The translations under genes and the position numbers were made by a program. Shown here in pieces: positions 1 to 64,000 of a DNA stretch of 64,000 nt. Under the pieces are notes generated by a model, which worked only from the letters and a program-made list of their open reading frames with translations, did not search any database and had not been told where the DNA came from. The stretch covers positions 30,679 to 94,678 of the forward strand of contig CAMBKF010000004.1 in assembly GCA_945868085.1 (NCBI GenBank), read 5' to 3'. Origin of the DNA: an uncultured Oscillibacter sp. GTDB taxonomy: Bacteria > Bacillota > Clostridia > Oscillospirales > Oscillospiraceae. Numbering within the stretch: the first letter of the stretch is position 1; every line of letters begins with the position of its first letter.

Positions 1-1066
1 GGAGATCCGGGCCCTGGAGCCGGAGGCGGAGATCCGCGCCATCCCCGTGGCAGACGGCGGAGAGGGCACGGTGGATGCGTTTTTGGCCGCCCTGGGCGGG
101 GAAAAGGTCCCGGTTCCCTGCCGGGATCCCTATGGGCGGGCCATCACCGCCTGCTACGGTCTTCTGCCGGGGGACGGCACCGCCGTGGTGGAAATGGCTG
201 CGGCGGCGGGACTGCCCTTGGTGGGCGATGACCGCCGGGCGGCGGACACCACCACCTACGGCGTGGGGCAGCTGATGGCCCACGCCCTGGAGCGCGGCGC
301 AAAAAAGATCGTCCTGGGTCTGGGCGGCAGCGCCACCAACGACGGCGGCTGCGGCGCGGCTGCGGCCCTGGGCGTGGAATTTCTGGACGAGGCGGGCCGG
401 ACTTTTGTGCCCGTGGGCGGGACCCTGCACCGCATCGCCCGCATCCGCACGGACGGCCTTACGCCCCGGCTGCGGGAGGCGGAGGTCATCGCCATGTGCG
501 ACATCGACAACCCTCTGTGCGGAAAAAACGGCGCGGCGGCCGTATTCGGCCCCCAGAAGGGCGCGGACGCCCAGACCGTCCGCCTGCTGGATGACGGCCT
601 GCGCCACCTGGCGCAGGTCATCGAAAGAGACCTGGGCGGCGACCTGCTGGACCTGCCCGGCGGCGGCGCGGCCGGGGGCTTTGGCGCGGGAAGCGCCGCC
701 TTTTTCGGGGCGAAGCTGCAAATGGGCATTGAGACGGTGCTGGAGCTGGTGGATTTTGACCGATTGGCGGCAGACGCGGACCTGGTCATCACCGGCGAGG
801 GACGGCTGGACAGCCAGAGCCTCCGGGGCAAGGTGGTCATAGGCGTGGCGCGGCGGGCCCAAAAGCTGGGTGTGCCGGCGGCTGCGCTGGTGGGCAGCTG
901 TGAGCTGCCTGCCGAAGCGGCCTACGAGGCCGGCGTGAGCGGTATTTTCCCCATCCATCCGGAGCCGATGCCCCTGGCAGAGGCCATGGCACGCACCCGG
1001 GAGCACCTGGCGTTCACCGCCGGAAATATGCTGCGGTTTGCCGAAGCGGCGAGAAAAACGCGGTAA
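1..1066 (+). CDS. Glycerate kinase (glycerate 2-kinase family), 5' end outside window
   Basis: The reading frame is open from base 2, so the N-terminus lies upstream of the window and the apparent GTG at 47 is internal. The visible part includes the family signature IPVADGGEGT near the start and LGLGGSATNDGGCG about 90 residues later, typical of the GarK/GlxK-type glycerate kinase fold. The enzyme phosphorylates D-glycerate with ATP and feeds lower glycolysis. It stops with TAA at 1064-1066. A consensus promoter for the next gene begins 6 bp after the stop, so the two are probably separate units. Known: family fold and reaction. Inferred: exact substrate and product isomer. Confidence 0.9.
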   Translation, partial: EIRALEPEAEIRAIPVADGGEGTVDAFLAALGGEKVPVPCRDPYGRAITACYGLLPGDGTAVVEMAAAAGLPLVGDDRRAADTTTYGVGQLMAHALERGAKKIVLGLGGSATNDGGCGAAAALGVEFLDEAGRTFVPVGGTLHRIARIRTDGLTPRLREAEVIAMCDIDNPLCGKNGAAAVFGPQKGADAQTVRLLDDGLRHLAQVIERDLGGDLLDLPGGGAAGGFGAGSAAFFGAKLQMGIETVLELVDFDRLAADADLVITGEGRLDSQSLRGKVVIGVARRAQKLGVPAAALVGSCELPAEAAYEAGVSGIFPIHPEPMPLAEAMARTREHLAFTAGNMLRFAEAARKTR

Positions 1067-1071
1067 GACTG

Positions 1072-1100
1072 TTGCCATTCCCATAAATTTCCTGTATACT
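1072..1100 (+). promoter_or_regulatory. Sigma-70/SigA-type promoter of the E2-like gene
   Basis: TTGCCA at 1072-1077 and TATACT at 1095-1100 are separated by exactly 17 bp. The start codon at 1131 lies 30 bp after the -10 box, preceded by AAAAAGGGGGAA as ribosome binding site. Confidence 0.75.
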
Positions 1101-1130
1101 GGTTGCAATCATAAAAAGGGGGAACAGCCT

Positions 1131-1976
1131 ATGCGTCCCGACGGTACCCGCGTGAAAAACCTGCCGCCCCTGGTGGCGGCCATTCCCTACATCATGCCCA
1201 AGCGGTATGACGCCTGGAACACCATTACGGAAAACATTGACGAGGAGGTCATCAAGGAGTTCATCCGCGACCAGCGGCGCCAGGGGGTGCGGCTCAACCA
1301 TATGAGCGTGATCATCTCCGCCTACTACAAGGCCTCCCTGGAGAATCCCAAGCTGAACTACTTTGTGATGAACCGGAAAATTTACAAGCGCAATCACTTC
1401 TGCGTGTCCTTCGTCATCATGAAAAAGCTGGCGGACGGCTCCCCCAGCGAGACCACACTGAAGGTCTATCTGGAGCCGGAGGACACGGTGTTCACCGTGA
1501 ACGAGAAGATCAAAAGCGCTATCGCCGCCAACGAGAAAACGGAGCAGAGCAACAGCACCGACCATTTCGCACGGTTCATGTTCTCTGTACCGGGGCTGCC
1601 CCGGTTCGTCATCGGACTGGCCTATTTCCTGGACAGGCACGGGCTGCTGCCCCGGAAGATCATTGAGCTCTCCCCCTTCCACACCAGCCTGTTTATCACC
1701 AACCTGGCCTCCATCAAGACCAGCTACATCCACCACCACTGCTACGAATTCGGCACCACCAGCGTGTTTGTGTGCATGGGCAAGCCCGTGCCCAACTACA
1801 TGGCCGGGGATCTGAGCCGGAAGATGATGCCCCTGGGCATCGTTATGGACGAGCGCATCTGCACCGGCTATGAATACGCCGCATTCTGCCACGATTTCCG
1901 GCGCATTCTCCGCAAGCCCCAGGTGCTGACGGCGCCCTTCAACGCCCCGGCGCAGGCAGCGGCCGTGCAGGAATAA
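1131..1976 (+). CDS. 2-oxoacid dehydrogenase E2-like / CAT-fold acyltransferase homologue, catalytic motif altered
   Basis: A 281-residue protein resembling the isolated catalytic domain of dihydrolipoamide acyltransferases (chloramphenicol acetyltransferase fold). There is no lipoyl or subunit-binding domain and no neighbouring E1 or E3 gene. The segment FHTSLFITNLASI corresponds to the E2 strand TISNLG, and GIVMDERICTG aligns with the catalytic block that normally reads DHRxxDG. The His is Glu and the Asp is Thr here, so classical acyl transfer is doubtful. The ATG at 1131 is chosen over the in-frame ATG at 1038 because it has a good ribosome binding site and sits behind a consensus promoter. 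Such stand-alone proteins recur in Clostridia without known function. Confidence 0.7.
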   Translation: MRPDGTRVKNLPPLVAAIPYIMPKRYDAWNTITENIDEEVIKEFIRDQRRQGVRLNHMSVIISAYYKASLENPKLNYFVMNRKIYKRNHFCVSFVIMKKLADGSPSETTLKVYLEPEDTVFTVNEKIKSAIAANEKTEQSNSTDHFARFMFSVPGLPRFVIGLAYFLDRHGLLPRKIIELSPFHTSLFITNLASIKTSYIHHHCYEFGTTSVFVCMGKPVPNYMAGDLSRKMMPLGIVMDERICTGYEYAAFCHDFRRILRKPQVLTAPFNAPAQAAAVQE

Positions 1977-1985
1977 CAGGAAAAA

Positions 1986-2014
1986 ATCCGTACCCCGAGG
2001 GGTACGGATCTTTT
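1986..2014. terminator. Hairpin terminator between convergent genes
   Basis: ATCCGTACCCC (1986-1996) pairs with GGGGTACGGAT (1999-2009), followed by a T-rich tract on the plus strand and preceded by AAAAA. It can terminate both the E2-like gene and crcB. Confidence 0.75.
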
Positions 2015-2381
2015 ATTTTACCGCCAGCTGCGCCAGGGCCACTGCCCCCAGGCCCAAAAGGACGCTCAGGCCCACATACAGCCCGCCCAGGAAGAATTTG
2101 CCGGACTGGAACAGCTGCACGGATTCCTGGCAGAAGGTGGAAAACGTGGTGAATCCACCGCAGAGACCCACCCGGAGAAACAGCAGAAGCCGGGGATCCG
2201 CCGCGCCATGGCGGGCGGCCAGGGCACCGATCAGCCCCAGGCAGAAGGCACCCGCCACATTGATGCCCAAGGTGGCCAGGGGAAACCCGCTGCCGCTGCG
2301 CAGCGGCAGCAAGCCCAGCAGATAGCGGGCTACGGCCCCGGCGGCACCTCCCAGCCCAACGAACAGACAATTTACCAGCAT
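2013..2381 (-). CDS. crcB: Fluoride channel CrcB/Fluc
   Basis: A 122-residue, four-helix membrane protein of the Fluc/CrcB family, which exports fluoride as a dual-topology dimer. Diagnostic segments are GAVARYLLG near the N-terminus, TLGINVAGAFCLG in helix 2 and GLCGGFTTFSTF in helix 3, the last carrying the phenylalanines and threonines of the fluoride path. Length is normal for a single Fluc subunit. The start MLVNCLF at 2379-2381 is set by AAAGGAGAG just upstream; a longer in-frame extension runs through the riboswitch and is not coding. A fluoride riboswitch with its own terminator lies directly upstream, confirming the assignment. Confidence 0.95.
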   Translation of the reverse strand: MLVNCLFVGLGGAAGAVARYLLGLLPLRSGSGFPLATLGINVAGAFCLGLIGALAARHGAADPRLLLFLRVGLCGGFTTFSTFCQESVQLFQSGKFFLGGLYVGLSVLLGLGAVALAQLAVK

Positions 2382-2398
2382 GCCGCTCTCTCCTTTCC

Positions 2399-2442
2399 AA
2401 AAAAAATAGCTGATGCCCCTGCCCACGGCAGAAGTCATCAGC
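2399..2442 (-). terminator. Riboswitch expression-platform terminator
   Basis: On the minus strand GCTGATG (2442-2436) pairs with CATCAGC (2415-2409), followed by a run of eight T (2406-2399). The 5' arm is also the conserved GCUGAUGAC part of the fluoride aptamer. Aptamer folding and termination are therefore mutually exclusive, as expected for an ON switch. Confidence 0.85.
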
Positions 2443-2486
2443 TTTTCAAGCGGTTCGGTTTCCCGGGGAGAACTTCATTCCCCTGT
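2425..2486 (-). promoter_or_regulatory. Fluoride riboswitch aptamer (crcB motif)
   Basis: Reading the minus strand from about 2486: GGGGAATGAAGTTCTCCCC, then AACCGAACCG, then GCTGATGACTTCTGCC. These match the crcB-motif consensus (GGngAUGgaguUCnCC, AACCG, CUGAUGACuCCU) in order and spacing. The element lies between a consensus promoter and crcB. Fluoride binding should stabilise the aptamer and release the terminator that overlaps it. Confidence 0.93.
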
Positions 2487-2513
2487 GCGGGCGGGGCCCG
2501 CAGCTACAGCGTT

Positions 2514-2542
2514 ATTATACACCGATGTGGGAGATTTGGCAA
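2514..2542 (-). promoter_or_regulatory. Promoter of the fluoride riboswitch/crcB unit
   Basis: On the minus strand TTGCCA (2542-2537) and TATAAT (2519-2514) are separated by 17 bp, a near-perfect housekeeping promoter about 28 bp before the aptamer. Confidence 0.8.
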
Positions 2543-2669
2543 GCGTAAAGCGCCGCGATGCGCGGTTCTGAGGACAGCGCCCCGGCAGAAGGCGCAATCA
2601 AACCAAATGATTTCCGTGACAAGTTTTACCCCAATCTGAAAGGTTGCGGAAACAAGAGAACAAAGTGGT

Positions 2670-3287
2670 TCAGCCGGAGAGACGGGCGGGCTCCGTCCAG
2701 GTGCCGTAACGGGCGGCCACGGCACCCTGCCGGTCAATGGCCACACCGGCACAGTACACATCCCCCGGGAGCCACTGGGCGCGCAGCAGGAACGGGCCCG
2801 TTACGGAAACGGTCTCCGTGCGGTCGCGGGCGGTGCCGTTGGCGCCGCGCTGGGTATAGGTCAGCTCGCAGCGGTCCAGGACGCCGCTGCGGTTATCGCA
2901 GGCGACGATGATGAGGCTCTTTTGGATCCCATCGCCGCCCTCGCCGGTCTGATAGATCTCAAACACGGCGCCATTGGCGCTGAGGGACGCCGCGCCCTTG
3001 GGACGGAGGTAGCTGCGGCCCAGCCTTTTCTGCCGGACAAGAAACGTCATGGATACCTCGCCGGTGGCGGTATTTTCCCAAATGGTATACAGATAGCCCT
3101 CCTCCTGCTGGGTGACGCGCAGGCGCACATCCTCCTGCCGGACGCCGGCGTACCGGGCGATGCCCTCCTCCGGGGCGCCGTGATACCAGCCGTGGAGCTG
3201 CAGAATATAGGCATACGCCAAGGCGGCCAGCAGGCAGACGCACAGGGAGGCGGCCAGGATGAGCAGGGTCTTCAATCGTGCGTTCAT
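2670..3287 (-). CDS. Uncharacterised membrane-anchored protein
   Basis: A 205-residue protein with one N-terminal hydrophobic segment (about residues 7-29) that could be a signal anchor, followed by a soluble extracytoplasmic domain of mixed beta-type sequence. No lipobox and no catalytic motif are visible and I do not recognise a family. The start at 3287 has AAGGAGG upstream. It is the last of five minus-strand genes (5084 to 2670) that look like one operon of small membrane or secreted proteins together with a VanZ-like protein, so a cell-envelope role is possible. This is inference from context only. Confidence 0.6.
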   Translation of the reverse strand: MNARLKTLLILAASLCVCLLAALAYAYILQLHGWYHGAPEEGIARYAGVRQEDVRLRVTQQEEGYLYTIWENTATGEVSMTFLVRQKRLGRSYLRPKGAASLSANGAVFEIYQTGEGGDGIQKSLIIVACDNRSGVLDRCELTYTQRGANGTARDRTETVSVTGPFLLRAQWLPGDVYCAGVAIDRQGAVAARYGTWTEPARLSG

Positions 3288-3338
3288 AGGGGGGGTCCTC
3301 CTTAGTTTTCTCTTTCGGATCAGGGGGCAAACGCGGGG

Positions 3339-3701
3339 CTACGGGCGCTTATACCGCCGGATGCTTTTATAAAGCCACGCGCCGCTGCAAGCGATCAGGA
3401 GGATCGCGGCCACCTGCTCCGCTATGGACGGGTCATCGGCGTGGGGCAGGTAGATCCCCCGGACGCTGAGGATCAAGAAAGCGGTATTCACAAGCAGGGC
3501 AAAGGCCGACACCAGCACGGCGCTCTTTTTCCCCGCAAAGCGGGCGAAATACAGGGATGTGACCGCGTTGGTGAACACACCGATCCCCACGCAGGAGACG
3601 GTAATGCTCCACAGGCTGCCCCAGAGGATCAGGACGGCCAGGAATACATAGGCCGCGGCGCAGAAGGACGCCGTGACGATCTCTTTCTTACTCAGCTGCA
3701 T
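3339..3701 (-). CDS. Small four-helix membrane protein, unknown function
   Basis: A 120-residue protein with about four hydrophobic stretches (residues roughly 10-27, 33-50, 60-79 and 92-109) and a basic C-terminal tail (KSIRRYKRP), suggesting an integral membrane protein with a cytoplasmic C-terminus. No known motif is visible. The start is supported by GGGAGGT 8 bp upstream. It is co-directional with its neighbours, with gaps of 51 bp and 86 bp, consistent with an operon. Confidence 0.6.
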   Translation of the reverse strand: MQLSKKEIVTASFCAAAYVFLAVLILWGSLWSITVSCVGIGVFTNAVTSLYFARFAGKKSAVLVSAFALLVNTAFLILSVRGIYLPHADDPSIAEQVAAILLIACSGAWLYKSIRRYKRP

Positions 3702-3787
3702 GGCGGCACCTCCCTTTGGGCGCGCAGACTGTGGGGGCGGTTTCCTTTCTCTTTCATACGGAGCGCTCCTTTCTGAAAAAACAGGGG

Positions 3788-4225
3788 TCAGTGCCGGAAG
3801 CTGTTTTCGTAGATATCAATAAAGCGTGTGACAAACTCCGCCTGCTCCCGAGCCTCGGCCGTGCCGCTGGTGGGCGCCCAGCCGTTCATGGCGTAGGGAT
3901 AATAGGTATAGGGGGTGAGGGGCAGCATATGCAGCTCCTTTTGGATGAGCCAAATGCCTTGGCCATAATGCGCGCGCAGGGCCTGGAGGGCCTTGGCGGG
4001 GTTTTTGAACACGGCCCAGCCGTTTTCATCCGCGGCGATGGCAAAGGCGTCGCCCTTCTCCAGGAACTGCGCCGTGTCCACCTGGCCCCGGCAGTTGCTG
4101 CTGCCGACCACATACGCCTGGGCGGCGGGATACTTCACGGGACGCCAGGTGGCAAAAATCGCTGTCAGCAGCACCACGATGGCGGCCACAAGGGCCCATT
4201 TCCAATGTTTTTTCAGCGTTTTCAT
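3788..4225 (-). CDS. Uncharacterised secreted or membrane-anchored protein
   Basis: A 145-residue protein starting MKTLKKHWKW, with a single hydrophobic segment (about residues 10-25) and a hydrophilic remainder containing GSSNCRGQVDTAQFL and many aromatic residues. The basic N-terminus followed by a hydrophobic core looks like a signal anchor. The ATG at 4223-4225 is preferred over the ATG 21 bp upstream because AAAGGAGAA sits just ahead of it. No family is recognised. It belongs to the same small-protein operon as the flanking genes. Confidence 0.6.
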   Translation of the reverse strand: MKTLKKHWKWALVAAIVVLLTAIFATWRPVKYPAAQAYVVGSSNCRGQVDTAQFLEKGDAFAIAADENGWAVFKNPAKALQALRAHYGQGIWLIQKELHMLPLTPYTYYPYAMNGWAPTSGTAEAREQAEFVTRFIDIYENSFRH

Positions 4226-4294
4226 GGTAAATTCTCCTTTCTGCATCGTGTGTTTGGGTGAACGGCGGGGCGTGGGCCCTACCGGAGCAAAGGC

Positions 4295-4501
4295 TTAGGG
4301 AGTGGTTTCGTTATTCTTGCGCTTCTTTTTGAAATAGGCGCGGAGCAGCTTGCCGTACTCGATGGCGGCCAGGAGAAGGAAAATGCCGATAAAAAAGTAT
4401 TCCATAAAAAACCAGGCGTAAAAATGATCCAGAATACGAGCGCATTGCAAGGCCGTGTAAATACCCGCGGCACAGAGGAGCAGCTTGTCGGCTAATCTCA
4501 T
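4295..4501 (-). CDS. Small two-helix membrane protein
   Basis: A 68-residue protein with two hydrophobic segments (about residues 5-27 and 31-50) and a highly charged C-terminal tail (FKKKRKNNETTP). AAAGGAG lies 7 bp before the ATG. It sits between the VanZ-like gene and the 145-residue gene on the same strand. No function can be assigned; size and topology fit a small accessory membrane subunit. Confidence 0.55.
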   Translation of the reverse strand: MRLADKLLLCAAGIYTALQCARILDHFYAWFFMEYFFIGIFLLLAAIEYGKLLRAYFKKKRKNNETTP

Positions 4502-4544
4502 AGGGATCTCCTTTCATGTAACAATAGGTGTGTATATTCATTCA

Positions 4545-4573
4545 GGGTGACGGGACGGCACGGCACGTCACCC
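4545..4573 (-). repeat. Inverted repeat downstream of the vanZ-like gene
   Basis: GGGTGACG (4545-4552) and CGTCACCC (4566-4573) form an 8-bp stem between the VanZ-like gene and the next small gene. There is no T-run after it on the minus strand, so it is more likely an mRNA-stabilising or processing hairpin than a terminator. Confidence 0.4.
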
Positions 4574-4607
4574 AGCTGTACGGATGATGGGATCGGGGCG
4601 GAGTTTT

Positions 4608-5084
4608 TTATTTTTGGCAATTTTCTCCCGTATCATCGCGCCTTGCATCGCCGTGTTTTCCCAGTAAATACACAGCAAGGAAGCCAATGGACGCGCCTGC
4701 AAAGTTCAGGATCACATCGTCCACATCACAGGTGCCGATATGGAATACGTATTGGGTCAGTTCTATGAAAATGCTCAACAGCAAAGGGGCCCAAAGAAAC
4801 CGCTTATATGTTTTCATTTTTTCGGCAGCAAGCGGGAGCAGCACCCCTAAGGGCACAAGCATCAATAGGTTCAGCACATTATACCTGAGCATATGCCGCA
4901 CCGATGCCGCGTCCCCTACTGTGCCCTCTTTCACCACATCCCCGATCATGGTGCGAAACGGCACAAAATTCGCGCCGTAGTTATAGCTGGGCGTTCGGTA
5001 ATTGCCAATCGTATACCACAGCAGTATAAGCAGGTATAGGATCAGTGCAAGGATCAGGACGATTTTTTTCATTTTCTTTGCCAT
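4608..5084 (-). CDS. VanZ family membrane protein
   Basis: A 158-residue protein with four to five transmembrane helices. VanZ-family landmarks are NVLNLLMLVPLGVLLP in the centre and FIELTQYVFHIGTCDVDDVI LNFAGASIG towards the C-terminus, where the Glu-Leu-Thr-Gln and Asp-Val-Asp-Asp clusters are characteristic. VanZ confers low-level teicoplanin resistance in enterococci, but most chromosomal homologues are of unknown envelope function. No van genes are nearby, so it should not be read as a resistance cluster. The start has AGAGGGAG upstream. It is the first gene of the small membrane-protein operon. Confidence 0.85.
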   Translation of the reverse strand: MAKKMKKIVLILALILYLLILLWYTIGNYRTPSYNYGANFVPFRTMIGDVVKEGTVGDAASVRHMLRYNVLNLLMLVPLGVLLPLAAEKMKTYKRFLWAPLLLSIFIELTQYVFHIGTCDVDDVILNFAGASIGFLAVYLLGKHGDARRDDTGENCQK

Positions 5085-5192
5085 GGCGGTTGCTCCCTCT
5101 GTAAAATATAGACCGGGTCCGGACTTGACTGCGCGGGTCTGTATATATAACGGAGAAAGAGGTCGATTTTGGACACTAATTTTTGAAATTTT

Positions 5193-5903
5193 TTATTTTG
5201 TAGAATTTGACGAAATTATGCCCTTGGCTATGTGCAACATTTCCTGCTCCGATATATTTCCTTCTATAATAAATACTACAGCCGCATTCTCATCAACCCA
5301 AACCAATGACGAACTCCCACTGATCTCGTCCGGTAGATAAAATTTGCCCTGATTGCCATTTATATCATGAATTGTCGGTTCCTCAGTACTGTGTTGTGTG
5401 ATAGTCATAGCTGAATCTTTCATGAAATTGCAGTTAATGTAAAACACCTGTCCTGTTTCTGCGTTTTCATAATAGTAATAGTCAAAACCAAATTCATCGG
5501 AATGGTCTCTATCAACAAGGGTAGAGCCATCTGGTATCCAGGTAGGCTCATATCCGCTGAATACCCCCTCTATATTGCCGCCGTCCAAATGATGCACGAT
5601 TATCTTATCAACGACTTCCTTGGTCCACTGGAACAGCTTTTCACGGGCGTGGACATCCACGCTCAGCCAGGTCGCAGCACTGAGGAACACCACCAGGAAC
5701 ACCACGGCCACGCGCTGCCACATGCGTTGGGCTGCCGCTCTGCGGCGGCGTTTTTGGAGGAGGACGTCTATTTTCTTCAGGAACAGCTCCGAAAACGCAT
5801 GTTGGCAGGACGACGGGGCGGGGAGGGACGAGAGCAGAGACTCCGCCGTCTGCGTCGCCGCGGCCTGCAGCGCCGCGTCATCAAAATACGGTTGCTTTCC
5901 CAT
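5193..5903 (-). CDS. DUF4367-type membrane protein paired with an ECF sigma factor (putative anti-sigma factor)
   Basis: A 236-residue protein: cytoplasmic N-terminal part (about 1-65), one transmembrane helix (about residues 67-85), then an extracytoplasmic DUF4367-like domain with GYEPTWIPDG, a Tyr-rich FDYYYYEN strand and a C-terminal VVFIIEGNISEQEM. Genes of this design next to ECF sigma factors commonly act as membrane anti-sigma factors or sensors. The start at 5903 is chosen because AGGAGG lies 9 bp upstream; the ATG at 5912 touches the ribosome binding site. It overlaps the 3' end of the sigma gene by 23 bp, so translation is coupled. Confidence 0.7.
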   Translation of the reverse strand: MGKQPYFDDAALQAAATQTAESLLSSLPAPSSCQHAFSELFLKKIDVLLQKRRRRAAAQRMWQRVAVVFLVVFLSAATWLSVDVHAREKLFQWTKEVVDKIIVHHLDGGNIEGVFSGYEPTWIPDGSTLVDRDHSDEFGFDYYYYENAETGQVFYINCNFMKDSAMTITQHSTEEPTIHDINGNQGKFYLPDEISGSSSLVWVDENAAVVFIIEGNISEQEMLHIAKGIISSNSTK

Positions 5904-6420
5904 GGGGTTCATCCTCCTGTTCCAGTTTTTTGCGCAGAGCCGCCTTGGCCCGGGTGAGCAGCTTCTGCACCGCGCCGGGCTTTCTGCCCAGCATGGGGGC
6001 CATCTCCCGGACGGTATAGCCGTGGTAATACCGCAGGAGCAGCACCTCCCGATAGGCAGCCGGCAGCCGGGACATGGCATCCGCCAGGCCGCCATCCCCC
6101 GGGAGGGGCAGCTCCACGCCATAGGTGCGCTCCTCAAACGCCTCTGGACTGAGCCGGGAACGGCTGCGGAGTATGTCGATGGCTTTGCGCTCTGTTATGA
6201 TAACGACGTAGGAACGGGTTTTTGGACACCTGACTTCAGAAATTTTTTTCAAATTTTCTATTATGGACACAAATGCCTGGTGGACCGCGTCCTCCGCGTC
6301 CGCCTCGCCGGGCAAAATGCGCCGGGCTACATAGAACATCAGCCCCCGGTAGAGGGTGTAGAGCTGCTCGAATTTATCCTTGTCCGAGGGGGATGGGAGC
6401 ATCTGCAGATAGATCATCAC
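5881..6420 (-). CDS. ECF-type RNA polymerase sigma factor
   Basis: A 179-residue sigma-70-family protein with region 2 (FEQLYTLYRGLMFYVARRIL then DAEDAVHQAFVSI) and region 4 (LPAAYREVLLLRYYHGYTVREMAPML, a helix-turn-helix) joined by a short linker, with no region 1 or 3. That is ECF architecture. It would direct RNA polymerase to stress-type promoters under control of the overlapping DUF4367 gene. The first ATG at 6420 is used; a start three bases downstream is equally possible. A promoter-like TTTCCA/TATACT pair lies just upstream. Confidence 0.88.
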   Translation of the reverse strand: MMIYLQMLPSPSDKDKFEQLYTLYRGLMFYVARRILPGEADAEDAVHQAFVSIIENLKKISEVRCPKTRSYVVIITERKAIDILRSRSRLSPEAFEERTYGVELPLPGDGGLADAMSRLPAAYREVLLLRYYHGYTVREMAPMLGRKPGAVQKLLTRAKAALRKKLEQEDEPHGKATVF

Positions 6421-6444
6421 GAAATATCACCGCCTGTGTGGCTC

Positions 6445-6473
6445 AGTATACCATAAGCGGCAGGGGGTGGAAA
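6445..6473 (-). promoter_or_regulatory. Promoter of the ECF sigma operon
   Basis: On the minus strand TTTCCA (6473-6468) and TATACT (6450-6445) are 17 bp apart, 25 bp before the sigma factor start. The -35 box does not show an ECF-type AAC motif, so autoregulation by the sigma factor is not evident. Confidence 0.6.
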
Positions 6474-6540
6474 CAGTTTTCCGGCATCTGTAACCGATTT
6501 GTATATTTTTTACGCGCAGAAGCGGGAATTTTGTCATTTT

Positions 6541-7004
6541 TGCATAATTTATGCAGCAAAAAACCGCCCCGGTGGGGGCGGTATGGGGCAGGGATATTAC
6601 GGATTGCCACACCAGTGACGTCGGTCACTGGCTCGCAATGACAGGGGTTTGCGGGGAGTGCGGAGCACGGCGGCACACATGGGTGCCGCCCTACAGGGTA
6701 TTCTGTAGGGCGGGGGTGCGCAAACGGGCGGGGTAGAACCCCGCCCCTACGGGGAGCATGGGGACTTGTGCAAGCCCGGCTCGGGCCGTCGGGGACGCCG
6801 GCCCCTACGGCTGGAAACAAGGAGTGCAGTGCAAGCGGGCCGATGTGGGGAGCGAACTGAGCGCCGCCAGTGGCGGATACAGCGAAGTGAGCGAGTGGCC
6901 GCGGTCAAAATTTCCAGCGTCCGCCGTAAGGCAGCGTAGAAATTTTGGGCACCGCAACAGGGCCATCGGCCCCTATGGGGAGAGTGAAAATGCAGCCTGG
7001 CGGG
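6541..7004. repeat. Palindrome-rich spacer with REP-like hairpins, no gene seen
   Basis: The gap between the sigma factor and the XRE gene (6421-7004) has no credible gene. It contains a 15-bp palindrome TGCATAATTTATGCA (6541-6555), a GC hairpin 6563-6582 with an A-run that gives a T-run on the minus strand, a nested hairpin at 6603-6639 (CCAGTGAC/GTCACTGG inside ATTGC/GCAAT), a 10-bp-stem hairpin at 6687-6712 (CGCCCTACAG/CTGTAGGGCG) and AAAATTTC/GAAATTTT at 6907-6946. The GATTGCCAC...TCGCAATGACA wording is the sort of sequence often dispersed in bacterial genomes as short palindromic repeats. Confidence 0.6.
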
Positions 7005-7454
7005 TCAGGGGGTTTGGCTGCGCCAATACTTCAGCTTGGGCAGCTTTTCGTTCATATAGGCGCGCATCTGGTCCGGGGTGCAGGCATCCCCGGTAAAGTG
7101 CTCCACGCAGAAATCCACCAGGTCCTCCATGCGGGTATAGGTGAATTTGCCGTCCGCGTAGCACCACTTGCAGTAATCCTCGTTGAACGTGCCGTCCTTT
7201 TCCCGGCTGGTGGTGCCATCCTCCAGCGGCATCCCGCAGCACTGGCAGACCAGCGTCTGCGGCGCGCCCAGAAGCGTATTGATGGACACGTCAAACAGGG
7301 TGGACAGCAGCTTCAGGGTGTCTATCCCCGGGACGGTGTCGCCGGTCTCCCATCGGGACACGGCCTGGCGGGTGACATGGACCTTCTCGGCCAGCTCCTC
7401 CTGGGAAAGCCCCGCCTTGCTGCGGAGGGTATGGATGATCTCTTGGGTCGTCAT
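7005..7454 (-). CDS. XRE-family regulator with C-terminal zinc ribbon
   Basis: A 149-residue protein. Residues 1-60 form a Cro/C1-type helix-turn-helix (LRSKAGLSQEELAEKVHVTR then QAVSRWETGD). Residues about 68-97 hold a CxxC...CxxC zinc ribbon (CQCCGMPLEDG and YCKWCY), followed by a helical tail. This fusion of XRE helix-turn-helix and putative zinc-ribbon domain is common in Firmicutes, and its ligand is unknown. The start at 7454 has AAGGGG upstream; the longer frame has no ribosome binding site. It follows the two mgtC-like genes but a hairpin terminator intervenes. Confidence 0.8.
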   Translation of the reverse strand: MTTQEIIHTLRSKAGLSQEELAEKVHVTRQAVSRWETGDTVPGIDTLKLLSTLFDVSINTLLGAPQTLVCQCCGMPLEDGTTSREKDGTFNEDYCKWCYADGKFTYTRMEDLVDFCVEHFTGDACTPDQMRAYMNEKLPKLKYWRSQTP

Positions 7455-7537
7455 AATTTCAGCCCCTTTCTTTTTGTCCATTTTACCACACGGCGCGCCC
7501 CGGGGCAAGCAACCCGCTGTTGCGGAGCGGAAAGAAA

Positions 7538-7566
7538 GCGGCACACACCTCGGGGGTGTGTGCCGC
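7538..7566 (-). terminator. Terminator downstream of the mgtC-like genes
   Basis: GCGGCACACACC (7538-7549) pairs with GGTGTGTGCCGC (7555-7566), followed on the minus strand by TTTCTTTCC. It lies between the proximal mgtC-like stop at 7594 and the regulator start at 7454. Confidence 0.75.
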
Positions 7567-7593
7567 CTTGGGCGGATAGGGCCGGGAAAACCC

Positions 7594-8289
7594 TCAGATC
7601 TCCTCCACATTCAGGACGCCCTCTGTGGCGCAGATGTCGGAGAGGATCGTCCCGGCGCTGTTTTTCCGGTTCAGACGCAGGGTGAAAAGCGCGCAGGCCG
7701 CGGCGTTTCCCTCCCGGTCCGGCTGGTGGGTGATCTCCATGCCGGAGACCTTCACCTGCTTCTCCCGGTAAAGCTGCAGGACACGGTCCAGGGCATGGCG
7801 GTCCGTATACTCCACAAAGAGATTGATCTCCGGGGCGTTGGCCATGATATGGTACTCCAGCTTGGAAAACAGAAGCTCCGCCAGCAGGATCAGGACCGTG
7901 GTCAGCAGGGCGCCCTCATAAAAGCCCGCGCCGATGGCCAGGCCCACGATGGCCACCGTCCACAGGCCCGCCGCCGTGGTCAGGCCCTTGACCCGCTGGC
8001 GGCGGGTGACGATGATGGTACCGGCGCCGATGAAGCCCATGCCGGCCACGACACCCGCCCCCAGGCGGGTGGTATCCAGGTAGTAATGCATGTAGACCAG
8101 CCAGTATTCGCTGATCAGGGTGGTCATGGCGCCGCCCAGGCAAATGAGGATATGGGTGCGGAAACCGGCGCTGCGGCGCTTGAATTCCCGCTCCAGGCCC
8201 ACGATGCCGCCGCACAGCGTGCTCAGCACCAGGCGAAGGGCTATGGAGGCCAGCGTGATCTCCCGCAGCCCGTCAAATAAAGTCAGCAT
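7594..8289 (-). CDS. MgtC/SapB family membrane protein (copy 1)
   Basis: A 231-residue protein. The N-terminal 140 residues hold four to five helices with the MgtC signatures CGGIVGLEREFKRRSAGFRT, GMGFIGAGTIIV and GLTTAAGLWTVAIVGLAIG. The C-terminal part (about 155-231) is a cytoplasmic ACT-like beta-alpha domain. MgtC proteins affect Mg2+ homeostasis and ATP synthase activity in pathogens; in commensals the role is open. It lies 19 bp downstream of a paralogue with the same architecture, so the two are almost certainly co-transcribed. No M-box riboswitch was recognised upstream of the pair. Confidence 0.85.
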   Translation of the reverse strand: MLTLFDGLREITLASIALRLVLSTLCGGIVGLEREFKRRSAGFRTHILICLGGAMTTLISEYWLVYMHYYLDTTRLGAGVVAGMGFIGAGTIIVTRRQRVKGLTTAAGLWTVAIVGLAIGAGFYEGALLTTVLILLAELLFSKLEYHIMANAPEINLFVEYTDRHALDRVLQLYREKQVKVSGMEITHQPDREGNAAACALFTLRLNRKNSAGTILSDICATEGVLNVEEI

Positions 8290-8308
8290 ATGGTTCTCCC
8301 TCCCTCTG

Positions 8309-9034
8309 TCAAATCTCGTCGATCATGGTCACGCCCGTGACCTCGGACAGCGCCGCCAGGATCTGCGGGTGGGGCTGATGGGGCCGGAGCCGCACACTGA
8401 GCACCGCGCTGGGATAGCGGCGGTCCTCCCCGTTGGCCCGGTCGATCTCCACGCTGTAGACCTGGACGCCCAGGGCCTTGACCTGGCCCAGGAGCTCCCC
8501 CATGCTCTCCAGTGAGCGGAGCTCAATATAGATATTCATGTTGCGGGCGTTCTCGACGAGATAGGCCTCCACCGCCGGCAGGAAGTGGATGCAGAAGAAC
8601 ATCAGCGCAAAGGCGATGACCACGCACTCATAAAAGCCCGCGCCGATGGCGATGCCCATACAGGCGGACGCCCAGAGGCCGGCGGCAGTGGTGAGGCCCT
8701 TGACCTCCTTGCGGCCGGTGACGATGATGGTACCGGCGGCCAGGAAGCCGATGCCGCTGAAGACCTTCTCACCGAAGCGGCTCATGTCGATCTGCCGGGC
8801 GCTCAGGGACGCGTATTCCAGCCACACCGTGTTCATCATGACGTGCAGGTATTGGCTCAGGACGCTGGTCATGGCCGCGCCCAGGCACACGAGCATATAG
8901 GTGCGAAAGCCCGCCGCCCGGCGCTTGCGCCCGCGCTCCAGACCGATGAGGCCGCCGAACAGCATGGCCAGCAGCAGCCGCAGCAGCAGCGACAGGGGCG
9001 TAAGCGCCCGCAGGGGATCCAAAGCAGAAATCAT
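8309..9034 (-). CDS. MgtC/SapB family membrane protein (copy 2)
   Basis: A 241-residue paralogue of the following gene. Its N-terminal membrane domain has LFGGLIGLERGRKRRAAGFRT, GIGFLAAGTIIVTGRKEVKG and GLTTAAGLWASACMGIAIG, and it ends in a C-terminal regulatory-like domain (about 155-241). Between the first two motifs it has a longer loop than copy 1 (HVMMNTVWLEYASLSARQ), so the copies have diverged and may form a hetero-oligomer. The start MISALDP at 9034 follows GGAGGGAGGT; the longer upstream frame lacks a ribosome binding site. Confidence 0.85.
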   Translation of the reverse strand: MISALDPLRALTPLSLLLRLLLAMLFGGLIGLERGRKRRAAGFRTYMLVCLGAAMTSVLSQYLHVMMNTVWLEYASLSARQIDMSRFGEKVFSGIGFLAAGTIIVTGRKEVKGLTTAAGLWASACMGIAIGAGFYECVVIAFALMFFCIHFLPAVEAYLVENARNMNIYIELRSLESMGELLGQVKALGVQVYSVEIDRANGEDRRYPSAVLSVRLRPHQPHPQILAALSEVTGVTMIDEI

Positions 9035-9082
9035 AGGGGTACCTCCCTCCTTCTGAAAGCAAATGGCGAATGGGTAAAACGG

Positions 9083-9117
9083 AAGGAAGCCGGAACGCAC
9101 TGCTTCCCGGCTTCCTT
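9083..9117 (-). terminator. Terminator after the phosphohexomutase gene
   Basis: AAGGAAGCCGG (9083-9093) pairs with CCGGCTTCCTT (9107-9117); on the minus strand it is followed by GTTTTA. It closes the long minus-strand series that begins with lacI. Confidence 0.7.
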
Positions 9118-9145
9118 ATACTGCGTATGGGGAAATGCTGCGGAG

Positions 9146-10684
9146 TTAATAGTGAGCGAGACCCTTTTCAACATATCGGTCCGCAATGGCGATGATGACA
9201 TCGTTCATCTTCTTGCAGAGCGCGGGATCGGAGGCAACGACCTCCCAACGGGTCATGGCATCCTCCGACCGGGAAATGCGCTGGGCCACCTGGCACCACT
9301 CCTGGGGGAACCGGGTATCGGCGGTGAAGACGGTGGGGAGGTTGAAGCGCATGACGGCAGCGTCCAGGTCGGAGCCGTCGGCCATCTCCTTGATGACCGT
9401 GGCTCCCCGGGCGCGCATTTCGTTTTCTACGTCGGCGATGATGTGGACCATCTCGTCATACACGTTGAAATACAGGGGCCACTCCCGGTAGCGGTAGATG
9501 CCCTTTTGCAGCTCGTAGATCCGCCGGTAGCCCTGGGGATTCTCCTTGAGCGCTCTGGCGGTGAGCAGGGCGAAGAACAGGGAGTTCTCCGTGGCGGCAA
9601 AGCCCTTGGACAGGTCCTCCGGGTCGAAGGGGAAGTTCATGTAATAGTGGGAGGACTCCTCCTCGGACACGATGTAGCCCTCCTGCTGGTACTCCCGGAG
9701 CTTTTCCTTGATGAAGGAATGGCCGTTGCGGATGATGTGCTGCTCGATGCCCGCCCGGGAGATCTCGATCAGCGCCAGGGGGATGGCCTTGACGTCCACA
9801 AACGCCTTGAAGGGATAGTTCTCGCCGAAATAGGGCTTGAAGATCTCCTTGATATAGGGGATCAGCAGGGAGATATTCAGGCCGGGGATCACCTGCTGCC
9901 CATCGGGGTACATGAGGTCCATCCGGTCGCCGTCGCCATCGAAGCAGTAGCCGATGTCATAGCTGCCTTCGGCCACCTTCTTGCGGGCGGGGGCAATGGA
10001 CGGCTCCTCCACGGGGTTGGGGTTGCCGTAGGGGAAGAACCCATCGGGAACCACATGGCTGAGGGTATACGTCGCGCCGGCACGATCCATGGCCAGGGCA
10101 AAGTCCGCGCCGGAGGAGCCGGCCAGGAACTCGCCGAAAACGCGCATTCCACGCAGGTCGCCGGGCTTGACCCCCGCAAGGCGCATGGAGTAGTCCACAT
10201 AGTCGCTCTGATACTGGGCCACATGGACTCCCGCAGGTGTGCCGGCGGGATAGGGCGCATCGGCCACATAGTTCTTGCGGACCTGCTCCAGGCCGCCGTC
10301 GGGGCCGCAGCCCATGGCAATGGGCGTCACGTCCGGGCCCACCAGCTTGAAGCCGATATAGTCGCTGGGGTTGTGGCTGGCGGTGATCATCATACCGCCG
10401 CCGTCCCGATCGCGCATGCAGGAGTAATAGAACTGACAGGTGGAGATCTGGACGGGGTTAAAGAACACCTCCAGGCCGTAGCGGGGGAAGATCTCCACCG
10501 CCATATCCAGAAGCTTTGCGCCGTAGAGCCGGGCATCCCGGGCAATATAGATGCGGCTGACCCGGACGGAATCCCTGTAATAGAGGGCGATTGCTTTGAG
10601 CAAGCGTTCCGAATCCGCGTCGGACAGGCGCTCGTGCCGGGTGCGGATGTCATACAGCTTGAACATATCGAGGTTAGAAGTCAT
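9146..10684 (-). CDS. Phosphomannomutase/phosphoglucomutase family protein
   Basis: A 512-residue alpha-D-phosphohexomutase. The phosphoserine loop is TASHNP (S103), the metal loop is DGDGDR (residues 249-254) and the sugar-binding loop is EEESSHYYMN near residue 343. All catalytic elements are present. It interconverts hexose 1- and 6-phosphates; mannose versus glucose preference cannot be read from sequence. It lies 13 bp after the metallo-hydrolase gene and ends the transporter operon, an unusual place for a mutase. It may link uronate-derived carbon with sugar-nucleotide synthesis, or it may simply be appended. Confidence 0.88.
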   Translation of the reverse strand: MTSNLDMFKLYDIRTRHERLSDADSERLLKAIALYYRDSVRVSRIYIARDARLYGAKLLDMAVEIFPRYGLEVFFNPVQISTCQFYYSCMRDRDGGGMMITASHNPSDYIGFKLVGPDVTPIAMGCGPDGGLEQVRKNYVADAPYPAGTPAGVHVAQYQSDYVDYSMRLAGVKPGDLRGMRVFGEFLAGSSGADFALAMDRAGATYTLSHVVPDGFFPYGNPNPVEEPSIAPARKKVAEGSYDIGYCFDGDGDRMDLMYPDGQQVIPGLNISLLIPYIKEIFKPYFGENYPFKAFVDVKAIPLALIEISRAGIEQHIIRNGHSFIKEKLREYQQEGYIVSEEESSHYYMNFPFDPEDLSKGFAATENSLFFALLTARALKENPQGYRRIYELQKGIYRYREWPLYFNVYDEMVHIIADVENEMRARGATVIKEMADGSDLDAAVMRFNLPTVFTADTRFPQEWCQVAQRISRSEDAMTRWEVVASDPALCKKMNDVIIAIADRYVEKGLAHY

Positions 10685-10697
10685 GGTGCATATCTCC

Positions 10698-11432
10698 TTA
10701 CAGTGTATATTCCGTCAGTATCCCGGGCAAATGGGCGGCGGGGAAAAGGGAGCGGGCCTCGCTGAGCAGGGCCTGCTTGGCGGCGGTGCCCCGGGGCAGG
10801 TGGCACAGGTACAGCTGCCCTGCCCCCAGGGCGGCGGCAAGACGCCCGGCGTCCGCGGCGCTGGAATGGCCCTTCTGAATGAGCGTCTGCTCATTGCTCT
10901 CCAGGCCGGAGGCCTCATGGATGAGGACCTGCGCACCGGACATGAACTCCGGTGCGGCGGGAATGGGGCGGCTGTCGCCGGTGTAGACGAGCTTGCGGCC
11001 GCCCTCCTCCACGATCACGCCCACGGAGATGGGGGTGTGATCGGTCTTGAAGGTCTGAAAGTGCATCCCGCCCACGGTGAATTGCTCCTCGTGGGAGAGG
11101 ACAATAGCAAATATATTTTTCTTGCTGCGGATGCTGAACAGGTCGATCATGCCGTTGACAAACGGATCCAGGCCCGCCGGCAGGTAAATGGTCAGGGGCC
11201 GGGTGCGCCCCGTGAGCCAGAGCTGATGCAGCAGGGACGGCAGGGCGTAGATATGGTCGATATGCTCATGGGTGAGGAGGACTGCGTCGATATCCGCGTC
11301 CACAACGCTGGAGATATTGCAGGCCAGGTCGATGCAGAGGCTCCCGGCGCCATCGGTGAACAGGATCGAGGTGTTGCCGCAGTCGGCATCCTGGCAGGAG
11401 CCATTGGCACCCAAAAATTTAAACTTTAGCAT
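10698..11432 (-). CDS. Metallo-beta-lactamase-fold hydrolase (RNase Z-like group)
   Basis: A 244-residue protein with the binuclear-metal motif HEHIDH (residues 55-60), further ligands in KTDHTPIS and YTGDS, a downstream IHEASG and GHSSAADAG, and a C-terminal CHLPRG. The layout is that of the RNase Z/ElaC-like or phosphodiesterase-like MBL clan, but the substrate is unknown. It is shorter than typical RNase Z and lacks an obvious exosite arm, so tRNA processing is unlikely. Its start overlaps the end of tctA by 14 bp, so it is translationally coupled to the transporter, which hints at a role in processing the imported compound. Confidence 0.8.
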   Translation of the reverse strand: MLKFKFLGANGSCQDADCGNTSILFTDGAGSLCIDLACNISSVVDADIDAVLLTHEHIDHIYALPSLLHQLWLTGRTRPLTIYLPAGLDPFVNGMIDLFSIRSKKNIFAIVLSHEEQFTVGGMHFQTFKTDHTPISVGVIVEEGGRKLVYTGDSRPIPAAPEFMSGAQVLIHEASGLESNEQTLIQKGHSSAADAGRLAAALGAGQLYLCHLPRGTAAKQALLSEARSLFPAAHLPGILTEYTL

Positions 11433-12945
11433 TTTCCGTCTTCTTTCTCTTGATCACAGTGGAAACGACAATGACTACGGACAGGGCAATGAACAGCCAG
11501 CAGATGGGAGAGGTATAGAACCGGGAGAGGGTGCCGGCACCCAGCTTCATGCCGCGGCGGAACTGCTCTTCAAACATGCCGCCCAGGATCAGGCCCAGGA
11601 CGATAGGTGCGATGGGGTACTCATTCTTCTTGGCAATATAACCCACCAGGCCCATGAACAGGGCTGTGCCCACATAGTAGATGCCCTTGGACACGGAGGA
11701 GCCTGCCAGCGCATAGGGGCCCACAAAGGACAGCACCAGCACGATGGGCATCAGGACCCGCTGGGAGATCAGCAGGATCTTGGGATACAACCGCACGCCG
11801 GCCAGCTGGAACACGGCCATGAACACATTGGCCACGCACAGCGTGATGAACAGAGAATACACCAGGGGCATATTCTGGGAGAACAGAGAATAGCCGGGGG
11901 TAACGCCGTTGATCATCAGCGCGCCGATCAGCACGGCCGTGGCAGAGTCGCCCGGGATACCGAGGCTCAGAGCCGGGATCAGGGCGCCGCCGGTGACGGC
12001 GTTATTGGCTACCTCCGGGGCGAACACACCCTCCAGGCAGCCAGTGCCGGGCTGGTCAAACTTCTTCTTATTGCGGCTGCAGATGCCGGTGGCGGCATTG
12101 CGGGCCATGAACACAGCGATAGACGCACCGGTACCGGGGATAGCGCCGATGAGCGTACCGATGCCCAGAGAGGAGAGAATGATCTGCCACATGGAGGCAA
12201 CTTTCTTAAACGGAGGAAAGACTTTACCGATATTGGTACAAACATTGGTGTTTTGTTTTTTTCGAAGGTTAGCAAGCTCGGAGAAAACCTGGCTGACGCC
12301 ATAGAGGCCGATGAGGGTGGAGGTCATGTCAAAGCCGTTGGCAAGGGGCGTCTTGCGGAAGATCTCCACAAAGGGAATGCGCAGGGTGCCGGACATGGGG
12401 TCAGGGCCCACAAAGGCAAACACAAAGCCCAGGGCGCCCATGAGCAGGCCCTTGAGAATGCTCTTGCCGGAGACGGCGGCGATGATCACGATGCCCACCA
12501 GGGCCAGGGTGCATTTTTCGGCGGGGCCGAAGGCGAGAGTCATCTTGGCGATGAGGGGGCTGAAGAAGATCAGGAAAATCTCGGAACCCAGGCCGCCGAT
12601 GAGAGAGGCGATCACGGCGCCGCCCAGGGCCTGGCCGGCCAGGCCCTTCTTGGTCATGAGCTGGCCGTCTTCCACAGTGGCGATGGCGTTGGGGTTACCG
12701 GGAATGCCCAGCAGGATGGCGGGGATGGAGGCGCCGGACACGGCGCCGCAGTAGACCGACAGCAGCAGGCCGATGCCGGTGGCGGTATCCAGCTGATAGG
12801 AAATGGGGATGACCAGGGCGATGCCCATGGTGGCCGTGAGGCCGGGCAGCGCGCCGAGGATAATGCCGAGCACAGAACCGAAGGCGCACCACGCAAAGGT
12901 CGCCAGGTGCGCAACCAGGCCCAGGCCTAAAAGAAAATCACTCAT
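11419..12945 (-). CDS. tctA: Tripartite tricarboxylate transporter, large permease TctA
   Basis: A 508-residue, about 12-helix membrane protein of the TctA family. Hallmarks are ALPGLTATMGIALVIPISY near the N-terminus, GIPGNPNAIATVEDGQLM, GAIPGTGASIAVFMA and LSLGIPGDSATAVLIGALM, the repeated Gly-rich PG segments of TctA. It forms the transport channel with TctB and receives substrate from a secreted TctC-type binding protein. All three components lie together in the order tctC-tctB-tctA with normal length. The family moves carboxylates. The divergent galacturonate catabolic operon suggests a uronate or aldarate substrate here (inference). Confidence 0.92.
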   Translation of the reverse strand: MSDFLLGLGLVAHLATFAWCAFGSVLGIILGALPGLTATMGIALVIPISYQLDTATGIGLLLSVYCGAVSGASIPAILLGIPGNPNAIATVEDGQLMTKKGLAGQALGGAVIASLIGGLGSEIFLIFFSPLIAKMTLAFGPAEKCTLALVGIVIIAAVSGKSILKGLLMGALGFVFAFVGPDPMSGTLRIPFVEIFRKTPLANGFDMTSTLIGLYGVSQVFSELANLRKKQNTNVCTNIGKVFPPFKKVASMWQIILSSLGIGTLIGAIPGTGASIAVFMARNAATGICSRNKKKFDQPGTGCLEGVFAPEVANNAVTGGALIPALSLGIPGDSATAVLIGALMINGVTPGYSLFSQNMPLVYSLFITLCVANVFMAVFQLAGVRLYPKILLISQRVLMPIVLVLSFVGPYALAGSSVSKGIYYVGTALFMGLVGYIAKKNEYPIAPIVLGLILGGMFEEQFRRGMKLGAGTLSRFYTSPICWLFIALSVVIVVSTVIKRKKTENAKV

Positions 12946-12955
12946 ATTGTCCTCC

Positions 12956-13663
12956 TTAGTAATTCAAAAGGCCGGGGGCCAGATTCACGTTGAAAAACTG
13001 CTTGAAGATCACATACAGGGCAAGCACCACCGCAAAGGTGATGAGCGCGGATTTGGACAGGCGCTCGCAGCCCTTATTCTTCAGCGCCTTGCAGACGGTC
13101 GCGGCAAAGAGGATCGTCAGGGCGGCGATCAGCACCAGAGAGATGACGCCGTTGAACACGGTGGAGCCGAAGACCCCAGGCAGGGAGCCGACACGGGCCA
13201 GGCGCAGCAGCAGCTTGGTGATATAGCGCATGAGCAGGTAGGCGCCCGCTGTTACGGCCGTGGTGCCGATACAGCCCAAAACGCCCTGCTTCCAGCTGCG
13301 GGGAGAATCAATGGTAGTGTATATGTATTCCAGCAGGAAAAGAAGCACGACGGACATAAGAACAAAGCCGACGGGCTTGAGCAAAAACAGATATACAAGG
13401 GAAAGGCCCAGGGTGATAAGGAACAGGATCACGGTGCCCTTTTCCTCATGCTTTCCATCAGGGCGCTCTTTGATCGTGATATAGAGGAAACCGGCAAACA
13501 TGAAGACGGCCATGATCGTGGGCAGGATCTTTCCGCCGGGGTCGCCGCCCACGGCATCGGCCGCCAGGACAGTGTCCTCACTCATGCGGACATAGAGCAG
13601 ATAAAGCGCTGAAAGGACGGTCATTACCGCGGGAAAGGGCTTTATTCTTAATTTCATAGTCAT
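12956..13663 (-). CDS. tctB: Tripartite tricarboxylate transporter, small permease TctB
   Basis: A 235-residue membrane protein between tctC and tctA. TctB is normally about 140-190 residues with four helices. This one is longer, with an amphipathic insert around residues 125-170 and about six hydrophobic stretches. The N-terminal half (DPGGKILPTIMAVFMFAGFLY) and the segment LGLSLVYLFLLKPVGFVLMS match the TctB pattern. It stabilises the large permease. The gap to tctA is only 10 bp, so co-translation is expected. Identification relies partly on position. Confidence 0.8.
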   Translation of the reverse strand: MTMKLRIKPFPAVMTVLSALYLLYVRMSEDTVLAADAVGGDPGGKILPTIMAVFMFAGFLYITIKERPDGKHEEKGTVILFLITLGLSLVYLFLLKPVGFVLMSVVLLFLLEYIYTTIDSPRSWKQGVLGCIGTTAVTAGAYLLMRYITKLLLRLARVGSLPGVFGSTVFNGVISLVLIAALTILFAATVCKALKNKGCERLSKSALITFAVVLALYVIFKQFFNVNLAPGLLNY

Positions 13664-13699
13664 ATACCTCGTGCTAATGTGATAGTGGGTCTGCGAAAA

Positions 13700-13731
13700 G
13701 GCTACCGGTCGATGTGCATCGACCGGTAGCC
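13700..13731 (-). terminator. Strong hairpin between tctC and tctB
   Basis: GGCTACCGGTCGATG (13700-13714) and CATCGACCGGTAGCC (13717-13731) form a perfect 15-bp inverted repeat. The minus-strand sequence after it is TTTTCGC, a short U-tract. It probably works as a leaky terminator or 3'-end stabiliser, giving more binding protein than permease. Confidence 0.65.
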
Positions 13732-13747
13732 GATCCTGTCTTATGGC

Positions 13748-14755
13748 TTACTTAGCGTACTCGCCGGCAGCAAGACCAGTGGCCTGGATGATGGGCTTCA
13801 TGGTCTCGATCATATCGGAATTGAACTTTTCGAAATCGCCAAGCTTGGAGAACTGGGGCAGCAAACCATTTTCATTGAGGAAGCTCTGGAACTTGTCGGA
13901 ATTAAAGGCAGCCTCGACGGTATCCGCCAGCCACTGCTCCATCTCGGCAGGAGCGCCCTTGGTGCAGCAGATGCCTCTGAAGCAGCCGCCGGGCACGTTC
14001 AGATCGCCGTAGCCGGCCTCGGCCAGGGTGGGAACGGACTTGAACTCATCCAGCACGGAGTGATCCTGGCCCAGGAACACCAGGGGCTTGAGGCCGTCGG
14101 CATTGGCAAGGACCTCGGACTGGGAGAACACGCCGATGTCGCAGTGACCGCCCAGGACGGCGGGGATCAGCTCGGAGCTGCCGTTGAAGGCAACCACGTT
14201 GAAGGCATTGTCGCAGGCAATGTTCATACCGTAAGCGACCACGCCGGTGGTGGCGGTGGCGCCGGCGTTACCCAGAGTGACGGAGCCGGGATTGGCCTTG
14301 GCGGCCTTGATGACATCGTCCAGGGAGTTGTAGGGGGAGTCAGACTTCACAGCCAGCATGAAGGGCTCCAGGGACAGGCCCGCGATGAAGTCCAGGCCCT
14401 TATAACCGTCGGTATAGCCGGTCATGGTGCCGCAGACAACGTAAGTGCCGTACATGAGCAGGGTGTAGCCGTCCGCCTCGGCATCGATGACCTGGTTGGT
14501 GCCGATACCGGTGGAACCGCCGGTGACGTTCTCAACAATGATGTTCTGGAAGCCGGAAACTTCCTTCATGGCCTCCACCAGCTGACGGGCCTGGGTATCC
14601 GTGCCGCCGCCGGCGCCCTGGGGAACGATCAGGGTGATGGTCTTTTCGGGGTCGGGCGCAAAGTCTTTGCTGGTGCCGCCCTGCTCCTTCTGTCCGCAGG
14701 CACAGAGAGCGAGGACCATGCACAGGGAGAGAACGATCGCTAGAATCTTTTTCAT
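13748..14755 (-). CDS. tctC: Tripartite tricarboxylate transporter substrate-binding lipoprotein (TctC/Bug family)
   Basis: A 335-residue protein with a lipoprotein signal peptide: MKKIL, a hydrophobic core and lipobox LCAC. The mature part has the Bug-family pattern: ITLIVPQGAGGGTDTQAR at the N-terminus, GSTGIGTNQ in the carboxylate-binding loop and a C-terminal domain with GCFRGICCTKGAP. It captures an extracellular carboxylate and delivers it to TctA/TctB. The start at 14755 follows GGAGGAAAAACAG. It is the first transporter gene, 87 bp after lacI, and is separated from tctB by a hairpin that probably allows higher expression. Confidence 0.92.
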   Translation of the reverse strand: MKKILAIVLSLCMVLALCACGQKEQGGTSKDFAPDPEKTITLIVPQGAGGGTDTQARQLVEAMKEVSGFQNIIVENVTGGSTGIGTNQVIDAEADGYTLLMYGTYVVCGTMTGYTDGYKGLDFIAGLSLEPFMLAVKSDSPYNSLDDVIKAAKANPGSVTLGNAGATATTGVVAYGMNIACDNAFNVVAFNGSSELIPAVLGGHCDIGVFSQSEVLANADGLKPLVFLGQDHSVLDEFKSVPTLAEAGYGDLNVPGGCFRGICCTKGAPAEMEQWLADTVEAAFNSDKFQSFLNENGLLPQFSKLGDFEKFNSDMIETMKPIIQATGLAAGEYAK

Positions 14756-14842
14756 CTGTTTTTCCTCCATAATATTGATTTGTGTATCTATAAAACCCAG
14801 CCCACGGGGGAGCGGATCTTATACAAAGGGAAAGGGGCGGGA

Positions 14843-15904
14843 TCAGATGCTCAGATCCCACTGGCCCACGCCGCCGGTGTAATTCTCCACATTCTGGCGG
14901 AAGGCAATGCGCGACTCAATGAACAGGCGGTCCTGGGGGGGCAGCCACCCATCGAGCACGTGGCGGCACAGGAGCTTGGTGGCCTGATAGCCCTGCTGAT
15001 GGGGGTCCTGATAGATCAGCGCCTGGCACCAGCCCTCCTGCACCATCTGCGCCGTCTTGTCGCAGACGTCGTAGCCGACGACGGTGAGGGAGCGGCAGTC
15101 CATCCGCTTCAGGGCCTCCACAGTGCCGATGGTGGTGGAAAGGCCCGTGCAGAAGATGCCCCGCAGGTCCGGCGCCTGGGTCAGCAGATTCTGAATATTG
15201 CGCTCGGTAAGCTCAGGGTCCAGCTTGCAGTCGGGTGAGGAATAGATGGTCACGTCGGGATAGTTGTCGCGCACCACCTGGCAGAAGCCGTCAAACCGCT
15301 CGAAAAAGGGCATGGTGTGGTTGAAATTGCCCAGCACGGCAATGCCGCCGCTGCCGCCGATGAGCGTACCCAGCACATCGCCGGCCATGCGGCCGGACTG
15401 ATAGGAGTTGCACCCCACATAGAACAGGCGCTTGCTGTTGGGCAGGTCATTATTAAAGGTGACCACGGGAACGCCCTTTTCGACGAATGCGTTGATATAC
15501 TCGGCGCAGCCGGAGCCCAGGGGGTTGATGGCGATGCCGGCATAGCGGGAAATGTCCAAGCTCCCCAGCAGGTCCAGCTCCGACGAGGGGGTCATGGCAT
15601 CAAAGAAAAGCTGCTCGATCTCGATGCCCGCGGAGGCCATTTTCCGGGCCGCCTTGTCGATCCCGTGGGCGATGCAGCTGTAAAACTCCTCGGGCTTGCG
15701 GGGATAGATCACCGCGATGCGGCGTTTGCCGCCCGACCGGGATGCGGAGACCTTGCGCTGATAGCCCAGCTGCTCAGCAGTTTCGAGGATCAGCCGCTTT
15801 GTCTCGGGATTGATCTCCGCACGATCGTTCAGGGCCCGGTCCACCGTACCGATGGAGGTGCCGCAGGCCTCGGCGATCATAGTCATAGTAACACGTTTGC
15901 GCAT
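14843..15904 (-). CDS. LacI-family transcriptional regulator
   Basis: A 353-residue regulator. Residues 1-50 form the LacI helix-turn-helix (TMTMIAEACGTSIGTVDRAL and a hinge helix region) and residues 60-340 a periplasmic-binding-protein-like effector domain with AVIYPRKPEEFYSCIAHGID and GYDVCDKTA. It is divergent from the galacturonate operon and heads the transporter series, the standard position for a local repressor of both. The likely inducer is a uronate or its catabolite. A 10-bp palindrome in the shared spacer is a possible operator. The helix-turn-helix reads TVDRALN instead of the usual TVSRALN, a Ser-to-Asp change in the recognition helix. Confidence 0.9.
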   Translation of the reverse strand: MRKRVTMTMIAEACGTSIGTVDRALNDRAEINPETKRLILETAEQLGYQRKVSASRSGGKRRIAVIYPRKPEEFYSCIAHGIDKAARKMASAGIEIEQLFFDAMTPSSELDLLGSLDISRYAGIAINPLGSGCAEYINAFVEKGVPVVTFNNDLPNSKRLFYVGCNSYQSGRMAGDVLGTLIGGSGGIAVLGNFNHTMPFFERFDGFCQVVRDNYPDVTIYSSPDCKLDPELTERNIQNLLTQAPDLRGIFCTGLSTTIGTVEALKRMDCRSLTVVGYDVCDKTAQMVQEGWCQALIYQDPHQQGYQATKLLCRHVLDGWLPPQDRLFIESRIAFRQNVENYTGGVGQWDLSI

Positions 15905-15954
15905 AGCCGCCCTCCGTTAATTTCCGTGTGTTTTGTTGCGTTCTTGATGGGTTT

Positions 15955-15983
15955 ATTATAACCACTCCCTCGGCGTTTGTCTA
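15955..15983 (-). promoter_or_regulatory. lacI promoter
   Basis: On the minus strand TAGACA (15983-15978) and TATAAT (15960-15955) are separated by 17 bp, 50 bp before the lacI start. Confidence 0.75.
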
Positions 15984-16050
15984 CATTTTTTTGAAAAAAT
16001 GGCAAAAAATTTTCATTTAGACATTTTGAACAGAAAAAATAGGAACCATC

Positions 16051-16079
16051 TTGACAGGCGGCACAAATGAAAGTAAAAT
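16051..16079 (+). promoter_or_regulatory. Promoter of the galacturonate operon
   Basis: TTGACA (16051-16056) and TAAAAT (16074-16079) are 17 bp apart. The leader to the uxaC start at 16197 is about 110 bases and contains the palindrome described next. Confidence 0.78.
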
Positions 16080-16125
16080 GAACTGGAAATAGGCGTGGAA
16101 AGTTTCATCTGCACTTCACGTAAAT

Positions 16126-16135
16126 TTAACGTTAA
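16126..16135. promoter_or_regulatory. Candidate LacI operator palindrome
   Basis: TTAACGTTAA is a perfect 10-bp palindrome with a central CG, the symmetry typical of LacI-family operators. It lies about 40 bp after the predicted transcription start of the uxaC operon, where a bound repressor would block elongation. A fuller operator would be expected to be 14-20 bp, and symmetry beyond the core is weak. Confidence 0.4.
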
Positions 16136-16196
16136 TTAACGGATCCCGTGTGAAAGGCAAATGCGCTCTTCCCCCCAAATCTGCCGGAGGCGAATT

Positions 16197-17630
16197 ATGA
16201 AAAAGTTCAACGACAGCGAGTTTCTGCTCGGTTCAGGCACAGCCAGAACGCTCTATCACAGCTTTGCGGAAAACGCTCCGATCATCGACTACCACTGCCA
16301 CATCGACCCCAAGGAGATCTATGAGGACAAGCGCTACCCCAACATTGCGCAGCTTTGGCTCGGCGTGGGCGGTTCCAATTTTGGCGACCATTATAAATGG
16401 AGACTGATGCGCTCGTTCGGCGTGGAGGAAAAATACATCACCGGCACCGAACCCGACGAGCTCCGCTTCCAGAAATGGGTGGAGTGTCTGGAGCGGGCGG
16501 TGGGCAGCCCCCTGTACCACTGGAGCCACCTGGAGCTGAAGAAATACTTTGGCTTCGAGGGAGACCTGAACAGCGAAAACGCCGCCGAGGTCTATCGCAT
16601 TTGCAATGAAAAGCTGGCCCAGGGCGGCCTTTCGGTGCGTGAAATTATCAGAATGAGCGGGGTGAAGCTCATCTGCACCACCGACGACCCCGCCGATTCC
16701 CTCCAGTGGCACCGGCTGCTCCGGGAGGACGAGAGCTTCGACGTGCAGGTGCTGCCCGCCATGCGGCCCGACAAAGCAAAGAACATCGAAAAAGACACCT
16801 TTATTCCCTATCTTGCGCAGCTTGGCGCAGCCAGCGGCGTCTCCATCGACAGCTTTGCGGCCCTGAAGGAGGCCCTGATCCGCCGGATGGACTATTTTGC
16901 CTACCTGGGCTGCCGGGTATCCGACCACGCCCTGGAGTACATTTCCTGCGCGCCGGCCAGTGAGGAGGAGATCGAGGACATTTTTGCCCGCCGCCTGCGG
17001 GGCGAGGTCCCCAGCGCCCAGGAGTGTGAAAAATACCACTGCGCGTTCCTGCTCTTCTTGGGCCGGGAGTACAGCCGGCGCGGATGGGTCATGCAGCTGC
17101 ATTACGGGGCGAAGCGGGATGTGAACTCCCGGATGTTCTACGCCCACGGCGCCGACACCGGCTATGACTGCATCGGCTCCGGCGCACCCATGGCCCAGCT
17201 GGCCGATTTCCTTGACCTGCTGGAGCGCACCGGCCAGCTGCCGAAGACCATCCTCTACTCCCTGAACCCCACCGACAACGCGGCCATCGACTCCATCATC
17301 GGCTGCTTCCAGAATTCCGATGCCTGCTCGAAGCTGCAGCACGGCGCCGCCTGGTGGTTCAACGACCACATTGACGGGATGACCGCGCAGATGAAGTCCC
17401 TGGCAAACCTGGGGAACCTGGCGAGCTTTGTGGGGATGCTGACGGATTCGCGCAGCTTCCTCTCCTACACCCGGCACGACTACTTCCGCCGGCTGCTGTG
17501 CAACATGCTGGGCGACTGGGTGGAGCGCGGCCTCTATCCCGCCCGGATGGCGACTCTGGGCAGCATCGTGAAGGACATCAGCTACAACAACGCCGTGCGG
17601 TACTTCGACTTTGACCTGAAGGAGATATGA
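16197..17630 (+). CDS. uxaC: Glucuronate/galacturonate isomerase UxaC
   Basis: A 477-residue uronate isomerase, an amidohydrolase-superfamily barrel. Typical features are YHCHIDPKEI (metal-binding His-x-His), TTDDPADSL and WVMQLHYGAKRD near the centre, and LTDSRSFLSYTRHDYFRRLL near the C-terminus. It converts D-galacturonate to D-tagaturonate (and glucuronate to fructuronate) as the first catabolic step. The ATG at 16197 has CCGGAGGCG upstream; an in-frame ATG at 16161 lacks one. It is first in a five-gene operon, and its last codons overlap the upstream region of uxaB. Confidence 0.96.
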   Translation: MKKFNDSEFLLGSGTARTLYHSFAENAPIIDYHCHIDPKEIYEDKRYPNIAQLWLGVGGSNFGDHYKWRLMRSFGVEEKYITGTEPDELRFQKWVECLERAVGSPLYHWSHLELKKYFGFEGDLNSENAAEVYRICNEKLAQGGLSVREIIRMSGVKLICTTDDPADSLQWHRLLREDESFDVQVLPAMRPDKAKNIEKDTFIPYLAQLGAASGVSIDSFAALKEALIRRMDYFAYLGCRVSDHALEYISCAPASEEEIEDIFARRLRGEVPSAQECEKYHCAFLLFLGREYSRRGWVMQLHYGAKRDVNSRMFYAHGADTGYDCIGSGAPMAQLADFLDLLERTGQLPKTILYSLNPTDNAAIDSIIGCFQNSDACSKLQHGAAWWFNDHIDGMTAQMKSLANLGNLASFVGMLTDSRSFLSYTRHDYFRRLLCNMLGDWVERGLYPARMATLGSIVKDISYNNAVRYFDFDLKEI

Positions 17631-17686
17631 CGGCACGGCCTTCTCCGGTGCGGCGCGCCGGGGAGGGCAGAAAACGGGGGATCAAA

Positions 17687-19171
17687 TTGGAACGATTGAA
17701 TTATCAGACATTGCAGGCGCTGGACTACCGGGGCTACCTGCTCCGCCAGGCGCCCGAGCGGGTGCTCCAGTTTGGCGAGGGCGGCTTCCTGCGGGCTTTC
17801 GCGGATCACTTTATTGACATCATGAACGAAAAATGCGGCTTTGACGGGAAGATCCTCGTGTCGCAGCCCCGAGGCGGGCACCCGGAGGTCACGGAGCGTT
17901 TTGCCGCGCAGGATGGGCTATACACCCTGGTGCTGCGGGGGCGCGAAAACGGGCAGAAAAAGAGCATCACCCGGGTGATCTCCAGCATCTCCCGCTGCCT
18001 GGACCCCCAAAGCGACTGGGAGGCCCTCCTGGACGCCGCGGCCAATCCGGCCCTGCGGTTCATCCTCTCCAACACCACGGAGGCGGGCATCGTCTTTGAC
18101 CCCTCCTGCCGGATGCAGGACGCTCCGCCGGCCTCTTACCCGGCCAAGCTGGCCGCCTTTCTCCTGCGGCGCTACCAGCTGGGCCTGCCCGGATTCTGGA
18201 TCCTGCCGTGCGAGCTGAACGACGACAACGGCGGCCTGCTCTGCCGCTGCCTGGAGCAGTATTTCGATTTCTGGCAGCTGGGGGCGGATTTCCGCCACTG
18301 GTTCGCCCGGGAAAACCACATCTGCTCCACGCTGGTGGACCGGATCGTCACCGGCTATCCCCGGGGGGAGGCGCAGGAGCTCTGCCGCGGCTTCGGCTAT
18401 GAGGACGAGCTCATGGACGCCGGGGAGGTGTTCGCCTTTTGGGTCATCGAGGCGCCCCAGACGCTGCAGGAGGAACTGCCGTTTGAAAAAGCGGGCCTGC
18501 CCATCCTCATTACGGACGACCACCGGCCCTACAAGCAGCGCAAGGTGCGCATCCTGAACGGCGCGCACACGACCATGGCCCTGGGCGCGTATCTCGCGGG
18601 CAAGGACATCGTCCGCGCCTGCATGGAGGATGAGGTCATCCACAGCTTTATGAACCGGGCCATCTACGACGAGATCATCCCGACGCTGGACCTGCCCGCC
18701 CAGGAGCTCACCGGCTTTGCCGCCGCCGTGAGCGAGCGCTTCAACAACCCCTACATTGACCATTCCCTGCTGGCCATCGCCCTCAACTCCACCGCCAAGT
18801 GGCAGGCAAGAGTGCTGCCCAGCGTGCGTGAATACCAGCGCCGCGCCGGAAAGCTGCCGGCCTGCCTGGTCATGTCCTTTGCCCTGTACGCCGCCTTCTA
18901 TCACAACGCAAAGGAGCGGGGCGAGGGATGTCTCGTCGGGTACAGGGGCGCAGACCGCTATGAGGTCCGGGACGAGGCGTGGTGCCTGGACTTTTTCTAC
19001 GATCACCGAAATGACAGCGCCCCGGAGCTGATCCACGCGCTGGTACACAATGAGCGCATGTGGGGCGAAAGCCTTGCGCAGCTGGAGGGATTTGAAGACG
19101 CCGCCGCCCGGGCCCTGGCCGACATAGAGGAAAAGGGCGCTTACGAAGCCATGAGGGAGTGTCTGAAATGA
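17687..19171 (+). CDS. uxaB: Tagaturonate reductase (altronate oxidoreductase) UxaB
   Basis: A 494-residue NAD-dependent polyol/uronate dehydrogenase of the mannitol dehydrogenase family. It has RVLQFGEGGFLRAFADHFID at the nucleotide-binding N-terminus, SNTTEAGIVFD in the Rossmann region and KVRILNGAHT with the conserved catalytic Lys/Asn/His. It reduces tagaturonate to altronate. UxaB rather than UxuB is favoured because altronate dehydratase follows and no mannonate dehydratase is present. The start is taken as TTG at 17687, giving MERLNYQTL-like homology behind GGGGGATC; an ATG at 17627 overlapping the uxaC stop has a badly spaced ribosome binding site. It ends in an ATGA overlap with uxaA. 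Confidence 0.9.
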   Translation: MERLNYQTLQALDYRGYLLRQAPERVLQFGEGGFLRAFADHFIDIMNEKCGFDGKILVSQPRGGHPEVTERFAAQDGLYTLVLRGRENGQKKSITRVISSISRCLDPQSDWEALLDAAANPALRFILSNTTEAGIVFDPSCRMQDAPPASYPAKLAAFLLRRYQLGLPGFWILPCELNDDNGGLLCRCLEQYFDFWQLGADFRHWFARENHICSTLVDRIVTGYPRGEAQELCRGFGYEDELMDAGEVFAFWVIEAPQTLQEELPFEKAGLPILITDDHRPYKQRKVRILNGAHTTMALGAYLAGKDIVRACMEDEVIHSFMNRAIYDEIIPTLDLPAQELTGFAAAVSERFNNPYIDHSLLAIALNSTAKWQARVLPSVREYQRRAGKLPACLVMSFALYAAFYHNAKERGEGCLVGYRGADRYEVRDEAWCLDFFYDHRNDSAPELIHALVHNERMWGESLAQLEGFEDAAARALADIEEKGAYEAMRECLK

Positions 19172-20622
19172 AGCTGATACAGATCGATCCCCAGGACAAT
19201 GTGGCCGTTGCCGTGGAGGCTCTGGCCCCGGGCGAGGAGGGCGCCGCCCAGGCGATCCCGGCGGGGCACAAAATGGCCCTGTGCGACATTCCCGAAAACG
19301 GGAGGATCATTAAATACGGCTGCACCATCGGCCGGGCCAGCGTTCCCATCCGGGCCGGCCAATGGGTACACACCCACAACGTCACCACCTGTCTCACTGA
19401 GCAAAGCGAGGCCCGCTATGGCCACGTGGTCTATCCGCTGCCGCAGGTGCAGGCGCGGACCTTTGAAGGGTATCTGCGGCCCGATGGCCGCGCCGGCATC
19501 CGCAATGAGCTGTGGATCCTGCCCACGGTCGGGTGCGTCAACGGCATCGCCGAGCAGCTGGCCGGGAGCAATCAGCACCTGGTGGGCGGCAGCGTGGAGG
19601 GGCTATACGCCTTCACCCACCCCTTTGGATGCAGCCAGACCGGCGACGACCACGCCCAGACCCGGCGGCTGCTGGCCGCGCTGGCGCGGCATCCCAACGC
19701 CGGCGGCGTGCTGGTGCTGGGCCTGGGATGTGAAAATCTGACCATGGAGCAGTTCAAGGCGGAGCTGGGCAGCTGGGATGACCGGCGCATCAAGTTCCTG
19801 GTCTGCCAGGAGGCAGAGGACGAGCTGGCCGCCGGAAGCGCGCTGCTGCGCGAACTGGCGGACTATGCCGCCTCCTTTACCCGGCAGACTCTGCCGGCGG
19901 CGAAGCTGGTGGCCGGCATGAAGTGCGGCGGCTCGGACGGGCTGTCCGGCATCACGGCGAACCCGGCCGTGGGGCGGTTTTCCGACCGGCTGGTGGCCAT
20001 GGGCGGCAGCACGGTGCTCACGGAGGTGCCGGAGATGTTCGGCGCGGAGCCGATCCTGTTCGGCAAATGCGCCGACGAGGCGGTCTATAAAAAAGCGGCC
20101 GCCATGATCGACGGCTTCAAGCATTACTTCACTGTCCACGGGCAGGCCGTATATGAAAACCCCAGCCCGGGCAACAAGGCCGGTGGCATCACCACCCTGG
20201 AGGACAAGTCCTGCGGCTGCGTGCAGAAGGGCGGCCACGCGCAGATCGTGGACGTGCTGCCCTATACCGGCAGCGTATCCAGACCCGGGGTGAATCTCCT
20301 CTGCGGGCCGGGCAACGACCTGGTCAGCGCCACGGCCCTGGCCGCCGCCGGCGCCCAGCTCATCCTCTTTACGACCGGCCGCGGCACGCCCTTCGGCGCC
20401 CCGGTGCCTACCATCAAGATCTCCAGCAACACGCCGCTCTTTGAGAAAAAGCGGAACTGGATCGATTTTGACGCCGGCACCGCCGTGAGTGGCGAGAACC
20501 TGGACAGCATCGGCGACCGGCTGCTGGACGCGGTGCTGGCGGTGGCCTCCGGCAGGCAGACCCGGGCCGAGGAGCACGGGTGCCGTGGCATTGCCATCTT
20601 CAAGGGCGGAGTCGTGCTGTAA
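19168..20622 (+). CDS. uxaA: Altronate dehydratase UxaA
   Basis: A 484-residue protein with an N-terminal SAF domain (about 1-90), a short linker and a C-terminal UxaA/GarD catalytic domain. Key segments are FTHPFGCSQTGDD and GLGCENLTMEQF, KCGGSDGLSGITANPAVG, and GGITTLEDKSCGCVQKGG with conserved cysteines. It dehydrates D-altronate to 2-keto-3-deoxygluconate with an Fe2+/Mn2+ requirement. SAF and catalytic domains are fused as in E. coli UxaA. The start overlaps the uxaB stop as ATGA, so translation is coupled. Galactarate dehydratase is related, but the operon content fixes altronate. Confidence 0.93.
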   Translation: MKLIQIDPQDNVAVAVEALAPGEEGAAQAIPAGHKMALCDIPENGRIIKYGCTIGRASVPIRAGQWVHTHNVTTCLTEQSEARYGHVVYPLPQVQARTFEGYLRPDGRAGIRNELWILPTVGCVNGIAEQLAGSNQHLVGGSVEGLYAFTHPFGCSQTGDDHAQTRRLLAALARHPNAGGVLVLGLGCENLTMEQFKAELGSWDDRRIKFLVCQEAEDELAAGSALLRELADYAASFTRQTLPAAKLVAGMKCGGSDGLSGITANPAVGRFSDRLVAMGGSTVLTEVPEMFGAEPILFGKCADEAVYKKAAAMIDGFKHYFTVHGQAVYENPSPGNKAGGITTLEDKSCGCVQKGGHAQIVDVLPYTGSVSRPGVNLLCGPGNDLVSATALAAAGAQLILFTTGRGTPFGAPVPTIKISSNTPLFEKKRNWIDFDAGTAVSGENLDSIGDRLLDAVLAVASGRQTRAEEHGCRGIAIFKGGVVL

Positions 20623-20658
20623 CGGCATACGGATATTTCAGACAAGGAAGGTACAAAA

Positions 20659-21687
20659 ATGAAACGGATCATTACATTCGGTGAGATCATGATGCGCCTG
20701 AATCCGGAGGGCTACCTCCGCTTTGTGCAGGCAGACAGATTTGAGGCATCCTACGCCGGGGGTGAGGCCAACGTGGCCGTCTCCTTGGCCAACTACGGCA
20801 TGGACGCCGCCTTTGTCAGCAAGGTCCCCGCCCACGAGATCGGCCAGTGCGCCGTCAACGAGCTGCGCCGCTACGGGGTGGACACCTCCCTGATGCTGCG
20901 GGGCGGTGCGCGGCTGGGCATTTATTTCTGCGAAAAGGGCGCCTCCCAGCGCCCCAGCAAGGTTATTTATGACCGCGCAGGCTCCTCCATCGCAACGGCC
21001 GAGGCATCGGAGTTCGACTGGGACAAGATCTTCGCCGGCGCCGACTGGTTCCACTGGACCGGCATCACCCCGGCCCTGGGCGGCCAGCTGCCCGAGGCCT
21101 GTCTGGCCGCCTGCAAGGCCGCCAGGGAAAAGGGCCTGACCGTTTCCTGCGACCTGAACTACCGCAAAAAGCTCTGGACGCGCCAGGAGGCCGGCGAATG
21201 CATGGCCAGGCTCCTGCCCTATGTGGACGTGTGCATCGCCAACGAGGAGGACGCCAAGGACGTGTTCGGTATCGAGGCGAAGAACACCGACATCGACTCC
21301 GGCAAGCTGGACCGGGAGGGCTACATCAGCGTGGCGCAGCAGCTGGCCGCGCGTTTCGGCTGCAAAAAGGTGGCCATCACCCTGCGCGGCTCCCTCTCGG
21401 CATCGGACAACGACTGGGCCGGCATGCTCTACGACGCCGCCACGGACAAAGCGGTATTCTCCAAGACCTACCGCATGCACATCGTGGACCGCGTGGGCGG
21501 CGGCGACAGCTTCGGCGGCGGGCTGATCTACTCCCTGCTGGCCGGGAAGGACGACCAGCAGGCCATCGACTTCGCGGTGGCGGCCTCCTGCCTCAAGCAC
21601 GCCGTGGAGCACGACTTCAACCACATGAGCGCCGCCGAAGTCGAAGCCCTTGCCGCAGGCAACGGCTCCGGCCGCGTGCAGCGCTGA
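20659..21687 (+). CDS. kdgK: 2-keto-3-deoxygluconate kinase KdgK (PfkB family)
   Basis: A 342-residue PfkB-family sugar kinase. The N-terminus has ITFGEIMMRLNPEGYLRF and the sugar-binding YAGGEANVAVSLANYG. The C-terminal signature DRVGGGDSFGGGLIYSLL contains the catalytic Asp of the GGGD loop. Sequence style matches the KdgK/2-dehydro-3-deoxygluconokinase branch rather than ribokinase. It phosphorylates KDG to KDPG. AAGGAAGG lies 9 bp before the ATG. It is 36 bp after uxaA and followed closely by kdgA, giving the complete lower pathway. Confidence 0.93.
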   Translation: MKRIITFGEIMMRLNPEGYLRFVQADRFEASYAGGEANVAVSLANYGMDAAFVSKVPAHEIGQCAVNELRRYGVDTSLMLRGGARLGIYFCEKGASQRPSKVIYDRAGSSIATAEASEFDWDKIFAGADWFHWTGITPALGGQLPEACLAACKAAREKGLTVSCDLNYRKKLWTRQEAGECMARLLPYVDVCIANEEDAKDVFGIEAKNTDIDSGKLDREGYISVAQQLAARFGCKKVAITLRGSLSASDNDWAGMLYDAATDKAVFSKTYRMHIVDRVGGGDSFGGGLIYSLLAGKDDQQAIDFAVAASCLKHAVEHDFNHMSAAEVEALAAGNGSGRVQR

Positions 21688-21701
21688 GGAGGGAATGCAG
21701 A

Positions 21702-22331
21702 ATGACAGCATTAGACAGACTTCATAAAGCCGCCGTGGTACCAGTGGTTGTACTGGACGACGCGGCGGACGCGGTACCCACCGCCAAAGCCCTGCTGGCA
21801 GGCGGCGTGGACGTGATGGAGATCACCTTCCGCACGGCGGCGGCTGCCGAGTCCATCGAGGCGGTGGCCAGGGAGTGCCCCGAGATGTTCGTGGGCGCCG
21901 GCACGGTCATTACCCTGGATCAGTGCAGGGACGCCGTGGCCCGGGGCGCGAAATTCATCGTGTCCCCCGGCTTTAACAAGGAGGTCGTCACCTGGTGCAT
22001 CGCCCACGACATCGGGGTGACCCCCGGCTGCGTGACGCCCACCGAGATCATGGAGGCCATGGCCTGCGGGCTCAAGGTCGTGAAGTTCTTCCCCGCCAAC
22101 GTCTACGGCGGACTGACGGCCATGAAGGCCCTCTCCGGCCCCTTCGGCGGCGTGAAGTTCATCCCCACCGGCGGGGTGAATGAAAAGAACCTGGGCGAGT
22201 ACCTCTCCGTCCCATTCATCCACGCCGTGGGCGGCAGCTGGCTGTGCGCCAAGGCGGATATCGCCGCGCACAATTTTGAGAAGATCACCGCCCTGTGCCG
22301 GGAGGCCCGGCAGATCGCCGGCCGCTCCTGA
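21702..22331 (+). CDS. kdgA: KDPG/KHG aldolase KdgA
   Basis: A 209-residue class I aldolase of the KDPG/KHG family. The active-site Glu is in DVMEITFRT (E40), GAGTVIT binds substrate phosphate, and KVVKFFPAN carries the Schiff-base lysine (K128). It cleaves KDPG to pyruvate and glyceraldehyde 3-phosphate and ends the galacturonate route. The start at 21702 follows GAGGAGGG; a longer open frame upstream lies inside kdgK and is not coding. A strong terminator follows 23 bp after the stop. Confidence 0.94.
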   Translation: MTALDRLHKAAVVPVVVLDDAADAVPTAKALLAGGVDVMEITFRTAAAAESIEAVARECPEMFVGAGTVITLDQCRDAVARGAKFIVSPGFNKEVVTWCIAHDIGVTPGCVTPTEIMEAMACGLKVVKFFPANVYGGLTAMKALSGPFGGVKFIPTGGVNEKNLGEYLSVPFIHAVGGSWLCAKADIAAHNFEKITALCREARQIAGRS

Positions 22332-22353
22332 GTCGGAAATTTATAGGCAGAAA

Positions 22354-22395
22354 GGCCGCCGCAGTCCCCCGTTCGGGACTGCGGCGGCCTTTTTT
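22354..22395 (+). terminator. Terminator of the galacturonate operon
   Basis: A 15-bp GC-rich stem (GGCCGCCGCAGTCCC at 22354 onward, complement ending 22389) is followed by TTTTTT (22390-22395). Confidence 0.92.
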
Positions 22396-22426
22396 GCATC
22401 ACCGGGCAGGCAAGCGCGGCAAATAC

Positions 22427-22478
22427 TAACCACTGGTTAATGGAAATGCGAAACGTCCCGCCGTACAATATTTATAAT
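22427..22478 (+). promoter_or_regulatory. Putative regulatory dyad and -10 box ahead of the lipoprotein genes
   Basis: TAACCA-C-TGGTTA (22427-22439) is a perfect odd palindrome located about 34 bp upstream of TATAAT (22473-22478). No good -35 box is seen at the right distance, so an activator-dependent promoter is possible. The downstream start codon is at 22545. Confidence 0.4.
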
Positions 22479-22544
22479 GCAGGGCTTTTTCACCACCGAC
22501 GAAAGGGCAAAGCAGCAGGAATCTGAAAGCAAGGGGATGTTTTT

Positions 22545-23297
22545 ATGAAATACGGAAAAATTCTGACAGCGCTTATGCTGGCCCTGGCCATGTGCCTGGG
22601 ACTGACCGCCTGCGGCGGCGGCAATAACGACGTCGACAACAACGACAACACCGATCCCATCCAGACGGCCCCGCCCGTCATCGAGGGCGCCGCCTATGAC
22701 AGCGCCGCCGATGCCTCCGCCTACGACGAGTATTACGGCCTTTGGGAGGGCGCAAGCGGCGCCGAATGCGACACCCTGGAGGTCAGCGCCACGGAAGGCG
22801 GCATGTACTTCACCTTCTACAAGGCCGGCGAGATCGCAGCCAGCGGCAGCGCCCAGGTCATTGAGGAATACGGCAAGCTGTACTTCTTCAACGAGCACGA
22901 CGGCTGCGCCTATCTGGCCCAGGGCAGCGCCACCGAGCTGGCCATCGAGTCTCTGGGCACCTACGCCATCAGCAGCTCCGGCAGCAAGAGCGCAGACGAA
23001 GCCTTCGCCGACATCGCCGATGTGTGGTACCTGGACGGCGAGAAGGACGGCCTCAGCTGTATTGTCATCCTCTCTGACGGCCAGTGGGGCCTGGGTGAGC
23101 GCACCGAGGCCGGAGAGGACTTTACCACCGTGGACCGCGGCCAGCTGGAGCAGGACCCCAATGATGCGGACCAGTATTACGCCCACTCCAGCGACTTTGA
23201 GGGCGTCACCTACGACATGCGCACCACCGCCGAGAAGGACACCTTCTGGTGGGGCGGCGAAAACGACACCTACCTGCGCCAGGCCAACAGCCAGTAA
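22545..23297 (+). CDS. Uncharacterised lipoprotein
   Basis: A 250-residue protein with a lipoprotein signal (MKYGKILTALMLALAMCLG then LTAC, Cys at 23), an Asn/Asp-rich linker (about residues 27-50) and an acidic secreted domain containing two similar halves: YGLWEGASGAECDTLEV...YFTFYKAGE and DVWYLDGEKDGLSCIVILSDGQ. No enzymatic motif is visible. The strongly acidic, Gly-rich surface suggests an extracellular, possibly metal-stabilised beta domain. It is followed 12 bp later by a second lipoprotein, so the two may act together at the cell surface. Confidence 0.75.
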   Translation: MKYGKILTALMLALAMCLGLTACGGGNNDVDNNDNTDPIQTAPPVIEGAAYDSAADASAYDEYYGLWEGASGAECDTLEVSATEGGMYFTFYKAGEIAASGSAQVIEEYGKLYFFNEHDGCAYLAQGSATELAIESLGTYAISSSGSKSADEAFADIADVWYLDGEKDGLSCIVILSDGQWGLGERTEAGEDFTTVDRGQLEQDPNDADQYYAHSSDFEGVTYDMRTTAEKDTFWWGGENDTYLRQANSQ

Positions 23298-23309
23298 GCG
23301 AGGGGCGGC

Positions 23310-23753
23310 ATGAAAATGGGAAAACGCCTTATGGCGCTGCTGCTGGGGCTATTGGTGAGCCTGAGCGCCGCCGCCTGCGCCCGGCAGCCCCAGGAGGAGG
23401 TGCCCGGCGAGGACTGGCGCACCCGGGGGACCGTCCAGGGCAGCGGCATCATTACCCGCAGCGGTGAGGACACCCCGGTGCTGGTATGTGTTCACCAGGA
23501 CGGAGCCAGCTTTTACTATGACACCCGGGAGCAGACCTCCTACGGCGGCGTGGACTATCCCGACATCTTCCCGGGCAACGCGCAGGAATCGTTCCAATAC
23601 ATCGACTTTGCCGACCGGAACGGGGACGGCTGCAGCGATGTATCCATGCTTTTTGAGGGCGACATACTGATGGTATGGTACTGGGACAGCGCCCAAGGGA
23701 CGTTTGTGTTCCAGCCGGAGGAATCCCAGGTCCCGGAAAATCCGCAGCCATGA
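23310..23753 (+). CDS. Uncharacterised small lipoprotein with an FG-GAP/EF-hand-like loop
   Basis: A 147-residue protein with signal peptide MKMGKRLMALLLGLL and lipobox SAAAC (Cys at about 23). The mature part contains DFADRNGDGCSDVSMLF, a DxNxDGxxD calcium-binding loop of the kind seen in VCBS/FG-GAP and EF-hand-like repeats, followed by WYWDSAQGTFVF. This suggests a single Ca2+-stabilised beta-hairpin module. GAGGGGCGGC precedes the ATG. It is co-transcribed with the preceding lipoprotein and ends before a strong bidirectional terminator. Confidence 0.7.
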   Translation: MKMGKRLMALLLGLLVSLSAAACARQPQEEVPGEDWRTRGTVQGSGIITRSGEDTPVLVCVHQDGASFYYDTREQTSYGGVDYPDIFPGNAQESFQYIDFADRNGDGCSDVSMLFEGDILMVWYWDSAQGTFVFQPEESQVPENPQP

Positions 23754-23773
23754 CACCGCGGAGGAAAACAGAT

Positions 23774-23813
23774 AAAATACCCCTCTGCCTGCGCACAGGC
23801 AGAGGGGTATTTT
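23774..23813. terminator. Bidirectional terminator
   Basis: AAAATACCCCTCTGCCTG (23774-23791) and its complement (23796-23813) form an 18-bp stem with loop CGCA, with A-run and T-run on either side. It separates the convergent lipoprotein and SARP-regulator genes. Confidence 0.92.
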
Positions 23814-23837
23814 GCTGTATAGTCCGGCCAGGGGCCG

Positions 23838-24953
23838 TTATAGAATCACCAGCTTATGGCCGCATTTTTTCTGCAGGACCTCGGCCACGTCCTGGCTGAG
23901 CGCATCCAGGGGCGCCCCGTTAAGGGAGTGGATCTCCAGCCGGCAGGCCCGCTTCCCTGTGCAGAGGCCGGTTATCAGGTCCATAAAGGCCTCCGCTATG
24001 CGCACCATGGGCACGGAAGCAGGCGCCTGAGCGGGCAGGATGGGCTGGAAATAGGCCAGGTCCGAGAGCTGCTGCTCCGTCAGGTAGTCGCTCCAGGTGA
24101 TCTTGCCGCTTTGGCAAAGCGCCTTCAGCACCTGGGACATCCAGCCGCCGGGGAGAGAGGGAATGGTGCAGACCTCCAGGCGCAGCACCCGTTCCTCCGC
24201 GTCCTTGGTTTTCTGCAGATGGAACTGCCTGCTCAGCTCCTGCAGCTCCGGAGAGGGCTCGGCTCCCACATCCCGCACCAGGCGGCTGTAGAACGTCTGA
24301 TAATACTGCGCGGCATCCCGCCAGGCGCTCCGCCGGATCAGGATCTCCAGGCGGATCCGGGCAATGTCCTCGTTATAAGGGTCAATCTCCTCGCAGGCGG
24401 ACATGAACTGCAGGCAGTCGTCATCCAGCGCGTTTTCATAGGTCAGCCGGATCAGCCGGTGGTAGACCACCAGCTTCCGGTTTTCCAGATAGTACCGGCG
24501 CTGGATGATATACTCCAGGAAATTTTCACAGTTATGCAGGCTGCAATTTTCAAAGAAGTCGCCCCGGAACAGGGACAGCAGACGCTTCAGCTCCGCGATG
24601 GAGTCCATGGCCTCCAGCTGGGCCTGCTCGATCTCGGATATATCGCACAGGAAGCTGAAGCTGGGATTGACCCGGATGAGGTCCTTGGACACCAGCAGGA
24701 ACGACTCGCCATCCGCCTGCACGAGGGTCTTCTTGATCTGCCAGAGATTGAAGCGCAGGTTGTATTTGGCGGCGTCATCGCTGCTCTCGCTCCAAAGAAA
24801 GCTGATGATGTCGCTGCGGCGCATCTGCCGGGTCTCCTTCATCAGGACCAGGGCGATGATGGCCGCCGCCTTGCCGCTGAGCTGGTCACTGACATCCAGG
24901 CCGTCCAGCAGGAAGCGGGGTCCACCCATAAATGTAATATACAACATACTCAT
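23838..24953 (-). CDS. SARP/BTAD-type transcriptional regulator
   Basis: A 371-residue protein. Residues 1-95 resemble an OmpR-type winged helix (FMGGPRFLLDGLDVSD and LSGKAAAIIALVLMKETRQMRRSDIISFLW) and residues about 97-240 a bacterial transcriptional activator (TPR-like) domain ending RLVRDVGAEPSPELQELSRQ. The rest is a unique C-terminal region. This is the SARP/BTAD layout without an NTPase. It overlaps the stop of the upstream amidohydrolase gene as ATGA, so it is the last gene of the catabolic operon and probably its own regulator. An effector is not apparent. Confidence 0.82.
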   Translation of the reverse strand: MSMLYITFMGGPRFLLDGLDVSDQLSGKAAAIIALVLMKETRQMRRSDIISFLWSESSDDAAKYNLRFNLWQIKKTLVQADGESFLLVSKDLIRVNPSFSFLCDISEIEQAQLEAMDSIAELKRLLSLFRGDFFENCSLHNCENFLEYIIQRRYYLENRKLVVYHRLIRLTYENALDDDCLQFMSACEEIDPYNEDIARIRLEILIRRSAWRDAAQYYQTFYSRLVRDVGAEPSPELQELSRQFHLQKTKDAEERVLRLEVCTIPSLPGGWMSQVLKALCQSGKITWSDYLTEQQLSDLAYFQPILPAQAPASVPMVRIAEAFMDLITGLCTGKRACRLEIHSLNGAPLDALSQDVAEVLQKKCGHKLVIL

Positions 24954-26494
24954 GCATTCCGGTCAAATACGACCCGTCCGTCTTTGATGGTCATATCCAC
25001 TTGAACGTCCTTCAGCTGCCGGGGATCCATCTGCGTTATATCCCGGTCCAGGATCACAATGTCGGCGTCCTTCCCCTCCCGGAGGCTCCCCTTTTTCTTT
25101 TCCAGGAACAGGGCATAGGCTCCGTGGCTGGTGTACATCTCCAGCGCCTCCTGCAGCGTTACGCCGTTGGCGGCAACGGGATGATTGACCGCATAGTGGA
25201 TGCCCTGGAAGGGATCGGGGCTGGTGATGGGCGGGTCCGAGCCGCCGCAGACGGTAATGCCGCTGTCGATGATCCGGCGGAAGCGGTTGGTGGTGCCGTA
25301 GTGGGTGCCCAGGCGCTGCTGGTACATGCCGCCGGGATAGCCCCACAGCCCCTCATAGGCGGGCTGCATGCACAAAATGACGCCCAGGCGGGCGGCCCGC
25401 TGCATCTGCGCGGGGGTGATGAGCTCCGCATGCTCGATGCGGTGGCGCATGGCGCCCACGTCATAATGATCCGCGGCGGCCTCCAGGGCCTGGAGCACCG
25501 CCTCGATGGCGGCGTCGCCGATGGCGTCAAAGCCGATCTGCAGGTCGTGTCGGCAGCACTCCATGGTAAACTGCGTCAGCGCGTCCTGGGTCATGTAGAT
25601 CCACCCCTTGCGGTGGGGGGCATCGGCATATTCAAAGGACAGGGCCGCCGTCCGGCCGCCCATGGTGCCGTCGATATACAGGGCGCCGCCGATGCGCTTG
25701 AGGCCGTGCTGCAGGGCGCGCTTATACTCCGTGGTCTGATAAAACAGCTCTATAGTCAGAGGATAGCGGTCCTTATAGCGCACCAAAAATTCGCTGGTGC
25801 GCAGGGGGCTCTGCTCCGCCTGGGCGCCCCGGCACTCCATGGCGGCCACGGTGGTCAGGCCATAGGAAAAGGCCATGTCCACCACCCGGGAGGCAGCGGT
25901 ATCGAAATCATCGTAGGAATAGGCGTCCAGCACGTTACTCTCCAGCCGGTTTTCCGCCTGGTTGGTAAAGACCCCCGTGGGGATGCCGCTGTCATCCGTA
26001 TGGATGCCCGGCAGAGTGAAGGGGATCTTGTAGTACAGGATGCCCACGGTATTGAGGATGATGGTGTGATAGTCCAGGGAGAAGATCAGCACCGGCTTAT
26101 CGGCACAGTAGCGGTCCAGGACCTTGCGGTCCGGAAGGGTCTTTTCCTCCAGGCGGCTGCTGTCCAGCCGATAGGCGGTGATGACGCTGCGGTTGGCCGC
26201 CTCCCGCCGGAGAATCTGCCCGATCTCGTCATAATTGCGCACATGGGACAGGTCCACATACCCGTACTCCAGGCCAATACGTACCACCTGAAAGTGGTTG
26301 TCAATAAACCCCGGCAACACCGTCCGGCCCTTGGCGTCAATGGTCTGCACGGTGCCGGAGATATACTCCGGGTCGCACTTCCCCACGCCCAGGCGGGCGA
26401 TCTTGCCGCCCTGGGTCAAAAGCCAGTCGGCCCGCAGATCCCCGTCCATGCAGAGGATCTTTCCGTTTTTGATGAGAAGATCTCGTTGATCCAT
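24950..26494 (-). CDS. YtcJ-like amidohydrolase with altered metal motif
   Basis: A 514-residue amidohydrolase_3 family protein: composite N/C-terminal beta domain (LIKNGKILCMDG and DGRVVFDRNA) around a TIM barrel. The usual DxHxH motif reads PGFIDNHFQVV, so the second metal-binding His is Gln. Other ligand regions are present: DAIGDAAIE (normally HAxGDxA), HRIEHAELI and GGSDPPITSPDPF. Loss of HxH and of the His before xGD is unusual and suggests changed metal chemistry. The start at 26494 is preferred (GGGAGCG 8 bp upstream) to the ATG at 26509. Relatives hydrolyse N-acyl amino acids or amides. Confidence 0.85.
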   Translation of the reverse strand: MDQRDLLIKNGKILCMDGDLRADWLLTQGGKIARLGVGKCDPEYISGTVQTIDAKGRTVLPGFIDNHFQVVRIGLEYGYVDLSHVRNYDEIGQILRREAANRSVITAYRLDSSRLEEKTLPDRKVLDRYCADKPVLIFSLDYHTIILNTVGILYYKIPFTLPGIHTDDSGIPTGVFTNQAENRLESNVLDAYSYDDFDTAASRVVDMAFSYGLTTVAAMECRGAQAEQSPLRTSEFLVRYKDRYPLTIELFYQTTEYKRALQHGLKRIGGALYIDGTMGGRTAALSFEYADAPHRKGWIYMTQDALTQFTMECCRHDLQIGFDAIGDAAIEAVLQALEAAADHYDVGAMRHRIEHAELITPAQMQRAARLGVILCMQPAYEGLWGYPGGMYQQRLGTHYGTTNRFRRIIDSGITVCGGSDPPITSPDPFQGIHYAVNHPVAANGVTLQEALEMYTSHGAYALFLEKKKGSLREGKDADIVILDRDITQMDPRQLKDVQVDMTIKDGRVVFDRNA

Positions 26495-26566
26495 TGCATT
26501 CGCTCCCATCTTGCAGTGTTCTTTATAGACCGAAGTATAGCAGACTCAGCCCGGAAAAGGAAGCCT

Positions 26567-27577
26567 TTATTCCGCCGAGGCGATGAAGGCGGCCATGGGC
26601 GCCAGGAAATCCGCATCCGTCAGCTCCGCCGCCAGGTCATAGCACAGAGAGCGGCCGTTGTCACTGTTGGTGATGACCACCAGGCCGTCCCCCGTCTGCT
26701 GGTCCCACAGGGCCAGGGACTTGAAGCCGTCATTATCGCCCCAGTGCCACCGGACGGAAGGCTGGTTCCGTACGAGGCCCACGCCCAGGCCCCAGGCGAT
26801 GCTGTCATCCGCCGCATTCTGCGCAGCGGTCATCTGCCCATAGGTCTCCTCCGTCAGGCCGCCCCGGGTGCGGAGCAGGGCGGAGACAAACCGGGCGTAA
26901 TCCGCCGCGTTGGAGTACAGGGACCAGGCAGCATTGGGCTCCGGGGCGTTGCCGGTGAGGTCCACGCAGTCCCGCACGCGGCAGGGGCTGCCCTGGGCGT
27001 TAAAGCCCGGGGAAATGACGCGGCCCACCTCCGGCGTCCAGAGGACGGCGGAGCGGCGCATCTGAAAGGGCGTGAAAATATGGGCAGCGAACAGCTCCGG
27101 GAGGGACTGCCCCGTAATCTTTTCCGCCAAATGCTGCAGCAGGTAATAGCCCTGGCCGGAATAGCTGTAGGCCGTGCCCGGGGCGAAAAGCATGGGCATA
27201 GGGCGGCTGTGCCAGTCCGGCAGGCCGGAGCCGTGGCTGAGGATGTGGCGGGGGGTAATCTTCGTGAAATTCGGGTCATGGGACCAGGGCTCGCCCCCCA
27301 GGCGGCCGGGCACCGGCTCATCCAGGGCCAGCAGGCCCTCATCCGCCAATTGCAGGGCCAGCACGGCAAACAGGGGCTTTGTCAGGGACGCGCACTCAAA
27401 GAGGGTGTCCTCTGTCACCGGGGCGGCACCGGCCGTACCGCTGACGATGGAAAAGGTTATCTCGCCCCCCTGCAGCAGGGCCATGCTGCACCCGGGCACG
27501 CCCCGGCGGGCCATCCGGCGGGAAAGCTCCTCCGGGTCCCCGCAGAAGCACTTTGCTTTTTCCTTTATAATTTGCAT
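26567..27577 (-). CDS. Serine hydrolase, class C beta-lactamase/D-aminopeptidase family
   Basis: A 336-residue protein with the penicillin-binding-protein-like serine hydrolase motifs SLTK (nucleophile S64, base K67), YSYSGQGYY in place of the YxN box, and HWGDNDG as the third box. There is no signal peptide, so it should act in the cytoplasm rather than as a secreted beta-lactamase. Family members include D-aminopeptidases, esterases and amide hydrolases. Within an operon holding a racemase, an S58 aminopeptidase and an amino acid permease, a peptidase or amidase acting on D- or modified amino acids is plausible. The ATG follows GAGGGGGATC. Confidence 0.85.
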   Translation of the reverse strand: MQIIKEKAKCFCGDPEELSRRMARRGVPGCSMALLQGGEITFSIVSGTAGAAPVTEDTLFECASLTKPLFAVLALQLADEGLLALDEPVPGRLGGEPWSHDPNFTKITPRHILSHGSGLPDWHSRPMPMLFAPGTAYSYSGQGYYLLQHLAEKITGQSLPELFAAHIFTPFQMRRSAVLWTPEVGRVISPGFNAQGSPCRVRDCVDLTGNAPEPNAAWSLYSNAADYARFVSALLRTRGGLTEETYGQMTAAQNAADDSIAWGLGVGLVRNQPSVRWHWGDNDGFKSLALWDQQTGDGLVVITNSDNGRSLCYDLAAELTDADFLAPMAAFIASAE

Positions 27578-27587
27578 AGGATCCCCC

Positions 27588-28292
27588 TCACATTTTTTTC
27601 ACAGGATAGCCCGCATAGGACACGGCGGCTTCGGCCAGGATCTGCGTGGGGTCCGCCACGGGATAGGGCAGGTCGCACTGGGCGAACACAATGGGCAGCT
27701 CCGTGCAGCCCAGGACGAAGCGCTCTGCCCCCCGGGCCGTCATGTCATCCAGGGTGCGGCGCAGAGCCGGCACGTCGATGGCATCTATGCTCCCGGCCTT
27801 GACCCCATCATAAATGGCGGACATGACCCGGCGCTGGCCGGGGGCATCGGGCTTGATGACCCGGATGCCCCGACCGGTGAGGAGCTTTTCATAGATGCCG
27901 GTCTGAATGGTGCCGTCCGTCGCCAGAAGGCCCACGGCCCGGACGCCCTCCCGCTCCAGGCGGTCCGCCGTCAGGCGCAGCATGTGCAGCACCGGCAGGC
28001 GGGTCTGCAGGCAGAGGTCGTCGTAAAACCAGTGGGCCGTGTTGCAGGGCATGACCAGGACGTCGGCCCCGGCAGCCTCCAGGGCGTGGGCCGAACGAGC
28101 CAGCTGGGGCACCGGGTCCTCACCGCCGCCGAGAATGGCCGCCGTGCGGTCGGGAATATCCGTGTTGCAGTCCACAATAACGTGGGGAAAGTCCTGGTCC
28201 CGGGCGGCGTCGGTGGCGCGGATGATCTTTTCAAACAGGTCCGCCGTGGCCAGAGGGCCCATGCCGCCGATGATACCGATAATCTTTTTCAC
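27588..28292 (-). CDS. Aspartate/glutamate racemase family protein
   Basis: A 234-residue protein of the cofactor-independent Asp/Glu racemase superfamily. The two catalytic cysteines lie in MPCNTAHW (about residue 83) and LGCTELPIVF (about residue 195), with IIGGMGPLATADLFEKI at the N-terminus. Both cysteines are present, so racemase activity is likely. The enzyme would interconvert L- and D-aspartate or -glutamate, or a related acidic substrate. The start is GTG at 28292, behind AAGGGG. It lies 14 bp after the S58 peptidase gene and 10 bp before the serine hydrolase gene. Confidence 0.9.
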   Translation of the reverse strand: MKKIIGIIGGMGPLATADLFEKIIRATDAARDQDFPHVIVDCNTDIPDRTAAILGGGEDPVPQLARSAHALEAAGADVLVMPCNTAHWFYDDLCLQTRLPVLHMLRLTADRLEREGVRAVGLLATDGTIQTGIYEKLLTGRGIRVIKPDAPGQRRVMSAIYDGVKAGSIDAIDVPALRRTLDDMTARGAERFVLGCTELPIVFAQCDLPYPVADPTQILAEAAVSYAGYPVKKM

Positions 28293-28306
28293 AGCCGGTC
28301 CCCTTC

Positions 28307-29353
28307 TTACTTTTCGGATTTTTTCTCGGGCATGTAGAGGTCGGCCAGGCTCTTATAGTGGCTGCCGGCCCGACCCGTGACGGCATTGGCATGGAGCATG
28401 GAGCTGATGATGGCCTCGTCCACGCTCTCGATGGCGGCCCGGAATACCTCGTCAATATCCTCCTCGTACACCAGGCGGATGGATTCCAGCCGGTCGCTGC
28501 TGTAATGGGCCAGCTTGTTGCCGGTGGTGAAGGCCAGGGCAATTTCACCGCTGCCGTTGCCGGAGATGCCGCCGGTGCGGGCAATGCCGGACTGGGCGCG
28601 TTTTGCCACACGCTCCAGCTGCCGGGCAGACAGGGGCACATCCGTAGCGATGACGACGATGATGCTGCCCTTATCCTTTTGCTCGGCCTCCTGCCAGAAC
28701 AGCCGCTCGCCCACGGGGTCTCCCGCGACCCGGAGGTCCCGGAGAGTGCCGAAATTGGTCATGACCAGGGCGCCGACGGTATAGGTCTCGCCATAGAGTC
28801 GGCACAGCCGGGAGGCAGAACCGATGCCGCCCTTGAGGGAATAGCACACCATGCCCGCGCCGGCACCCACATCGCCCTCGGCAAAGGTCTCCGCCGCCGC
28901 GTCCAGAGCCGCACGGGCGTGCTCCTTGGTGACGTGCAGGCCCCGGATGTCGCTGAGCCGGGCGTCATTGCACTCCATGACCAGGGAATTGACGGTGCCG
29001 GCGTCCAGCCCGATGTCGTCGTTCCGCTCCAGCATGTACTCTACCAAAGCCGTGGCGACCGTGCCCACGGACAGGGTATTGGTCAGCAGGATGGGAGTCT
29101 CCAGGGTACCCAGTTCCTGCACCTGGACCAGGCCGATGCTCTTGCCGAAGCCGTTTATCACATGGGCACCGGCCAGGCACTTCTCGTGAAATACATCACC
29201 CGGATGGGGGATGATGGCAGTGACGCCGGTGTGTACCTCGCCGTCGTGGAGCGTCACATGGCCCACACGCACCCCCGGCACATCCGTGATCAGGTTGCGG
29301 GGCCCATGCTCCATGTAACCAAACTTCAGACCGTATTTGCTCTCTACGCCCAT
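28307..29353 (-). CDS. P1 (S58/DmpA) family aminopeptidase
   Basis: A 348-residue N-terminal-nucleophile hydrolase of the DmpA/BapA family. Family marks are NLITDVPGVRVGHVTL near the N-terminus, TNTLSVGTVATALVEYML, NDARLSDIRG, MTNFGTLRDL and the autoprocessing site KDKGSIIVVIATD, where cleavage before S230 should create the nucleophilic N-terminal Ser. Members release N-terminal D-amino acids, beta-amino acids or glycine from peptides and amides. It has its own GGAGG site. A terminator-like hairpin lies between this gene and the upstream amidohydrolase gene, so it may also have its own promoter. Confidence 0.92.
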   Translation of the reverse strand: MGVESKYGLKFGYMEHGPRNLITDVPGVRVGHVTLHDGEVHTGVTAIIPHPGDVFHEKCLAGAHVINGFGKSIGLVQVQELGTLETPILLTNTLSVGTVATALVEYMLERNDDIGLDAGTVNSLVMECNDARLSDIRGLHVTKEHARAALDAAAETFAEGDVGAGAGMVCYSLKGGIGSASRLCRLYGETYTVGALVMTNFGTLRDLRVAGDPVGERLFWQEAEQKDKGSIIVVIATDVPLSARQLERVAKRAQSGIARTGGISGNGSGEIALAFTTGNKLAHYSSDRLESIRLVYEEDIDEVFRAAIESVDEAIISSMLHANAVTGRAGSHYKSLADLYMPEKKSEK

Positions 29354-29409
29354 AATCGTATTCCTCCATGTTTGCCCGGGGCCACTGTGCTCCGGGCGAT
29401 ATTTGTGTG

Positions 29410-29466
29410 AAAAAAGGGCCGCCCGCTCAGGCTCGCGTAAGCGGACGCGCTGAAACGAGCGGCCTA
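29410..29466 (-). terminator. Possible internal terminator in the amidohydrolase operon
   Basis: On the minus strand GAGCGGCC (29464-29457 region) pairs with GGCCG...CTC near 29418-29428, with an inner hairpin, then TTTTTT (29415-29410). It lies 21 bp after the second amidohydrolase stop. The stem has a 4-nt bulge, so termination may be partial. Confidence 0.55.
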
Positions 29467-29486
29467 TATGTGTGATGTTTCGCGCT

Positions 29487-31109
29487 TCAGCGCTGATAGA
29501 CGACCTGGCCGCCCACGATGGTCATGACGGGCAGGATGTCCTTGATCTCCATAGGATCCACGGTGAAGATGTCCCGGTCCAGCAGGACCATGTCCGCGTA
29601 GTAGCCGGGCTTCAGGCGGCCCTTGACGTCCTCCTGGAACTCCGCATAGGCACTCTCCATAGTGTAGGCATCGATAGCCGTTTCCACATCCACGCACTCG
29701 CCGGGATAGAATCCGCCGGCAGGCCGGCCCTGCTTATCCTTGCGGGTGACCGCCATGTAGATATTGGGGAAGGGATTGCAGTCCTCCACAGGGCAGTCGG
29801 TGCCATAGGACAGGTGGACACCCATGCGCAGAAGGGTGCCGAAGGCGTAGGAAGTAGAAGCCAACTCCTTGCCGCAGAGCTTTTCCACGATGTTCATATC
29901 GTAGTCCAGGAAAATGGGCTGGGCAAACACCAGAATATCGTCCCTGGCGATGCGCTCCAGCAGGGCGCGGTCGGTGATCTGGCAGTGGACAACGGCGTGA
30001 CGGAGCTTATTCTTTCCGTCCACAAAGGCCCGCTCGTAGCACGCCACGGTGCGGCGCACGGCCTCGTCGCCGATGCAGTGGGTGACCACCTGCAAATTGT
30101 GCTCCCTGGCCAGCTGGCAGTAGCGGTCCATATCCGCCTCGGTGATCCACTCCAGACCGTGGTTACCCGGATCATCCACATAGCCATGGGACATGAGTCC
30201 CGTGCGGGCGCCCAGGCTGCCGTCCTTGAACAGCTTCAGAGGACCCAGCGTGAGCCAGGAGCCCTTCTTATACTCGCCCACGGCGTACTCGCCCCGGGTC
30301 AGGTAGTCCTCGAAATCCGCCAGGCTGTTGAAGCAGACCTGGTGGCGATAGCGGACCTTGCCCTCGCCGCTATTATAGATCTCATGCAGCAGCCGGAAGG
30401 CGGCGGGAGTATCCAGGAAGGTAGTGCCCACGTCGTTGCTCTGGACGCTGGTAAGGCCGTGGGAGACCGCATAGTCCATGGCGTCCAGCATGAAGGCATG
30501 GCGCTCGTCCATGGTGAAGTCCGGGATCAGGCGCTTGGCGATGTTGCAGCCGTTGCCGGTAAAGATGCCGGTGGGGATGCCGTTTTCATCGGTGAGGCAG
30601 TCCTGGCCCTTGCACTCATGGATCTCGCCGCTTTCCTGCAGCATCTCGATGAGCTTGGTATTGGTGGAGACGATATGGCCGCAGACACGCTCCAGGACGA
30701 TGGGATATTCGGTGCTGATCTTATCCAGGTCGTGCCGGTCGGGCAGGCGGTCGCTGTCCGTGAAATAGTCCTGGTTCCAGCCGATGGCGTGCAGGCCGTT
30801 TTTCACATGCCCGGGATGCCCGGCGGCGAACTTGCGGCAGACGTCGATCATCTCCTCAATGGATCTTACGTCGGCGATCTGGGCCTGGTTCAGCGTCTCG
30901 CTGAACTGGGCAAAGTGCAGGTGGGAGTCGTTGAGGCCGGGGATCATGGTGCGGCCGCCGCAGTCCACGCGGGTAGTGCCCGCGGGCGCGTCAGATAGCA
31001 GCTGCTCGCTGCTGCCCACCTGTCGGATGATGCCGTCCTCTACCAAAACAGCTTGCTCATAATGACCTTTTTCCACATAGACCTTGGCATTATAGTAGAG
31101 CTCAGCCAT
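29487..31109 (-). CDS. YtcJ-like amidohydrolase
   Basis: A 540-residue amidohydrolase_3 protein with intact metal residues: NDSHLHF (His-x-His), HCIGDEAVRR, HAVVHCQITD and GTDCPVEDCNPF. The barrel also contains LKLFKDGSLGARTG, a characteristic YtcJ-type segment. It differs from the companion amidohydrolase of the same operon, which lacks HxH. Relatives include N-acyl-D-amino-acid deacylase-like and exoenzyme-regulatory (NfdA/YtcJ) proteins. The start overlaps the permease stop by 8 bp behind AAGGAGG, so import and hydrolysis are coupled at translation. Confidence 0.9.
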   Translation of the reverse strand: MAELYYNAKVYVEKGHYEQAVLVEDGIIRQVGSSEQLLSDAPAGTTRVDCGGRTMIPGLNDSHLHFAQFSETLNQAQIADVRSIEEMIDVCRKFAAGHPGHVKNGLHAIGWNQDYFTDSDRLPDRHDLDKISTEYPIVLERVCGHIVSTNTKLIEMLQESGEIHECKGQDCLTDENGIPTGIFTGNGCNIAKRLIPDFTMDERHAFMLDAMDYAVSHGLTSVQSNDVGTTFLDTPAAFRLLHEIYNSGEGKVRYRHQVCFNSLADFEDYLTRGEYAVGEYKKGSWLTLGPLKLFKDGSLGARTGLMSHGYVDDPGNHGLEWITEADMDRYCQLAREHNLQVVTHCIGDEAVRRTVACYERAFVDGKNKLRHAVVHCQITDRALLERIARDDILVFAQPIFLDYDMNIVEKLCGKELASTSYAFGTLLRMGVHLSYGTDCPVEDCNPFPNIYMAVTRKDKQGRPAGGFYPGECVDVETAIDAYTMESAYAEFQEDVKGRLKPGYYADMVLLDRDIFTVDPMEIKDILPVMTIVGGQVVYQR

Positions 31110-32499
31110 TGTTTTCCTCCTTATTTTCCTTCTTCAGCTTTCGGTCAAAGATCCAGTAAACAATCGCGCCGAGGGCAGGCACGCTGAAACCGATGGAGCC
31201 CAGGATGGGATTCTCAATGGCGGAGTTGACAAACAGGGCCACGAACACGATGGCGGTGAAGATGATGGACACGGGATAGAGCCACACCTTGTAGGGGCGC
31301 TCGATGTTGGGGAACTTCTTGCGCAGGATGGGCACAGCCAGGACGATGAGGACGTTGAAGAGCATGTTGCTCAGCACCACCATGTCGGTCAGCTGGCTGA
31401 GGTTGCGCACCAGCACCAGAACGATGGAGATGACGGCCTGGACGATGATGGCCACATAGGGGGTCTTCTGCTTATTCAGCTTGGTAAAGCTCTGGAAGAA
31501 GTGGCCTTCCTTGGCCATGGCATAGTACATTCTGGGCTGGGCCAGGATCAGGCCGTTGAGGCTGCCGAACATGGCCAGGACCATACCCACGGTGACGATG
31601 ACAGCGCCTGCGCTGCCCAGCAGCTTCTTGGCAACGGCGGTACCCAAATACAGGTCGCCGGCACCGATCATGGAGACGATCTCCTCGTGGGGCAGGACCT
31701 TCATGATGGCGAAGTTAAAGAGCGTGTAGAGGATCGTCACGCCGCCAATACCGATGATAAGGGCCAGGGGCAGATTTTTGCGGGGGTTGCGCATTTCTTC
31801 TGCCACGGTGTTCAGATTGGTCCAGCCCTCATAGGCCCACAGGGAGGCCACAACGGCCAGGGCGATCATGCTGAAAACACTGGTGTTGTTCTCGGCGGCA
31901 TAGGTGCCGGCGGAAGCAAAGGACAGGTCGGGGGAAACGTGGCCGATAAACAGGGCGGCCAGCAGGATGATGGCCACGGGCACCAGCTTTGCCACCATGG
32001 AGATGTTCTGCACCACGGAAGCCAGCTTCACGCCCACCAGGTTATAGGCGGTGATGCCGATGATGAGCACGATGGCGGCGGCCTTGCAGCCAAAGTCGCT
32101 GATGTTCAGGATAGGCTGGAACACGCCCATCAGCGCCAGGGCCAGGGCGGCCACGGAGCCGGGGCCTGCAATGAGCCAATCCACAAAGCCGCACATAAAG
32201 CCCACGATGGGGTGATAAGCCTCATTCAGATAGACGATACGGCCGCCGGACTGGGGCATAGCCGCGCCCATTTCCGCGTAGGCCAGGCCGCCAAACAGGG
32301 AGATGACGCCGCCGATGATCCAGCACAGCAGCGCCAGGCCGCTGTTCATGCCCACGCGCTCCAGGACGTAGGCGCCCAGGTAGAAGATACCGGAGCCAAT
32401 CATGATACCAGCAATAATGCTAACACCACCAAAGGCACCTATTTCTCGCTTGAGTTCTGTTTTTTCTGTTGTCAAATCGTTGATAGTTTCTTTTTTCAT
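31102..32499 (-). CDS. APC-superfamily amino acid permease (LAT-like)
   Basis: A 465-residue, 12-helix transporter. The N-terminal IGAFGGVSIIAGIMIGSGIF is the substrate-binding helix-1 pattern of L-type amino acid transporter (LAT/APC) proteins, followed by GGLAYAEMGAAMPQSGG and a C-terminal FPNIERPYKVW. It should import or exchange an amino acid or derivative. It is the first gene of the minus-strand operon with amidohydrolases, aminopeptidase and racemase, so its substrate is probably the compound they process. AGGAGG lies 8 bp before the ATG. A 393-bp spacer with large palindromes lies upstream. Confidence 0.9.
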   Translation of the reverse strand: MKKETINDLTTEKTELKREIGAFGGVSIIAGIMIGSGIFYLGAYVLERVGMNSGLALLCWIIGGVISLFGGLAYAEMGAAMPQSGGRIVYLNEAYHPIVGFMCGFVDWLIAGPGSVAALALALMGVFQPILNISDFGCKAAAIVLIIGITAYNLVGVKLASVVQNISMVAKLVPVAIILLAALFIGHVSPDLSFASAGTYAAENNTSVFSMIALAVVASLWAYEGWTNLNTVAEEMRNPRKNLPLALIIGIGGVTILYTLFNFAIMKVLPHEEIVSMIGAGDLYLGTAVAKKLLGSAGAVIVTVGMVLAMFGSLNGLILAQPRMYYAMAKEGHFFQSFTKLNKQKTPYVAIIVQAVISIVLVLVRNLSQLTDMVVLSNMLFNVLIVLAVPILRKKFPNIERPYKVWLYPVSIIFTAIVFVALFVNSAIENPILGSIGFSVPALGAIVYWIFDRKLKKENKEENNG

Positions 32500-32649
32500 G
32501 GGATGCGCCTCCTTTTCTAGCTATAAAAATAGCCTGTATGTAAACTTATTGTAAAAAAAGCATGTGCAAGGAGGTGTTTATCTGAAATTTTTGTTTATTT
32601 TCCCATATAAACGGTTTTTTAAACCTGAGTAAAGCATAGCAGACTCCCG

Positions 32650-32674
32650 GCAAACTTTCAATTATAAAGTTTGC
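32650..32674. repeat. Inverted repeat in the divergent spacer
   Basis: GCAAACTTT (32650-32658) and AAAGTTTGC (32666-32674) are 9-bp arms around an AT spacer, extendable by CCC/GGG with one mismatch. It could be an operator or a hairpin in either leader. Confidence 0.6.
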
Positions 32675-32691
32675 AGGGGAGCCGTCGGCAT

Positions 32692-32745
32692 TTGCGTAAA
32701 CAGCGCGTTTTGCGCAGATCTGCGCAAAACGCGCTGTTTACGCAA
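32692..32745. repeat. Perfect 54-bp palindrome
   Basis: Bases 32692-32718 and 32719-32745 are exact reverse complements with no loop, centred on AGATCT. The arm runs TTGCGTAAACAGCG then CGTTTTGCGCAGA. It is in the divergent spacer between the permease operon and the YhgE operon. There is no T-run on either side, so it is not a standard terminator. The rest of the spacer (32500-32892) holds no gene. Confidence 0.9.
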
Positions 32746-32800
32746 GATTCGGAAGAAGCGGTCTTTTTCATACTGGTTTTTTATATGGATTTTTGTTAAA

Positions 32801-32815
32801 ATGGTATGATACCAT
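32801..32815 (+). promoter_or_regulatory. Palindrome over a -10-like box ahead of the YhgE operon
   Basis: ATGGTAT-G-ATACCAT is a perfect 15-bp odd palindrome that contains the -10-like TATGAT. A repressor bound here would cover the promoter of the YhgE operon, whose first start codon is at 32893. No strong -35 box is visible. Confidence 0.5.
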
Positions 32816-32892
32816 CGGTTGGCAAGGGCAGACATGGATTCGCCCTTATCAATCGATGGCAGGATTAATAAAAAACACAGACAGGAGGCACT

Positions 32893-34950
32893 ATGCGGAA
32901 TATCTGGATGGTTTTTAAGACCGACGTCAAAACGTTGAGCAAATGCTTTTTTGCCTGCGCAGTGGTGGTAGGCATTGTGCTGCTGCCCAGCCTGTATGCG
33001 TGGCTGAACATTTACTCCAACTGGGATCCCTACGGCAACACCGGTGGGATCTCCATCGCCGTGGCATCCCTGGACCAGGGCTATACCGACGAGGACGGCG
33101 TATACACCAACAAGGGCGACGACGTGGTAGCGGACCTGCGGGAGGCCACCAGCATCAACTGGGTGGTGGCGGACAGCGAGGAAGCGGCCCGCCAGGGCGT
33201 GTATGCCGGGGATTACTACGCCGCAGTAGTCATTGACAAAGACTTCACCTATAAGATGTTCCACATGCTGACGGAATGGACCGGCAAGCCCGCCATCACC
33301 TACTACGAAAACGCCAAGAAGAACGCCGTGGCCACCAAGATCACCGATACCGCAGTGGAGAGTCTGAAGCGTACCATTAATGAGAACTATCTGGAGGTGG
33401 TCATTGGCCGGACCATGACTCAAGCCAACCTGCTGGCCGCCGACCTGACGGAGGATGATCCCGAGGCGGCGGTGAAGGGCCTGTTCTACCAGGCCAAGGA
33501 TCTGCTGGCGGGCTGCCAGGCCACCATGGACGCCTTTGAAGCGGCAGGCCAGGGCGGCGCGGCAGATTATGACTCAGGCAAGCTGGCGCAGGCCATCGAG
33601 GACATCAACAGCAATCTGCCTGATGCCAGCAAATTACAGCAGACCGCGGCAGAGCTTGACCGGATGATCTATACGGCGCTGCAAAAGGCGCAGCGGGCTC
33701 TAGATCAGTTCCAGCAGGCCGCAGCCGATGAAAACGGCCTGCTGGAGGCCCGCAAGGCCATTGAAGAAGCCGCTGCCGCTATGGGCCAGCTGGGTGACCG
33801 GCTGACAGCCTGGGCGGACCGGCTGGAGCAGCATCTGGTGGGTCATGCGGCCGCCAAACTGACCCGGGACATTGCCGCCAAATGCTATGAACTCCAGAAC
33901 CGTCTGGCGGCGCTGCCCGACCAAACGGATCTTCAGACCGCCATCGGCGACTGCAAAAATATCATCGCCGCCATGGGCAATATGGCCGGGAAGCTGACGC
34001 CCACCGCCGACGAGCTGCGCCAGGAGCTGGAGAACGTTATGGGGCAGGTCTCCCGCACTATGGAGGGCGTGAAGGGGCTGGGCGATGATGCCCGTGCCGT
34101 CCGCGACGCCCTGGCCGACACAGCGCTGGCCATGGACGAGACCATCGCGCTGCTGCGCCCCGCCGCCGACAGGCTGGCCCAGTCGGTGTCAGAGACCATT
34201 GACAAGCTGCAGGGGCTGACATCCGACGAATATATGAATGTCCTGCTGAATATTCTCGGCGGCGACCCGGAGGAATACGGCCGGTATTTCTCCCAGATGG
34301 TGCAGACCACCGTGACCCCCATCTACCCCATCGAAAACTACGGCTCAGCCATGGCCCCCTTCTATACGGTGCTGGCCATCTGGGTGGGCGGCGTGATACT
34401 GGTGTCCATCATCAAGCCCCACGCCCGGCCGGACGGCCTTATTGCCCCCAAGCCCCGAGAGCTGTATTTCGGCCGGTACATCCTGTTCTTCCTGCTGAGC
34501 CAGATCCAGGCGGCGATCATTATCACCGGCGACCTGCTCCTGCTGAAGATCCAATGCCTGCATCCGGGGCTCCTGTATCTGGCCGGCTCACTGACGGCCC
34601 TGACCTTCAGCCTGCTGATCTACTCGCTGGTTCTCTCCTTCGGTGATGTGGGCAAGGCCATTGTGGTAGTGGTCATGGTACTGCAGATCGCAGGCTCCTC
34701 CGGCACATTCCCCATTGAGCTGCTGCCGCAGGTCTATCAGAAAATCTATCGTTTCTTCCCCTTCCCCTACGCCATCGACGCCATGCGCGAGTGCATCTGC
34801 GGCCTGTATGGCGGCTACTACGCAGAACAGCTGGCGTACCTGCTGCTGTTTGCCGCCGCCGCGCTGATCATCGGTCTCCTGATACGGCGGCCCTTCATGG
34901 GACTGAATCACTTTGTGGAAGATAAGCTGGAAGAAACAGAACTGCTTTAA
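32893..34950 (+). CDS. YhgE/Pip-type membrane protein (copy 1)
   Basis: A 685-residue protein with one N-terminal transmembrane helix (about residues 18-37) followed by LPSLYAWLNIYSNWDPYGNT, the YhgE/Pip signature. A long extracytoplasmic region rich in Ala/Leu heptads (about 180-460, likely coiled coil) follows, then about five C-terminal helices of the ABC-2 permease type. Relatives include phage infection protein Pip, YhgE and the EsaA component of type VII secretion. No EssC, WXG100 or ATPase gene is nearby, so a secretion role is not supported. AGGAGG precedes the ATG. It is first in a three-gene operon with a paralogue. Confidence 0.88.
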   Translation: MRNIWMVFKTDVKTLSKCFFACAVVVGIVLLPSLYAWLNIYSNWDPYGNTGGISIAVASLDQGYTDEDGVYTNKGDDVVADLREATSINWVVADSEEAARQGVYAGDYYAAVVIDKDFTYKMFHMLTEWTGKPAITYYENAKKNAVATKITDTAVESLKRTINENYLEVVIGRTMTQANLLAADLTEDDPEAAVKGLFYQAKDLLAGCQATMDAFEAAGQGGAADYDSGKLAQAIEDINSNLPDASKLQQTAAELDRMIYTALQKAQRALDQFQQAAADENGLLEARKAIEEAAAAMGQLGDRLTAWADRLEQHLVGHAAAKLTRDIAAKCYELQNRLAALPDQTDLQTAIGDCKNIIAAMGNMAGKLTPTADELRQELENVMGQVSRTMEGVKGLGDDARAVRDALADTALAMDETIALLRPAADRLAQSVSETIDKLQGLTSDEYMNVLLNILGGDPEEYGRYFSQMVQTTVTPIYPIENYGSAMAPFYTVLAIWVGGVILVSIIKPHARPDGLIAPKPRELYFGRYILFFLLSQIQAAIIITGDLLLLKIQCLHPGLLYLAGSLTALTFSLLIYSLVLSFGDVGKAIVVVVMVLQIAGSSGTFPIELLPQVYQKIYRFFPFPYAIDAMRECICGLYGGYYAEQLAYLLLFAAAALIIGLLIRRPFMGLNHFVEDKLEETELL

Positions 34951-34966
34951 GGAGGTGGCCGGATTT

Positions 34967-35599
34967 ATGACAACAGAAGAGAAATACCATCAGCTGTACG
35001 ACCGGCTGCTGGAGGAAGTAGCAACCTTGCACCAGAGCAATCAGCGCCGCATCCGTGTGGGCATGCGCGCTTTAGTAGTCGTGACGCTGGGCTTGATGCT
35101 GCTGATGTTTCTGGCAGAGGGCAACAAGGTGTTCACGCTGATCCTGTGGATCCTGTCCATGTTTGCTCTGGCAGCGTATCTCATCTGCGTGGAATATATG
35201 GACTATGAACTGCAAAAGAAGCTGCGGGACATCACCCAGGAGGAACAGACCACCCTGGGCCAGCTGGTCGCCCTGCCCCAGCTAAGCCGCACCACCCTTC
35301 TGCCCCAGCTGCTGAAGCGGAAGGGCGATGCATTGGCCGAAGACGCCGCGCAGGAGCCCGGGACGCCCCCCGCCGAAAGCAATAGCTGCGCCGTCACTCC
35401 GCCCATGCCGGAGCAGAACGCTCAGCCTGCGGCGGATGAGCCGGTATCCGCTCCATTGAACATGGATACTATTCTCCAATCCGATCCCCAAAAGATCGCC
35501 GCCGATCTGGCGCAGCTGGCTCAGGCGCTGCAGGCTCTGTCATCCGACCTGGCACAGCAGACGCCGCAGAAGCCTTCCCGGAAGGAGGTGGAGCAGTGA
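34967..35599 (+). CDS. Two-helix membrane protein between the YhgE paralogues
   Basis: A 210-residue protein: N-terminal amphipathic helix (about 1-28), two adjacent transmembrane helices (about 33-50 and 55-74), a charged cytoplasmic helix and a Pro/Gln-rich, disordered C-terminal tail ending in a short Ala/Gln/Leu helix (DLAQLAQALQALSSDLAQQ). No known domain is recognised. The start at 34967 has AAGGAGG upstream. It overlaps the next gene as GTGA. Its position suggests it is an accessory subunit that couples the two large membrane proteins. Confidence 0.7.
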   Translation: MTTEEKYHQLYDRLLEEVATLHQSNQRRIRVGMRALVVVTLGLMLLMFLAEGNKVFTLILWILSMFALAAYLICVEYMDYELQKKLRDITQEEQTTLGQLVALPQLSRTTLLPQLLKRKGDALAEDAAQEPGTPPAESNSCAVTPPMPEQNAQPAADEPVSAPLNMDTILQSDPQKIAADLAQLAQALQALSSDLAQQTPQKPSRKEVEQ

Positions 35600-37674
35600 T
35601 CAAGCGCATATGGAGCATTTTTCGGGCCGACTGGCAGCGGTTAACTGCCAGCGTGGTGGCCGTGGTGGTCATGCTGGGCCTGTGTCTGGTGCCGTGCCTG
35701 TACGCATGGTTCAACATCCTCTCCAACTGGGACCCCTACGGCCCCGCCTCCACCGGCAACATCAAGGTGGCCGTGGCCAGCGAGGACGAGGGCTGCGAGA
35801 TCCTGGGCCTGCACCTGAACATCGGCCAGCTGGTAATGGAAGGGCTTCAGTCCAACGACCAGATGGGCTGGGTCTTCCTGGAGGATCAGCAGACGGCGTT
35901 GGACGGCGTATATGCCGGTGACTACTATGCGGCTTTGGTGGTGCCGGAGGACTTCACCAGCGACTTCGTCAGCCTGCTGGACGGCGAACTGGAGCACCCT
36001 AAGATCCAGTATTTTGAAAACGAAAAGAAGAATGCCATCGCCCCCAAGATCACCGGCAAGGCAAAAACTGCCGTGCAGGAGCAGATCAACAATACCATTA
36101 TTGAAAAGGTGGCCGGGGCGCTGACCACCGCCGGCTCCGTATTCCGGGCCATGGGGCTGGACGGCGAGGACATTGCCAACGGTCTCATTGCGAAACTGCA
36201 GGATGCCCAATACCAGATGGATCAGCTCAACCAAACATTGGCTTCGCTGGATACCGTCATGAACAATGCCGATAGCCTGTTAACGGCTGCGGCCATCACC
36301 GTGGATGACGTCAACGGCGTGCTGGTGGATGCCGCCCACACCGCCGGCGGCACCATCGGCACCGGCTCGGATATTTCCGGCAGCGCCTCCGGCGATGCCA
36401 TAGCGGTGCTGGATGCCATTGATAAAAGCCTTGCGGATCTGGAGAATAAGCTGCGCCGGTGGGGCACCGCCGAAGATCCCACCCTTTTGCAGCAGCAGAT
36501 CATTCGCCAGATCGATGATGTGACAGCCCGTCTGCAGAAGCTGAAGGACAAAGTGCCTGCCCTGGCGGACAGGATCGACGCAGCCGATGAAAAGCTGGCC
36601 GCGCTGCGGGACAGCGTGACCAGCGGGGACGAGCTTGGCATTAAGGAACAGCTGCTGGATCAGTCGGCGCAGGTCCGGCAGATCATCCGGGCGGCAGCCC
36701 TGCAATGCAATCAGGACGTCAACGATTTCATTCACGATAAAAACGACAAGGCGCTGGCCGCACTGCGTTCTGTGCAGGAGCTTCTGCAAAGCGGCGCCGG
36801 GAAGCTGGGCAGTCTGTCCGGTACGCTGGACGGCTACGCCGCCGCCATGGAGCAGTCGCAGTCCACCCTGGCGGCAGCTGCCACACTGGCCGGCACCGTG
36901 TCCGGCTATCTGGCGGACATGGAGGCGAATGTGCGCCGCATCACTGACAGCGCCGCCTTCCGGGAGTTCATGAGCATGCTGGAAAACAACCCCGATGGCA
37001 TTACCGACTATTTGGCCTCGCCCGTACAGCTGAACACCGAGATCGCCTATGAGATCGGCGATTATGGCTCCGCCATGTCTCCCTACTACATTATGCTGGC
37101 GCTGTTCGTCGGCTCGCTGCTGGCGGCGGTGATGATCAAAGTACCGGTGACCCAGCCGCAGTTTTCGGGTTATCGGGCTGTGGAGCGGTACTTCGGCCGC
37201 TTCGCGCTGTTTTTCCTTGTGGGAATGGCGCAGGCACTGGTGACTGCCTTCGGCTGCCTGTATTTCGTGGGCATACAGTGTGTGGAGCCGGCCCGCTTTG
37301 TGCTGGCCTGCTGCCTCTGCTCGCTGAACTTCGCCATGATGAACTTCGGCCTGGTCTATGCGCTGGACAATGTGGGCATGGCGGCCGCCGTCATCATCAT
37401 GGTGATCCAGGTGGCCGGTTCCGGCGGCTCCTATCCCATCCACGTGCTGCCCATGCTGTTTCAGAAGCTGTATTTCCTCATGCCGTTCCACTACGGCATG
37501 GATATGATCCGCGAGACCATCGGCGGCATGTATGGCCATACTTATCGCAATTGTGCCCTGATTTTGCTGGGCATGTGCGTGTTCTTCACCATATTCGGCC
37601 TGCTGGTGTACTATCCGGCCCGAAAGCTGAACGCCGCCATTGCCAAGAGCAAGGAGCGCTCCGGCATTATGTAA
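35596..37674 (+). CDS. YhgE/Pip-type membrane protein (copy 2)
   Basis: A 692-residue paralogue of the 685-residue protein with the same layout: N-terminal helix, CLYAWFNILSNWDPYGPAST signature, a long helical extracytoplasmic segment with Asp/Ala heptads, and five to six C-terminal helices (from about residue 505) with GSGGSYPIHVLP, matching GSSGTFPIELLP in copy 1. The start codon is GTG at 35596, overlapping the stop of the middle gene, with GGAGGTGGAGCA as ribosome binding site. Two non-identical copies in one operon suggest a heteromeric envelope complex. Confidence 0.88.
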   Translation: MIKRIWSIFRADWQRLTASVVAVVVMLGLCLVPCLYAWFNILSNWDPYGPASTGNIKVAVASEDEGCEILGLHLNIGQLVMEGLQSNDQMGWVFLEDQQTALDGVYAGDYYAALVVPEDFTSDFVSLLDGELEHPKIQYFENEKKNAIAPKITGKAKTAVQEQINNTIIEKVAGALTTAGSVFRAMGLDGEDIANGLIAKLQDAQYQMDQLNQTLASLDTVMNNADSLLTAAAITVDDVNGVLVDAAHTAGGTIGTGSDISGSASGDAIAVLDAIDKSLADLENKLRRWGTAEDPTLLQQQIIRQIDDVTARLQKLKDKVPALADRIDAADEKLAALRDSVTSGDELGIKEQLLDQSAQVRQIIRAAALQCNQDVNDFIHDKNDKALAALRSVQELLQSGAGKLGSLSGTLDGYAAAMEQSQSTLAAAATLAGTVSGYLADMEANVRRITDSAAFREFMSMLENNPDGITDYLASPVQLNTEIAYEIGDYGSAMSPYYIMLALFVGSLLAAVMIKVPVTQPQFSGYRAVERYFGRFALFFLVGMAQALVTAFGCLYFVGIQCVEPARFVLACCLCSLNFAMMNFGLVYALDNVGMAAAVIIMVIQVAGSGGSYPIHVLPMLFQKLYFLMPFHYGMDMIRETIGGMYGHTYRNCALILLGMCVFFTIFGLLVYYPARKLNAAIAKSKERSGIM

Positions 37675-37717
37675 CGGCCGGCAGCCCCTCCCAACATAAG
37701 CCACCGGTTTCCGCTTT

Positions 37718-37756
37718 AAAAATGCGCACCTGCTGAATCAGCAGGTGCGCATTTTT
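37718..37756. terminator. Bidirectional terminator
   Basis: AAAAATGCGCACCTGCTG (37718-37735) and its complement (37739-37756) form an 18-bp stem with A- and T-runs on both sides, serving the convergent YhgE operon and phzF. Confidence 0.92.
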
Positions 37757-37770
37757 GCCGTTTTGTGATT

Positions 37771-38664
37771 TTACAGCTCGATCTCGCCTTGCACCAGGGT
37801 AACGGCCGGGCCGCCCACCTTGACAAAAGGCTGGCCATCCCTCAGGGTGACCTGAGCGGAGATCATGGACGGGCGCCCCATTTTCTCGCCCTGTACCACG
37901 GTATACACCTTGTCCGCCCGGACAAGGCCATGCTGATACAGGTAATAGACCAGTGCGCCGTTGGAGGTGCCGGTGGCGGCTTCCTCATCGATGTCATACA
38001 GGGGGGCGAAGTTTCTGGCGTGGATTATGCCGTCGGCGGTGTTGACGGTAAAAGCGTGAACACCCACCACATTGTACTTGCGGGACAGCTCCGTCAGCGC
38101 CGGGAAGTCGGGGGCGATCTGCTCCAAGGCGGCCTCGTCGGCCACGGGCATCATGATGTCCGTCAGCCCGGTGGATACCTTCTGCGGCAGGAGCGTCAGC
38201 TCTGCCTTTTCCGCCACAGCGCCCTGGCCATGGGCGTTGAGGCCCATGATCCGGTACAGCTCCTCCAGCTGCGCCGGCGTATCCAGGCACTCGAAGGCCT
38301 GAGGCTTTGCCATATCCATGAGGATGGCGTCCTTGCCCACTACGATCTCCAGGGTGCCGGAGAGGGTCTCGTCGATGTATGTGCCGCCCTCGGACACCAG
38401 GCCAAAGGCGCGCAAGGCGTGGAAGCTGCCAATGGTGGCGTGGCCGCACAGTTCCACCTCCGCCGCGGGGGTGAAATAACGGATCTGAAAGCGCTTCCCG
38501 CCCAGGGGCTTAATGAACGCAGTCTCGGAGTAGCGCAGCTCCGCCGCCGTTTTTCGCATGGTCTCGTCGGCGGGGAAATCCGCCCCCTCCGGCAGCAGCA
38601 CAACGCCCGCGGGGTTGCCGCCGAATGCCTGCGTGGTGAATGCGTCTACGATTTGAAACTTCAT
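37771..38664 (-). CDS. PhzF-family epimerase/isomerase
   Basis: A 297-residue protein of the PhzF/diaminopimelate-epimerase-like fold. It has QAFGGNPAGVVLL, the catalytic Glu in RYSETAF (E47), ELCGHATIGSFHAL in the first half and EEAATGTSNGALVYYL in the second, the two phosphate/substrate loops of the family. The catalytic pair of diaminopimelate epimerase (Cys/Cys) is not used in PhzF. The natural substrate of most members is unknown. The start at 38664 is 3 bp after the stop of a 31-codon open frame carrying its ribosome binding site, so translation may be coupled. Confidence 0.88.
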   Translation of the reverse strand: MKFQIVDAFTTQAFGGNPAGVVLLPEGADFPADETMRKTAAELRYSETAFIKPLGGKRFQIRYFTPAAEVELCGHATIGSFHALRAFGLVSEGGTYIDETLSGTLEIVVGKDAILMDMAKPQAFECLDTPAQLEELYRIMGLNAHGQGAVAEKAELTLLPQKVSTGLTDIMMPVADEAALEQIAPDFPALTELSRKYNVVGVHAFTVNTADGIIHARNFAPLYDIDEEAATGTSNGALVYYLYQHGLVRADKVYTVVQGEKMGRPSMISAQVTLRDGQPFVKVGGPAVTLVQGEIEL

Positions 38665-38667
38665 CGC

Positions 38668-38763
38668 TTATTCTCCCTTCAGAAACTCGAACCATGTGCC
38701 AAGGCCCTGTGCCTCCGCTGTTTCATGCACCTTTACGGCAGTCACATTGCCCCAAATGGCCAT
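38668..38763 (-). CDS. 31-codon open frame directly upstream of phzF
   Basis: ATG at 38763 opens MAIWGNVTAVKVHETAEAQG and 11 more residues, ending in TAA three bases before the phzF ATG. Its last codons contain the phzF ribosome binding site (AAGGGAG). The sequence looks protein-like (amphipathic, ending GTWFEFLKGE), and the frame stays open about 12 codons upstream. It could be a coupled small protein or leader, or the C-terminal remnant of a decayed gene. A TTGCTT/TATAAT promoter pair lies just upstream. Confidence 0.35.
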   Translation of the reverse strand: MAIWGNVTAVKVHETAEAQGLGTWFEFLKGE

Positions 38764-38811
38764 CCCGATGGTGTCGAAAATGGGGCTCTTCTGCTGCCCA
38801 CAGGTACTATT

Positions 38812-38840
38812 ATAATACGCAGGCGATGCAAAAGCAACGG
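38812..38840 (-). promoter_or_regulatory. Promoter of the phzF unit
   Basis: On the minus strand TTGCTT and TATAAT (about 38817-38812) are spaced 17 bp, about 50 bp before the 31-codon frame. It supports transcription of phzF separately from the upstream redox operon. Confidence 0.55.
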
Positions 38841-38911
38841 CATTCGTGGGGCCATAAGCGGCAGATAGAGCCGCACCATAAGCCGGTATGAGAGTAAGTG
38901 CAGCGTTTTTA

Positions 38912-39748
38912 TCACGCCTCCGCTCCCGGTTTCAGCGGGCCGTAGAAGTAGCTGGCTGTCGCGCCGCCGTCGACGAGGAAGGTGGAGCCGCTGATAAAGG
39001 CACCCTTGTCGCTCATGAGGAGTTCTGCCACATTGGCCACCTCGTCCGCCGTGCCGGGGCGGCCTGCGGGGCATTTGGCAAACATGTTCTTATAGAAATC
39101 TCCCCGAGGTCCATTGAACTCGTCCAGTGCCAGGGGTGTGACGATGATACCGGGGGCAATGTCATTGAGCCGCGCGCCCCGTTTGCCCCACTCCACCGCC
39201 TGGGCCATGACCCGCCTTTCGTTGCAGCGCTTGGCCATCTGGTAGGCATGGAGCGTATCCCGGATGTTCTCCGGCTGCAGGAAGTCCAGCGCCAGGAGTT
39301 CTTCCGTGGGAGTGGTTGCCAGCAGCAGATCCTGCTCTGCCGTCAGGGCAGGCATACGCCAGCCGGACTGGCTGGAGATGGTGACACCCACGCCGCCCTC
39401 GGCAATGACCTTACCCACCTCCTCCAGCAGCACCGCCGTGCCGTAGAGGTCCACCTTCAAAATTGCCTCAACGGGCGCCTGACTGGGAGAAACGCCTGCG
39501 GCGTTCACCAGCATCTGGATGGGACCGCACTTCTGCCCCTCGGCGATCAATGCCCGGATAGATTCCCGGCTGGAAAGGTCCATTTCCATGGGCACCACAT
39601 CAAAGCCTGCCTCGTTCATGGTTTTGGCAATGGCCTGGGCGTTTTCCATCTTCTTGTCGCCCACAACGATTTTCATGCCCGCACCCATTCGGCGGGCAAT
39701 GGCCATGCCAATTTGCCCGGCGCCGGCCCAAAGCATCACATTTTTCAT
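38912..39748 (-). CDS. Short-chain dehydrogenase/reductase
   Basis: A 278-residue SDR-fold oxidoreductase. The nucleotide motif is GAGQIGMAIARRM, NAAGVSP is the NNAG-type structural motif, SSQSG carries the catalytic Ser, and YQMAK supplies the catalytic Tyr and Lys. A 30-residue insert (GWRMPALTAEQDLLLA TTPTEELLALDFL) precedes the YxxxK, longer than usual. NAD(P)H is the expected cofactor and the substrate is unknown. It overlaps the acetyltransferase stop as ATGA and is the last gene of the MerR-controlled operon. Confidence 0.87.
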   Translation of the reverse strand: MKNVMLWAGAGQIGMAIARRMGAGMKIVVGDKKMENAQAIAKTMNEAGFDVVPMEMDLSSRESIRALIAEGQKCGPIQMLVNAAGVSPSQAPVEAILKVDLYGTAVLLEEVGKVIAEGGVGVTISSQSGWRMPALTAEQDLLLATTPTEELLALDFLQPENIRDTLHAYQMAKRCNERRVMAQAVEWGKRGARLNDIAPGIIVTPLALDEFNGPRGDFYKNMFAKCPAGRPGTADEVANVAELLMSDKGAFISGSTFLVDGGATASYFYGPLKPGAEA

Positions 39749-40299
39749 ATCTCGTCCTCCTTGAATCGTTCTTTATCCAGCATCTTAATGACTTTGGCGG
39801 GATTGCCCACCGCTACGGCGTAGTCCGGCACATCCTTGGTCACAACGGAAGCCGCACCCACCACGGCGTGGCGTCCCGCCCGCACACCGGGCAGCACCGT
39901 TGCACCCGCGCCGACCCACGCATAGTCACCGATCTCCACCGGCTTGCAGGTCAGCACGTCCAGATCATAGGGATCATGATTGTTGGAGATCAGCTGGACG
40001 TTGGCGGCAATGCGGGCATGATCGCCGATGGTGATGCCGCCCCGGGCCATGGCCAGCAGGTTAGAATTGACGAAAACACCTTTGCCGATCTTCATCATCT
40101 CCAGTGCCGCGCCGCTCAGCGGCGGCGCAATGGTGCTGCCCTCGCCCAGGTTGTCGCCCAGCAGCTCTCGGAGCAGGGCGTTGTATTCCTCCGAAAACGG
40201 CAGCGTGTGGTTTAGCCGGAACAGCAGCTGCGCCGAGCGCTGCCGCTGAACGCTGTGCGGGACGGTACGCAGGTCTACCCGAATCTCCTCACAGTTCAT
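39745..40299 (-). CDS. Maltose/galactoside O-acetyltransferase family protein
   Basis: A 184-residue left-handed beta-helix acetyltransferase (hexapeptide repeats in GGITIGDHARIAANVQLISN, then HDPYDLD). Cys and aromatic residues follow, and the C-terminus is GAGATVLPGVRAGRHAVVGA then NPAKVIKML. The catalytic His lies in SNNHDPYD. The layout is that of LacA/Maa/NodL enzymes, which transfer acetyl from acetyl-CoA to sugar hydroxyls. The start at 40299 has GGGGAGG upstream and overlaps the flavodoxin stop by 11 bp. It is part of the redox operon. Confidence 0.88.
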   Translation of the reverse strand: MNCEEIRVDLRTVPHSVQRQRSAQLLFRLNHTLPFSEEYNALLRELLGDNLGEGSTIAPPLSGAALEMMKIGKGVFVNSNLLAMARGGITIGDHARIAANVQLISNNHDPYDLDVLTCKPVEIGDYAWVGAGATVLPGVRAGRHAVVGAASVVTKDVPDYAVAVGNPAKVIKMLDKERFKEDEI

Positions 40300-40813
40300 T
40301 TTTCCGAACCTCCCCGACCCATTTTTCCAGCGCGGTCTTTGCCCCGTCCACGCTGCTGCCGTGGATGGCAAGGCCCCCGGTAACGACCGCGCCCGGCGCG
40401 GCCTGCCGAATGTCCTGCACCGTTCCGGAAAGCCCGCTGCCCTCGTGGGTGCAGAAGGGGTGGATGGTCTTGCCGGTGAGATCGTAATGCTCCAGAAATG
40501 TATAGACCGCCATGGGCATGGTGCCGCAGTAGTTGGGATAGCCCAGGTAGATCTCGTCATAGGCGTCCAGCGATCCCGGCAGATCCCGCACAGCCGGGCG
40601 GGCATTTCCCTGCCAATCCGCCTTGGCCTGCTCCACACAGGTCCGGTAATCATCGGAATAGGGCTGCGCCTGCCGGATCCGATACAGCTTGCCGCCGGTC
40701 AGGCCGGCCAGCATCTCAGCCGCCTTCTCGGTGTTGCCCACGGAAACGCGGCGGTATGCACCGCCAAAATAGTTCTCTCCCGCACGGGAGTAAAATGCAA
40801 TTAAAATCGCCAT
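40289..40813 (-). CDS. Flavodoxin family protein
   Basis: A 174-residue flavodoxin_4-type protein. The FMN phosphate loop is AFYSRAGENYFGG then VGNTEKAAEML, and LGYPNYCGTMPMAVYTFLE corresponds to the isoalloxazine loop. It probably serves as an FMN electron carrier or quinone-type reductase. The start at 40813 has AAAAAGGAGAA upstream; the longer upstream frame lacks a site. It follows the aldo/keto reductase gene by 52 bp and overlaps the acetyltransferase gene, so it is a member of the MerR-controlled operon. Confidence 0.9.
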   Translation of the reverse strand: MAILIAFYSRAGENYFGGAYRRVSVGNTEKAAEMLAGLTGGKLYRIRQAQPYSDDYRTCVEQAKADWQGNARPAVRDLPGSLDAYDEIYLGYPNYCGTMPMAVYTFLEHYDLTGKTIHPFCTHEGSGLSGTVQDIRQAAPGAVVTGGLAIHGSSVDGAKTALEKWVGEVRKNEL

Positions 40814-40865
40814 GGTCGTTCTCCTTTTTGCATTATGGATGGTTCTGCCGCGGCCGGGTTGGGCC

Positions 40866-41753
40866 TCACCAGCCTTTTTTCTCCTTGGTGCAGTCGTGAT
40901 TTTTCTTTCGCTCCTCCACCATTTTGCCAAACCATTCTACCATAGCCGGATCATAGTGGGAGAAAAACGCGCTCGTTTTCGTATCCAGGGCGGCGATTCT
41001 CTCCATATCGTTTTCCGAGAGCGTGAAGTCGAATACATTCAGATTTTCCTGCATCCGCTCCATGTGAGTGGATTTCGGGATGACCACCACCCCCCGCTGC
41101 AGGTGCCAGCGGAGAATGACCTGTGCCGCACTCTTGCCGTACTTTGCGCCGATCTCATGCAGCACGGGGTTTTGGAACATACCGCCCCGGCCCTCGCCGA
41201 AGGGCGCCCACGCCTCGATCTGGACGCCGTATTTGTCCATCCATTTCTTGGCCTCCGCCTGCTGGTTGAAGGGATGGGTCTCCACCTGATTGACCATGGG
41301 CCGAATGCGGGCAAAGGAGCAGATATCCACCAGCCGGTCGGGATAAAAATTGGAAACGCCGATGGCGCGAATGCTGCCGGCTTCATACAACTCCTCCAGC
41401 GCCCGCCATGCGCCGTAATAATCGGAAAACGGCTGGTGCAGCAGGCACAGGTCGAGGTAATCGGTGCGGAGCTTTTGCATGGACTCCAGCACAGACTTCT
41501 TGGCTTCCTCGTAGCCATAATGCTCCACCCAGACCTTTGTAGTCAGAAAAATGTCCTTGCGGTCGAGGCCCGATTTTTCGATGGCCGCACCCACCTGCTC
41601 CTCGTTGAAGTAGCTCTGCGCCGTATCGATGGCCCGGTAGCCGACGTTCAGCGCATCCAGCACGCAGCGCTCGCACTCGTCCTGTGTGACCTGATAGACG
41701 CCATAGCCGAGCTGCGGCATTTTTACGCCATTTCGTAACGTGACATATTCCAT
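40866..41753 (-). CDS. Aldo/keto reductase
   Basis: A 295-residue AKR with the catalytic tetrad in RAIDTAQSYFNEE (Asp, Tyr), LTTKVW (Lys) and LLHQPFSDYY (His). IGVSNFYPDRL and VVIPKSTHMERMQENL form the cofactor region for NADPH. It would reduce aldehydes or ketones such as methylglyoxal. It is the first gene of the minus-strand redox operon, divergent from a MerR regulator, with an operator-like dyad inside a 19-bp promoter spacer. AGGAGG precedes the ATG. Confidence 0.92.
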   Translation of the reverse strand: MEYVTLRNGVKMPQLGYGVYQVTQDECERCVLDALNVGYRAIDTAQSYFNEEQVGAAIEKSGLDRKDIFLTTKVWVEHYGYEEAKKSVLESMQKLRTDYLDLCLLHQPFSDYYGAWRALEELYEAGSIRAIGVSNFYPDRLVDICSFARIRPMVNQVETHPFNQQAEAKKWMDKYGVQIEAWAPFGEGRGGMFQNPVLHEIGAKYGKSAAQVILRWHLQRGVVVIPKSTHMERMQENLNVFDFTLSENDMERIAALDTKTSAFFSHYDPAMVEWFGKMVEERKKNHDCTKEKKGW

Positions 41754-41795
41754 AGCAAAAGCCTCCTGTTGATTTGAATTTTATTCTGTGCTATT

Positions 41796-41826
41796 ATGGT
41801 AGCACCCGGTAGTTGCTACCGGTCAA
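41796..41826 (-). promoter_or_regulatory. MerR-type promoter/operator of the redox operon
   Basis: On the minus strand TTGACC (41826-41821) and TACCAT (41801-41796) are 19 bp apart. The spacer is occupied by an inverted repeat GGTAGCA/TGCTACC (arms 41814-41820 and 41798-41804, 9-bp gap). Over-long 19-bp spacers with a central dyad are the hallmark of MerR-family-activated promoters, and the divergent gene encodes a MerR protein. Confidence 0.7.
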
Positions 41827-41858
41827 GAGCTTTTTTTCAAAAACAGGAGGATTTTTTT

Positions 41859-42260
41859 ATGTACTCCATGAAAGAGGCCTGTGTCCTCACCCATATGACC
41901 TATGAAAATCTGAAATTCTACTGCAACGAGGGACTGGTGCCAAATGTGAAGCGGGACAGCCGGAACTATCGGGTCTTTGACGAGCATGATATCAAGTGGC
42001 TCCAAAGCTTGAACTGCCTGAAAAACTGCGGCATGAGCATTGCGGAGATGAAGGAATATCTGGCCCTTTGCCTGCAGGGCGAGAGCACAATTCCGGCGCG
42101 CAAAATCATCCTCGCGGCCAAAAAAGAGGCCCTGCTCCAGTCTATCGCGCAGCTGCAGGATGCCATCGCCTACATTGACTGGAAGCAGGGGTTCTATGAT
42201 GATATATTGTCCGGAAAAACGAAATATTACAGCAATCTGATACCGGAGTCGATGGAATAG
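41859..42260 (+). CDS. MerR-family transcriptional regulator
   Basis: A 133-residue protein. Residues 1-70 form the MerR winged helix (MYSMKEACVLTHMTYENLKF, RDSRNYRVFDEHDIKWLQSL) and residues 75-115 a dimerisation coiled coil. The C-terminal tail (YDDILSGKTKYYSNLIP) has no cysteine cluster, so metal sensing is unlikely; aldehyde or redox sensing like NmlR/AdhR relatives would fit the aldo/keto reductase and flavodoxin targets. The start is set by ACAGGAGG. It is divergent from the redox operon with a 105-bp spacer. Confidence 0.9.
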   Translation: MYSMKEACVLTHMTYENLKFYCNEGLVPNVKRDSRNYRVFDEHDIKWLQSLNCLKNCGMSIAEMKEYLALCLQGESTIPARKIILAAKKEALLQSIAQLQDAIAYIDWKQGFYDDILSGKTKYYSNLIPESME

Positions 42261-42370
42261 TGCTTCGGGGATAGCTGCCCATTCATGTCGGTTTAGTGTA
42301 CGCCACCCACCAAGGCGCCCCACACGCGCGATGCCGGATCTGCCGGCAGCTCGTGCAAGCCTTGATAGCA

Positions 42371-42410
42371 GGCCGGGGCATCCGCTCATGCGGATGTCCC
42401 GGCCCTTTTT
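42371..42410 (+). terminator. Terminator downstream of merR
   Basis: A 15-bp stem with one G-U pair (GGCCGGGGCATCCGC and GCGGATGTCCCGGCC) is followed by TTTTT at 42405-42410, about 110 bp after the merR stop. The 42261-42370 stretch holds no gene. Confidence 0.8.
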
Positions 42411-42431
42411 CATCTCACGGGCGTCTTTCTT

Positions 42432-43607
42432 TTATGGGCGGTTTTGTGCCGTCGGTCGTATCTTTTCCACAATGACGCACAGCAGCACCGTCAGCAGCAT
42501 ATCCGGCAGGGTGTAGCCCACAGGGGTATCCACGCTCATCAGCAGCCGGTAGGCGATGAAGCCCACGAGCCAGATCACCAGGTTCCGGCTGTCCGCCGCC
42601 ACGGCAAAGCGATCCCGCTTCAGCAGGAAGTGATCCGCGATCTGCACGGCGATCATGGGGGCAAACACGGAGCCGATCAGGTACAGGAAGTTGGTAATAT
42701 CGTCCATGGGGAAAATGATCGCCCCGGCCACGCCGATCACCGTCACGGCAATGGCAGTATTTTTCCCGTTGATCTTGCCGGACAGGGACTCGGCGGAGAT
42801 GCCGGCCGACCAGGCGTCCAGAAACGTGGTGGTGACGGTGGAGAACACCAGAATCACCAGCGCGGCGATGCCCAGGCCTGCCTTCACCATGATGGCGGCG
42901 ATGTCGTACTCCCCGGTGAAGATGGCCGCGCCCATGCCGATGACATACATCCAGCAGGACACCAGGCCATAGGTCACCACGCTGGCTACCGTGGCCCGGA
43001 CAGGCTTCTCCGCCTCGCGGGTATAGTCACTGATGAGCGGCAGCCAGGACAGGGGCATGGCCACCGCCAGCTCCACCGCCGCGCCGAAGGTCAGGCCTTC
43101 GCCGCTGGGGGCCGCCATGGTGTTGCCGGAGAAGAAGATCACCTTGCACAGCACCAGCGTCAGCACAAACAGCGCCGCCATGGTCACCTTGTTGATCCAG
43201 CCCAGGTCGGTGATGCCCACTACGATCCACAGCACGATCAGCCCGCCGATCACCAGGCACCACACCCAGCGGCCCACATTGAAGATGCCGCCGATGGCCA
43301 GCGCACCGTCATAGATCATGATGGCGGTCCAGCCCACCAGCTGCAAAACATTCAGCAGGGCAAACAGCAGGCCGCCCTTCTGCCCGAAGCTCATCTTCAC
43401 CGTCTCCATGGCACTGCGGCCGGTGCGGCCGCCGATCAGGCCCGCCAGCAGCATCATGGCGCAGCCGATGATGTGCCCGATAACGATGGCCAGCAGGCCC
43501 TTGCCCATGCCCAAAGGTGCGAAAGCCGTACCTGTCAGGATCTCTGCCAGGGATACGCCTGCCCCGAACCAGATCAGGGCGTTCTGAAAGGTCGATGTCT
43601 TTTTCAT
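42432..43607 (-). CDS. cytX: NCS1-family permease CytX, putative hydroxymethylpyrimidine transporter
   Basis: A 391-residue, 12-helix transporter of the nucleobase-cation symporter-1 family. It contains ALIWFGAGVSLAEILTGTAF, the conserved PLSWLPLISDYTR and a C-terminal GSVFAPMIAVQIADHF. CytX homologues in thiamine operons are predicted transporters of hydroxymethylpyrimidine (HMP) or its precursors. The gene overlaps thiD as ATGA and ends the TPP-riboswitch operon, which strongly supports HMP salvage. Lack of thiC in view fits reliance on uptake. Confidence 0.9.
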   Translation of the reverse strand: MKKTSTFQNALIWFGAGVSLAEILTGTAFAPLGMGKGLLAIVIGHIIGCAMMLLAGLIGGRTGRSAMETVKMSFGQKGGLLFALLNVLQLVGWTAIMIYDGALAIGGIFNVGRWVWCLVIGGLIVLWIVVGITDLGWINKVTMAALFVLTLVLCKVIFFSGNTMAAPSGEGLTFGAAVELAVAMPLSWLPLISDYTREAEKPVRATVASVVTYGLVSCWMYVIGMGAAIFTGEYDIAAIMVKAGLGIAALVILVFSTVTTTFLDAWSAGISAESLSGKINGKNTAIAVTVIGVAGAIIFPMDDITNFLYLIGSVFAPMIAVQIADHFLLKRDRFAVAADSRNLVIWLVGFIAYRLLMSVDTPVGYTLPDMLLTVLLCVIVEKIRPTAQNRP

Positions 43608-44401
43608 TCTACGAACTCTCCTTTCAGCGCAAACATGTGGTCCATGGGGCCGGAGCCCTTGCCCAGATCCAGCATAGCCGCCAGCGCGCCGGAGATGTAG
43701 GCCTTGGCCCGCTCCACCGCCGTGTCCAGATCATATCCCTTGGCAAGATTGGCGGCGATGGCGCTGGAGAGGGTGCAGCCGGTGCCATGGGTGTTGGGAT
43801 TGTCGATGCGCCTGCCCCGGAACCATTTCCCGCCGCCGTTGCGCCACAGCAGGTCGTCGGCGTCGTTGATCTGGTGGCCGCCCTTGCACAGCACGGCGCA
43901 GCCGTACTTGTCATGGATGATCCGGGCGGCGGTCTCCATGCCGGCGGCATCGGTGATGGTCACGCCGGACAGGATCTCCGCCTCGGGAATGTTGGGAGTC
44001 AGCACTTCCGCCAGGGGCAGAAGCTTTTCCGTCAGGGCCGACACGGCGTCGTCCTGCAGGAGCTTTGCCCCGGAGGTGGCCACCATCACGGGATCCACCA
44101 CGATGTGCTTTGCGCCGTACCCGCGGAGCTTGTCCGCGATGACGGCGATCAGCGCCGCGGAGGAGACCATGCCGATCTTCACCGCGTCGGGGAAAATGTC
44201 CGTAAAGACCGCGTCCAGCTGCTCCCCCAGAAAGTGGGGCGTGGACTCCAGAATGTCTGTGACGCCGGTGGTGTTCTGGGCCGTCAGGGCCGTGACCGCA
44301 CAGGTGGCGAATACGCCGTTGGCAGTCATGGTCTTGATGTCAGCCTGAATACCGGCGCCTCCGCTGGAATCACTTCCAGCAATGGTCAATGCTGTTCTCA
44401 T
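43604..44401 (-). CDS. thiD: Hydroxymethylpyrimidine/phosphomethylpyrimidine kinase ThiD
   Basis: A 265-residue ribokinase-fold enzyme. It begins ALTIAGSDSSGGAGIQADIK, the diagnostic ThiD N-terminus, and has VVDPVMVATSGAKLL, LTPNIPEAEIL, CKGGHQ and the catalytic NTHGTGCTLSSAIAANLA. It phosphorylates HMP twice to HMP-PP for coupling to thiazole phosphate by ThiE. AAAGGAC lies upstream of the ATG. It is preceded by a HAD phosphatase gene with a 102-bp gap and followed immediately by cytX. Confidence 0.95.
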   Translation of the reverse strand: MRTALTIAGSDSSGGAGIQADIKTMTANGVFATCAVTALTAQNTTGVTDILESTPHFLGEQLDAVFTDIFPDAVKIGMVSSAALIAVIADKLRGYGAKHIVVDPVMVATSGAKLLQDDAVSALTEKLLPLAEVLTPNIPEAEILSGVTITDAAGMETAARIIHDKYGCAVLCKGGHQINDADDLLWRNGGGKWFRGRRIDNPNTHGTGCTLSSAIAANLAKGYDLDTAVERAKAYISGALAAMLDLGKGSGPMDHMFALKGEFVE

Positions 44402-44503
44402 AATATTTGTCCTTTCTTTTTACAGCACAGTTTTTTAGCGCGATGCAAGGTGGTGCCCCCAATGCACCGCGTGAACACGGGGAAATCCCCGTTCGTTCCT
44501 GAT

Positions 44504-45163
44504 TCAATTGTCCAGTCTCTCCCAGGCGGCAGGGAATTCCGCCAGCGATGTGAGATAGACCTCCGCCGCATCCCGCAGGCCGGCTTGGTCCGACTCGCCG
44601 TTGGCGTCGTACAGACCCGCCGTGCGGTAGCCCGCCGCCTTGGCGGTACGCAGAGCATAGAGGGAATCCTCGCATACCAGCGTCTCTGCCGGAGCGGTAT
44701 GCAGCGCATCCGCCGCCAGATGGTAGATGTCCGGCTGATGCTTGCTCTTTCCCAGCTCGCCGGTGGTAAAAATAGCAGAAAGATAGCCCAGCAGGCCCAG
44801 CCGCTCCAGTGCCCGGGTCACATGGGTGCGCGGGCTGGAGGTGGCCGCCGCCATGGGGATGCCCCGGCTCTGCAGAAAGGCCAGTGTCTCCCCTGCTCCC
44901 GCCTTGGCGGGGACCTCATCATAATAGAAGTCCCGCAGCATAGTCTGAATTCCGCTTAAAATTTCCGTCTCGCTCAGCGGCAGCGGATAGTGGGCCTTCA
45001 GATAGGCGGCGCCCTGCTCCATGCTCATGGAAAACAGGATGGTGTTCAGCCCCGGCTCCGGCACAAGGCCCTGGCCGCGGAGATAGCGGGCTCCCAGATC
45101 ATTCCAGATGGCCATGGAGTCCAGCAGCACGCCGTCCAGGTCAAATATAACGCCGCGGATCAT
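44504..45163 (-). CDS. HAD-superfamily phosphatase in the thiamine operon
   Basis: A 219-residue HAD hydrolase, subfamily IA: motif I FDLDGVLLDS, motif II AATSSP, motif III Lys in GELGKSKHQPDIY and motif IV VCEDSLYALRTAKAAG. The cap domain is helical (beta-phosphoglucomutase/phosphatase type). Its ATG overlaps the thiE stop. Being locked between thiE and thiD under a TPP riboswitch, it is a good candidate for a thiamine-related phosphatase, for example dephosphorylating thiamine phosphate or damaged intermediates. Substrate is inference. Confidence 0.85.
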   Translation of the reverse strand: MIRGVIFDLDGVLLDSMAIWNDLGARYLRGQGLVPEPGLNTILFSMSMEQGAAYLKAHYPLPLSETEILSGIQTMLRDFYYDEVPAKAGAGETLAFLQSRGIPMAAATSSPRTHVTRALERLGLLGYLSAIFTTGELGKSKHQPDIYHLAADALHTAPAETLVCEDSLYALRTAKAAGYRTAGLYDANGESDQAGLRDAAEVYLTSLAEFPAAWERLDN

Positions 45164-45801
45164 GCTTTCAGCATCTCCTCTGTGGCTGCTTTCAGTTCCT
45201 GTGAGGCGGCCCGGATATCCGCCGCGCCGTAGATAGCGCTGATGACCGCCACGCCGCAGATACCGCTGCCCGCCAGGCGGGCCACATTGTCGCGGCTGAT
45301 GCCGCCGATGGCCACCACGGGAATGGACACAGCCTGGCAGATGGCCTTCAGCGTATCGTAGGACACGTCATCGGCGTCGGCCTTGGAACCGGTGGGAAAC
45401 ACCGCACCCACGCCCAGATAGTCCGCGCCGTGCTTCTCCGCCAGCAGCGCCTGCTCCACCGTCTGAGCGGAGACACCGATGATCTTGTCCGGCCCCAGCT
45501 TGGCCCGGACGTCCAGGGCTTCCATGTCACTCTGCCCCACGTGGACGCCGTCGGCGTTCATGGCCAGGGCAATGTCTACATTGTCGTTGACAATGAAGGG
45601 CACATGGTACGCCCGACACAGGGCCTGCAGCTCTTTAGCCTCCTGCAGAAAGGCGGGTTCTTCCAGCGTTTTTTCCCGCAGCTGCAGCATGGTCACGCCG
45701 CCCTCCAGGCTCTCCCGCACCACGTCTGTCAGGGTGCGGCCGTTGAGCCAATACCGGTCTGTCACCGCATACAGCAGCAGGTCCTTTTCAGCGCACTTCA
45801 T
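45160..45801 (-). CDS. thiE: Thiamine-phosphate synthase ThiE
   Basis: A 213-residue TIM barrel with LYAVTDRYWLNGRTL, GVTMLQLREKTLEE, the pyrophosphate-binding VPFIVNDNVDIALA, DGVHVGQSDM, GVGAVFPTGSK and PVVAIGGISRDN. It condenses HMP-PP with thiazole phosphate to thiamine phosphate. The start MKCAEKD at 45801 has GAAGGGAG upstream; a longer frame lacks this. It overlaps thiM by 14 bp and the HAD gene by 4 bp, so the series is translationally coupled. Confidence 0.95.
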   Translation of the reverse strand: MKCAEKDLLLYAVTDRYWLNGRTLTDVVRESLEGGVTMLQLREKTLEEPAFLQEAKELQALCRAYHVPFIVNDNVDIALAMNADGVHVGQSDMEALDVRAKLGPDKIIGVSAQTVEQALLAEKHGADYLGVGAVFPTGSKADADDVSYDTLKAICQAVSIPVVAIGGISRDNVARLAGSGICGVAVISAIYGAADIRAASQELKAATEEMLKA

Positions 45802-46609
45802 ATTTGGCTCCCTTCTCCAGCACCGCACCGTCCATGTGGTAAATGGCGTCGATGATGCGGTTGCGGTAGGTGGAGTTGCCGTCGCTCTCCGTCATGTGGC
45901 TCCAGCCGATCTCACCGGCCAGACCCATGGCGCACACGGCGGCCGCGGCGGCCGTCAGCCTGTCGTCGGGGTTGGCCACCAGGAAGGCGGTCATCATGCC
46001 GGACAGCTGACAGCCGGTGCCGGTGACCTTCCCCATCTCCGCCCGGCCGTTGCGGATCACATAGCAGCGCTCGCCGTCGCTGACCAGGTCGATAGCCCCG
46101 GTCACCGCCACAATGGCCCGACTCTTTTGGGCAAAATCCTTCACAAATGCCACCGCCGCATCCAGATTGGACTCCGTCACCGCGTCGGCCACATCAGCGT
46201 CCACGCCCTTGGTAGTGCCGCTGCCCAGAGCCAGCGTCTTGATCTCGGAGATGTTGCCCCGGATCACGGTAAAAGGCAGAGCCTTCATCAGTTCCACGGC
46301 GGTATTGGTGCGCAGAGCGGAGGCACCGGCCCCCACAGGATCCAGCAGCAGCACATGACCCAATTCTGCCGCCTTTTTTCCGGCCCGGAACATCCCCTGG
46401 ATGCTGCGCTGGTTCAGGGTGCCGATGTTGATGTTCAGTCCGCCGCAGATGGTGGTGATGTCCTCCACGTCCTCCGGCTCGTCAGACATAATGGGACTGC
46501 CGCCGCAGGCCAGCAGAATGTTGGCCACATCGTTGACAGTGACATAGTTGGTGATGTTGTGTACCAGCGGCACAGTTCTGCGCACGTTGTCCAGACAGGT
46601 TCCCAGCAT
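45788..46609 (-). CDS. thiM: Hydroxyethylthiazole kinase ThiM
   Basis: A 273-residue kinase. Signatures are VPLVHNITNYVTVNDVANIL and ACGGSPIMSDEPEDVEDI at the N-terminus, LLLDPVGAGASALR in the middle and the catalytic GKVTGTGCQLSGMMTAFLA-like segment. It phosphorylates salvaged hydroxyethylthiazole. It is the first gene after the TPP riboswitch. The start at 46609 follows AAAAGGAGTG; an in-frame extension upstream runs into the riboswitch terminator and is not used. Confidence 0.95.
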   Translation of the reverse strand: MLGTCLDNVRRTVPLVHNITNYVTVNDVANILLACGGSPIMSDEPEDVEDITTICGGLNINIGTLNQRSIQGMFRAGKKAAELGHVLLLDPVGAGASALRTNTAVELMKALPFTVIRGNISEIKTLALGSGTTKGVDADVADAVTESNLDAAVAFVKDFAQKSRAIVAVTGAIDLVSDGERCYVIRNGRAEMGKVTGTGCQLSGMMTAFLVANPDDRLTAAAAAVCAMGLAGEIGWSHMTESDGNSTYRNRIIDAIYHMDGAVLEKGAKYEVR

Positions 46610-46630
46610 AAAAACACTCCTTTTGCATGC

Positions 46631-46666
46631 AAAAATGCGGATATGCCAATGAAAGCATATCCGCAT
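46631..46666 (-). terminator. TPP-riboswitch terminator
   Basis: On the minus strand ATGCGGATATGC (46666-46655) pairs with GCATATCCGCAT (46646-46635) with loop of 8, followed by a T-run (46635-46631). It lies between the aptamer and the thiM ribosome binding site and should form when TPP is bound. Confidence 0.9.
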
Positions 46667-46693
46667 TACGTATTTCACGCGCCGCGACGGTAT

Positions 46694-46777
46694 GTCCCTA
46701 CGTTGGCATTATCCAAATCAGGTTGAAGGGTCTGGGCGATACAGCCCACTCTCAGCCCGCTCCGGCGAGCTCCCCTT
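46694..46777 (-). promoter_or_regulatory. TPP riboswitch aptamer (THI element)
   Basis: Reading the minus strand: GGGGAGC, GGGCTGAGAGTGGG, AGACCCTTCAACCTGAT, then TGGATAATGCCAACGTAGGGA. These are the conserved THI-box blocks (CUGAGA, ACCCUU, ACCUGAU, GGAUAAUGCCAACGUAGGGA) in order. It controls the thiM-thiE-HAD-thiD-cytX operon. Confidence 0.97.
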
Positions 46778-46788
46778 TTTACGGGGTT

Positions 46789-46817
46789 ATGATACCACTG
46801 ATCATCAGCTTTTTCAA
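46789..46817 (-). promoter_or_regulatory. Promoter of the thiamine operon
   Basis: On the minus strand TTGAAA (46817-46812) and TATCAT (46794-46789) are 17 bp apart, directly before the riboswitch. A second candidate, TTGACT/TTTATA, lies about 60 bp further upstream. Confidence 0.65.
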
Positions 46818-47090
46818 GCTTTTTTTCATTGCTTATTCCACAAATATAAAATGCAGATTCGTCATAGAGTCAAGTCTATTTCGCCGCAGATGCACCCACC
46901 TCGGCCACATAGGGGCGCAATAAGCAGCTCAAAATCCGCATCACAGTAAGTCAAAAAGTGTGTTTCAGCTAGGATCGAAGCATTATCGCTCGGAGATTGC
47001 ACAGCTTTATAGCACAAGAGATGCGGCCGACCTAAACAAAGAAGATCGGACGGTATATCCGTCCGATCTTCTTTGTCCCTTTCTGCGCAT
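46818..47090. other. Gene-free spacer between the thiamine operon and the mobile region
   Basis: No gene is seen from 46818 to 47090. It contains one perfect hairpin, 47038-47074 (16-bp stem AAAGAAGATCGGACGG and complement, 5-base loop), which looks like an intrinsic terminator. Confidence 0.6.
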
Positions 47091-47096
47091 TTCCGC

Positions 47097-47142
47097 GTGT
47101 GGGTCAGGGTGTGGGGCAACCTTGACCCACACCCTGACCCAC
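47097..47142. repeat. Array of 10-bp repeats, left outer copy
   Basis: GTGTGGGTCA at 47097-47106, a one-mismatch copy at 47109-47118, and inverted copies at 47123-47132 and 47135-47142, all on a 12-bp pitch. The same array in the same arrangement lies at 63845-63890. It resembles integrase arm-type binding sites. Confidence 0.8.
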
Positions 47143-47167
47143 AGATTAAATCCACCAGAAAGTAAAG

Positions 47168-47203
47168 AAAAAGTCCTGTTTTCTCTCGAAAACAGGACTT
47201 TTT
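47168..47203 (-). terminator. tRNA-Thr-type terminator beside the tRNA fragment
   Basis: AAAAAGTCCTGTTTT (47168-47182) pairs with AAAACAGGACTTTTT (47189-47203), a 15-bp stem, directly after the CCA end of the tRNA fragment. The same terminator follows the tRNA-Thr at the right end. Confidence 0.8.
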
Positions 47204-47248
47204 GGAGCTGCTGGGCGGATTCGAACCGCCGACCTCATCCTTACCAAG
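47203..47248 (-). repeat. attL-like duplicate of the tRNA-Thr 3' end
   Basis: These 46 bases are identical to 63951-63996. On the minus strand they read from the anticodon loop (CTTGGTAAGGATG), through the variable region and T arm (GGCGGTTCGAATCCGCC) to the acceptor and CCA. Identity to the tRNA stops after CTTACCAAG, within the anticodon stem-loop. This is the usual footprint of a tyrosine-integrase element inserted into a tRNA gene. Confidence 0.9.
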
Positions 47249-47352
47249 TGATAAAAAGCCCTCCGGCCGTTGGTATATAAGGCTTTGCGGGCGTTTTTAC
47301 CGCAAAAAGGATGAGGTCGAAAACGCTTTGCTCCATGTGTTCCGTCCGCTCG

Positions 47353-47462
47353 TTTCCCCGTGTGGGTCAGGGTGTGGGTCAGCGCCGCAAAGAGCATCGG
47401 TGTGGGTCAACTTTTGGCGGGGCGAAAATCGTTCCATTTTGCGCTGCTGTAGACAATAAAAG
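47353..47462. repeat. 110-bp direct repeat, left copy (arm sites plus end motif)
   Basis: Contains GTGTGGGTCA at 47360, 47372 and 47400 and ends with GCGCTGCTGTAGACAATAAA AG (47441-47462). The same arrangement with identical internal spacing recurs at 57864-57973. Two further degenerate repeats of the decamer are at 47545-47554 and 47558-47566. Between 47463 and 47732 no gene is seen. Confidence 0.8.
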
Positions 47463-47732
47463 GGTACCTTGCTAAAAGTATAGAGCCACCGGGCGGAGAA
47501 AGGCTCTCCCGCCAGACGGCTCTTTATTTTCGCAGTCGTTTCCCGTATGGGTCAAAATGTGGGTCAAGCGGAAACCTCTGCGTCAAACTGATTGGTAGCA
47601 TCATAAACGAACGGTCGAAACTGCACGATCCTTACCTCTTAAATAGTATACCATAGTTTTTGCAAAATTTGAAGCAGAAAATTGGAATCAGTGTCGTCAC
47701 TTTTTATTCCAATATCGCACCGCTGCAAACAA

Positions 47733-47792
47733 AAAATAAAACCCCCGGGGTCTCTTGTCATGCAAGAGGCCCCGGGGGTGCTGTTTTATTTT
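47733..47792 (-). terminator. Terminator of the giant surface-protein gene
   Basis: A long imperfect hairpin (core CCCCCGGGGTCTCTTG, 47742-47757, with its complement ending 47778) is flanked by A-rich and T-rich sequence, giving TTTTATTTTTTG after the stem on the minus strand. Confidence 0.88.
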
Positions 47793-47816
47793 GCCGCTTA
47801 GTTTTTTCTTTTTGAC

Positions 47817-50800
47817 TTACGCCTCCCGCTCCTTACGCTTCAGGACGAAGGCTGCGGCGAGAATCGTCACGGGCAGGGCGATGACCCAAACCAGCACGCC
47901 GGTATCGCCGGTGGCGGGGGTATTGCTGCCGCCGGTCTGAATGGTCACATCGCTCATGTCATAGAGCCGGGTCTGGGTGTTTGCGAAGCGGTAGTAGGCC
48001 GCCAGGGCGTAGTAGCCCTGCTCGGTGGCCATGCCGTCCAGGTCGCCGTTAGCGGTGTGGCGGAAGCCGCCGCCGGTTACATAGAAGCCCGCCAGCGCAT
48101 CCAGGACGGTGAGGCCGTTCTTGATGAACCGGCTGTCGGTGGTAGGATCAATACCCAGGGCCGTCAGGGCCACGATGACCTGATCGCAGGATTCGCTGTT
48201 CACGGTGCCCCAGCTGCCAAAGCCTCCGTCATTGCGCTGCAGGGCGGAAAGGGCCTCCAGAGCCTTATCCACAGCAGCCTTCACGGTCTCGTTGGTTTTA
48301 TAGTAGGGAGCCAGAGACTGAATGGCCATTGCGGTCATGTCAGGATCTGCGTCGTTGCCGCTGAGGGTCCAGCCGCCGCCCGGAAGCTGTGCGTCCAGAA
48401 TTGCCTGGATCAGCTTCTCACGGGTCACATCACCGGAGGTCGGATAGTTGTGGCTGTCCAGAGCGATGAGCGCCCAGATGGGGCCGTTGATGCCCTGCTT
48501 CTGCACATAGGCCATGTTATCCAGACCCTTCAGCAGGTTGTGGCCGCCCACATTGGTGACATCCTTGCCGATAGAGGTGAGGGCCAGGATCACCCGGGCG
48601 TTGTCGGTAACTTTGGCCCGGTGCAGGCGCTCATTGGCGTCAGCCTTGGCCTTCACATACTCCACCACATTGTCATAGTACCCGGCGGGCACGGGGCGGC
48701 CGCTGCGGGCCAGGCCAATGACCATCCACTCGCCGCCGATGGAGTTCACCGTGGGGGTGCCCAGAGTACCCATGAAGTCGCCGGTGGTCTTGTAGAGTTC
48801 GTCCAGCTTCTCGGTCAAAACTGCCTTTCTGAGGGCAGCCAGCTTGGCGACGGCAGATTGCAGCTTGTCAGCGTTGCTCACCTGCGCCTGCTGCTCGGGG
48901 GTCAGGGCGTCGAAAGCGGCCTGGGCGGTGAGGACGGCCTCGCCCCTCTCCAGGGTAACCTCACCGATGGCGTCGATCTTGGCCTCAGCGTCCTTGATAG
49001 GTGCCTCCAGGATTCTCTTCATCTCGGCAAACACGGCCTCGGCCTTCTCCACCTCTGCGATGGTGAGGCAGTCCTTCTGCTCTGTCGTCAGGGCGACGAA
49101 CCTCTTTTCGGCGGCGGCCACTGCCTGGCTGTCGGCCACGGACAGCTTATCGGCCTCCGGCAGGTCGGAAATCTGAGCCTTGAGAGTGTCCACGGAGCGG
49201 AAGCTCGCAATGGCCTGCTCCAGCTTCTCCAGCTTGGCGAGGTTGCTCACCTTGGACTGCTCGGCCTTGCTGAGGATGCCGTAGGCAGCCCGGGCGGCGG
49301 AAACGGCGTTCTCGGCGGCGGAATAGTTCTCGTACTTCACGGCGGCAGGCAGGTCGTCGATGAGCCCAACGACATAGTCCGCACCGGTGTCGGCGCTGAC
49401 GACATGCAGGACATACCACGTGCCGTCGTTGTTCTGCTTGTTGCCTGCCTGATTGTTCATAGTCAGCCAGTTCTTCGCGCCGCAGCCCAAATAGATGGTG
49501 TCGCCCACCTTGACGGGGATCGTCTCCGTGCGCTTGAAGAAGCTGCTGCCCTCAGATCTGTCCGTGACCTTCTCATTCAAAAACGTCTTGACCTGGAAGT
49601 TCTTGTTGCTGGCGGTGGGCGTCAACTTGACGGATGCAGACTCTCCGTTGATGATCAAGGTGTAATCATACTGTCCACCAGCCTCGCCGGGGGTAAAGTT
49701 CGGGGTCAGCATCGCCCCGTCCACGGTCAGGGCCTTAACGGTGGTGTCGGAATTGCCCCAGGTGCCGCCCAAGTCCGCACCGTAGCCGCTGGACGTGAAC
49801 ATGATACGGATCACATCGCCGCTTGTCAGCTTGCCGTTCTTCACCGTGAACGCACCGAAGCCCTCGTTGACGAACCAATCGTTCAGCGTGCCCATCCAGC
49901 CGGCGCTCTTGTTGCCGTCGAACTCGCCGAGGCCGTTGATGGAGGAGATGTAGTTGCTCTCTGCGCCCACCACCGTGGCGTTCTTGGTTTTCAGCGCAGC
50001 GACCACACAGGACATCATGGTGCTGTCGGCGGACAGATCGACCCATGTATCCACCAGCGTGCCGTCCCAAGGTGCTCCGGCCTTCTTGGAATAGGTGGTG
50101 TTCTCCACAATGACCTGCACCTTGCCGTAGTTGGCGGCGGCTTTCTTCATCGCCACCACAGCGGACTGATAGGCGCTCTCCACCGCAGTGACAGAGGCGG
50201 CGGCGTTGATGTTCTTCACGCCCTCGTCATAGGCGGCCTTCGCCTTGTCGCCCAGGCTGTTATACAGCGTTTGCAGGCGGGAGAGAGCAGCAGTCCTGGC
50301 GGCGGCCACAGTCTCCTCGCTGTCGGCGGTCATGGCCTGATACTCCGTCTTGGAGACCATCTTCACCTTGAACGTGATGGTGCTGCCATCGACCACATCA
50401 CCGGGGATAACATACTCCGCTAGATAGTAGCCGTCATACGCCGTCTTCATGTCGTCGGGCGTGACCAGTGTCTGCGGCTCCATCAGGTTCCACGTCGTGC
50501 CGCCGTCCACCGACCACACGGGCCAGTATTTCTCGTCTGTGGTGTCCAGATAATAGCGGATGAACGCGTGGTCGCCCGCCTTGGCGCTGCCGGGCATACT
50601 GCCGGTAAGCTTCGCCCACACGGGGTTGGGAACAGTGCCGTCCACATTGGGCGTCACCACCCATTTGATATTGGGATATCCGTAATAAGGGTTGCCGCCG
50701 CCGTCCTTTTTGGGCAACTGGTTTTCGTCAACGTCGACCTCCAGCGTCACCTTTGCCGGGGTCTTTAAGCTGTCGGCATCGATCTCCGCCACCGCGGCCA

Positions 50801-52856
50801 GGCGCTTGGTCTCGTTGGCGGACAGCAGCTTCTTCTGATAGCTGTTCAGCCCGCCGTACACCGTCTGAATGTCCTCCACCAGCGTCTTATAGTTGGCGTT
50901 CAGGTCGTTCAGGTCGTCGGGCAGATAGGACAGGTTCTGCCGCAGCCCGGCGATGACCGCCGCGTGGTCGATGGCCGCCTTGCCCAGCTCCTTCAAGAGG
51001 GTGAAGTCCGCGTCATAGGTCTCCATCAGGGCCGTCAGGTCGGTGGCCTTCAGCAAATTGGCCGTCAGGGTCTCGTACTGAGCCTTGAGCGCGGCGTAGC
51101 CCTCCGCCGTGAAGTCATAGTAGTGGAAGCTGTCGAAATACGCCTTGGCCTCGGCGGCCTTTTCGGCGCGGTACTGCTTCAGCAGCGCGGCGGGATTGTC
51201 CGCCTCGGTCACGTGGATCAGGGCGTAGTCGCCGCCGTACAGGGAGTAATACTCGCCGATGGTGGTGCTGCCGTAGATATCCACGCGGGTGTAGTCATCC
51301 GGCGTCACGTTGAACATGGCCACGGTGTACCAGCCGGGCTTGGTGAACACGTATTGCAGACTGCCGTCCGCGCCGGTAACGGCGGTGGTCTTATGGGTGG
51401 GCTGGGACAGGGCCTCCGTCTCGGACGGGTCGCTGATGAACAGGGTGATGCCTGCGGCGCTCTTGCCGCTGCCCAGGTTGGTGGTGTTAGCCCCCGTCAC
51501 GGTGGCGGAGAACTTCGCCTTGTCGCCCACCTTGGCGCTGCCGGGAGCGGTCATGTCGATCAGAGCCACGCTGCTTTGATAGTGCTCCTCGCTGGCGTTC
51601 AGCAGGTTCCATGCCGAGCTGTCAAGTCCGCTGGAATCCTCCTTGTTAAACAGGGGCTGGGCGACACGCACCATTTTCACGCTGTCGCCGTTGTGCAACT
51701 GCACGTTGCGCCAGCCGTTATCGGCGCTCTGACTCTCACGGGAAGACCAGTAATACAGCCCCGCGCAGCTGCCGTTGACGTACACCATAAACCGCGGGTT
51801 GGTATCGCCGGTATTGGCGTAACTGTAACCAGGCAGACTGGTATCGTCGTGGGCGTCCAGCGTGATATTGGCCGCGTTATACGCGCCCAGCAGGTTTGCG
51901 CTGCCCGCTGCCAGCGTCAGGCTGCTGTTGGTATACAGGCTCGTGCCGCCGAAGCCGGGATACAGGGCGGAGAAGTTGTTGATGTAGGTAAAGGAAACCG
52001 TCACGTCCGTGCCGCTGGTCAGCTGGCGATAGGCGTTTTTCAGCGCCGTCATGTGCTGGCTGAAGCTAGTCAGCACAGCGTAGTCCTCGGTGGTGCCGCC
52101 CACGATGCGGTAAGCCATGTCAGTCTTTAGGACGGCGTAGGCGTCGGTATAGGCCGTCCAGCTGTCCGCCGTATAGTCGCTCTCCTTCAGCTTGGCGGGG
52201 TCGTACTGCTGCAGCAGGGCTTCGGCCTCCGGCTTGGCCGCCATGTACTTGTTATAGGCGGCGGCATAGGCTTCTTTGTTCACCAGCTTGTGGGCATCCG
52301 TCGCCGCGGCCAGCTTGTCCACGTTCTCCTGCTGGTCGGCGGCAATGTTGGCCGTGGTGGGTTTGCCGTTTTCATACAGCTTGTCCAGCAGCGCCTGACC
52401 ATCCTTTACCGCCTTGGCGTAGGGCTGCCAGGACAGGGAGGTGCAGTTATCGGCGCTGGGCTTTTCCCAAAGCGTGTTTTCAGGCCAGCCCTCTTCTAAG
52501 CTGTTGCTAAGATTCCACCGCCAGTCGGTGTTCAACGCCTCATACAGCGCCGTGGCGTTGACCCGGCTGGTGGGGATCAGGTTGGCGATAGCGGCAGGAT
52601 ATGCAGCATTGAATTCGGCCAATGCCTCGTCAACCTTTGTCTGTGTCACATCTTCATTATCATAGACAGCCTGCGCTTTCTTTACAATGGTAGATAGTTC
52701 ATTCCAGAAGCCCGTTTCGCTGGTTGCTTTTCCATTCCAGCAATCATTTTCGGTATAATAGCCCGTGGTGGGAACGCTGTCAAGGGCTGCTTTCAGCGCA
52801 CTTTTGTCGATTGTCTGACCGGCAGTGCTAAGGTTGGCGTCATAGTTCCCATGGTA
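47817..52856 (-). pseudogene. Giant cell-wall-anchored surface protein, 5' end missing
   Basis: An open frame of about 1,680 residues of real-looking sequence. It holds FIVAR-like helical repeats (for example ALTPEQQAQVSN), a cleaved-adhesin/Ig-like region, a DUF4430 (transcobalamin-like) domain near residues 950-1060, a squalene-cyclase/prenyltransferase-type alpha-barrel (about 1430-1660, QLPGGGWTLSGNDADPDMTA) and a sorting signal TPATGDTG with helix and KRKEREA tail. The C-terminus is complete. At the N-terminus there is no signal peptide or ribosome binding site: homology-like sequence begins abruptly at NYDANLSTAG and the open frame then runs antisense into the mobC-like gene. I read it as truncated by the mobilisation module. 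Confidence 0.75.
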
Positions 52857-52905
52857 ACAGGCTTTGCAGGATTTTCGGCGTGCCTTATGACGATTTGGAG
52901 GAATT

Positions 52906-53319
52906 ATGAGTGAAAACAAAGATAGATTGAATTTCCGGATGAAGCCGGAAACGGCGGAAAAGTTAGAGCACTGGTACAAGGCCGACCACTGCCGCAGTAG
53001 GAATGAGTTCGTGGAAAAGGCCGTGAACTACTACGCGGATGCGCTGGCGGCGGAGAACAGCACCACGCTGCCGGTGGCGATACAGACCGCCATCGACGGG
53101 CGGCTGAAGCTGCTGGAGGATCGCATGGCGTCCATCCTCTACAAGCAGACGGTTGAGATGGACATGGCAATCTCCATTCTGCTGCAAAGTGTCAATGTGG
53201 ACGAGTCCGTGCTGCGTCAGGAGCGTGCCAAGAGCGTCGCGGCGGTCAAGCACACCAATGGTCGTCTGCGCATGGAGCAAAAGCTCCGTGAGTTGGAGAA
53301 CGCGGAATGGCAAGGCTGA
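52906..53319 (+). CDS. MobC-like relaxosome accessory protein (ribbon-helix-helix)
   Basis: A 137-residue protein. Its N-terminus (RLNFRMKPETAEKLEHWYK then SRNEFVEKAVNYYADAL) is a ribbon-helix-helix DNA-binding domain. The rest is helical (about 60-130), suited to oligomerisation. It overlaps the relaxase gene by 13 bp and has GGAGGAA before its ATG. Position and size match the small protein that helps MobP3 relaxases open oriT. An oriT should lie just upstream, in about 52857-52905, but no clear nic site is recognisable there. Confidence 0.75.
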   Translation: MSENKDRLNFRMKPETAEKLEHWYKADHCRSRNEFVEKAVNYYADALAAENSTTLPVAIQTAIDGRLKLLEDRMASILYKQTVEMDMAISILLQSVNVDESVLRQERAKSVAAVKHTNGRLRMEQKLRELENAEWQG

Positions 53320-55265
53320 TCGTCAAGAGCCCCTATATCAAGTGTGGCGGCGGGCAGAATGCAAGCGGGTATCTGAACTACATTGCCACCCGTGAGCGGG
53401 TAGAGATCGTGCCGGATGACCGTCCGCCTACACGCAAGCAGGAGCAGCTCATTCAAAAGCTGGTGAAAGATTTCCCCAACACGAAAGAACTTCTGGAGTA
53501 CAATGACTACACAAACGCCCCCACCAAAGCCAACGCATCGTCTTTCATCACGCTGACGCTGGAGCAGAACTGGAGCCGCGTGCAGTCTACCGAAGGCTAC
53601 GCTAAGTACATCGCCACCCGTCCCAGAGCCGAGCGGCTGGGCAGTCACGGCTTGTTTGGTGACGCGGATCATGTGTCGCTGGACACGGCCATGGACGAAC
53701 TGAGCCATTACACCGGCAATGTGTGGACGCACATTATATCCCTAAAGCGGGAAGATGCCATGCGGCTTGGCTATGACCATGCGGCAGCATGGCGGACGCT
53801 TCTGCGGGCGCACCGCAACGACATCGCCGCCGCTATGAACATTGACCCGAGGGACTTCCGCTGGTACGCGGCCTTCCATAATGAGGGCAATCATCCCCAT
53901 GTCCACATGATGGCGTGGTCGGCGAAGCCAGGGCAAGCGTACTTGGATAGGAATGGTATCAAAGAAATCAAATCAGTGCTGACCAACGAAATCTTTCAGC
54001 AAGAACTGCTGCATCTCTACGAGGAGAAAAGTGTCTCCCGTGACGAGTTGGTACATCAGACTCGGCAGGCTATGTTAGAGTTGGCGCAGCGTATGCGGGA
54101 TGGTCTCTGCATCTGCCCGACTGCGGAGCAAAAGCTCTGGGAGCTGTCACAGAAGCTGGATGACGTGCAGGGGAAGAAAGTGTATGGCTACCTGCCAAAG
54201 TCACTGAAGCAGTTGACGGATGATACGGTGGATGCCATGGCGAAGCTGCCCACGGTCAACAAGTGCTATCAAAAGTGGTGGGAGCTGCAATGTCAGCTCA
54301 ATGATTACTACTCGGAACAGCAGCGGCAGCGTCCGCCGCTGTCACAGCAAAAGGAGTTTCGGCAAATCAAGAATGCGGTCATCCGTGAGGCAGAGCATAT
54401 TCGCCAGGGCCGTATGTCCTTCGAGGACGCAGCCTTGGCGCAGGAGGACGAGCCGGTGGATGACCGCAGTATGTCTTATGACTGCTGGGAGCTGCGGAAA
54501 ATCATTGCTGACGAAAACATACCACTGGAGGAACGGGACCATGCTGCTGCGGAGCTGGAGCAAATCGCCTGTCAAGGCGACCCCCACGCCCAATACCTTA
54601 TGGGACTGCTGTTCCGTGATGGTGGATTGCTGGTGCCAGATGCAGAGCAGGCAAAACACTGGCTGGACGGGTCGGCACAAGAATTGCCTGACGCGCAGTA
54701 TGCCTTGGGGAAGCTGTACCTCTCGGACAATCCTGATATACACAATTCCGCGAAAGGTCTCTTCTGGCTGCAACAGGCGGCGGACAGCGGGCACGAGTAC
54801 GCCGCCTACCGTTTAGGCAAGGAGTATCTTACCGGAGAAAATATTTCAAAGGACACCACACGCTCAGCAGCGTACTTGAGACAGGCAGCAAAGCAAGCCA
54901 ACCCCTACGCGCAGTATCTGTTGGGAAAGCTATACCTCATGGGTGAGGGCGTTCCAAAAGATAAGGACGCCGCACAATATTGGTTTTCCGTGGCGGAGCG
55001 GAACAGCCACGCCTACGCCGGATATTTCCTTGACCGCATGGAGCGGCAGGAGGATTTGCCGCCGCCCAACATTCTGCTGTCCGCCACGCGGCTGCTGCAC
55101 CACATGGGCAATATCTTCAGAGACAACGCACCGCGTCCTGCAGCGCCCACAGGCGTTCAGATTGACCACAAGCGCCTGCAGCGCCTGCGGGAAAAGAAGA
55201 TGGCCCTGGGACACAAGTGGAATGACCATGAGGATGAGCAGAGCCACAACATGAGAGGGTTATAA
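53307..55265 (+). CDS. MobP3-type relaxase with C-terminal Sel1 repeats
   Basis: A 652-residue protein. Residues 1-260 form a relaxase domain: MARLIVKSPYIKCGGG at the N-terminus and the three-His metal motif HNEGNHPHVHMM (H196, H198, H200), with a Tyr-rich N-terminal part for strand transfer. Residues about 430-580 contain Sel1-like repeats (AQYLMGLLFRDGG, AQYALGKLYLSDN, AAYRLGKEYLTGE, AQYLLGKLYLMGEG), a tail often found in MobP3 enzymes. It nicks oriT and pilots DNA during conjugation. No type IV secretion genes are present, so the element is mobilisable rather than self-transmissible. Confidence 0.9.
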   Translation: MARLIVKSPYIKCGGGQNASGYLNYIATRERVEIVPDDRPPTRKQEQLIQKLVKDFPNTKELLEYNDYTNAPTKANASSFITLTLEQNWSRVQSTEGYAKYIATRPRAERLGSHGLFGDADHVSLDTAMDELSHYTGNVWTHIISLKREDAMRLGYDHAAAWRTLLRAHRNDIAAAMNIDPRDFRWYAAFHNEGNHPHVHMMAWSAKPGQAYLDRNGIKEIKSVLTNEIFQQELLHLYEEKSVSRDELVHQTRQAMLELAQRMRDGLCICPTAEQKLWELSQKLDDVQGKKVYGYLPKSLKQLTDDTVDAMAKLPTVNKCYQKWWELQCQLNDYYSEQQRQRPPLSQQKEFRQIKNAVIREAEHIRQGRMSFEDAALAQEDEPVDDRSMSYDCWELRKIIADENIPLEERDHAAAELEQIACQGDPHAQYLMGLLFRDGGLLVPDAEQAKHWLDGSAQELPDAQYALGKLYLSDNPDIHNSAKGLFWLQQAADSGHEYAAYRLGKEYLTGENISKDTTRSAAYLRQAAKQANPYAQYLLGKLYLMGEGVPKDKDAAQYWFSVAERNSHAYAGYFLDRMERQEDLPPPNILLSATRLLHHMGNIFRDNAPRPAAPTGVQIDHKRLQRLREKKMALGHKWNDHEDEQSHNMRGL

Positions 55266-55278
55266 CAGTCCATATTCT

Positions 55279-55300
55279 GCGCTGCTGTAGACAATAAAAG
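55279..55300 (+). repeat. Third copy of the element end motif, upstream of the integrase
   Basis: The 22-bp motif GCGCTGCTGTAGACAATAAA AG recurs here exactly, 81 bp before the integrase start. Other copies are at 47441-47462 (exact) and 57952-57973 (three mismatches). Confidence 0.75.
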
Positions 55301-55380
55301 AGCCTTTCAAAAAAGTAGTAGCTATTTGGGCAGCTTTGTGGTATGTATGTTTGCTAATAAAAAGCAAAGGAGCTGATTCA

Positions 55381-56535
55381 ATGGCCAAGAAACGCGCCAA
55401 CGGCGAGGGCAACATCCGCAAGCGCAAAGACGGCCGGTGGGAGGGCCGCTACACCGCTGGCTACAACCCCGAAACCGGCAAGCGCATCATCAAAAATGTC
55501 CTGGGCAAGACCCAGGCGGAGTGCAAGGCGAAGCTGGCCGCCGCCATGGAGGCCAGCAAGGGCGTCGATGTCAGCCGCGCAGATGAGTATACCGTGGCCA
55601 CATGGCTGCGGAGCTGGTACGACATCTACGCCAAGCCCAATGTGCGGGTGGCCACGGCTGACCGCTACCGCCTGATGATTGAGCAGTACGCCATTCCCCG
55701 CATCGGCAGCATTAAGCTCACAAAGCTGACTGCCCACGACCTGCAAAAGCTCTACAAGGAGCTGATGGAGAGCGGTCGCACCAACCGCAAAAGCGGGCAC
55801 GGCAATCCGGGTCTCAGCAGCACCACCGTCCGCAGCCTGCACTTGATGCTCCACAACGCATTGAACCGTGCCGTAAAAGAGCGCTTGATCCTCTGCAATC
55901 CCACCGGGGACTGCATCGCACCGAAGGTGCAGAAATTTGAAATGCAGATCCTCCAACCGGAACACATCAAAACTTACCTTGACGCCGCAGAGAAACGGGG
56001 ACTGCTGCCCATGTTTTATCTGGAACTGGTCAGCGGACTGCGCAAGGGTGAACTGACCGCCCTCCTGTGGAGTGACCTCGACATCACGGACAAAACCATC
56101 TCCGTCAGCAAGCAGTACGTCAAGAACCCCAATGGGGAGTTGACACTCTCGCGCCCCAAAACGGAGACATCGGTCAGAAAGGTCAGTATTCCACAGGAGG
56201 CTGTTGACCTGCTGGTTGCCGAACACAAGAAGCATCCCGACAACCCATATATGTTCCCATCGCCCGTCACAGGGGAGATGTATTACCCCGATTCCATTGT
56301 GAACCTGCATAAGAAAATTCTGAAAGACGCTGGACTGCCGCACATACGCTTTCACGACCTCAGACATACCTTCGCAACGCTGGCACTGCAAAACGGTGTG
56401 GATGTAAAAACCGTCAGCAGTATGCTGGGGCGCTACGATGCGGGGTTCACTCTCCGTACCTACACCCACGCCACCCGCCAGAAGCAGGACGAGGCCGCCC
56501 AGACCATGGGTAGCTTCATGGAACAGGTGATGTGA
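55381..56535 (+). CDS. Tyrosine integrase (Tn916 Int-like)
   Basis: A 384-residue site-specific recombinase. It has an N-terminal AP2-like arm-binding domain (GNIRKRKDGRWEGRYTAGYN), a SAM-like core-binding domain (about 70-175) and a catalytic domain with SGLRKGE (R221), HDLRHT (H325, R328) and nucleophile Y361 in RTYTHAT. The usual LGH before the Tyr reads LGR (R351), an unusual replacement. It should recombine attL and attR in the tRNA-Thr. AAAGGAG precedes the ATG at 55381. A strong terminator follows. Confidence 0.93.
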   Translation: MAKKRANGEGNIRKRKDGRWEGRYTAGYNPETGKRIIKNVLGKTQAECKAKLAAAMEASKGVDVSRADEYTVATWLRSWYDIYAKPNVRVATADRYRLMIEQYAIPRIGSIKLTKLTAHDLQKLYKELMESGRTNRKSGHGNPGLSSTTVRSLHLMLHNALNRAVKERLILCNPTGDCIAPKVQKFEMQILQPEHIKTYLDAAEKRGLLPMFYLELVSGLRKGELTALLWSDLDITDKTISVSKQYVKNPNGELTLSRPKTETSVRKVSIPQEAVDLLVAEHKKHPDNPYMFPSPVTGEMYYPDSIVNLHKKILKDAGLPHIRFHDLRHTFATLALQNGVDVKTVSSMLGRYDAGFTLRTYTHATRQKQDEAAQTMGSFMEQVM

Positions 56536-56560
56536 GCTGATCAAACTGCACCACAATAAC

Positions 56561-56599
56561 AAACTAGAGCTCCTGCCCATGGGGCAGGAGCTCTAGTTT
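56561..56599. terminator. Bidirectional terminator after the integrase
   Basis: AAACTAGAGCTCCTGCCC (56561-56578) and its complement (56582-56599) form an 18-bp perfect stem with loop ATG between the convergent integrase and transporter genes. Confidence 0.88.
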
Positions 56600-56606
56600 A
56601 CTCATT

Positions 56607-57710
56607 TCACCGCATCCAGAGTGTCATGGCTACCAACAGGACGCCTAGAAAACCGAAGCTGATGGCGGAGAACAGCACCATGAACCGCCCCGTCTGCCCC
56701 TTGACGTGCTTTGTGTATTCCCGGAAAGTGATCAGACTGGCCAGTGACGCCACCAGCGTCCCCGCGCCGCCGATATTCACGCCCACCAGCAGTCCTCGAT
56801 AGTCGTCGGTGAACCGGCTCAGCAGGATGGCTGCCGGTACGTTGCTGATGACCTGACTGGTCAGTGCCGCCACCGGCATGGCCCCGTGGGTGAGCAGCTT
56901 CCGGAACAGCTCACGCACCGGCTCAATCCGCGCCATGTTGCCCGAAAAGGTGAAAAACGCCGCAAACGTCACCAGCAGTCCCCAGTCCACGCCCAGCAGC
57001 GCACGGCGATCCAGCACCAGCAGAGCCATCACGACAACGAGCAGTCCCAGCCAGTAGGGGATTCCCCGCAGCACCATAGCCACCGCCACGCAGAACAGTA
57101 CGCCGTATACCGCAGTACGACGCTTGTCCGGCAGTGTCTCCTGCTGGGGGACAGTCAGCCCTTCACGGGGCAGAAACAGACAGCACAGCAGGATCAGCGC
57201 CGTGGACAGCAGGAACGGCGGCAGCATAATGGACAGGAATTCCCCGTTAGGGATGTTGTAGTGGTTGAACAGATACAGGTTCTGGGGATTGCCGAAGGGC
57301 GTCAGCATACCGCCCAGGTTGGCGGCGCAGTTCTGCAGAATGAACGTCAGCGCCGTCCATTTCGTCTGGCCGGTGCGCTCCAGCACAAACCAGCTGAGGG
57401 GCAGGAACGTCAGCAGTGCCGTGTCGTTGGTCAGCAGCATGGAGCCCACCAGCGTGATACCTACCAGCGCCGTCACCGCGCCGCGGGTGGTGTGGAACAC
57501 CTGCACCAGCCTCTGCGCCAGCAGAGGAAACAGTCCCACGCGGCGCAGCGCACCCACCACCGCCAGCACGCATAGCAGGCAGGATAGCGTTTTCACATCG
57601 TAGTAGCCAAGATAGGCCGCGTCAGGCGGCACGAACACCGCCGTCACCGCCGCAGCCAGCACCGCAATCACCGGCATGGCGTTGGCCTTACACCATCGTA
57701 ACAGCTTCAT
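56607..57710 (-). CDS. SLC13/ArsB-type anion transporter
   Basis: A 367-residue protein of about ten helices in the ion-transporter superfamily of ArsB, NhaD and citrate/dicarboxylate carriers. LLTNDTALLTFLPLSW and GGMLTPFGNPQNLYLFN are the paired conserved (S/T)ND and GNPQN segments of this group; a second set (SNVPAAILLSRF and GGAGTLVASLAS) lies in the C-terminal half. The substrate could be an inorganic or organic anion. It is an accessory gene between the integrase and the repeats at 57864, convergent to the integrase. Confidence 0.82.
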   Translation of the reverse strand: MKLLRWCKANAMPVIAVLAAAVTAVFVPPDAAYLGYYDVKTLSCLLCVLAVVGALRRVGLFPLLAQRLVQVFHTTRGAVTALVGITLVGSMLLTNDTALLTFLPLSWFVLERTGQTKWTALTFILQNCAANLGGMLTPFGNPQNLYLFNHYNIPNGEFLSIMLPPFLLSTALILLCCLFLPREGLTVPQQETLPDKRRTAVYGVLFCVAVAMVLRGIPYWLGLLVVVMALLVLDRRALLGVDWGLLVTFAAFFTFSGNMARIEPVRELFRKLLTHGAMPVAALTSQVISNVPAAILLSRFTDDYRGLLVGVNIGGAGTLVASLASLITFREYTKHVKGQTGRFMVLFSAISFGFLGVLLVAMTLWMR

Positions 57711-57863
57711 AAATACCTCGCACAGCCTCGTAAGAGGCAGAAAGAATCAACGGCAGGTACTGTAGCATATCCTGCCGCAAAATACAAGAACGCGGCGAAA
57801 CAAAGAAAAGGCTTTTCAGAATAACGGCTTTTCCGTCCGCTCATCTTTTGCCCTTTCCGAGCA

Positions 57864-57973
57864 TTTCCCCGTGTGGGTCACGGTGTGGGTCAGAGCCACC
57901 GGCATCGTCGGTGTGGGTCAGCTTGCGATGGTGTGAGAATCGTTATGTTTTGCACTGCTGGAAACAATAAAAG
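57864..57973. repeat. 110-bp direct repeat, right copy (arm sites plus end motif)
   Basis: GTGTGGGTCA at 57871, 57883 and 57911, then the 22-bp end motif at 57952-57973, with the same spacing as the copy 10,511 bp to the left. From 57711 to 58297 no gene is seen; a further degenerate end motif (GCGCTACAGTAAACAAAG) lies near 58123-58140. Confidence 0.8.
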
Positions 57974-58297
57974 AACACCTTGGAAACAGCATCAAACTCT
58001 TGCAACTCATATGTATCCACAACTTTGACCAAAATACGATGCAATTCCTTCACAGAGACTTTCCTTTGATAATAAGTGTACCATAAATGCAGGCAGTTCA
58101 CAAGTTTTTACGCTGCTCATATTTTGCGCTACAGTAAACAAAGAAAAAGTGTTGTCTCTGTCAGACGCGCAGCTATGTACTGACTTCTTCTCCAACAAAA
58201 TATTTACATTTTCTTTCTACAGAAAAATGCCAGGAAGCCGCCTGTCTCAATGAGACGGACGGCTTTTTGGCAAAGAATCAGTAAGAAGAGAGCAATG

Positions 58298-59602
58298 TCA
58301 ATCGTGCGGCATCTTTGCAGTCTTTCCTCTTCCAAAGCAGAGGTAGTACCCAGATGCTGCGGCATAGACCACGACCACCCATTTCAGAGCGGACAGGTTC
58401 GCGACCAATACGCAGATGAACAGCAGTACCACAAGCACCATGGCGATACCCGGCACCACAGGATGCGGTATCTCAAAGGGGCGCTCCAATGTCGGCTCCT
58501 GCCGGTACAGGCGGATATTGGACAGGATGACCAGCGCATACATGATGAGCGCCGCAAACACGGAGATCGTCACCATTAGCGCAGTTTTTCCGGTCAGGCA
58601 CAGGCAAAGCGCCAGCGCTGACGGGATCAGCAGTCCAAAGGTCGGTGCACCATGACAGTTCAGCCGCGCGAACAGCTTCGGCAGATAGCCCACGCGTCCC
58701 ATGGCATACGCCTGACGGGAGAACGCCATCACGATAGAAGAGAAGGACGCGACCATGGCAAAGAGCGCAATCGCGGCAATTACCTTCGGAAGAACAGAGC
58801 CTTCACCCAGCGCCAACTCAAGAGAGCGGGCCAGCGGATAGTCCACTTTGGCGATCTCGTGGTAGTCGGCAATGCCTGCGGGCAGCAGCAGGTCTATGAG
58901 CGCCGTGATAAACAGCGTAACCAGCGCGGGAACATAGCCCCGCAGGATGCCGGTTTTGGGGTCTTCCATCTCCTCAGACTGCATAATGGGGCCATCTACC
59001 GCGAAGTAGAACCACATGGCAAAGGGAACGGCTGCGGCCACGCCGGATAATCCCGCCGCAGGCGGTTCGTCCAGCATCAAGCGCTCCGGCTGAAAGTGCG
59101 GCAGCGCTACCACCGCAAACAGCACCAGTCCCGCCAGTGCCGCAATGGTGGCGATCAGTTCAAACCGGGAGGATGATTTCGCGCCCAGCAGATTCAGCGC
59201 CACAAACAGGCAGAAGAACACCACAGTGGCGGTCATGGCGGGGATCGTCGGGACGAGGTAATGCAGCAGTTGGCCGGTGGTGATCGCCACCGCGCAGGGC
59301 GCGACAATGTACGCCACCAGCACGGAAAAGCCCGCAATAAATCCCGCAAAGCCACCCATGGAGCGGCGGGCGTACTCAGACGCACCACCTGCGCTGGGGC
59401 TGCTGATCGCTAACTCCATATAACAGGCCATGAAGCAGACATACATCGCCGTTACCGGCAGAAACGCCAGCAGGAAGGAGCCGGGGCCGCCGGTCTCAAA
59501 GCCATAGCTGAAGCCGTAGTAGTTGCCGGAGCAGACCGCCCCTACCGCCAGCGCCCACAGGTGCCGGGGCTTTAGGACTTTTTGCAGCTTACTCTCCAGC
59601 AT
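58298..59602 (-). CDS. APC-superfamily permease (ethanolamine/amino acid type)
   Basis: A 434-residue, 12-helix transporter with AVGAVCSGNYYGFSYGFETGG in helix 1 and ELAISSPSAGGASEYARRSMG in helix 2, the pattern of ethanolamine- and amino-acid-permease branches of APC. It overlaps the 3' end of the alcohol dehydrogenase gene by 14 bp. The ATG at 59602 is used here; a TTG at 59626 with GGAGG close by is an alternative. Cotranscription with an aminotransferase-fold enzyme and an alcohol dehydrogenase suggests an amine or amino-alcohol substrate. Confidence 0.85.
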   Translation of the reverse strand: MLESKLQKVLKPRHLWALAVGAVCSGNYYGFSYGFETGGPGSFLLAFLPVTAMYVCFMACYMELAISSPSAGGASEYARRSMGGFAGFIAGFSVLVAYIVAPCAVAITTGQLLHYLVPTIPAMTATVVFFCLFVALNLLGAKSSSRFELIATIAALAGLVLFAVVALPHFQPERLMLDEPPAAGLSGVAAAVPFAMWFYFAVDGPIMQSEEMEDPKTGILRGYVPALVTLFITALIDLLLPAGIADYHEIAKVDYPLARSLELALGEGSVLPKVIAAIALFAMVASFSSIVMAFSRQAYAMGRVGYLPKLFARLNCHGAPTFGLLIPSALALCLCLTGKTALMVTISVFAALIMYALVILSNIRLYRQEPTLERPFEIPHPVVPGIAMVLVVLLFICVLVANLSALKWVVVVYAAASGYYLCFGRGKTAKMPHD

Positions 59603-60746
59603 AGGCTTTTTGGAACAGTTCTTCAAACGCCTCCACGGTCATTTCGCGGGGATTGCTGGGGGTGGAGACATTGGCCATAGCCGCCACAGACAGGGCGTGG
59701 AAGTCCTCCGGCTTGATCTCCGGATGCTCGCGCATAGGCTTGATGCCCACATCGGTGCACAGCTGGCGCAGACCGTCCACACAGGCGGCAGCGGCTTCTT
59801 CCGCAGTCTTGCCGGTGACATCAAGTCCCATAGCCTCGGCCACATCGGCGTATTTCTTGGTGTTGGCGGGCAGATTGTAGGCGGTCACAGTGGGCAGCAG
59901 GATAGCGTTGGCCACGCCGTGGGGCAGGTCGTAACGGCCACCCAGGGCTTCTGCCATGCAGTGAACGGCGGCCACATCAGAGTAGCCGAAGGCGATACCG
60001 GCGATAGTGCTGCCCAGCATCATGCCGGTGCAGGCGTCCAGAGAACGGTTATTCACCGCATTGCGGAGATTCTTGGAGATAAGCTTGATGGCGTAAAGCG
60101 CATAGGCGTCCGTGTGGGGAACGGCCAGCTTGCAGGTGTAGGCTTCCACCGCGTGGGTCATGGCGTCGATACCGGTGGCGGCCATGATGTGGGGCGGCAG
60201 ACCCATCAGCATGGTGGGGTCAACCAGCGCTATTTTCGGCGCGGCCTTGGCGTCGAAGATGTTCAGCTTCACATGGGTCTCGGAATCTGTCACCACGGCG
60301 AAAGGCGTTACCTCACTGCCGGTGCCGGCGGTGGTGGGAATAGCGATCAGCGGTGTGATGGGACGCAGCAGCTTGTCCGCGCCGCACCAATCCTGCACCT
60401 TGCCGCCGTGGGTCAGCAGCGTGCCGATAGCCTTGGCGGTGTCCATGGAGCTGCCGCCGCCTACTGCCACCAAGCAATCGATGCCTGCGGCCCTGGCGGT
60501 CTCATAGCCCTCGACACAGTGATAATCTCTGGGGTTGGGAACGATCTTATCGTAATAAGTATAGGGAATGTCGGCGTCTCGCAGACTGGTCTCTACATCA
60601 CGGGTCAGACCGGCACGGATGACACCCTGATCGGCCACGATCATCACATGAGTAGCGCCCAGAGATTTGGCGCACACACCGGCTTCCTTGACAGCGCCCA
60701 CACCGAAACGAATGGTGGTGGGGAGTGAAAACGTATATTGCAGCAT
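59589..60746 (-). CDS. Iron-containing alcohol dehydrogenase
   Basis: A 385-residue group III alcohol dehydrogenase. GGGSSMDTAK (residues 96-105) binds NAD(P), TAGTGSEVTPFAV follows, and the metal ligands are D194 and H198 in GIDAMTHAVEAY plus His in VHCMAEAL and YDLPHG. It would interconvert an aldehyde and an alcohol. The start at 60746 has AGGAGG 8 bp upstream; the ATG at 60752 is too close to that site. It lies between the class V aminotransferase-fold gene and the permease gene in one operon. Confidence 0.93.
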   Translation of the reverse strand: MLQYTFSLPTTIRFGVGAVKEAGVCAKSLGATHVMIVADQGVIRAGLTRDVETSLRDADIPYTYYDKIVPNPRDYHCVEGYETARAAGIDCLVAVGGGSSMDTAKAIGTLLTHGGKVQDWCGADKLLRPITPLIAIPTTAGTGSEVTPFAVVTDSETHVKLNIFDAKAAPKIALVDPTMLMGLPPHIMAATGIDAMTHAVEAYTCKLAVPHTDAYALYAIKLISKNLRNAVNNRSLDACTGMMLGSTIAGIAFGYSDVAAVHCMAEALGGRYDLPHGVANAILLPTVTAYNLPANTKKYADVAEAMGLDVTGKTAEEAAAACVDGLRQLCTDVGIKPMREHPEIKPEDFHALSVAAMANVSTPSNPREMTVEAFEELFQKAYAGE

Positions 60747-60828
60747 ATTCATATCCTCCTATGGAACGAGGCAGGGACAGGCATCGTCCCTGCCTCACTT
60801 GTTATGATACGATTGGTTGGATTTCCGC

Positions 60829-62103
60829 TCAGCGGTTGCGGGCCAGCTCGGCCACGGTGTTCAGCACACGGTCGATGTCGCTCTCGGTGCAGTAGGGAGC
60901 CATGCCCAGACGGATCAGGCCGCCGCTCTCAGCAAGGCCCAGCGCAGCCACGGCTTCCACGGCGTAGAAGTCGCCATGCCAGGAGTTGATGCCCTTGCTG
61001 CCAAACACCTCCGTGACCTGTTCGGGTGCGTAGCCCTCCATGGTAAAGGAAACGGTGGGGGTGCGGGGCTGACCCTCAGCGGGGCCGTAGACCGTCACAC
61101 CGGGGATAGCCCGCAGGCCCATACGCAGCTTCTTGGCCAGCTCCATCTCGTGGGTGTCCATGGCCAGCACACCGGCCACGATGTTTCTGCGGCGACCGGT
61201 CAGGCCCTTCAGCTCATCCTCGAAGTACTCAGCGTACTTTTCGCCCTCGGCGGCGATGAAATTCACGGCGGCGGTGATGCCTGCCAGCGTCTCGTACTGA
61301 GGCGTACCCATGTGGAAGCGGCGCCCGCCCTCGGCGATATCGTCACACATGGTGTTGTTGAAATCCAGAGAGGCGATGTATTCCTTCTTCAGATAGATGA
61401 CGCCGCTGTGAGGGCCAAACCACTTGTAGGGGCTGCACAGCAGAGCGTCGGTGCCGATGGCCTTCACATCCACGGGACGGTGGGCGGAGTAGTGAACGGC
61501 GTCCACCACAGTAAACGCGCCGTGCTCGTGCGCCAGATCGATGAACTTCTTCACGTCGGTGATGGTCCCCAGGGCGTTGGAGGCCCAGTTCACGGCAACG
61601 ACCTTCGTCTTGTCGGACAGCTTGGACTTGAAGTCCTCAAAGTCCAGCTGCTGGGTGACAGGATCCAGCCGCACGGTCTTGACCACGCAGCCCAGGCGCT
61701 TCAGGGACATCCAGGGAGCGCTGTTGCAGCGGTGGTCGATCTCGGTGATGATCAGCTCGTCGCCGGGCTTAAAGGTCTTGGACAGGTTCAAGGCCAGATT
61801 GTAGCTGTTCTGCGTGGAGGCCATGCTGAAGCCTACCTCCTGCACCTCGCAGCCCAGGAAGTCCGCTACGGCGGCGCGGGCCGTTTCCTCGGTATAGCGG
61901 GCCATGGTGCTGGCACGGAAGTTGCCGTCCTCATTGGCGTTGTCGTTGACCATATAGCCCACCATGGCGTCCAGCACCAGCTGGGGGATCTGCGTACCGC
62001 CGGGGCCATCCAGATAAGCAATGGGTGCGCCGGCGATCTCCAGCTTGCAGGCCGGGAACTGTGCGCGGATCGCGTCTACGTCGTACTTGAAACCGTTTTT
62101 CAT
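60829..62103 (-). CDS. Class V aminotransferase-fold PLP enzyme (cysteine-desulfurase-like)
   Basis: A 424-residue fold-type I PLP protein. DAVHYSAHRPVD supplies the cofactor-binding Asp and His, and SPYKWFGPHSG the Schiff-base lysine (K227). It resembles the cysteine-desulfurase-like (VC1184-type) branch. The catalytic cysteine loop expected in true desulfurases is absent: the region reads GINSWHGDFYAVEAV. An aminotransferase or lyase reaction on another amino compound is therefore more likely. The start at 62103 has AGGTGG upstream. It is first in a three-gene operon divergent from a PucR-type regulator. Confidence 0.88.
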   Translation of the reverse strand: MKNGFKYDVDAIRAQFPACKLEIAGAPIAYLDGPGGTQIPQLVLDAMVGYMVNDNANEDGNFRASTMARYTEETARAAVADFLGCEVQEVGFSMASTQNSYNLALNLSKTFKPGDELIITEIDHRCNSAPWMSLKRLGCVVKTVRLDPVTQQLDFEDFKSKLSDKTKVVAVNWASNALGTITDVKKFIDLAHEHGAFTVVDAVHYSAHRPVDVKAIGTDALLCSPYKWFGPHSGVIYLKKEYIASLDFNNTMCDDIAEGGRRFHMGTPQYETLAGITAAVNFIAAEGEKYAEYFEDELKGLTGRRRNIVAGVLAMDTHEMELAKKLRMGLRAIPGVTVYGPAEGQPRTPTVSFTMEGYAPEQVTEVFGSKGINSWHGDFYAVEAVAALGLAESGGLIRLGMAPYCTESDIDRVLNTVAELARNR

Positions 62104-62269
62104 GATATTGTCCACCTTTCTATGCACAAATTATTTGCTTTTGCCTTTGTACCTTAAGTGTATCACTCTATGCTCAATATCTTCAATGACACGAAATCCA
62201 AAAAGGTCGTTCCCAAATTGTAGTTTTTACAACTCTGCCTGCCTTTGTAAATTCTTATGCCTGAAAATA

Positions 62270-62298
62270 TTGCGCTAAAGTCTGAAAGTGGATATAAT
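62270..62298 (+). promoter_or_regulatory. Promoter of the pucR-type gene
   Basis: TTGCGC (62270-62275) and TATAAT (62293-62298) with 17-bp spacing, 35 bp before the GTG start at 62333. Confidence 0.7.
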
Positions 62299-62332
62299 AA
62301 AAACAATATAATTAGAAACGGAGGGATCGCTT

Positions 62333-63571
62333 GTGGTTTTGCTGCGGGATATACTATCGGCCCCGTTATTCTCCAACTTTCGGATCGTGTCAGGCTTCAA
62401 CGGCATCAATACGCCTGTCACGCAGGTAGGCTTTTTCGAGTGGGAGTCCGGCGCGGATATTGAAAGAAACTTTGAAAAAGGCGAGTTTATTATCACCACA
62501 TTGACGGCGATGAAGGACGATCCCAGCCGTGCGGAAATGTGTCTCCGGACACTAATTCGCCATCAGGTATCCGCCATCGCCATTAAGGATATCTATTATA
62601 AAGAGATTTCCGCGCAGCTAAAGGAGTTTTCAAACACATGGAATGTGCCGATCCTGTTTTTCAGTGACACATTTATTGACAATATTATTTTCCACATAAA
62701 AACGGCGCTTCTAAAAGAAGACTCCGCCATGCAGGAGCGGATCGTGAAAAGCCTTCTGACCGATCCTGCTCCTGCACCCGAACAATGTGAGGAGTACGCC
62801 CGCAAGCTGAACCCGTTTTTTGAGAAGCAGCTCCTGTTCTGCGCCTATATCTCTGTCAGTGATCTGACATCTGCCACACCTGTAAGAAAACCGCTGCGCT
62901 TTGATACTTACGGGAATTTTGAAACGCGAGGCGCACAGGCTTGGCAGCAGAGCTCCGGTAAAGATTCCCTGCCGCCGCTGAAATATTCTATTCTTCCTTA
63001 CCGGCAGGGCGCCTTTCATATCTGTACCACAACGGACATAACTGCGTTTGAGCACGACTTCCCTTTGAAATTCGTCAAGAGCTTTTTCCCGGATTTTGGC
63101 AGCGACTACCGCATCGGCTTCTGCACAGAACCGGGAACACTGGCCGACCTTGCACGATCCATGAAAAAGGCGTTCTTCGCCAATATCACGTGCACGATCG
63201 ACGAAATATCTTCTCTGGATTTTTCCGAAACGGGTATGGATCAGCTTCTCTGCCCCGCTTGTTCCTGTAGTTGGAGCAAACAGTACTATCAAAAGCTTTT
63301 GGAAAAGCTTTCTGACGCCGGAGATAATTTGGGGGTGTTGATCTCCACCATGGTCACCTATACCAGATGCTGCGGAGATGTAGCGCTCACCTCGAAGCTG
63401 TCCTATCAACACGGCAACACCATACGCTACCGATTGCAAAAGATACGCAAAGCATGGGGAATCAATGACGCGTTGAGCTTCGATGCCCAGATGGTCATGT
63501 TCTGCCGGCTGCACCATATCTATCAATTGCTGGAAGAGACACAATTGCTGGAAGAGACAATGCCCTCGTAA
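62333..63571 (+). CDS. PucR-family transcriptional regulator
   Basis: A 412-residue protein. Residues 1-125 match the PucR N-terminal domain (LLRDILSAPLFSNFRIVSGF, ERNFEKGEFIITTLTAMKDD), the middle is a variable sensor, and residues about 335-395 are the PucR helix-turn-helix (LISTMVTYTRCCGDVALTSK then NTIRYRLQKIRKAWGI). The start is GTG behind GGAGGG. Such regulators respond to nitrogen compounds such as purines, amino acids or amines. It is divergent from the aminotransferase-alcohol dehydrogenase-permease operon and presumably activates it. Confidence 0.9.
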   Translation: MVLLRDILSAPLFSNFRIVSGFNGINTPVTQVGFFEWESGADIERNFEKGEFIITTLTAMKDDPSRAEMCLRTLIRHQVSAIAIKDIYYKEISAQLKEFSNTWNVPILFFSDTFIDNIIFHIKTALLKEDSAMQERIVKSLLTDPAPAPEQCEEYARKLNPFFEKQLLFCAYISVSDLTSATPVRKPLRFDTYGNFETRGAQAWQQSSGKDSLPPLKYSILPYRQGAFHICTTTDITAFEHDFPLKFVKSFFPDFGSDYRIGFCTEPGTLADLARSMKKAFFANITCTIDEISSLDFSETGMDQLLCPACSCSWSKQYYQKLLEKLSDAGDNLGVLISTMVTYTRCCGDVALTSKLSYQHGNTIRYRLQKIRKAWGINDALSFDAQMVMFCRLHHIYQLLEETQLLEETMPS

Positions 63572-63578
63572 TGCTTTC

Positions 63579-63626
63579 AACGAAAAAGTTCCCTGGTTCA
63601 AATTTTGAACCAAGGAACTTTTCGTT
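63579..63626 (+). terminator. Terminator after the pucR-type gene
   Basis: A long imperfect hairpin: AACGAAAAAGTTCC...TGGTTCAAA on the left and TTTGAACCA...GGAACTTTTCGTT on the right, with TTTTCGTT at its 3' side. Confidence 0.75.
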
Positions 63627-63647
63627 ACATGACAAGTCCGCAAATAA

Positions 63648-63764
63648 AGCATGCCGGGCCACTACGATGCCGGATTCACACTCCGCACCTACACCCACGC
63701 CACCCGCCAGAAGCAGGACGAAGCCGCCCAGACCATGGGTAGCTTCATGGCACAGGTGATGTAA
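63648..63764 (+). pseudogene. Remnant of a second tyrosine integrase (C-terminal 37 codons)
   Basis: An open stretch reading MPGHYDAGFTLRTYTHATRQ KQDEAAQTMGSFMAQVM, equal to residues 348-384 of the integrase at 55381-56535 with only a few differences. It contains the catalytic Tyr. It is preceded by an in-frame TAA and has no start signal, so it is a fragment. Its GH dipeptide is the normal family residue, whereas the intact integrase has GR. Its DNA differs at several codons from the intact gene, so it is a separate integrase lineage. Confidence 0.9.
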
Positions 63765-63783
63765 ACGCCGAAAATGATAAAAA

Positions 63784-63816
63784 CACCGGAGAGGCAACCG
63801 AACTTCCTCTCCGGTG
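63784..63816 (+). terminator. Terminator after the integrase remnant
   Basis: CACCGGAGAGG (63784-63794) pairs with CCTCTCCGGTG (63806-63816), followed by CTCTTTC. It is the usual position of a terminator after an integrase gene. Confidence 0.6.
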
Positions 63817-63844
63817 CTCTTTCGCTCTTTCCGCATATTTCCGC

Positions 63845-63890
63845 GTGTGGGTCAGGGTGTGGGTCAAAGTTGACCCACACCCTGACCCAC
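63845..63890. repeat. Array of 10-bp repeats, right outer copy
   Basis: GTGTGGGTCA at 63845-63854 and 63857-63866, inverted copies at 63871-63880 and 63883-63890. It lies between the integrase remnant and the tRNA-Thr, exactly 16,748 bp from the left outer array. Confidence 0.8.
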
Positions 63891-63950
63891 AGATTAAATT
63901 GGTCAAAAAGCAAAGAAAAAGTCCTATTTTCGATAGAAAACAGGACTTTT

Positions 63951-64000
63951 TGGAGCTGCTGGGCGGATTCGAACCGCCGACCTCATCCTTACCAAGGATG
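63951..64000 (-). tRNA. tRNA-Thr (GGT anticodon), 5' half outside window; attR-like end
   Basis: On the minus strand the window shows the 3' part: anticodon stem-loop CATCCTTGGTAAGGATG (anticodon GGT), variable loop, T arm GGCGGTTCGAATCCGCC, acceptor strand CAGCAGC, discriminator T and encoded CCA. A 15-bp terminator hairpin with T-run follows (63950-63916). The anticodon stem is complete here, unlike the fragment at 47203-47248, so this is presumably the functional gene restored by insertion. Confidence 0.9.

Follow-up and report, generated by a model that had tools for sequence, protein, structure and literature searches.

A gene cassette recently exchanged between Vescimonas species at a tRNA-Thr island, with a possible role in gamma-hydroxy amino acid catabolism

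The window analysed here (a stretch of 64,000 nucleotides) belongs to a Vescimonas genome (Oscillospiraceae) and carries a cassette of four genes: a PucR-type regulator, a PLP enzyme, an alcohol dehydrogenase and a permease. Judged from its sequence, the cassette is part of a ∼7.2 kb block that also holds a CitMHS transporter, has copies of an integrase 3′ end at both bounds and has been recently exchanged between species. Quite possibly, the cassette is an accessory catabolic module of a tRNA-Thr integrative-element array, in which a gamma-hydroxy amino acid would be imported, cleaved between Cbeta and Cgamma by the PLP enzyme and the resulting aldehyde reduced. The cassette is laid out as follows.

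58298–59626, minus strand: APC permease, ethanolamine-permease branch (profile matches and relatives)
59589–60752, minus strand: Fe-containing alcohol dehydrogenase, predicted aldehyde reductase (profile matches)
60829–62127, minus strand: class V PLP enzyme of TIGR01976, predicted Cbeta–Cgamma lyase (profiles, PDB match, alignment and tree)
62128–62332, no strand: promoter region from which the PucR gene and the operon diverge (ORF layout)
62333–63571, plus strand: PucR-type regulator (Pfam and NCBIfam matches)

All four open reading frames of 58298–63571 were found at the coordinates and on the strands given by an earlier, sequence-only reading, and the compact set of regulator, transporter, enzyme and reductase which it described has been kept together in three species of Vescimonas. 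The permease and dehydrogenase frames overlap by 38 bp, the gap between the dehydrogenase and PLP genes is 76 bp, and the PLP gene is divergent from the PucR gene with a spacing of ∼205 bp. A scan for the operon promoter yielded no strong candidate. In Pfam, the regulator matched the PucR N-domain PF07905 (59.7 bits) and HTH_30 (32.3 bits), both above the cut-off; the dehydrogenase matched PF00465 and PF25137, its N- and C-terminal domains, over its full length; and the PLP protein and the permease matched PF00266 (class V PLP) and PF13520, respectively.

Against the NCBIfam models, the PLP protein scored 376.8 bits for TIGR01976, above the curated cut-off of 352.35, and 192.6 bits for sufS, below the cut-off of 475.1. 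Alignment showed that the PLP lysine (Lys235) and the SufS-type carboxylate-binding arginine (Arg406) are retained, and that Tyr388 occupies the column of the SufS catalytic cysteine (RxGHHCA loop). The lack of the desulfurase cysteine had been remarked upon from the sequence and is correct, but it is not special to this enzyme: the column is Tyr or Phe in all TIGR01976 relatives aligned and is thus a trait of the whole family. Because the cysteine is absent and the score lies under the SufS cut-off, the label of cysteine desulfurase was rejected.

The protein exceeds the cut-off of TIGR01976 (the ‘cysteine desulfurase-like protein’, or VC1184, family) and has the family motifs, but it belongs to a subgroup with its own residues at ∼270–279 (FHMGTPQYE rather than the IETGTLNHEG of most others) that is often paired with PucR. 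The genes adjoining its closest relatives (67–74% identical) do not include an alcohol dehydrogenase or APC permease; examples of what is found there are an Orr-like racemase and an EamA transporter. The literature searched reports no activity for any bacterial TIGR01976 member; a distant relative, Rv3778c, is without the PLP lysine and has been termed non-catalytic (PMC12910592).

Among structures in the PDB, the top match was FGM3 (160.1 bits), with a SufS-type enzyme almost equal (158.1 bits). FGM3 (PDB 9x4u) is a fungal enzyme of the fusaoctaxin pathway that cuts the Cbeta–Cgamma bond of 4-hydroxy-L-Arg to give L-Ala and a second product (PMC10967133; PMC10367076). Like the TIGR01976 protein it is of the SufS-type family and has no catalytic cysteine, and the two have in common, as against the SufS-type enzyme, Tyr-Lys and Gly-Pro-His motifs (Tyr234, Lys235 and His240 in the PLP protein, with no Cys). 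A tree grouped FGM3 with TIGR01976 (SH-aLRT 98), but the branch of FGM3 is long, and FGM3 and SufS entered the alignment as segments. FGM3 differs in being fungal, biosynthetic, partnered by a P450 and distant in sequence, and the bacterial protein is a predicted lyase. The PDB search also returned UstD (PDB 7mkv), a homologous PLP enzyme that uses a beta-carbon nucleophile with aldehydes and makes gamma-hydroxy amino acids via an enamine (PMC11976203). Its reaction resembles the proposed cleavage run backwards, but proceeds by decarboxylation of aspartate and serves fungal secondary metabolism.

With a medium-quality model (mean pLDDT 74), Foldseek placed SufS structures on top and FGM3 was absent among the matches listed, so that this ranking is uninformative for FGM3 versus SufS. 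The closeness of fold and sequence to SufS/CsdB structures, together with a weak match to EgtE (C–S lyase family), would suit a lyase acting at a Cbeta–heteroatom bond, with cysteine sulfinate, a sulfoxide, selenocysteine or another beta-substituted alanine as substrate and the alcohol dehydrogenase serving an unrelated leaving group. We regard such a lyase as distinctly unlikely, as the catalytic cysteine is missing, the cassette has no sulfur-handling genes, and the neighbours of TIGR01976 in several genomes are aldehyde-handling or amino-acid-hydroxylating.

These neighbours are PF10014 dioxygenases in Salinivibrio and Gloeothece, and aldehyde dehydrogenases on four Rhizobium plasmids; several other TIGR01976 loci have no aldehyde-handling neighbour at all. 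Characterised PF10014 members hydroxylate free Leu, Ile and Thr at C4 (PMC3684760). It is the activity of FGM3, together with the C4-hydroxylase or aldehyde dehydrogenase neighbours at some loci, that leads us to favour import, retro-aldol-type cleavage and reduction. PucR would sense the substrate and control the operon, and the APC permease would bring in an alpha-amino acid with a gamma-hydroxyl. The TIGR01976 enzyme would form an aldimine via Lys235, with the carboxylate held by Arg406, and retro-aldol cleavage between Cbeta and Cgamma would then release an aldehyde together with alanine or an analogue of it. Candidate substrates are homoserine, 4-hydroxythreonine, 4-hydroxy-branched-chain amino acids and 4-hydroxyglutamate. 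Reduction of the aldehyde to an alcohol by the Fe-containing dehydrogenase, with NAD(P)H, would thus give the cell an electron sink besides the amino acid. Of the import, deamination and reduction that had been proposed from the sequence, the first and last steps are kept here; deamination fits less well than cleavage to alanine and an aldehyde because the carboxylate-binding Arg406 is retained and the family resembles the Cbeta–Cgamma lyase FGM3.

Fe-containing alcohol dehydrogenases can work in both directions, which would also allow the reverse order, where the dehydrogenase oxidises the gamma-hydroxyl and the PLP enzyme hydrolyses the gamma-keto amino acid in a kynureninase-like manner to alanine and a carboxylic acid. 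The nucleophilic aminoacrylate through which kynureninase acts is indeed shared with UstD (PMC13397446), but the substrate of FGM3 is the hydroxy form, and the aldehyde dehydrogenase beside TIGR01976 elsewhere suggests an aldehyde product rather than an acid. We therefore consider the reverse order very unlikely.

The permease bears on the identity of the substrate. Its best NCBIfam model was the ethanolamine permease TIGR00908 (eat), with a score of 371.8 bits, marginally under the cut-off of 381.75, and its nearest Bacillota relatives (43–44% identical) lie beside EutB/EutC or EutA, whereas the cassette is without EutB/EutC. Given these relatives, an amino-alcohol substrate retains some probability; of the two substrate classes named by the sequence-only reading, amino acid or amino alcohol, we favour the former. 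Ethanolamine or another amino alcohol could be taken up, transaminated by the PLP enzyme to a hydroxyaldehyde and reduced to a diol by the dehydrogenase, which is similar to lactaldehyde reductase and 1,3-propanediol dehydrogenase. This route is unlikely: ethanolamine has no carboxylate to engage the retained Arg406, the nearest characterised relatives of the PLP enzyme are lyases, desulfurases and aldolases, and the close PLP homologues that are paired with PucR have no adjoining eut-type permease.

The cleavage of hydroxylated amino acids would matter beyond this cassette. Members of TIGR01976 are widespread and, despite the missing cysteine, routinely carry the annotation cysteine desulfurase-like; if the proposal is true, many annotations would be corrected, a testable reaction would be supplied and a large family would gain a chemical function. 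With somewhat less confidence than in the local reading, we suggest that this is an exchanged gut catabolic module for gamma-hydroxy amino acids, with TIGR01976 as a bacterial catabolic Cbeta–Cgamma lyase working with an aldehyde reductase.

The four-gene set was present in three of 32 Vescimonas genomes (three species), almost identical among them and of single origin. No independent copy was found outside Vescimonas among ∼1,000 sampled wider relatives or at the loci around matches; the samples, which overlap, comprised 301 genomes of the family and 399 of the phylum for the PLP protein, and 394 of the order and 399 of the phylum for the permease. Co-occurrence elsewhere, on which the sequence-only reading had made its proposal depend, was thus not found for the full set, but the divergent PLP–PucR pair recurs in other Bacillota. 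The restriction to Vescimonas, the single origin and the finding that in none of the other loci inspected do the dehydrogenase and permease lie next to the PLP gene would all be in keeping with passengers, i.e. genes with no joint pathway that are kept or shared only through an exchangeable island. The operon layout with its overlapping permease and dehydrogenase frames, the divergent PucR pairs with close PLP homologues and the low pN/pS of every gene (PLP 0.04, dehydrogenase 0.08, PucR 0.18, permease 0.29) argue against this, and we hold it to be the least probable of the explanations considered.

The surroundings of the cassette contain the following features.

47204–47248, minus strand: duplicated tRNA-Thr(GGT) 3′ fragment, distal attachment-site scar of the island (repeat; matches the tRNA-Thr region of V. 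fastidiosa)
47345–47481, plus strand: element-family repeat at the left end, carrying three GTGTGGGTCA arms (repeat, motif scan)
53307–55265, plus strand: MobP3/MobL relaxase fused to Sel1 repeats (profile matches)
55336–56535, plus strand: tyrosine integrase of the island (profile matches; homologue in genome G126)
56419–56533, plus strand: 3′ end of the integrase, forming the left boundary repeat (115 bp) of the exchanged block (repeat, identity step)
56607–57710, minus strand: CitMHS/SLC13-type transporter within the low-divergence block (profile match; divergence and identity comparison)
57856–57992, plus strand: internal element junction, carrying three GTGTGGGTCA arms (repeat, motif scan)
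63648–63762, plus strand: integrase 3′-end remnant, right boundary repeat (repeat, identity step)
63845–63880, no strand: right-end GTGTGGGTCA arms adjoining the tRNA (motif scan)
63952–64000, minus strand: tRNA-Thr(GGT), 3′ portion, truncated at the contig end (complete in V. fastidiosa)

The motif GTGTGGGTCA occurred 11 times against 0.15 expected, and all copies lie at junctions (47.1–47.4, 57.87–57.92 and 63.85–63.88 kb). These junctions, the 115-bp integrase repeat and the tRNA-Thr repeat bear out the suggestion that the cassette sits between element repeats. In G126, a 92% identical partial homologue of the integrase directly adjoins tRNA-Thr, and the element at this same tRNA is without the cassette. 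An integrase, attachment repeats in a tRNA gene and a cassette variably present among relatives are thus all found, as in a tRNA-integrated mobile element. The array resembles the tRNA-integrated mobilisable elements of Vescimonas in its tyrosine integrase, MobP3 relaxase, tRNA-Thr attachment repeats and arm-type direct repeats, but differs in that the cassette sits where only the 115-bp integrase remnant remains; movement of this part would therefore need recombination or the neighbour's integrase. Phage cargo was discarded as a reading, the PLP protein being unmatched in viral contigs and the block in phage records.

L009, a contig of 4.5 kb from a metagenome-assembled genome, is 99.7% identical and breaks at 57839, at the internal element junction. 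It could be misbinned, and it appears to be identical with a same-genus match (G1047:C70); we do not claim that L009 proves transfer outside the genus.

Identity to V. fastidiosa was 91–93% in the integrase, ∼98–99.7% over 56518–63717 and 87% beyond. Synonymous divergence (pS) was 0.02–0.05 inside the block, whereas rpoB gave 0.25 and the integrase 0.29. It is this step in identity and pS, relative to the integrase, rpoB and the flanks, that marks the block as a recently exchanged unit, in agreement with the earlier description of the cassette as accessory mobile cargo. A catabolic module can thus move between gut species with copies of an integrase 3′ end at its bounds, while the neighbouring integrase retains the divergence of the core genome.

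All four genes that the sequence-only reading had assigned to a catabolic cassette were found in the window at the positions proposed:

58298-59626, minus strand, APC permease
59589-60752, minus strand, Fe-alcohol dehydrogenase (Fe-ADH)
60829-62127, minus strand, class V PLP enzyme
62333-63571, plus strand, divergent PucR regulator

The 38-bp overlap of the APC and ADH reading frames suggests a single operon. The genes are under constraint (pN/pS 0.04-0.29), and the contig ends with the window, within tRNA-Thr(GGT).

A plasmid-collection search gave a 99.3% match to the PLP protein on replicon pMM35_01 of Vescimonas fastidiosa MM35, where the gene order is as in the window (PucR, PLP, ADH, APC, SLC13 transporter, integrase) and tRNA-Thr(GGT) adjoins PucR. 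Since one of the genomes that the genome search placed in the ‘same genus’ (G1059) matches MM35 perfectly, the window genome (84.5% complete) is from a Vescimonas species, and its rpoB segment shares 93% identity with the V. fastidiosa one. Identity to V. fastidiosa is 91-93% in the integrase stretch (55318-56517), 97.4-99.7% in each 300-base bin of 56518-63717 and 87% in 63718-64000, with the steps coinciding with two copies of the 115-bp integrase 3′ end (56419-56533 and 63648-63762). Synonymous differences per site were 0.020 for CitMHS, the transporter gene beside the cassette, and 0.028-0.052 for the cassette genes, compared with 0.29 for the integrase and 0.25 for rpoB. The sequences therefore show that sharing of the CitMHS-cassette block between species is much more recent than that of rpoB or of the integrase next to it. 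The simplest route would be recombination within the integrase-end repeats.

The window contains 11 copies of the sequence GTGTGGGTCA, where 0.15 would be expected, and all of them fall at 47.10-47.13, 47.36-47.41, 57.87-57.92 and 63.85-63.88 kb; the cassette sits between the third and fourth of these groups. The copies look like arm-type sites of the integrase. The neighbouring element encodes:

55336-56535, full integrase
53307-55265, plus strand, MobP3 relaxase with C-terminal Sel1 repeats

In genome G126 an element without CitMHS or the cassette occupies the same tRNA-Thr; its integrase lies immediately next to the tRNA, and its left end carries a tRNA fragment. V. fastidiosa carries a second integrase-end/CitMHS/junction copy, so these elements are arranged in tandem there; the array (pMM35_01, 20000-39999) contains repeated integrase ends, CitMHS and DUF4430 genes. 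Beside the left end of the window element, 47817-52979 (minus strand) encodes a 1,720-residue protein with DUF4430 and prenyltransferase-like repeats, and related DNA adjoins element ends in V. fastidiosa and G126. A TPP riboswitch (46678-46786, minus strand) lies immediately beyond the left end of the island and precedes a thiamine salvage/transport gene run (42432-46678).

The cassette is present in 3 of the 32 Vescimonas genomes. The third carrier, G1047, is apparently the genome to which contig L009 belongs, a contig 99.7% identical to window 57839-62293; the first 200 bases of the 4,455-base G1047 locus are the same as L009. With modest numbers of genomes sampled, no further genome had the PLP gene at this identity level among 301 from the family, or the permease among 394 from the order. 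A 399-genome phylum sample gave PLP relatives (37-49% identity) in 21 other genomes and permease relatives (33-44%) in eight; PLP, ADH and APC were not found together in the loci taken around them. Among closer PLP relatives, which share 67-74% identity and come from Bacillota of the gut and rumen, several retain the divergent PucR, but ADH and APC are absent beside them. The closest adjoin an ornithine-racemase-like protein that scores below the Orr cut-off, in L010 together with an NhaC-type antiporter (neighbouring regions L010:9143-11662 and L017:6583-7464).

The PLP protein scored 376.8 bits against TIGR01976 (cut-off 352.35) and 192.6 against the SufS model (cut-off 475.1). The desulfurase cysteine is indeed absent, with Tyr388 in its column, but this is not special to the gene: it is a family property, because every aligned TIGR01976 relative has Tyr or Phe there. 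Lys235, His132, Asp209 and the carboxylate residue Arg406 are kept; in SufS-type enzymes the Arg406 position binds the alpha-carboxylate. Cys231, which lies four positions N-terminal to the PLP lysine, is conserved in all aligned bacterial TIGR01976 proteins and is Phe in the fungal PLP lyase FGM3 and the SufS-type row.

FGM3 was the best solved-structure match. In the segments printed by that search, from which the FGM3 and SufS-type rows were taken, FGM3 resembles TIGR01976 and not the SufS-type row at Tyr234-Lys235, Gly238-Pro239-His240, Gly44 and Thr358. FGM3 groups with TIGR01976 at SH-aLRT 98, on a long branch. With the medium-quality structure model (mean pLDDT 74.4), a fold search could not tell FGM3 and SufS apart. 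According to published work, FGM3 breaks 4(R)-hydroxy-L-Arg at the Cbeta-Cgamma bond, yielding L-Ala and a second product (PMC10967133); the reaction is a retro-aldol cleavage for which a tyrosine is the proposed base (PMC10367076). The candidate columns for this base hold Tyr (Lys-1) and Phe (Lys+2) in the window protein.

Alongside the directly observed genes, motifs, exchange and constraint, we favour a pathway in which a gamma-hydroxy amino acid would be imported, the PLP enzyme would cleave it by a retro-aldol reaction to alanine and an aldehyde, and Fe-ADH would act in the reducing direction on the aldehyde, with PucR as the putative sensor. An amino-alcohol substrate is weakened by the conserved Arg406 but is retained because of the permease, which by sequence belongs with ethanolamine permeases: EutB/EutC or EutA lie beside its nearest relatives in Bacillota, but its score falls just below the cut-off of the ethanolamine permease model. 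Fe-ADH cannot be placed in any one curated subgroup; among solved structures it is closest to NAD-dependent methanol dehydrogenase, 1,3-propanediol dehydrogenase and lactaldehyde reductase.

Gene neighbours elsewhere bear on the favoured gamma-hydroxy amino acid pathway. In Salinivibrio and Gloeothece the TIGR01976 gene directly follows a PF10014 dioxygenase, a family whose characterised members hydroxylate free Leu, Ile and Thr at C4 (PMC3684760). On four Rhizobium plasmids, the first three with similar, non-independent clusters, its neighbours are genes for an aldehyde dehydrogenase and an M20 hydrolase. A 4-hydroxy amino acid lyase would need a hydroxylase to act ahead of it and an aldehyde oxidiser to follow it; these are individual examples, and some TIGR01976 loci have neither neighbour. 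In Rhizobium etli Mim1 (L138, L140) and Rhizobium CB3060 (L139), the clusters also include a cupin and amino-acid ABC transporters; the conjugative plasmids that carry them come from Mimosa and Leucaena isolates, and a role in plant amino-acid catabolism is possible.
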